A stretch of DNA of 20,955 nt from a virus: the IMG/VR virus record IMGVR_UViG_3300020477_000163, positions 1-20,955 of that record; one strand, 5' to 3'. The number at the start of each line of letters is the position of its first letter. Position 1 is the stretch's first letter. Positions 1 through 20,955 of the stretch are shown in pieces. A program made the translations under genes and the position numbers. The notes under the pieces were generated by a model. It did not search any database. It was given only the letters and a program-made list of their open reading frames with translations, and was not told where the DNA came from.

Positions 1-167
1 TCCGTGACGCTTATGAGGCGCACTTCAAATCCCTGAAACTTTCGATCCCTGAAGTGGTACATACGCTGTACAGACAAGGGATACTCATCCGGTACGGGGA
101 CGCTCTCTAGCGTTCCCCGCCGGATCGAGTCCGAGTGAATCTTTTGCTCTGCTTCAAAAACAGTCAT
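1..167 (-). CDS. Hypothetical protein, N-terminal fragment (runs off left edge)
   Basis: An open minus-strand frame begins with ATG at 167 and stays open to base 1, giving 55 residues that start MTVFEAEQKIHSDSIRRGTL. The upstream gene (168-584) ends with TAG directly against this ATG with no spacer, which fits the tight packing of this block and supports a real gene. The visible part is polar and mixed alpha/beta in character (PLSVQRMYHFRDRKFQGFEV), with no signal peptide or membrane segment. I do not recognise the family. As the last visible member of the leftward block it may be another tail or structural protein, but that rests on position only. Confidence 0.6.
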   Translation of the reverse strand, partial: MTVFEAEQKIHSDSIRRGTLESVPVPDEYPLSVQRMYHFRDRKFQGFEVRLISVT

Positions 168-584
168 CTACCCGACAATCGAGAGTTCCTCGACAATGTA
201 CTTCATAAGCCGATGTCCGGCATAGTCATTGATGCCTGGTCGATCTCCCCAACCGATAGCTTTTACAAAAAAAGTATCGCAGGGCTTTTGTTCAATATCT
301 CCCATTGAAGCGATGATATCGGCAGCGTCCTTACTTATGAACTCAGCCGTTACCTGGGCATCATTAGGAAAGATGCGCTTAAACGCATTTTCAACGCGCT
401 TCGTAAAGCGCTCTACATCATCAAACCTTCCATGCTCCTCGGGAGGGTAGAAGTGGTAGACGATGTCTCCACTATCGTAGGACCACTCCGCTCGAAAACA
501 GGAAGACGTAAACTTGTCCCACTGCATTACTGCTTGCTCGAGACCGATAGTGCTCTGTGCGCTATCCACTATGCTGGGCTCCAT
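168..584 (-). CDS. Hypothetical protein, 138 aa
   Basis: This is a complete minus-strand ORF from ATG at 584 to TAG at 168-170. A GGAG-type ribosome site (TTGGAG) lies about 10 bases before the start, inside the end of the preceding gene, which it overlaps by 23 bases. The protein is soluble and acidic, rich in aromatic residues in its first half (WDKFTSS, AEWSYDSGDIVYHFYPPEE), followed by an amphipathic helical stretch (VERFTKRVENAFKRIFPND). A compact C-terminal segment contains FFVKAIGWGDRPGINDYAGH. I do not recognise the family and assign no function. Overlap with its neighbour implies coupled expression with the structural block. Confidence 0.75.
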   Translation of the reverse strand: MEPSIVDSAQSTIGLEQAVMQWDKFTSSCFRAEWSYDSGDIVYHFYPPEEHGRFDDVERFTKRVENAFKRIFPNDAQVTAEFISKDAADIIASMGDIEQKPCDTFFVKAIGWGDRPGINDYAGHRLMKYIVEELSIVG

Positions 585-1422
585 CTAATACTCCAACTAA
601 GGCCGTATTCTGGCCGTCTTCATCATCCTTAACATCGTCATACGTCAAGAAATTGGTTTCTGACTCTACCGTATCGAGCACAAAGCGAGAGCGCCAATGC
701 TCGACATAATCAAAGTCATCCCCATCTGCGGGATTCACAAGGTCTTGTCGGCTGGTGAGAGCCTCCATCGCAACCTTTGCAAGCATAGCCATAGCTTGTG
801 CAGAAGAGGCTGTAGCTGATTGTCTGGAGAGTTCCACCATCTTCGAGCGAGTAATTCGGAGAATGTCTCCGAGATACTCAACGTCGGCTATGTCATCTCG
901 CCTATCTAGCCCTCTCGCTCGGATCTCCTGGCGACGCTGGAGAGCTTCTTCTACATCCCTATCAGGTCTGTAGCGCAGGTACAGCTTCCAGTCCCGAGTA
1001 TCCATATGCTCGGTATCCCAAAATACCTTCCTGTACATGGAGAACATTTCAGGAGTCAGTACGATGCCTGCTAGGGCGTCTACGGCTTCGGCAATCTCGG
1101 AATACGGAACATCCCTAAGGATTCCTACCTCTAGTTCAGAACGAACCTGGGGATACTCAAGCAACTGAGTAGCGCTATGCAGAAGAACGGGGTTTTGCCA
1201 CAGTTCAAGCAGGTCTCTCTTTTGGAGCCACCTACGGAAGGCAAGATTGGTCTTTAGTAATGTCTTGGACCAGGACTTGGGAATCGGGCCTAGCTTTGTC
1301 GCAAGGCTTTGTAACCCTTCATCCGAGGGGTAGGGCAGAGCGAGGTCTTCCAAATGCTCCTGGATGGAGCTCTCCCGTTTCGACATCAAGTAGTCGATAT
1401 ATTGGGAGTGAGGAAACCGCAC
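562..1422 (-). CDS. Hypothetical helical protein, 286 aa
   Basis: The ORF starts with GTG at 1422 and ends with TAG at 562-564. The start overlaps the TAG of the preceding gene by one base (TAGTG), a common stop-restart arrangement. In-frame ATG codons further in (MSKRESS, residue 13) are possible alternative starts. The protein is predominantly helical and highly charged, with many Arg and Asp/Glu residues (DVEEALQRRQEIRARGLDRRDD) and an Ala/Ser-rich middle segment (SRQSATASSAQAMAMLAKVA). The C-terminus is acidic (DDVKDDEDGQ). There is no signal peptide or membrane segment. I do not recognise it; position suggests a tail, baseplate or assembly role, unproven. Confidence 0.75.
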   Translation of the reverse strand: MRFPHSQYIDYLMSKRESSIQEHLEDLALPYPSDEGLQSLATKLGPIPKSWSKTLLKTNLAFRRWLQKRDLLELWQNPVLLHSATQLLEYPQVRSELEVGILRDVPYSEIAEAVDALAGIVLTPEMFSMYRKVFWDTEHMDTRDWKLYLRYRPDRDVEEALQRRQEIRARGLDRRDDIADVEYLGDILRITRSKMVELSRQSATASSAQAMAMLAKVAMEALTSRQDLVNPADGDDFDYVEHWRSRFVLDTVESETNFLTYDDVKDDEDGQNTALVGVLDGAQHSG

Positions 1423-3371
1423 TAAACACCTTCTGGAACTGCCGCCTTCAGCTGGTCTGATACCCGACGAACGTACTGCATCGCAAGTCGGATCGGCTCC
1501 GGGTCTCCTCTGAGACCCATTCGAGTAGCTACCAGAACCTCTGCAAGCCGGCTGGCTGTTTTTTCTATCTCAGGTACGTACTCTTGAATTACTCGAAGGT
1601 TATCTGGGTTCAAGAAATTCAGTGCAAGTATCGTATCTAACGTTTCTCGATCGGGCGGAAGTGCAGCGGCAAGCTTTACGATCTCGTCCCGGTAACCTAG
1701 GTCCTCGGGAAAATCGTTGTGCTGCTCTACAGCCCTATCAAGAGCTTCCTTCCGAAGAATACTCTCAAATTGAAGCTCTACGGGAGTAGAAATAACCATT
1801 TTGCGGGATACAGCAAGTTTATTCAGCGACTCTTCCGGATCTGCCACACCAAGAGCAGCAAGCACAAATTCCGTATCCTGCTTGTCCAGCGGTGTGTTGT
1901 GTACACCCGCTAACTGGGCTCCTCGAAGGATATAGCGACTGTCTCCGTAGGGGAGGAGCTCTACGGAACCCGACTTCTTCAGAGAAGCCTCTTTGTGGAA
2001 GTGATATTCATCAGCAGTCTTGTACGCAGTTCTTGTGTCCGTAAATGAGACGAACCCAGCCTCCTTGGGAAGAACCAAACCATCTTCTACAACAGCTGCA
2101 TCCTGTACATTGCCTAGATGCACTGACGCCATCTGGCCCGTCGGAAGCACCACCTGGTAGCTCCAACCCCCATCAGCTGCACTTACTTCGGCAGCAATCT
2201 TTACTGGGGTAGTACCGAAGTACTCTGCACCAGTGCTCCAAACAAAGGAACCATGGTCGTGCACGTTAGGAAGTGTACCTGTTCCTTTAGGGGAACTAAT
2301 GAACTCCCCACCAAGACTTGCTTGGTAATTGTAAGAGTCTCCATCTGACACTAGAAAACCAGCAAGCTTCGTACCCGACGAAACTTCCAGGGGAGCCTCA
2401 ATAACGAAGGAAGGCCCATCACCATTAGCGCTAGAGGTCTTATAGAGCCCTGTTCCAGAGATAGGATACTCTTCTGCAAGACAAACTTCTGCACAGCCTG
2501 GGACAGGATTAAAGGCCAGTACTCGTCCTCGAGAATCTACAGCAGCAAGCTTCTCAGTCCCAACAAGCTGCTCCGCCTCGAAGCGAGACAGCAACTGTGG
2601 TTCTAGGGAAAAGAAGTCTCGAGAAGCAGACTTAACCTGGTAGGTCCCATTCTTCCTCGCCTCAATATCAAAAATATCAGGCTGGATAAGAGCATTTACT
2701 GTACTCCGCAGCTGCTCTATTCCCATAACAGGTGCATTAAGTGCCAGGTCAAGAGAAGACTGAACCTCCTCACTATTCGCTCGGCGTAGAACCTCTGGTG
2801 AGCGAACCGCTGCTGCAAACTTTGTACGAGCCTCCTCATCTGCAGTGGACGCTGCCAGCTTTAAGAGAGTCTCTGAAGCGGTTTTTACGTTGGCATTGAG
2901 GCTTACGTTTGTTCGGCCTGTAGAGGCAGGAGGTCGTAAGTAAGCGTTCAGGTTAGGGTTAACCCGAGAACTCGAGGGCTTCGCTTGCTCCCTGTCTCCC
3001 ATAGAAAGATTCTCAAACACAGCTGCGAGCTTCGTCTCCGAGAAGGGAAAGATGTCATTCCCAACCATGAGCACATCCAGCGGATCCATCTTCCTATCTC
3101 GAATAGTGACAGGAATTACTACTGGGGGTTGCTCTTCACCTGGGCGGGTTGCCTGGGAAGCGGTTTTCAGGATAAGCCTACCCGTCCCGTATCCACGAGC
3201 CTCGTCTACTTTCTGAATATCCAGAGTAGTCGACAGATCCTGGAGCATCGGAATCTGCCGATACGCCTCCTGAAGAATACTTCTGGACCAAGAAGCGGTC
3301 GCAGGCGGAAGAGGCAGAAGCCCCGCCGCGGTTTTCGTTAGGCCAGTTTTTAAAGGTCTTATAAGCCCCAT
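1422..3371 (-). CDS. Putative virion structural protein with repeated K-x-A-[A/S] motifs, 649 aa
   Basis: The ORF runs from ATG at 3371, preceded by a GAGGGA ribosome site six bases upstream, to TAG at 1422-1424. The N-terminal part (to about residue 120) contains VVIPVTIRDRKMDPLDVLMV, which resembles a segment I associate with uncharacterised large-phage structural proteins; this is weak evidence. The middle (about residues 240-480) looks beta-rich with many Gly, Ser and Thr, and the C-terminal 120 residues are helical. The striking feature is at least 12 copies of K-x-A-[A/S], such as KTAS, KLAA, KIAA and KEAS, spread along the chain. Expectation for a protein of this size is below one. These could be cleavage sites for a phage maturation protease or a packing signal; neither is established. 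A virion component is likely from context. Confidence 0.75.
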   Translation of the reverse strand: MGLIRPLKTGLTKTAAGLLPLPPATASWSRSILQEAYRQIPMLQDLSTTLDIQKVDEARGYGTGRLILKTASQATRPGEEQPPVVIPVTIRDRKMDPLDVLMVGNDIFPFSETKLAAVFENLSMGDREQAKPSSSRVNPNLNAYLRPPASTGRTNVSLNANVKTASETLLKLAASTADEEARTKFAAAVRSPEVLRRANSEEVQSSLDLALNAPVMGIEQLRSTVNALIQPDIFDIEARKNGTYQVKSASRDFFSLEPQLLSRFEAEQLVGTEKLAAVDSRGRVLAFNPVPGCAEVCLAEEYPISGTGLYKTSSANGDGPSFVIEAPLEVSSGTKLAGFLVSDGDSYNYQASLGGEFISSPKGTGTLPNVHDHGSFVWSTGAEYFGTTPVKIAAEVSAADGGWSYQVVLPTGQMASVHLGNVQDAAVVEDGLVLPKEAGFVSFTDTRTAYKTADEYHFHKEASLKKSGSVELLPYGDSRYILRGAQLAGVHNTPLDKQDTEFVLAALGVADPEESLNKLAVSRKMVISTPVELQFESILRKEALDRAVEQHNDFPEDLGYRDEIVKLAAALPPDRETLDTILALNFLNPDNLRVIQEYVPEIEKTASRLAEVLVATRMGLRGDPEPIRLAMQYVRRVSDQLKAAVPEGV

Positions 3372-3378
3372 AGTTCCC

Positions 3379-4995
3379 TCAGGGTGCCGTCGTAGATTGC
3401 AGGGTTGCGCTCAATTCATCAAGATTCTGCTGTATAGCTCCGAAATCGGAGCTTACTTGTTCGAAGTCTACACCAAACAGACCATTTATAATCTGCATTG
3501 CAGATGGCTCACTATTACCAAATGCGGATGCTGCGGAGCCAGACAATAGTGATCCCGGTGTCGGGAGTTGTCCAGTTGTGGCTATTAACCCCAGCCCTAT
3601 TACCATAGCATTGCCGGTTAGTGCCTCTGGGGGATCGGGTGAAAACTGGTTCTCACCTGTACCAGTCTCCCAAACAGCACCAGTCATAGCTTGTCTTATC
3701 TTGCCTGCGGCATTGGAACCAGAAACTGCACTACCTGTTGTGTCCCAGCCTAGTGGTGTAGGTACTGGCACTGTAGATCCGGAGGGTGTAGTTACCATTG
3801 AGTTCTCGGTCAAGAAAAGTACGTACAGGTTGTCGCCGAGACCTTGCAGGATGGCGACGACAATATCGATCATCGCCATAATCTCAGTTATGACTCGGGT
3901 TATCTCCTGAAGCTTTGCTCGAATCGCAGCAATTATCGCCTCTTGTCCTTTTTGAAAGGACGGTGGAGGGACCAAAGCGCTCACTGCTTTATGTAACTGA
4001 GCAAATAGTCCACCAACTGGGGGAACCAGAGAAGGTAGGGAAATGGGACCGTTCCAGCCCCAACCTGCCGGGGCCGGTTCAAGAAGTTTCCCATCTTCTA
4101 CTTTGAGCCCATTAAGTGTTGCCTTTATCTCTGCAAGGTCTGCAGCAATCTCCGGGCCGATGGCCCGCATTGCATTAGCTACCCGAACAAACTCTTTATT
4201 GCCGAAGAGTTTCCCAAGGGCTCTCATCATATCCCCGGCATCAGTGGGGGTCTTGGATCCGGCAACTAGGAACATTCCCGTAACGCTTTGATTGCTTATT
4301 CTGTTGGGGAATGTCGTAGTTACTTGTTCGATATACCCGTCAATACCAGTACCGATCATTGGGAAGTCATCGTCAATGTGGCGCTTGTTGACATAGGTCG
4401 CTAGGAAGTCACCAGAAGCAAATACGGAGCCCGTTTCGATTTCGAACCAAATCTGCCCCGTCTTGTAACTAACCGTTCCTGTAATGTTCTTCCCGGCTAG
4501 TGTCCTGCCGGAGAGGGCCCCACTACCATCATCCTCAATGCGCCTGCTCGTTTCCCCTGGGATCGTTATCGAAACCGTACCTTGTTTGGGCTTTTTGGTT
4601 AGTCGATGTCCAATGGCAGTGACCGCTCCATCACTCGTGCCAACAAGCTCATCAGCTACCTGTGCTGCTGGACGCTCTTCAGCAACTCTAAAACGTGGGT
4701 TTCTACGTATATTGTGCTGGAAACTAACCAATAGGCCGGAGTGGACGAACCCCTCCATTTGGTTAATTGCTTCGTGTAGTGCAGCCCGTACTGGTTCTAG
4801 TGGATCTGGAGTAGACATCATGGCAGCTACTTCTATAGCGATGTCTGCCAGAGTAATTCCGGCCTCCATCATCGGCTTTATGGCGTCATTCCATACCGTG
4901 CTGAACGCAGAGAGACCCTGCTGAAAATCAGAAAAACCCTGGTTCTCCTCGATATCTTGCGGAATTATCGATAGCCATTTAAGAGGCTCTGTCAT
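3379..4995 (-). CDS. Putative tail/baseplate structural protein, 538 aa
   Basis: The gene runs from ATG at 4995 to TGA at 3379-3381, seven bases before the next start. Residues about 1-100 are helical. Residues about 120-200 form a beta-strand-rich module (KQGTVSITIPGETSRRIEDD, then GTVSYKTGQIWFEI and ASGDFLATYV). This pattern of an SITIPG strand, a 'DDGSGALSG' turn and a 'G-T-V-S-Y-x-T-G-x-I' strand resembles small beta domains I associate with phage baseplate or tail proteins. A helical, hydrophobic stretch near residues 355-395 (IRAKLQEITRVITEIMAMID) may be an amphipathic helix rather than a true membrane segment. The C-terminus is Gly/Ser/Thr/Pro-rich. Its place three genes after the spike supports a tail or baseplate role. 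The exact component is unknown. Confidence 0.72.
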   Translation of the reverse strand: MTEPLKWLSIIPQDIEENQGFSDFQQGLSAFSTVWNDAIKPMMEAGITLADIAIEVAAMMSTPDPLEPVRAALHEAINQMEGFVHSGLLVSFQHNIRRNPRFRVAEERPAAQVADELVGTSDGAVTAIGHRLTKKPKQGTVSITIPGETSRRIEDDGSGALSGRTLAGKNITGTVSYKTGQIWFEIETGSVFASGDFLATYVNKRHIDDDFPMIGTGIDGYIEQVTTTFPNRISNQSVTGMFLVAGSKTPTDAGDMMRALGKLFGNKEFVRVANAMRAIGPEIAADLAEIKATLNGLKVEDGKLLEPAPAGWGWNGPISLPSLVPPVGGLFAQLHKAVSALVPPPSFQKGQEAIIAAIRAKLQEITRVITEIMAMIDIVVAILQGLGDNLYVLFLTENSMVTTPSGSTVPVPTPLGWDTTGSAVSGSNAAGKIRQAMTGAVWETGTGENQFSPDPPEALTGNAMVIGLGLIATTGQLPTPGSLLSGSAASAFGNSEPSAMQIINGLFGVDFEQVSSDFGAIQQNLDELSATLQSTTAP

Positions 4996-5007
4996 CGCTA
5001 TGTCTCG

Positions 5008-5301
5008 TTACTTCTTCGCTCTCTCGAGCTGACGAAGGACATGCTTTTTGAGCAGATCTCTGCCCACCATAGGGTCTCCCCCTATGCGGACGCGCTTAAT
5101 AGGGGCGCGAACTGCTGAAGACACTCCCTTGGGATTTATCATCCCGGGGTGACTGCCGACCATTAAAGGAAGAAACAGCAGTCCAGCGTAGTTCTTCCCG
5201 CCAATAGCCTTCCCAACAAGCTTTAGCGGATTCAGTTTTGCAGTCTTCTCCGAAGCCACCTTCGGTAGATAACCAGCTTGTCGAAGAAGGTCTGAACTCA
5301 T
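5008..5301 (-). CDS. Small basic protein with K-x-A motifs, 97 aa
   Basis: This short ORF runs from ATG at 5301 to TAA at 5008-5010, with an AGGAA ribosome site about five bases upstream. It lies seven bases after the previous stop, and its own stop is 12 bases before the next start. The protein is strongly basic, with KVASEKTAK near residues 14-22, echoing the K-x-A motifs of the larger structural proteins. A hydrophobic stretch, YAGLLFLPLMVGSHPG, could be a short membrane-interacting or buried segment. The C-terminus (RDLLKKHVLRQLERAKK) is a basic helix. I do not recognise the family. Tight packing between structural-looking genes argues it is real and probably virion-associated. Confidence 0.72.
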   Translation of the reverse strand: MSSDLLRQAGYLPKVASEKTAKLNPLKLVGKAIGGKNYAGLLFLPLMVGSHPGMINPKGVSSAVRAPIKRVRIGGDPMVGRDLLKKHVLRQLERAKK

Positions 5302-5308
5302 GTCTTTC

Positions 5309-5995
5309 CTAACTAAGCAACCCTGTAGAGATTCCAGAGGCTGCTCCGGTACCTGATGCTCCTGGAGTGTAAACCACTGAGGGACACATTAGCGTATTGA
5401 GCGCGGAGTCTACCCCAGCACAAACACCGCCTAAGGTTTTTAACATCTCTGAAGATACACCGGTGACCGTATCATTCGGCTTGAACCGGCCATCCGTCGT
5501 AAACTGCGTAATAGCCTCCGCCAGAAAGGCTGCGCTGAGCCCAGGAAACTGTCCTGGGAGTATCTGTGCTGAAGCCACCGTTCCCGCAGCATGACTCTCC
5601 ACCCAGGTAACTTGAACATTGTTTTTAAATGTCTGGCACAAAGCATTTACGAGCGACCCCATAAAAGAACTATCACCAGATTGTGGCCAGGTAGCTAAAC
5701 CTTGTGCGCGACCGAGAGAAGTTGGATCTGACACAAAAGTAAGTGGAGCAGTAGCTACTGTTGCCCCTCCACCGAGTACCCCACCTGTAATGGTGGACAT
5801 TAGGGTAAAGCCGCTCGTGGGGTTTACTACGGAAGACTGAAAGGCACTTACTAAGTTACTTACGATTGCGTGCGTAACTCTAAACTCGGCTATGCCTTTG
5901 TCGGTGTGTGCACGCTTCCCATTATTCATCTGGGGGAAGTCGAGAAGCATCATCCCGTACGCTTCTTCAGTTACAGCAGCCGGTATGTACGGCAT
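5309..5995 (-). CDS. Hypothetical structural-module protein, 228 aa
   Basis: I place the start at ATG 5993-5995, which overlaps the TAA of the spike gene by one base (TAATG) and has AGGG about nine bases upstream. The same frame stays open up to 6115, but that 40-residue extension would run inside the spike gene and is Cys/Trp-rich, unlike the rest. The protein begins MPYIPAAVTEEAYGMMLLDF and is rich in Gly, Ala, Ser and Thr. It has a flexible segment (STITGGVLGGGATVATAPL), a central TWPQSGDSSFMGSLVNALC region and a low-complexity Gly/Ser/Ala tail. No catalytic motif is evident. Coupling to the spike gene suggests a tail or baseplate component, by position only. Confidence 0.75.
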   Translation of the reverse strand: MPYIPAAVTEEAYGMMLLDFPQMNNGKRAHTDKGIAEFRVTHAIVSNLVSAFQSSVVNPTSGFTLMSTITGGVLGGGATVATAPLTFVSDPTSLGRAQGLATWPQSGDSSFMGSLVNALCQTFKNNVQVTWVESHAAGTVASAQILPGQFPGLSAAFLAEAITQFTTDGRFKPNDTVTGVSSEMLKTLGGVCAGVDSALNTLMCPSVVYTPGASGTGAASGISTGLLS

Positions 5996-7770
5996 TAGGA
6001 CCCTACATCTACTTTGACCGACGCAGTAGTAAGCGCAGGACCCACCGCTGTACCAAGTCCACTGCTGGCTACCACACTTGTAGATCCCATGATTGGTGCT
6101 CCGGTAACGAAGCAAACTGGGTGCGTCATTGTCGTAATAACGCCTCCCATAGCGCCTGGGCCATTTAGATGCAGCGTCCCATCCGCAGTAATCTGGATGT
6201 AACTACTATCTGTCCCAATCCTCCAGGCCCCGGAACTCATTCCTATTAACTTTGCCGTGCGAGACGCCCAGTGCAACTCTGCGCTACCTGCTGTTTTTAG
6301 TTCCAGTGCGGAAGCGGCGGCGTCCTTGATGAAAGGGGTCTGAGTACCAGCAAAGATCTGAATATCTCCCAGAGAATTTCGCAAGACCATCGCACCCTGG
6401 TTCAGGTGTACCCGGTACCCATCGGTAGCGTACTCAGAGTTTGAAACGGTGAGGGCTGAATGCTTGGTAATCCCCTCAGTAAAACTACCACCTACAACGG
6501 ATTGCTTGTCTTCGGAACACATCTCGTTAGACGGGCCACCGATGTTTACGGTGCTCGCACCATTAACCTTTACGGTAGAAGGTCCACTTTCTACGGTACT
6601 GAAGCCAGTTGTGATGCTGGTGGCTCCACCATTTACAACCAGGGAATACGTTGGAGATCCTTTTAGTTGGTTCGTAGCAGAATCTATAAATTCCGATGTC
6701 CCTAAGGTTGTGTTCTCAGTAATACCAACAAGCGTCCGCATACCCTTCTGAACGTTCAGTATCTTCACCTGCTCGACAATCTCTTCCGAACCACCCGTAA
6801 TGTGCTTCTGCTCTTTACTCGCCTTAACGCTGAATGCACCGTTCTCCACATTGATGTTGTAAAAACTCTCGCAGGTAAAGGTCTTACCAGCATCGCTTCT
6901 TTCGAAGATGACACCTTCTCTATCAATACGGAGGAGGTAGTTTTCTGAGATTATCTCGCCCATCTGGTCGCCTAGTCGGCTGTCGTCACTTGCTCCAATG
7001 GCAAGCCGATACACTATTCGACCAGTTTGTTTTTTTCTGGCGTTCGGTAGGAACTTGCCGTGGTCCTCTTCCACGTATCCAGCGTCAAGCTTCACTACGG
7101 GAATATCATCGGTGAACTGCTTTACATGCAGCTGAAGCAGTCCAGGGACCCGTTCTGCTCCAGTCTGGGAGGGATCTCCCTCTGCAGCAGAGTATGTACC
7201 TACATAGGGCTCTCTATCATTTGCCAACCTGAACGAACCGCCTGTGGTGTGGAGTTCGTAAGACTCAGCAAATTCTCGAATCAAGTTATTGAGCGGAAAG
7301 TAGAACTTCTTACACGCTGGGCCTGCTCCCATTTCGAGGACGCCAGATCTCCTAAGAACAACATGAGCGCCTTCTCGTGACATTAATAGAATGTCACCCT
7401 CCTGCATTGGAGGCCGCCTATTGCGGTGGCTGCTCTCATTGCTGTCTATCTCAACACCATCATCCGCATCATCGTCTCCAAACTCTTGTGAAGTATCGGG
7501 AGCTGGTCTAAACCCAAGAATGGTGGGCTTTGAACTATCACTTGGGTAGAGGATGTAGACCTTTGACCCTACCTCCGGCATGACATATATGCCCTGCCCG
7601 GCAGAGTCGTTCAGGTACGTTGCCATCAGGGGTATGTCAGTTTCTACGCCTTGGTCTGACTCCCTGACCGCTGAACAGAGAAAGTTCTCTTCATCAACAG
7701 AAACTATTTCCCCGAGAAATACTCTAGGAGGAAGCAGTTTTGTAGTGTCTAGGGAGTATGGGCTCGACAT
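5995..7770 (-). CDS. Baseplate central spike protein (gp5/gpV/VgrG-like), 591 aa
   Basis: The ORF runs from ATG at 7770 to TAA at 5995-5997. Residues about 15-90 have the strand pattern of the OB-fold found at the base of contractile-tail spikes: PRVFLGEIVSVDEENFLCSA, then MPEVGSKVYILYP and KPTILGF. An acidic linker follows (about residues 94-118, with DDDADD). The middle region is beta-rich, and residues about 340-500 are Gly/Ser/Thr/Val-rich with short alternating strands (NGASTVNIGG, LGDIQIFAGTQ), as in the triple-stranded beta-helix of these spikes. The C-terminus (THPVCFVTGAPIMGSTSV) could be a PAAR-like tip, but that is tentative. In the family this trimer pierces the host outer layer at tail contraction. 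No lysozyme domain is visible, unlike T4 gp5. It begins 11 bases after the RNA polymerase stop. Confidence 0.82.
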   Translation of the reverse strand: MSSPYSLDTTKLLPPRVFLGEIVSVDEENFLCSAVRESDQGVETDIPLMATYLNDSAGQGIYVMPEVGSKVYILYPSDSSKPTILGFRPAPDTSQEFGDDDADDGVEIDSNESSHRNRRPPMQEGDILLMSREGAHVVLRRSGVLEMGAGPACKKFYFPLNNLIREFAESYELHTTGGSFRLANDREPYVGTYSAAEGDPSQTGAERVPGLLQLHVKQFTDDIPVVKLDAGYVEEDHGKFLPNARKKQTGRIVYRLAIGASDDSRLGDQMGEIISENYLLRIDREGVIFERSDAGKTFTCESFYNINVENGAFSVKASKEQKHITGGSEEIVEQVKILNVQKGMRTLVGITENTTLGTSEFIDSATNQLKGSPTYSLVVNGGATSITTGFSTVESGPSTVKVNGASTVNIGGPSNEMCSEDKQSVVGGSFTEGITKHSALTVSNSEYATDGYRVHLNQGAMVLRNSLGDIQIFAGTQTPFIKDAAASALELKTAGSAELHWASRTAKLIGMSSGAWRIGTDSSYIQITADGTLHLNGPGAMGGVITTMTHPVCFVTGAPIMGSTSVVASSGLGTAVGPALTTASVKVDVGS

Positions 7771-7781
7771 CCGGTACTGTC

Positions 7782-10700
7782 CTAGTACATCGCAGGATTA
7801 GGGCTTTGGTTGAACTTTGCCCCCCACCCATAGGCCGGTACGGGGTGGTAGCTATTTGTGTAGGACTTAAAGCCATACTGAGCTGCATCAAGAATGCCTT
7901 GCTTAAGTTCTGTAGCCTGCAGCCGAACAAGGAAGTCATCAGAAATCCTGGGCACCTTCTCCGCGGAGAGAAGCATGGGTCTAGCCTTCAACTTGCCACC
8001 AGCTTCTTTATTGAGCTTCTTGTACTGCCCACTACGGATGATGTCACCGTACAACAGTTCCGGGTGCTCTCCCGAGTCTGTGACCTGCATTCGGTCGGTA
8101 AGTGCTCGAACAACCACCTCAGTGTGCTTCCTGAGTAGGTCTCCGTTAGCGCCCCTAACGAGAGTCCCGTGAATTTCATCCACAAGCAGGTCTTGTAGTG
8201 AAGGCAAGTCTCCGGTTGCCTCTAGGAAGTTAAGAGGATGTATTTCACCAGTCTTTGCCAACTTATCCCCAGGATTGACCACCGTTCCTACGGAAAGAGG
8301 CTCTCTATCAACGAGCAGGTCTCCCTCATCCGGCATGTCCTGGAAGGGAACTACCTTGTAGGTCTTGCTCTGTCCCTTTTTACCTAGCGGGTCTACCTTC
8401 ACTTTGAAGATTCCAGAGGGAAGCTTTGTCACCTCGGACACCTTCCCCTTGAATTCCGCTACTGGAACGTGTTCACCAGAGGGCTTCTCCCGAACGTCTA
8501 CAAGCTTTTGTAGCTTCAGGAACATGTTCTGAGTTCCGGCAGCTTTGCCTTTAGCCAGCCCACCGCCGTGGAACACTCGCATACTGAGCTGCGTTAGGGG
8601 CTCACCCAGGGACTGCCCGGAGATAACCCCTATGTTTGTACCTACTGAGTAAAGTTCCCCACTCTCACTTATTCCTACGCACTTCGCACATAGACCATGC
8701 GAAGCCTCGCAAGTAAGAGGACTACGAACCTTTGCTGTCTTCTGCCCCTTCTGCTTCCAAGAAGAGAGCTTTGCTTCGGTGACCTGACCGCCGGTAGACA
8801 AAAAGCGTCCTCTTAAATCAGCGGACCGAGATGAGCCCTTCGCACTATCCCTAAGAGGTAGGGGAATACCTTTTTTGGTCTTGCAGTCCTTTTCAGTAAT
8901 TAAGAAGTCCATTGTGGCCTTCATTACGTGCTTACTGACCATTCCTGGGTCACGAACTGTTTGTACTTTTTGGATGATCCCTTTTCGAGCTCCGTGCAAG
9001 GACGTCATGTAGGACCCGGCATCCAACCCCTCTGAGTAGGAGCGCAGGATAGGTACAGGAACAACCTTATTCTGAGCAGACATGACCAATACAGGAGCTG
9101 CAATCATCTGCTGGAGAGAGTTTGTATCTCCTCTCGAACCAGAGCGAATCATGTCGAACAGGCGGTTCTTAGATGTCCCGAAGTGACCAGCGAGCATGGA
9201 CTTCTTTGAAGCTGACGCACCCTTTGGCGACATCTCTAGTTTTGCGTCTACCTCCTTGTACAAAGAGATAACCTCAAGCTCCTTCTCTTCGATAGGCCTA
9301 TCTGACTGCCAAACCCTGTCTTCTTTTCTCCTAGCTGCGGCAAATACTTTATCCCGGAGCGCTTTGTTCGGGACCCGGAAGTCTTCGAGGGAAACACTGA
9401 ACCCACCTCTAGTCGAGTAGGCGTATCCCAGATTCTTCAGGGTGTCCGCTACAGCAGCAAAACTATCTTTATCCTCTTCTCCAACGGTACCTAACGTCTC
9501 TCGCAGTACCTTCTTGTTGTAAATGCGTTGCTTGGAGAAGGGCACAGACCCGTGCTGCAGCATGATCTTCTTGGTCTTATCCGATATTCCGGGAATTGCT
9601 GATATGGCCTGGTCAATAATGAGCCGCCCCGGCGTAGCCTTTTTGCCAGCTACGGTAACTATGTCATCCATTCGGAGTTCATTTCGCTTGTACGCGATTG
9701 TTACGTCTCGGTTGGTCTTAAACGACTTTCCTGTCTCTCGACCCTTTCTGGACAACATGTAGAGACCGAGAAGAGCTTCCTGTGATGGGACAAACATCGG
9801 GAGGTTTGTAGCCGGACCAAACAGGTTAGCGCTGGGCATCATCCGATATGCCTCGAGCTTTGCTTTGTCCTCTAGCGGGAGGTACAGCGTTCCCTGATCC
9901 CCATCAAAGTCTGCATTTAGAGGTGCGGTTACCAGAGGATGTAGCTGAATGGATTTAGCTGCGGGATCTCCCTTCTTCTTCTGGTAGTTCAGCCTCGGTC
10001 GGAAAGCCATGATTCCGTACTTATGCAGGGTCGGGTCTCGCTTGAAGAGTATTGGGCGTGACTCCATCTCCCGTTTAAGTTGGTCCATCGCCGAGCTATC
10101 TCTCCGGTTCACCAACTTCTTCGCTTCGATGGGTCGCTTTCCTGCCCGAACAAGTCGCTTCACAACGAAGGGTTCGTAGAGACTCCAAGCAATGTCCTCT
10201 GGGATACCTATCTCATCCAGACCTAATGTGGGTTCTGGGATAATCACAGACCCCGCCGTAAAGTCTTGTCGGCGCTTCAGTACTTCTCTCTGGAAGAAAG
10301 ATTCCTTGGGCTCAGTCCCTATTAAACTTTCTAGAATCCCTTTATCGCCTTCTTTCAGGTACCTCTTAGCCGAAGATGTAGAGGGCCCTTGCACTAGACC
10401 ATGCAAAGCCTTCATCCCTTCGTAGATAGCTCCGCGGCTCTCTCGAAGTAGGGGCGTATTATTCGGATTGGAGATTTTTACGTCTCGATCCTTGGCGTCT
10501 TTCAGTACGCCGTCATACCCCGACAGGTTGGCAGCAATAGCCATGTAGTACCTGTTCAGAGCATTCTCAGATTGGTCTTCATCATCCCGAATAGGTCTAA
10601 ACTTCGGGGGAACCACGGGTACAATCGATGTCGTATACGCCTCTACTGGGGAAACCTTTGCTGCCTTAAGGGCCCTAAGAACCCTCACCCTCCGGGTGTG

Positions 10701-13700
10701 GTAGTCCCTGTCATCAATCTTCAGCTCTTTATCCCGAGACTTCGCCAGAGATTCCTTAAGCTCCTTGTTTACATCGAGCTTCTCCAGTGCAGCTACAATG
10801 GCTTCGGGACCAGTCTTCCCATCAACCATCAAGTCTCCCTCTACGACCTCCGTAATCGCCTTCTGTGCCCTCTGAGCGTAGGGATCTTTTGCCTGTGTGA
10901 GTCCCAGTAGGTACGCGATCGATTTCGCATAGATGGGCTTAGGGAATCTCTGCGGGAGTTTGTAGTGGCTCCAGTAGTGCCCGTGAATGCCGCCAGTCTT
11001 TGCAGGGTCGTACAGGCTTCCAGGCTGCTCCTTGTAGCCCTTGTTGGAGTACTGGGCGAGGCTGCCTTCCGAAGGATCTAGAGAACCCTTGCTGGCCGAA
11101 AGAAACTGATTGTCAGTAAGAGGTAACACCTGGAGGCTTTCGCCGTTCTTCTCCAGATCAACACCCATCACATTCAGATAGGAATCAAACTTGTCCCAAA
11201 CGGGGTGTTGGTGTGTCGATATTCTGGGAACTCGAGAGCCTTCTACAATGGCGTCATAGACAGAGCTATTCCATGCGAAGTCTCCGTCGAAGGGACCGCC
11301 AGACTTTGTGCGGATCATCTCCTCGAGGTTCTCTCTAGCACCATGAGCTAGCATCGAATAGAAGTTGAGTTCTCCGAGCCTTCTCGCATCACCAGAAGGT
11401 GACCCTGTAGTCGGATTCACCTTTCCGGCATTCCGAGCACGAAGCTTGCCAGCAACCTGGTGCTTCAACTTCATGATGTACTGCGGGCCAGCAAGAATCG
11501 TATTTGGGTACGGCTTTCCGGTGTCTGGGTCGAGTAGGACTTCCTGGTCACTTAGCTTGGCAGACTTAAGTTCCGACAGAACGTGCTCAAGGTTATTCCG
11601 ACCGCTGAAGTTCTCTACCTTGGCGACAAAACCCTTATCGGTCTTCCGCTTCTTTTCTACTACCTTTGCCAGGCCAGTCTCTAGGACCTGGCCGATGTTT
11701 ACTCGACTAGGTATTCCTGCCGGATTGAGGAGGACGTCTACGACCTTTCCACCACGATTCTTCGGCATCTTCGCGTCTTCAACAACAGCTGTTATGACGC
11801 CTTTCGCTGCGTGGCGGGAGACGATCTTGTCTCCGACCTCGGCCGGCTCTTCTGTTTCAAGCAGTACGGTGTACTCGATAACAGGCTTTCCTAGGCGCTG
11901 ACGTACCTTCTTAATTACGTCTACTACCCTGGCAGAGTTCGTACCCTCCCAATACTGAGACACATTGCCGCCACGACCCTTAGATCCTTTTAGTCGCTTG
12001 GCATACGCCGGTGTCTTGTCGATTAGGGTCGCAATGGGCTGCCCAGGCTCTACCAGGGAGCCTTTCTGAATAACTCCATCCTCGTAGGAGTCGATCTGCG
12101 ATGCGCGGAGCCTGTCCTTGAATAGCGAGGCAAACCGCCTTGCGCTTGTGTACTGGTCCTTCGGGTGTACTTCGAAGTGCTCTTCGTACATGTGCTTACT
12201 GGTTAGTTTCTTCGAAGCACTCTCCGAGATAACAATCCCATCCTCAAAGGTACGACCCTTCCAAGGGAGGTAAGCAACAAACAGATTTCTACCTAGAGCT
12301 AGGGCACCATCCTTACTGAAATTCGTATCTGCAAGAAGGCTTCCCTTCTTTACTCGGTCTCCTACTTTCACCCGAACCTCTGAGTGCAACATGCTGTGCT
12401 CTCTAAGCGGGTACTTGTAATACAGAGGGACCTGCACAGCCCTGCCTATGGCGGGCTTTATCGTCACGGTTGCTTTGTTGCTTTTCTTATCGATATCTAT
12501 GGCCTTGATGCGACCGGATACCGGGGCTCGTACTGATGCGTACTGCCCTAGGCTCTCTTCAAAACTATTGTTCGTCCCTGGAACCTTTACCTGCACCATC
12601 GGAGCTTCTCGACCAACCAGGGACACCGCCTGAGGTATCTGCTTTGTTGCCATGGTTACTCGGTTGCCGTGGTTACTCTCTAAAAAAGGAACCAGGTTGG
12701 TAGCCACCGTAAACATCTGGTGGGCTCTCGGGATTACGTAGTCCACCTTTTCAGGGGAAACTCGAACCATCCGGTCGCCGTGCTGGGCGTTTACTAATTT
12801 TCCCTTCGGGGTGGGCTTCCCACGAGTCCAGGTGTACTGGTCTGGGTATGCAACAACCCCTGCCTGCACCTCAGCAGGGGTAATGTCCCGAAGCTTTCTC
12901 TCCTTCGCATCCCATAGCTCTGATTCAATTACCCCAATCCCTCCCCTAGAGGCTCTCTTGGCTCCGATAGCCATGTGGAGGGTAACGCCTGACCTATCAG
13001 ATTCTGGTGTCTGTAGTGGATCTAGGAAGGTCAGATGACTAGGGCTTATGAGCTTCTGCTCGAATTTAACTATCTGCGGCTTCAGCCCGCCGTGTGTCTG
13101 ACTTATCGGGGTTATCTTTGTTGCTTCGCTCAGGAAGTCTATGGGATTCACCATAGGAGGCTGAGAGCTGAGGTCGTTTGTAGATGTATGTAGAAAAGAG
13201 CTTCGTACCTTGTCAGAGACGACCTTCCGAAGAATCTTGTCAGCACTGACCTGCTTCTTCTTCTTCTTCTTGGAGCCCAGTCCTCTAGAAAGTTTATTTC
13301 TGAGTACTCCTACAATACTGCGACGGACCCTTGGGTCGTAGAAGGGCTCAGCCACAAGATCGTCAGGGCCGGCCACCTTCTGAAACGCTAGGCTAATCCT
13401 GTCGTCAGCTTTTCTGTCACCTTTTGAAGTCTCTACGAGGTTCTTAGCTGCTGCTGCTAGGGCCTCGGGCTCCAGCTTGGAGTACCTCTTTCCTAGCAAT
13501 ACAAGACTAGTGAGCGGGTCGAGCTCCATATCTTGTATGCCTCGAAGGAGATACTTCCGACGCTTTGGCCCCTTCTCTGGCAGGTCAGGGTCTGGTCTCC
13601 GATACACATGGTCAGCTAGGCGGTCCAGGGTTTCGACAAGGAGTTCCTCCTCGGTAACGCCTGAACTTTTTACCTGTCTGCCCCACTTATCCTTATTCGC

Positions 13701-14366
13701 CTTTAGTACGTCTTCTCCCCAACTCTTTTCGAGTTCGGAGTCTGAGACACCCATCTTTTTCAAGATGGGATACAGCATAGGAGGTCGTCGGTAGCCACCA
13801 GAGCCGCGCTTTATTGGGTTGAATGAGATCGCCCCGGTCTCGTCGGTTGTGAGGGAGAAGCGGAACCCTTGCCCAATACCTTCACGGCCTGTAGTTGCCG
13901 CTGTAGTTAGTTTTCCTTTTGCATCTCGTGTAGTGAAGAGCCCATGCCTCTGTCGCATGAGGTGTGCCATCTGGACTTCAGCGGTAGCTTTGTCGGGGGA
14001 CCGAACAAGGTAACTCAACCGATTCGTCATTATGGGGAGGTCCGCTATGCGGGTCCCGACTGCCTTATCGATTACCTTGCCATCCTCCTCTATGAAGACA
14101 TCTGCAAGAAGTGGGATAGAAAAGTTCTTCCCGTGAACCTTTGCATCTCGCTGACTTCCCAGGTCATCGGGATTCTTTCTTCGACGCTCATCAAAACGGA
14201 GGTTCTCTACTCGAACGGAGGTTTTCCCAGCAATGGGCTTACTTCCCACCTCTTCGAACATGTCCTCAAGAGCAGCAAGAAGCTTCTTCTCTGTAGACCT
14301 CTGCACCGAAGCCGGGTTTAACGCCCAAACAGGATCTGAGTCTCTTTCTAGGCGTAAAAACGACAC
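7782..14366 (-). CDS. Single-chain DNA-dependent RNA polymerase, fused beta and beta' subunits, 2194 aa
   Basis: This protein contains both large subunits of a bacterial-type multisubunit RNA polymerase in one chain. The start is GTG at 14366 with only a weak ribosome site (GGGTAG); the stop is TAG at 7782-7784. Beta part, to about residue 1022: lobe/protrusion (LPIMTNRLSYLV), fork region (PSHLTFLDPLQTPES near 444), NRVTMATKQIPQAV at 568, FEDGI at 707 and GDKIVSRHAAKG at 845, with active-site lysines K847 and K855. Beta' part: NADFDGDQ at 1484-1491 (three Mg-binding Asp), bridge helix from about 1740, Zn-site cysteines C1828, C1886, C1893 and C1896, and trigger loop TQLSMRVFHGG with M1929, R1930 and H1933. 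The C-terminus resembles bacterial beta'. The first beta' zinc ribbon is absent. E. coli beta plus beta' total 2749 residues, so this is compact. It should transcribe phage DNA; whether it needs alpha, sigma or a phage factor is unknown. Confidence 0.96.
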   Translation of the reverse strand: MSFLRLERDSDPVWALNPASVQRSTEKKLLAALEDMFEEVGSKPIAGKTSVRVENLRFDERRRKNPDDLGSQRDAKVHGKNFSIPLLADVFIEEDGKVIDKAVGTRIADLPIMTNRLSYLVRSPDKATAEVQMAHLMRQRHGLFTTRDAKGKLTTAATTGREGIGQGFRFSLTTDETGAISFNPIKRGSGGYRRPPMLYPILKKMGVSDSELEKSWGEDVLKANKDKWGRQVKSSGVTEEELLVETLDRLADHVYRRPDPDLPEKGPKRRKYLLRGIQDMELDPLTSLVLLGKRYSKLEPEALAAAAKNLVETSKGDRKADDRISLAFQKVAGPDDLVAEPFYDPRVRRSIVGVLRNKLSRGLGSKKKKKKQVSADKILRKVVSDKVRSSFLHTSTNDLSSQPPMVNPIDFLSEATKITPISQTHGGLKPQIVKFEQKLISPSHLTFLDPLQTPESDRSGVTLHMAIGAKRASRGGIGVIESELWDAKERKLRDITPAEVQAGVVAYPDQYTWTRGKPTPKGKLVNAQHGDRMVRVSPEKVDYVIPRAHQMFTVATNLVPFLESNHGNRVTMATKQIPQAVSLVGREAPMVQVKVPGTNNSFEESLGQYASVRAPVSGRIKAIDIDKKSNKATVTIKPAIGRAVQVPLYYKYPLREHSMLHSEVRVKVGDRVKKGSLLADTNFSKDGALALGRNLFVAYLPWKGRTFEDGIVISESASKKLTSKHMYEEHFEVHPKDQYTSARRFASLFKDRLRASQIDSYEDGVIQKGSLVEPGQPIATLIDKTPAYAKRLKGSKGRGGNVSQYWEGTNSARVVDVIKKVRQRLGKPVIEYTVLLETEEPAEVGDKIVSRHAAKGVITAVVEDAKMPKNRGGKVVDVLLNPAGIPSRVNIGQVLETGLAKVVEKKRKTDKGFVAKVENFSGRNNLEHVLSELKSAKLSDQEVLLDPDTGKPYPNTILAGPQYIMKLKHQVAGKLRARNAGKVNPTTGSPSGDARRLGELNFYSMLAHGARENLEEMIRTKSGGPFDGDFAWNSSVYDAIVEGSRVPRISTHQHPVWDKFDSYLNVMGVDLEKNGESLQVLPLTDNQFLSASKGSLDPSEGSLAQYSNKGYKEQPGSLYDPAKTGGIHGHYWSHYKLPQRFPKPIYAKSIAYLLGLTQAKDPYAQRAQKAITEVVEGDLMVDGKTGPEAIVAALEKLDVNKELKESLAKSRDKELKIDDRDYHTRRVRVLRALKAAKVSPVEAYTTSIVPVVPPKFRPIRDDEDQSENALNRYYMAIAANLSGYDGVLKDAKDRDVKISNPNNTPLLRESRGAIYEGMKALHGLVQGPSTSSAKRYLKEGDKGILESLIGTEPKESFFQREVLKRRQDFTAGSVIIPEPTLGLDEIGIPEDIAWSLYEPFVVKRLVRAGKRPIEAKKLVNRRDSSAMDQLKREMESRPILFKRDPTLHKYGIMAFRPRLNYQKKKGDPAAKSIQLHPLVTAPLNADFDGDQGTLYLPLEDKAKLEAYRMMPSANLFGPATNLPMFVPSQEALLGLYMLSRKGRETGKSFKTNRDVTIAYKRNELRMDDIVTVAGKKATPGRLIIDQAISAIPGISDKTKKIMLQHGSVPFSKQRIYNKKVLRETLGTVGEEDKDSFAAVADTLKNLGYAYSTRGGFSVSLEDFRVPNKALRDKVFAAARRKEDRVWQSDRPIEEKELEVISLYKEVDAKLEMSPKGASASKKSMLAGHFGTSKNRLFDMIRSGSRGDTNSLQQMIAAPVLVMSAQNKVVPVPILRSYSEGLDAGSYMTSLHGARKGIIQKVQTVRDPGMVSKHVMKATMDFLITEKDCKTKKGIPLPLRDSAKGSSRSADLRGRFLSTGGQVTEAKLSSWKQKGQKTAKVRSPLTCEASHGLCAKCVGISESGELYSVGTNIGVISGQSLGEPLTQLSMRVFHGGGLAKGKAAGTQNMFLKLQKLVDVREKPSGEHVPVAEFKGKVSEVTKLPSGIFKVKVDPLGKKGQSKTYKVVPFQDMPDEGDLLVDREPLSVGTVVNPGDKLAKTGEIHPLNFLEATGDLPSLQDLLVDEIHGTLVRGANGDLLRKHTEVVVRALTDRMQVTDSGEHPELLYGDIIRSGQYKKLNKEAGGKLKARPMLLSAEKVPRISDDFLVRLQATELKQGILDAAQYGFKSYTNSYHPVPAYGWGAKFNQSPNPAMY

Positions 14367-14383
14367 GTAAAACTACCCAACAG

Positions 14384-14396
14384 TTAGCGCATATCT
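14384..14396. promoter_or_regulatory. Shared 13-base motif in divergent spacer, copy 1
   Basis: TTAGCGCATATCT lies in the 52-base spacer between the RNA polymerase start (14366, leftward) and the small rightward ORF (14419). It matches 12 of 13 bases with the copy at 17888-17900 in the only other divergent spacer. Read leftward it is AGATATGCGCTAA, about 17 bases from the polymerase GTG. Read rightward it sits 5 bases before the AAGGAGGT site. Orientation and role (promoter or operator) are not known. Confidence 0.5.
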
Positions 14397-14401
14397 CTTA
14401 G

Positions 14402-14409
14402 AAGGAGGT
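14402..14409 (+). promoter_or_regulatory. Strong Shine-Dalgarno site (AAGGAGGT) for the 59-codon ORF
   Basis: AAGGAGGT is complementary to the anti-Shine-Dalgarno end of bacterial 16S rRNA and lies 9 bases before ATG at 14419. It is the same octamer that precedes the rightward gene at 17934. It is the main reason to believe the short ORF is translated. Confidence 0.6.
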
Positions 14410-14418
14410 ATCCAATCG

Positions 14419-14598
14419 ATGCTGATTGTACCCATAGTGCTGTCAATGATGGGAGGCTTTGCATACGGACTTATGCCGCATGCCTTTAAGTCACGCCCAT
14501 ACCACCCTGACGACGGGGCGGTCGATCCTCAGGAAGAGGGCGCATGTCCTGCTGAGTCTCGGCGAGTCGACCCTGAGCCTCGCCCTTTTGGGACGTAG
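14419..14598 (+). CDS. Putative small membrane-associated protein, 59 aa, antisense to the portal gene end
   Basis: A short plus-strand ORF runs from ATG at 14419 to TAG at 14596-14598, preceded by a perfect AAGGAGGT site. The first 20 residues (MLIVPIVLSMMGGFAYGLMP) are hydrophobic enough for one membrane segment or signal anchor. The remaining 39 residues are polar and Pro-rich (PYHPDDGAVDPQEEGA) and probably disordered. Bases 14486-14598 overlap, in antisense, the last 113 bases of the portal gene. It is the only rightward gene candidate inside the leftward block and follows the shared motif. A one-helix membrane protein could be a lysis or exclusion factor, but there is no family evidence. 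Chance occurrence remains possible. Confidence 0.5.
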   Translation: MLIVPIVLSMMGGFAYGLMPHAFKSRPYHPDDGAVDPQEEGACPAESRRVDPEPRPFGT

Positions 14599-16240
14599 GA
14601 AGTTGCGTTACGTTAGTCGCCTCAGGTTGCTGTATAGCTTCCTGGGGCGACTGCTCCCCCCTAGCAGAGTCCTCAAGGTATGCCTGGGTCTTCTTCTGGT
14701 ACATCGTTTGGAGCATTCCCATCTCCCCTGAGATGTGCGCCTCCTCCATCTTCTGGTTCAGTAGAACTGCTGCCTTCACACGGTTTTCTTTATTTATTCT
14801 CTCTTGCTCTTCACGGAAGCTCAGGTCCATCTCGCCCAGCAAGGTCTCGTCGGAAATCTTGCCATTGGAAGAGAGGTTCATAAGGATCTGCTTGGCCTGT
14901 ACATCGTCACCCATCTTGAACGGGGACATCTCTGCACGAACCAGGGGTAGGCCCAGCACTCGAGAGAGCATAGGAATAATGAAACTGTTCAGCATCCTGT
15001 GGTGCTGGAGTCGGTAGGTCATGAGGATGTTTTCCAACATCTTCAAAGAGACAGACGACGAACTCCATCGAAGACCCCCAAAAACCATCTCCTGAGGCAC
15101 ACCCATACCGGCCAGGCGCTGTTTACTAAGCTCTTGGATCTCCTGAACCAGTAATAATGCCTTACCCTGTCCACCAAACTGCTGCATCTGGAGGGGGAGT
15201 GGGAAGATTGGGATGTGATTAACGTCTCCTCGCCACTTTCGAATCTGAGACTCAACCTCCTTCTTCCACTGCGCTAGGTTCACCGTACGATAGACGTCGA
15301 TACTTCCCGTACCTGCCGGGGAGAGCCACCGCATAGGCACTACATGGTCATGAAGAATCGCCTCCTGGGCTTTCTTCATAAGCTGTATGTAGTAACCATC
15401 CTTCAGTGTTGGGAGAATCGGAGGGAATCCCCAACCCATCTGCGTATCATCCACAACAATACTCGGAGGCTTGAAGTGGAATAGGTTGGAGTTTTCGAGC
15501 TTAAAGCTGATTCCCTTTCGGAGAGCCTCGAGCATTTCTACCGGGGTAGACGCAATTGCCTTTACATCCCCGCTGTTGAGCAGGGACTTGTACGAGTTAG
15601 GAATGTTGTACCGATAAACATACTCACTGGACATCGGGTAGTAGGTGATGTCGATATCTCGAACATTCCACCGCTTAAGCCGTGTATTCCTAGCTGAGCG
15701 TATGTACCTGTCCTCAACATGCGGCTCTGAAGTGTGCCGGCACTTCGGGCAGATCAGGCTGAACCTATACTTATTGAAGGTCCAGTCCTTCCTCGCCTTA
15801 AGGGCAGTGAGGTCAAACTCTGCCTCGCATGCCTTGCACTTGAGAAACTTTTTAAATGGTACTCGAAGAGAGACTATGGAGTTCCCGTACCCGTAGTAAT
15901 CGAGACCAATCTCAATCTGAAACATCTCCATTTGGAGATTATCGTGCAGTACCTCTTCCCACTTACGCTTTATAGAGGTGGGTATGTTTCCCCCATCAAC
16001 TCCGGTAAGGCGGATAGGGGTAATTGGGTACGTCGCCATCTTCGACGCAGCTGCTGAAACCAGTGGGTCAGCAACCATCGCATAGAGGCACGCATCAAAG
16101 AGTTGCTTAATTCCCTGTGTAGGGAGTCGCTGCTGCGCTACATCGAAGAATGGGTTGGGATATCTCTTAGAGGTCTGGCTCGCAGTGGCGCTCGCACCTG
16201 CCCAGGGAACTCTATACCCGGTGTTAGGTCCGAAACTCAT
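14486..16240 (-). CDS. Portal-like protein with internal zinc ribbon, 584 aa
   Basis: The start ATG at 16240 overlaps the TGA of the previous gene (ATGA, 4 bases). The stop is at 14486-14488. The layout fits a portal protein, the dodecameric ring at one capsid vertex through which DNA is packaged: a helical N-terminal region (FDACLYAMVADPLVSAAASK), a mixed alpha/beta core, a long helical segment ending KALLLVQEIQELSKQRLAGM followed by GVPQEMVFGG, and a C-terminal coiled region with a disordered Gln/Pro/Arg-rich tail. Two CxxC pairs (C135/C138 and C164/C167) form a zinc ribbon inserted in the N-terminal half. The assignment rests on overall pattern and context, not on a signature motif. A related minor capsid or neck protein is the main alternative. 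Confidence 0.72.
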   Translation of the reverse strand: MSFGPNTGYRVPWAGASATASQTSKRYPNPFFDVAQQRLPTQGIKQLFDACLYAMVADPLVSAAASKMATYPITPIRLTGVDGGNIPTSIKRKWEEVLHDNLQMEMFQIEIGLDYYGYGNSIVSLRVPFKKFLKCKACEAEFDLTALKARKDWTFNKYRFSLICPKCRHTSEPHVEDRYIRSARNTRLKRWNVRDIDITYYPMSSEYVYRYNIPNSYKSLLNSGDVKAIASTPVEMLEALRKGISFKLENSNLFHFKPPSIVVDDTQMGWGFPPILPTLKDGYYIQLMKKAQEAILHDHVVPMRWLSPAGTGSIDVYRTVNLAQWKKEVESQIRKWRGDVNHIPIFPLPLQMQQFGGQGKALLLVQEIQELSKQRLAGMGVPQEMVFGGLRWSSSSVSLKMLENILMTYRLQHHRMLNSFIIPMLSRVLGLPLVRAEMSPFKMGDDVQAKQILMNLSSNGKISDETLLGEMDLSFREEQERINKENRVKAAVLLNQKMEEAHISGEMGMLQTMYQKKTQAYLEDSARGEQSPQEAIQQPEATNVTQLPTSQKGEAQGRLAETQQDMRPLPEDRPPRRQGGMGVT

Positions 16241-16848
16241 GCTGCAACTCCCCTAGCGAGGTAGGTATCTACCGCAGACTTCGCACGTTTCCAAATTTCC
16301 AGCTGCAGGCCGATATCGTACGAAACCTCACCGCCCTTAAGTGCTTGCTCAATAGTAGCTTTTGAGGGCATCTCGGCCTTCCGATTCTCCATGTAGCTGT
16401 CAATTATGCTTTGGGCTCCTTCAAGACCTGGAGGAGCTAACCAGCATCCGTCATGGAGGAGAGTAGCAGTTGCGTACGCTAAGACCTCTCCCTGGAGAGA
16501 TTCTTTTGGGACTACCTCTTTAATAGCCGCTACCGCCACAACCAGCTCTTCTGTAGTAATCGGCTGTAGAGCGTCAAAATCTGGAATTACTCCATTAACT
16601 GCGTTGGCAAGTTTTTCAAACATCCACGCATCTTCTAGACATCTCTTGGCGGTAAGCAAGTCCTGGATAAAGAACAGCTTTGCCGCCGCGAGCGGGGAAA
16701 CGGTTGTCTTGTACGTTTCTCGTAAAGCACCGTGGATACTGGAAGGTAAAAGATTCTTCCAGTTAGGTCCTATGGATGCTTCTACTAGCGAAACAAGCGC
16801 ACTTAGTGGTGCACTCCCTTCCTCCAGAAGGTTGCGTGGGTCAAGCAT
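16237..16848 (-). CDS. Hypothetical helical protein preceding the portal gene, 203 aa
   Basis: The ORF runs from ATG at 16848, with GAGG about five bases upstream, to TGA at 16237-16239. It starts six bases after the preceding stop and overlaps the portal start by four bases, so the three genes are almost certainly co-expressed. The sequence is mostly helical, with conserved-looking blocks PNWKNLLPSSIHGALRETYK, SPLAAAKLFFIQDLLTAKRC and EDAWMFEKLANAVNGVIPDF. It resembles, from memory, unnamed helical proteins found near portal genes in large phages; this is weak support. It has no membrane segment or catalytic motif. A role in head assembly or the neck is plausible but inferred from position. 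Confidence 0.72.
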   Translation of the reverse strand: MLDPRNLLEEGSAPLSALVSLVEASIGPNWKNLLPSSIHGALRETYKTTVSPLAAAKLFFIQDLLTAKRCLEDAWMFEKLANAVNGVIPDFDALQPITTEELVVAVAAIKEVVPKESLQGEVLAYATATLLHDGCWLAPPGLEGAQSIIDSYMENRKAEMPSKATIEQALKGGEVSYDIGLQLEIWKRAKSAVDTYLARGVAA

Positions 16849-16854
16849 TGTTCC

Positions 16855-17811
16855 TCACGCAAGCATGCTTGTAAGGGCATCTTTTTCGGGATCTGGAAGT
16901 GCGTTCACTACCGTGGTGGGATCTTTTTTGAGGTCATCGAGGAAGCGGTCGCCAAACACACGCCGCACCTCGGCTTCCTTACCAACCAGTTTGTCGAGGA
17001 AGCTGTCCTCTGCACTGGCTGTTTTTACATAGGGCTTATCCGAAGAGTAAACCGTCTCCCAGGGATCTGGGACCTTAGCTCCCCAGAATCGCTCCAGGCC
17101 ATGCTCCTTATCGAACCTCGTAAGGAGACGAACCATCGCTGTAGGCTCGAACTGAGCGTGCTTCTCAAGGATGTATATCGCCTGGTCTCGTGCACCGGAG
17201 TCCGTAACCAGGTGCTTACGAAGATTCATAGCTCCCTGGAAACCTGCGCCGTAGGCAGAGCCAGAGTAGGAAGCAACCTTCCCAAAAACAGGGACCCCCT
17301 GAGACTCCATTCGCTCTCGAATAGCTACAGCAACTTCACGAACCTTCTCCAGAGGAAGGCTGTGGTAGTGCAAATCAAACCAGTCTCCAAGACCAGCGGC
17401 TTCTTTTACTGGGTCTTCCCTAACAACTGTCTTCGTTGTAGGAGGTTTACCGACGACTACGTTCCCAGAAACGGCCGAGTCTGCCCGGTACGTAGGGCCC
17501 TCTACATCGTAAAGAATAGAGGCTCGCTCGAGGTTGACCGAAGCTACCTTCCGCATTCCTTCAGGAAGGCTTCCTCCGTACAGGTTAAAGGATGCAACAG
17601 AAAGTGTGGTGCTCGCGGCATCCTTGCAGAGATAACGCCGCAACTTAGACGACCCATCCCGGATTACGAGAGCAAATCTGTTGTCCGGAACACCAGAAAG
17701 CTCCTCACCGCTGTGCACAGAAGCCGTCTTTACCGCTTCAAGCTGTTCATCACTCAGTGAGTCGAGTGTTCCCAAGGGGTCATCATAAAAATCGATCATG
17801 TAGCGACTCAT
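16855..17811 (-). CDS. Putative virion protein rich in K-x-A-[A/S] motifs, 318 aa
   Basis: I choose ATG 17809-17811 (MSRYMIDFYDDPLG), which has GGAG about 9 bases upstream. The frame is open to a TTG at 17874, but that extension lacks a ribosome site. The stop is TGA at 16855-16857. The protein has six K-x-A-[A/S] motifs (KTAS twice, KVAS twice, KDAA, KEAA), a beta-rich first half and a helical second half. The segment KHAQFEPTAMVRLLTRFDKE followed by HGLERFWGAKVPDPWETVYS resembles an uncharacterised structural family I have seen in large phages, though I cannot name it. It is the first gene of the leftward block, next to the portal cluster, which fits a head or maturation role. Confidence 0.75.
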   Translation of the reverse strand: MSRYMIDFYDDPLGTLDSLSDEQLEAVKTASVHSGEELSGVPDNRFALVIRDGSSKLRRYLCKDAASTTLSVASFNLYGGSLPEGMRKVASVNLERASILYDVEGPTYRADSAVSGNVVVGKPPTTKTVVREDPVKEAAGLGDWFDLHYHSLPLEKVREVAVAIRERMESQGVPVFGKVASYSGSAYGAGFQGAMNLRKHLVTDSGARDQAIYILEKHAQFEPTAMVRLLTRFDKEHGLERFWGAKVPDPWETVYSSDKPYVKTASAEDSFLDKLVGKEAEVRRVFGDRFLDDLKKDPTTVVNALPDPEKDALTSMLA

Positions 17812-17887
17812 TAAAGAGATCTCCAGCCAGTGTAGCTCCGAGCACTTTACCGCATGCGTCGAGGCTCTAGACAATAGAACCTAGAAA

Positions 17888-17900
17888 TTGGCGCATATCT
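17888..17900. promoter_or_regulatory. Shared 13-base motif in divergent spacer, copy 2
   Basis: TTGGCGCATATCT lies between the leftward gene starting at 17811 and the rightward gene starting at 17934. It differs from the copy at 14384-14396 in one base. Read leftward it is AGATATGCGCCAA, 76 bases from the leftward ATG. Read rightward it is 20 bases before AAGGAGGT. It is a candidate promoter or operator for one or both gene blocks. Confidence 0.5.
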
Positions 17901-17920
17901 ACTTTGAACACATAGCAGTA

Positions 17921-17928
17921 AAGGAGGT
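17921..17928 (+). promoter_or_regulatory. Shine-Dalgarno site deciding the GTG start at 17934
   Basis: AAGGAGGT precedes GTG at 17934 by five bases and fixes the start of the first rightward gene despite the non-ATG start codon. The octamer is the same as at 14402-14409. Confidence 0.75.
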
Positions 17929-17933
17929 ATTGA

Positions 17934-18536
17934 GTGTTCCGAAAACCTAGTGGGCACAGCTCGTCGGGTCAATCTTCATATTCTAAAGCAAAGATTGATC
18001 TGACTAAACTGGGGTCCAAGGGAACCCCAACAAGTACGACATCTCGTTTATTTGGCGGGCAGAGTAACAGCTCTTCCGCGACCAACTCAAGATTCGGTAT
18101 TCCGGGATCCTTCGTAGACAAGAGGGCTCAGGAAACAGGCTATTCGCCACCGGGAAGTTCTGTCGAAGACTTCACGCGACAAAGAATAGAAGCCAATAAA
18201 ATATTATCAGCTAGTGGGCACCGACTTCAGGTCCCCCCTCCTCCTCCACAGTACGTAGTCCTCCAGCAGGAACCGCAGGAACAAGAGGTACGTTACGTGT
18301 ATGTGGATTCCTCAGGATCCCCCGTGAATCCTAAGGGTCCTATTGGGCAACCGCCACCAGACGCAGTATTTGCCCCCTATGTCTCACCGTTCAAATATCG
18401 TGTAAAGCATCTCGGAGTCGACTTAGCCGAGGGTGTGCTCTACACAGCATGCATGGTCTTTGGCAGCTACTTAATGAACGGTCTCTTCCGTTCATTGCTA
18501 GAAGACAACCCAACCCCAAGAAAGTATCCACAGTGA
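17934..18536 (+). CDS. Ser/Pro-rich protein with one putative membrane segment, 200 aa
   Basis: The ORF starts at GTG 17934 behind a strong AAGGAGGT site and ends with TGA at 18534-18536. The first 95 residues are Ser/Thr/Gly-rich, basic and probably disordered (SGHSSSGQSSYSKAKIDLTK). A PPPPPP run near residue 101 and a Gln/Glu-rich segment follow, then a short conserved-looking C-terminal part. That part holds a likely membrane helix at about residues 165-187 (AEGVLYTACMVFGSYLMNGL) before a polar tail. It could be a membrane-anchored adaptor with the long N-terminus in the cytoplasm, which is inference. I do not recognise the family. It opens the rightward block and overlaps the helicase start by four bases. 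Confidence 0.75.
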   Translation: MFRKPSGHSSSGQSSYSKAKIDLTKLGSKGTPTSTTSRLFGGQSNSSSATNSRFGIPGSFVDKRAQETGYSPPGSSVEDFTRQRIEANKILSASGHRLQVPPPPPQYVVLQQEPQEQEVRYVYVDSSGSPVNPKGPIGQPPPDAVFAPYVSPFKYRVKHLGVDLAEGVLYTACMVFGSYLMNGLFRSLLEDNPTPRKYPQ

Positions 18537-19837
18537 CTGAAGCTTACCGCTGGGTTTCCAAGAGGGACGTAGGTGCCCTCACCCAGGAAATACTAAAGAA
18601 GAAACTGACTATCCCCATTGGGGACCAGGAAATGGGTTTCTACCTGGAAACAGGTTCAGCCCTAGGTATCCCTCTGTACTTTGACGAGACCTCTCCTCCT
18701 TCGCCAGAGGGGGGAGAGGAAGTCTACTGGCCTGAGCCGGCCATTGAGCTCTATGGCTACCAGATGGAAGCTATGAAGGCGCTCGAAGAAAATGGTAGGG
18801 GCATCTTGAAGATGGCCACCGGCTCTGGGAAAACATTAACTGCATTGTGTGCTGCCGCTGCTTCTGGGAAGGCCACATTGGTCATCGTGCACAGCAATGT
18901 CCTTATGCAGCAATGGTGTAGCACCATAGAAAAAACATTCGGTATCGAAGCCGGCGTTGTTCAAGGCCCCATAAAGAAATGGAAGTGGGATGCTTCTCCA
19001 GTCGTAGTAGCCATGCTGCAAACGCTGGGGACGCACATGGGTAACGAGCCTAAAGGTTTTAGAGAGCGCTTCGGCAACACCATTTTTGACGAGGTACACC
19101 ACCTACAGGCAGAGCATTTCTCCAAGGGTGTGTACTACTCGTTGAACAACCGATGGGGTCTGAGTGCCACGCCTTTTGGAAACCGACTTGACCAGGCTAT
19201 ACGCTGGAACTTCGGAGACATCGTTTACGAGTACAACGATCTCCCCATTAAACCCAGTGTGTACGCCCACTGGTTTCCTGCCCCTTCGGACTACAGTGCG
19301 GACCTCCCATGGGGCCAACGGATTCTTCTAAGCAACCCGGGCCGAGTTCTGACCTGTCTAGAGCTTACGCTTAACCTAGCTAAAGAAGATCGAAGTGTTC
19401 TGGTTATGAGTCCTACCGTGAAATCTCTACTCTCCTTGAAAAGAGGCTACGAACAAAGAGCCACAGAGGCTGGTATGCCATGGCTCGTAGAAGAAGCGGG
19501 GTTGCTTACGGGAAAGACACCAAAGCCAGCGCGACCATCTGAAGTAGCGAAACTAGTTCTATTCGTAACGCAGCACACAGCCCTAGCAACCGAGGGATTA
19601 GATCGACCTCAAACAGAAGCCGTCATCGTGCACGGGTCCTGTATGGGCAGTCGAACCTTCCACCAGATAATAGGCAGAGCTGCCAGACGCCATGAAAACA
19701 AGACCCAGGCCGAAGTGCACTTTTTATGTGATGACTTTGCCCCTTATAAACACGCCATAGAAAAACGCCTTAGAGAAGCACAAACGAAAGGTCTGGAGGT
19801 GACATGGGAAGCCTCTACAGTACAGAGTCCCAACTAG
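18533..19837 (+). CDS. Superfamily 2 DNA/RNA helicase (DEVH-box), 434 aa
   Basis: The likely start is GTG 18533, overlapping the previous stop as GTGA; the open frame begins earlier at 18449 but that part lies inside the previous gene. All core SF2 motifs are readable: an upstream YQ (76-77), Walker A MATGSGKT (94-101), the DEVH box FDEVHH (DEVH 186-189), SATP (211-214), motif V TEGLDRP (353-359) and motif VI QIIGRAAR (378-385). The order and spacing fit UvsW- or XPB-like helicases, which remodel forks and recombination intermediates using ATP. The N-terminal 70 residues are a short accessory region. A role in phage DNA replication or repair is likely, and the neighbouring uracil-DNA glycosylase supports this. 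The exact substrate cannot be read from the sequence. Confidence 0.92.
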   Translation: MTEAYRWVSKRDVGALTQEILKKKLTIPIGDQEMGFYLETGSALGIPLYFDETSPPSPEGGEEVYWPEPAIELYGYQMEAMKALEENGRGILKMATGSGKTLTALCAAAASGKATLVIVHSNVLMQQWCSTIEKTFGIEAGVVQGPIKKWKWDASPVVVAMLQTLGTHMGNEPKGFRERFGNTIFDEVHHLQAEHFSKGVYYSLNNRWGLSATPFGNRLDQAIRWNFGDIVYEYNDLPIKPSVYAHWFPAPSDYSADLPWGQRILLSNPGRVLTCLELTLNLAKEDRSVLVMSPTVKSLLSLKRGYEQRATEAGMPWLVEEAGLLTGKTPKPARPSEVAKLVLFVTQHTALATEGLDRPQTEAVIVHGSCMGSRTFHQIIGRAARRHENKTQAEVHFLCDDFAPYKHAIEKRLREAQTKGLEVTWEASTVQSPN

Positions 19838-20472
19838 AAGCATTACAAACGAAGTATTCAGACTGCACAGACTGCAATCTACATAGAGATAGGCACCAGG
19901 TTGTTCCCGGGTACGGGAGCAGTACCTCAAAACTACTCATTCTCGCTGAAGCACCAGGACACACGGAAGACCGCAAAGGAATTCCGCTGGTAGGTAAGTC
20001 CGGCAAACTTCTGGACCTTGCGCTAGAGCATTCCGGCATAGAACGAGACTCGGTATGGACAACGAACACAGTCCTCTGCATCCCGAAAGGGGTAAAGGGG
20101 CCTAGGAGTGTTCAGGCCCCAACCGCACCACAAATAAAAGCTTGTTCAGAGCGCCTACACAAAGAGGTGTACGCACTGGACCCAGTAGCAGTCCTGGCTC
20201 TCGGGACTACAGCGGTGAAGCAGCTGAAGGGAGCTGCGAATCTACGTTTGGGTACTGCAGTCGGAAAGGTTTTCCGTCTGGAAGTCACTGGTAGGCACAT
20301 CTCGAAGGTGTCCTATCCAGCAGTTGCTACATGGCACCCAGCGTACCTCCTTAGAAATAACGCACTTCGCTATGAAAACAATCAGCTCGTTCCCGCGCAT
20401 AAGACGGGAGAAGAGTGGTTAGAACACATTCAACTAGCAATACACCTAAGCAAATTACCCCGGAGTTTTTAG
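19804..20472 (+). CDS. Uracil-DNA glycosylase, family 4-like with iron-sulfur cluster, 222 aa
   Basis: The ORF runs from ATG at 19804, preceded by GGAGGT, to TAG at 20470-20472, and overlaps the helicase end by 34 bases. It has the family 4/5 pattern: AEAPG at 48-52 (family usually GEAPG), GIPLVGKSGKLLD at 59-71, TNTVLC ending at C92, and THE C-terminal WHPAYLLR with H178. Four cysteines, C21, C24, C92 and C114, are spaced as the ligands of the [4Fe-4S] cluster in family 4 enzymes. Such enzymes cut uracil from DNA to start base-excision repair. Similar domains occur beside or fused to phage DNA polymerases (the SPO1-type domain). Its length is typical. A non-catalytic replication role cannot be excluded. 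Confidence 0.92.
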   Translation: MGSLYSTESQLEALQTKYSDCTDCNLHRDRHQVVPGYGSSTSKLLILAEAPGHTEDRKGIPLVGKSGKLLDLALEHSGIERDSVWTTNTVLCIPKGVKGPRSVQAPTAPQIKACSERLHKEVYALDPVAVLALGTTAVKQLKGAANLRLGTAVGKVFRLEVTGRHISKVSYPAVATWHPAYLLRNNALRYENNQLVPAHKTGEEWLEHIQLAIHLSKLPRSF

Positions 20473-20955
20473 TGTCTGCTCACGATATTCGAACCCGCAT
20501 GCGGGAACTTAAAAGTCTGTATGAAGATGTACGCTCTCTTGAGGAAGCTATTGAAAAAAGAAAGCTCCCTTTCAACTTACAGCGGGCTGCGATAGCCGAG
20601 GAAGAGGAGGACGCTTTAGGGCTCCTCCCAGAAAAACTAGCCGGCCTACAACGTTCTATAGAAGCTCTACAGGGAGCTATGAAGGCGTCTCTGCGGAGCA
20701 AGGCGGGTGTCCGTGGTCTCCAACTATCTGAGGGCGGGCTTAAGGTACGGGTTAGTAAGGCTCGTACTGCCTACAAAGCAGACATAGCGAAGTGTATCGA
20801 GTCTGTCGATGCTGTCAGACCTCTTCAAGCATTCTGGTATCCAGGCCAAGAGAAGAAAACACTCGACCGGGTTGTCGGCGAGTGGATGGTGGAGCAAGCC
20901 GCAAACGGTTCGCTTCAGGATTCTGTGGTTGAAAGCCTGGTAACCGAGATTGCTG
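20472..20955 (+). CDS. Coiled-coil protein, N-terminal part (runs off right edge)
   Basis: A plus-strand frame begins with GTG at 20472, overlapping the preceding TAG by one base (TAGTG), and stays open to the window end, giving 161 residues. An ATG at 20499 is an alternative start. The first 75 residues are highly charged and helical with heptad-like spacing (MRELKSLYEDVRSLEEAIEK), so a coiled coil is likely. A more compact region follows (LQLSEGGLKVRVSKARTAYK, then RPLQAFWYPGQEKKTLDRVV). I do not recognise the family. Stop-restart coupling to the glycosylase places it in the same DNA-metabolism operon. Confidence 0.7.
   Translation, partial: MSAHDIRTRMRELKSLYEDVRSLEEAIEKRKLPFNLQRAAIAEEEEDALGLLPEKLAGLQRSIEALQGAMKASLRSKAGVRGLQLSEGGLKVRVSKARTAYKADIAKCIESVDAVRPLQAFWYPGQEKKTLDRVVGEWMVEQAANGSLQDSVVESLVTEIA

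Follow-up and report, generated by a model that had tools for sequence, protein, structure and literature searches.

The RpoBC proteins of Helicobacter and Wolbachia are co-linear fusions of the beta and beta' subunits of a cellular RNA polymerase (RNAP). Among phage enzymes, crAss-like gp66 and P23-45 gp96 are virion RNAPs; crAss-like gp66 and P23-45 gp96/gp64 are single-chain too, but highly diverged and without homology to beta/beta' profiles, and YonO is a phage-encoded single chain of the two-barrel type, of ~100 kDa and with only very distant homology. The vRNAP and nvRNAP of phiKZ and AR9 have no alpha subunit and are divided into four to five strongly diverged chains. The mReC clade comprises deep-branching, bacterial-like phage RNAPs from IMG/VR that carry a NADxDGD motif and stand apart from those of cells; it was described in terms of beta and beta' subunits, a fusion being noted only for crAssphage (Weinheimer and Aylward 2020, PMC7481178). 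For Salmonella phage Arash, the accessible parts of the published account name gp206 "subunit beta" and do not mention a fusion (PMC10585845); we find that gp206 comprises beta and the N-terminal part of beta', the C-terminal part being encoded as gp216. Here, we describe a window of 20,955 nucleotides, positions 1 to 20,955 of the IMG/VR virus record IMGVR_UViG_3300020477_000163, which encodes a fused, bacterial-like form that is new among phage RNAPs and may overlap with mReC.

One Open Reading Frame Encodes a Fused Beta-Beta' Chain

The RNAP frame starts with GTG and runs without interruption for 2194 aa. A first-pass annotation had read it as beta landmarks followed by beta' landmarks, and alignment recovers all of those that it named, including NRVTMATKQIPQAV (aa 568-581) and FEDGI (aa 707-711) in beta. 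The features of the chain are as follows.

7782..14366, minus strand: single-chain beta-beta' RNA polymerase, 2194 aa (open reading frame; Pfam, PHROG and PDB matches; trees)
11142..14366, minus strand: beta half, aa 1-1075 (AlphaFold model and structure match)
11799..11834, minus strand: GDKIVSRHAAKG, aa 845-856, with the beta active-site lysines K847 and K855 (aligned with E. coli beta K1065/K1073)
11115..11153, minus strand: fusion junction, aa 1072-1084 (alignments with the E. coli beta C-terminal end, the beta' N-terminal end and other single chains)
7785..11141, minus strand: beta' half, aa 1076-2194 (AlphaFold model and structure match)
9894..9917, minus strand: NADFDGDQ, catalytic Mg-binding loop, aa 1484-1491 (D1486/1488/1490 correspond to E. 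coli beta' D460/462/464)
8913..9020, minus strand: bridge helix region, HGARKG... (E. coli beta' alignment)
8679..8885, minus strand: second zinc site, C1828/C1886/C1893/C1896 (all four cysteines align with E. coli C814/C888/C895/C898)
8559..8618, minus strand: canonical trigger loop GQSLGEPLTQLSMRVFHGGG (M1929, R1930 and H1933 correspond to E. coli M932, R933 and H936)

The DxDxD loop, the two basic beta-barrel residues, the bridge helix and the trigger loop of two-barrel RNAPs are all in place in the residue-by-residue E. coli alignment, and K847, K855 and the aspartate triad of NADFDGDQ are invariant across 25 aligned single chains. In this frame, beta and beta' of the bacterial type are fused co-linearly, with every catalytic residue present. 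Along the one chain, Pfam domains follow in order, Rpb2 domain 6 (2e-50) and then Rpb1 domains 2, 5, and 3 (1e-24, 4e-20, and 4e-8), strong matches that separate it from the minimal or diverged chains of the crAss-like and YonO kind, which lack a beta/beta' profile match; being one uninterrupted frame, it also differs from the phiKZ-like enzymes, in which beta and beta' are split into several chains. Comparison by phmmer with solved bacterial beta' chains gives E-values down to 5e-87, so that chance similarity is excluded.

Structure prediction, which had been proposed as a check, was run on the two halves separately. In Foldseek, the AlphaFold model built for aa 1-1110 (pLDDT 79) aligns with full-length bacterial beta (T. 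thermophilus 4oin_C, E 5e-59, TMq 0.65), and the one built for the beta' half (pLDDT 80) aligns with bacterial beta' (8i24_D, E 1e-55, TMq 0.70; Foldseek E down to 1e-57); both halves are thus predicted to fold as full-length bacterial beta and beta'. In sequence, too, the chain can be aligned with both bacterial subunits across almost all of its length. At the junction, the end of beta (GVDLEKN) is followed by ~10 residues and then by the start of beta', LTDNQFLSASKG.

Unlike YonO, the window chain keeps the whole bacterial anatomy, save for one zinc-binding domain of beta' and some of the flap. The domain missing is the first (N-terminal) beta' zinc-binding domain, the positions of C70/C72/C85/C88 being gapped in all phages examined; the flap has half the length of that in E. 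coli. In the beta' clamp helices, the residues that contact sigma in E. coli (R275, E295, A302) are not conserved in the phage chain. The E. coli rifampicin-contact residues Q513, H526, R529, and S531 correspond, in a loose alignment, to S401, E414, K417, and T419, from which we predict that the phage enzyme is naturally insensitive to rifampicin.

Distribution and Phylogeny of the Fused Chain

A single-sequence search of IMG/VR returned nothing; alignment-based searches found relatives, among them 72 other IMG/VR contigs that each encode the chain in one piece (1998-2889 aa). The window RNAP is one member of a large family, and the same enzyme is found in many uncultured phages. In the beta tree, the beta' tree, and the joint tree, a phage-only clade (support 100) stands beside a clade of the sampled bacteria (99-100). 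The beta and beta' trees agree in setting the fused phage clade apart from all sampled bacteria, and both halves fall together on the phage branch, the outcome that the first-pass annotation had named as support.

The same family includes the RNAPs of Arash (gp206 and gp216) and of Vibrio phages D69, D148, and D181, at ~30% identity, with both halves monophyletic, beta and the N-terminal part of beta' fused, and the portal and RNAP genes adjacent. Whereas the window encodes an intact chain, Arash and D69 have one cut after the active site, leaving the C-terminal part of beta' as a separate gene, with the loop AADYDGD and a noncanonical trigger loop; this site is also that of the post-barrel beta' split of phiKZ and AR9. 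Other members of the clade have two cuts. One RNAP per genome is encoded in the fused clade. The first-pass annotation had proposed a notable intermediate architecture: The fusion and the intact catalytic residues hold, but the enzyme is better seen as part of a bacterial-like lineage with one-, two-, and three-chain forms than as an intermediate between phiKZ and crAss-like enzymes.

The bacterial look of the NADFDGDQ and trigger loop, together with the existence of fused rpoBC in bacteria, could suggest a recent capture of a fused host gene, as in Helicobacter or Wolbachia. This is highly improbable: A scan of 84,980 species gave best cellular matches of 26-32% identity, against 36-39% in phages, both halves lie in the phage clade with the sampled bacteria outside (Helicobacter- and Wolbachia-type fused genera not being in the trees), and the phage enzyme, shorter than these cellular RpoBC proteins, lacks the beta' zinc-binding domain and an alpha gene. 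That the frame joins two genes through an assembly or frameshift artefact is barely credible; the enzyme is indeed divided into two or three chains in some relatives, but it is uninterrupted in 72 independent contigs, and no relative's cut falls at the beta/beta' border. Nor is the contig bacterial: Dozens of phage contigs share the arrangement of genes around the RNAP, portal and baseplate spike included.

The window shares with mReC the deep branching and the NADxDGD motif, as judged from our trees and the motif, mReC sequences themselves not being in the trees. The mReC capsid proteins found were all PF07068, with only 8/97 contigs having any (PMC7481178); PF07068 was found in 0/24 fused-clade records tested. 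Matches to the PF03237 terminase, mostly weak, occur in 9/24 fused-clade records, and the mReC paper assigns 17/31 terminases to this family (PMC7481178). It should be noted that PHROGs 25354 and 24349, considered as phage families, were dropped, their lengths suggesting bacterial rpoC/rpoB from prophage predictions.

A Conserved Cassette beside the Portal Gene

Homologues of the neighbouring genes were counted in 221 fetched phage stretches.

562..1422, minus strand: conserved gene of the RNAP cassette (homologues in 24/221)
1422..3371, minus strand: conserved gene of the RNAP cassette (88/221)
5995..7770, minus strand: baseplate spike (gpV-like), directly downstream of RNAP (PF04717 E 0.005, under the cut-off; 88/221)
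14486..16240, minus strand: portal protein, directly upstream of RNAP (28% to the Arash portal, E 4e-71; 97/221)
16237..16848, minus strand: conserved gene between the portal and the next gene listed (24/221)
16855..17874, minus strand: conserved gene of the RNAP cassette (43/221)
18449..19837, plus strand: SF2 (ResIII/DEAD) helicase, divergently oriented (PF04851 1e-21; same divergent place in relatives)
19804..20472, plus strand: uracil-DNA glycosylase (UDG) superfamily (PF03167 5e-27; same place in relatives)

The order UDG-helicase / two genes-portal-RNAP-baseplate spike is repeated in many single-chain contigs, and a terminase was found in neighbouring positions of related phage contigs. 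The position of the RNAP gene beside the portal is consistent with a virion RNAP.

Alpha, Sigma, and the Arash Virion

A profile search for alpha (RNA_pol_L) found none in 22/22 related genomes. A sigma factor of the Arash gp10 type is encoded in 20/22 fused-clade genomes (23/28 records searched) and in 0/9 phages whose bacterial-like RNAP is of another kind. The Pfam profile for sigma region 2 recovers a sigma from just 9/22 genomes, a count that reflects low sensitivity, since the gp10 search finds more. The window is a 21-kb fragment, and any sigma gene of its own would lie beyond it; in the closest syntenic relative, a gp10-type sigma is encoded at 13246-13881 (match 2e-19). In several fused-clade genomes, the gene sits inside a tail/hydrolase block.

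Among cultured relatives with a published proteome, Arash is the closest, and the accessible data place both RNAP and sigma in purified particles. There, gp206 is the most-detected virion protein, at 3516 spectra, 100% coverage and 128 unique peptides; the counts for other proteins include 1333 for the major capsid protein, 1210 for gp216, 1148 for the SF2 helicase gp217, 877 for the portal, and 467 (100% coverage) for the sigma gp10 (PMC10585845). Spectra per residue are near-equal, about 2.0-2.4, for the core chains, gp10, and gp217, a rough stoichiometry given that the major capsid is clearly under-counted by spectra. The lack of a "structural protein" tag on gp206 in GenBank was rejected as a sign of nonpackaging, as only former hypotheticals were re-tagged and the virion data rank gp206 top (PMC10585845).

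A Proposed Packaged, Sigma-Programmed RNA Polymerase

With a probability of about two in three, we favor a model in which an alpha-less, sigma-programmed, packaged single-chain RNAP transcribes early phage genes. The covalent beta-beta' link would take over the assembly role of the alpha dimer, as no alpha gene was found, and a phage sigma of the Arash gp10 family would set promoter recognition. RNAP and sigma would be made late and packaged into the virion; they would reach the cell together with the DNA and there transcribe early phage genes without host RNAP. Because the Arash RNAP and sigma are reported from virions, it is probable that the window enzyme, too, is carried into the cell along with the DNA and begins to transcribe independently of the host polymerase; Arash has the two-chain form with an altered trigger loop, so that packaging, sigma dependence, and early transcription would extend to the single chain by homology.

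Presence in Arash particles could also be carry-over of an ordinary nonvirion RNAP for middle or late genes, which we consider unlikely. The preparation held 116 proteins, with ribonucleotide reductases and many other metabolic enzymes among them, the authors allow for abundant cytosolic carry-over, and a second sigma, gp196, does not appear in the virion table as accessible (PMC10585845); with one RNAP per genome, late genes also need either the phage RNAP or the host enzyme. Against this, the RNAP is the most-detected Arash protein, its second chain and gp10 are present at similar length-normalized counts, its gene lies in a virion-morphogenesis cassette, and that of the sigma is placed among tail genes. 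It is likewise unlikely that transcription starts independently of sigma, by the enzyme alone or with an unrelated phage factor (like AR9 nvRNAP), the sigma genes serving to reprogramme host RNAP. The unconserved sigma-binding residues and short flap would agree with this, phage sigmas often act on host RNAP, and at some Arash GGTATAAG sites the sequence is TGGTATAAG, similar also to an extended -10 element; but the gp10-type sigma tracks the clade and is found with the RNAP in the Arash virion data.

On balance, we lean slightly towards a broader reading of the packaged, sigma-programmed RNAP, in which a widespread lineage packages a sigma-dependent, alpha-less holoenzyme (fused chain and virion sigma, in some with the SF2 helicase) whose chain later acquired one or two cuts, the first of them at a site where cyanobacterial and phiKZ-like enzymes are divided as well. 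Should the packaged sigma be confirmed, phages of this lineage would bring their own bacterial-style holoenzyme with them into the cell; no such strategy was found in the literature searched.

Fusion and Splitting of the Chain

With L299 set aside, the single-chain sequences group on one side of a branch whose support is only 34, so that the tree alone does not decide whether the clade began with one chain or with two. The second cut of the three-chain forms falls ~90 residues within beta', which indicates their descent from a fused chain; this position, together with outgroups with contiguous beta', argues for fusion first and splitting later, and bears on deriving split phage RNAPs from joined ones. 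The opposite direction has been argued for split phage RNAPs (PMC7824862). As a bacterial-like RNAP that appears to need no alpha and is encoded by one gene, the chain offers a single-protein system for assembly, sigma use, and fusion.

A single chain carrying both bacterial-type subunits

The window, an IMG/VR virus record and a fragment of 20,955 bases, encodes the RNA polymerase (RNAP) in the following setting:

7782–14366, minus strand: RNAP, open over 2194 codons
Upstream of the RNAP: portal protein (28% to the portal of Salmonella phage Arash, 4e-71)
Downstream of the RNAP: baseplate-spike-like protein

In Pfam, the beta catalytic domain (Rpb2_6) matches residues 673–992, and the beta' domains Rpb1_2, Rpb1_3, and Rpb1_5 match residues 1365–2101 of the same chain. 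Alignment with Escherichia coli positioned every catalytic landmark (E. coli numbering): E813/D814, K1065, K1073, and R1106 in beta, R425, N458, and the Asp triad in beta', and M932/R933/H936 in the trigger loop. In this alignment, the second zinc site also has all four of its cysteines, whereas the beta' N-terminal zinc-binding domain is absent and about half of the E. coli flap region is missing. The beta end (GVDLEKN) passes through ~10 residues into the beta' start (LTDNQFLSASKG), and the fusion is thus co-linear with the bacterial rpoB–rpoC order. The frame opens with a GTG immediately behind an in-frame TAG, a putative exact start at which inspection by eye (14300–14400, minus strand) revealed no clear Shine-Dalgarno sequence.

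The structure prediction suggested by the first-pass annotation was run as two AlphaFold half-models built from 25 single-chain sequences. In Foldseek, the best solved structure was a bacterial beta for residues 1–1110 (pLDDT 79) and a bacterial beta' for residues 1076–2194 (pLDDT 80), at E values near 1e-58 for both and TM scores of about 0.65–0.70.

That annotation had also read the frame as one real fused chain on a phage contig, and the data confirm a phage gene rather than an assembly artefact: scans of IMG/VR returned an intact single chain (1998–2889 aa) in 72 contigs. Against a bacterial contig stand the flanking portal and spike genes and a gene order (UDG, helicase [divergent], two unknown genes, portal, RNAP, spike, two more unknown genes) seen again in dozens of independent contigs; in the relatives L010, L012, and L111, the terminase lies just past this cassette. 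The longest chains probably contain insertions. Those of L014 (10529–17056) and L016 (9767–17308) have intein-like insertions at GDK|..|SRYG in beta and within the beta' trigger loop after FH, and the other chains over 2300 aa (L173, L177, and L222) probably carry insertions too. In three further contigs (L150, L170, and L183) the frame lies in two or three ORFs though similarity is continuous, through sequencing errors, introns, or decay.

Phylogeny and chain architecture

Trees were calculated for beta, for beta', and for both together under a site-mixture model; supports are SH-aLRT values from a quick search, and branches are long. The three trees agree, indicating one shared history of both halves. 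Both halves fall into one phage clade, the outcome that the first-pass annotation named as support; this clade unites the one-, two-, and three-chain forms (support 100), and the sampled bacteria form their own clade (99–100). A recent host gene is thereby ruled out as far as the bacterial sampling extends. Among 84,980 species, the top cellular matches are at only 26–32%. The window lies within a 23-row single-chain group (99–100), nearest to L010/L012/L111 (99 in the beta' and joint trees). A distinct phage group (L192, L237, L286, L288, and L295), with beta and beta' unfused, is closer to bacteria than the fused clade is, and lacks a sigma factor of the type of Arash gp10.

The two-chain form (beta–beta'N plus beta'C) occurs in Arash, Vibrio phage D69, and about fifteen contigs. 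The break follows the beta' active-site barrel (near residue 1572 of the window's chain), at the point where the same alignment also divides cyanobacterial rpoC1/rpoC2 and where phiKZ-like enzymes are split. Three contigs (L017, L020, and L026) have a second cut at about 1157–1217, so that their first chain comprises all of beta and some 90 N-terminal residues of beta'. Because this second cut interrupts beta' itself instead of falling at the beta/beta' border, the three-chain forms derive from an already fused chain; they are nested among the two-chain forms. On the trees, the basal state of the fused clade may be either a single chain or two chains. L299 (3527–9640), whose single chain is unbroken, sits within the two-chain clade at the end of a very long branch and possibly reflects re-fusion or misplacement. 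Members of the two-/three-chain Arash-like group (L002, L003, L005, and L017) have AADYDGD or AADFDGD instead of NADFDGD and a trigger loop without the usual GEP..TQ..MRTFH pattern, yet the RNAP is abundant in Arash virions.

In the literature searched, no description of this fused bacterial-like RNAP was found. The available passages of the Arash paper (PMC10585845), whose enzyme is of the same family, do not mention fusion. The closest named group, compared by description and possibly overlapping with this family, is mReC (Weinheimer and Aylward 2020); the paper (PMC7481178) speaks of beta and beta' subunits and mentions fusion for crAssphage only. Metagenome 3300017989, the source of two of the three displayed mReC representatives, holds both a fused chain (L199) and the unfused pair L237, and the mReC capsid family PF07068 was found in none of 24 fused-clade records tested.

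A candidate virion RNA polymerase

While the enzyme, its fusion, and its place among phages are properties of the window itself, its packaging, sigma factor, and early transcription are inferred from relatives. Each of 22 related genomes has one RNAP, and an RNA_pol_L search of them found no alpha-type gene. Pfam sigma region 2 recovered a sigma factor in 9 of the 22, and a search with gp10 recovered homologues in 20, including the window's closest syntenic relative, as against 0/9 phages with other bacterial-like RNAPs; these homologues sit among tail and hydrolase genes.

In the published Arash virion proteome (PMC10585845), gp206 (beta plus the beta' N-part) is the most detected of all proteins, with 3516 spectra and 100% coverage; the beta' C-part gp216 has 1210, sigma gp10 467, and the SF2 helicase gp217 1148, compared with 1333 for the capsid and 877 for the portal. 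Per residue these counts give about 2.3 (gp206), 2.0 (gp216), 2.0 (gp10), and 2.4 (gp217), compatible with a packaged core–sigma(–helicase) set near 1:1:1:1, on a measure that clearly under-counts the capsid. As metabolic enzymes are among the 116 proteins detected, carry-over is possible, a point also made by the Arash authors. Homologues of gp217 occur in only 7/22 related genomes, and the helicase is therefore not a universal part of the set.

The single RNAP without alpha, the common gp10-type sigma, and the Arash detection favor a virion RNAP, which would be covalently self-assembled without alpha, be programmed by a packaged sigma, and first be used on early genes. It would work like phiKZ vRNAP, crAss-like gp66, and P23-45 gp96, but differs from each in sequence or architecture.

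Arash encodes a second sigma factor, gp196 (L316:8657–9694), not among the virion-table entries examined and possibly a later-stage sigma for the same core. A promoter-like motif, GGTATAAGNNNNNTGTAA, partly resembling an extended -10 element, has 12 sites at <=2 mismatches in Arash 1–50000 (L308) and 112000–160000 (L316), versus about 0.9 expected; all are on the minus strand, most just 5' of minus-strand (non-structural) genes.
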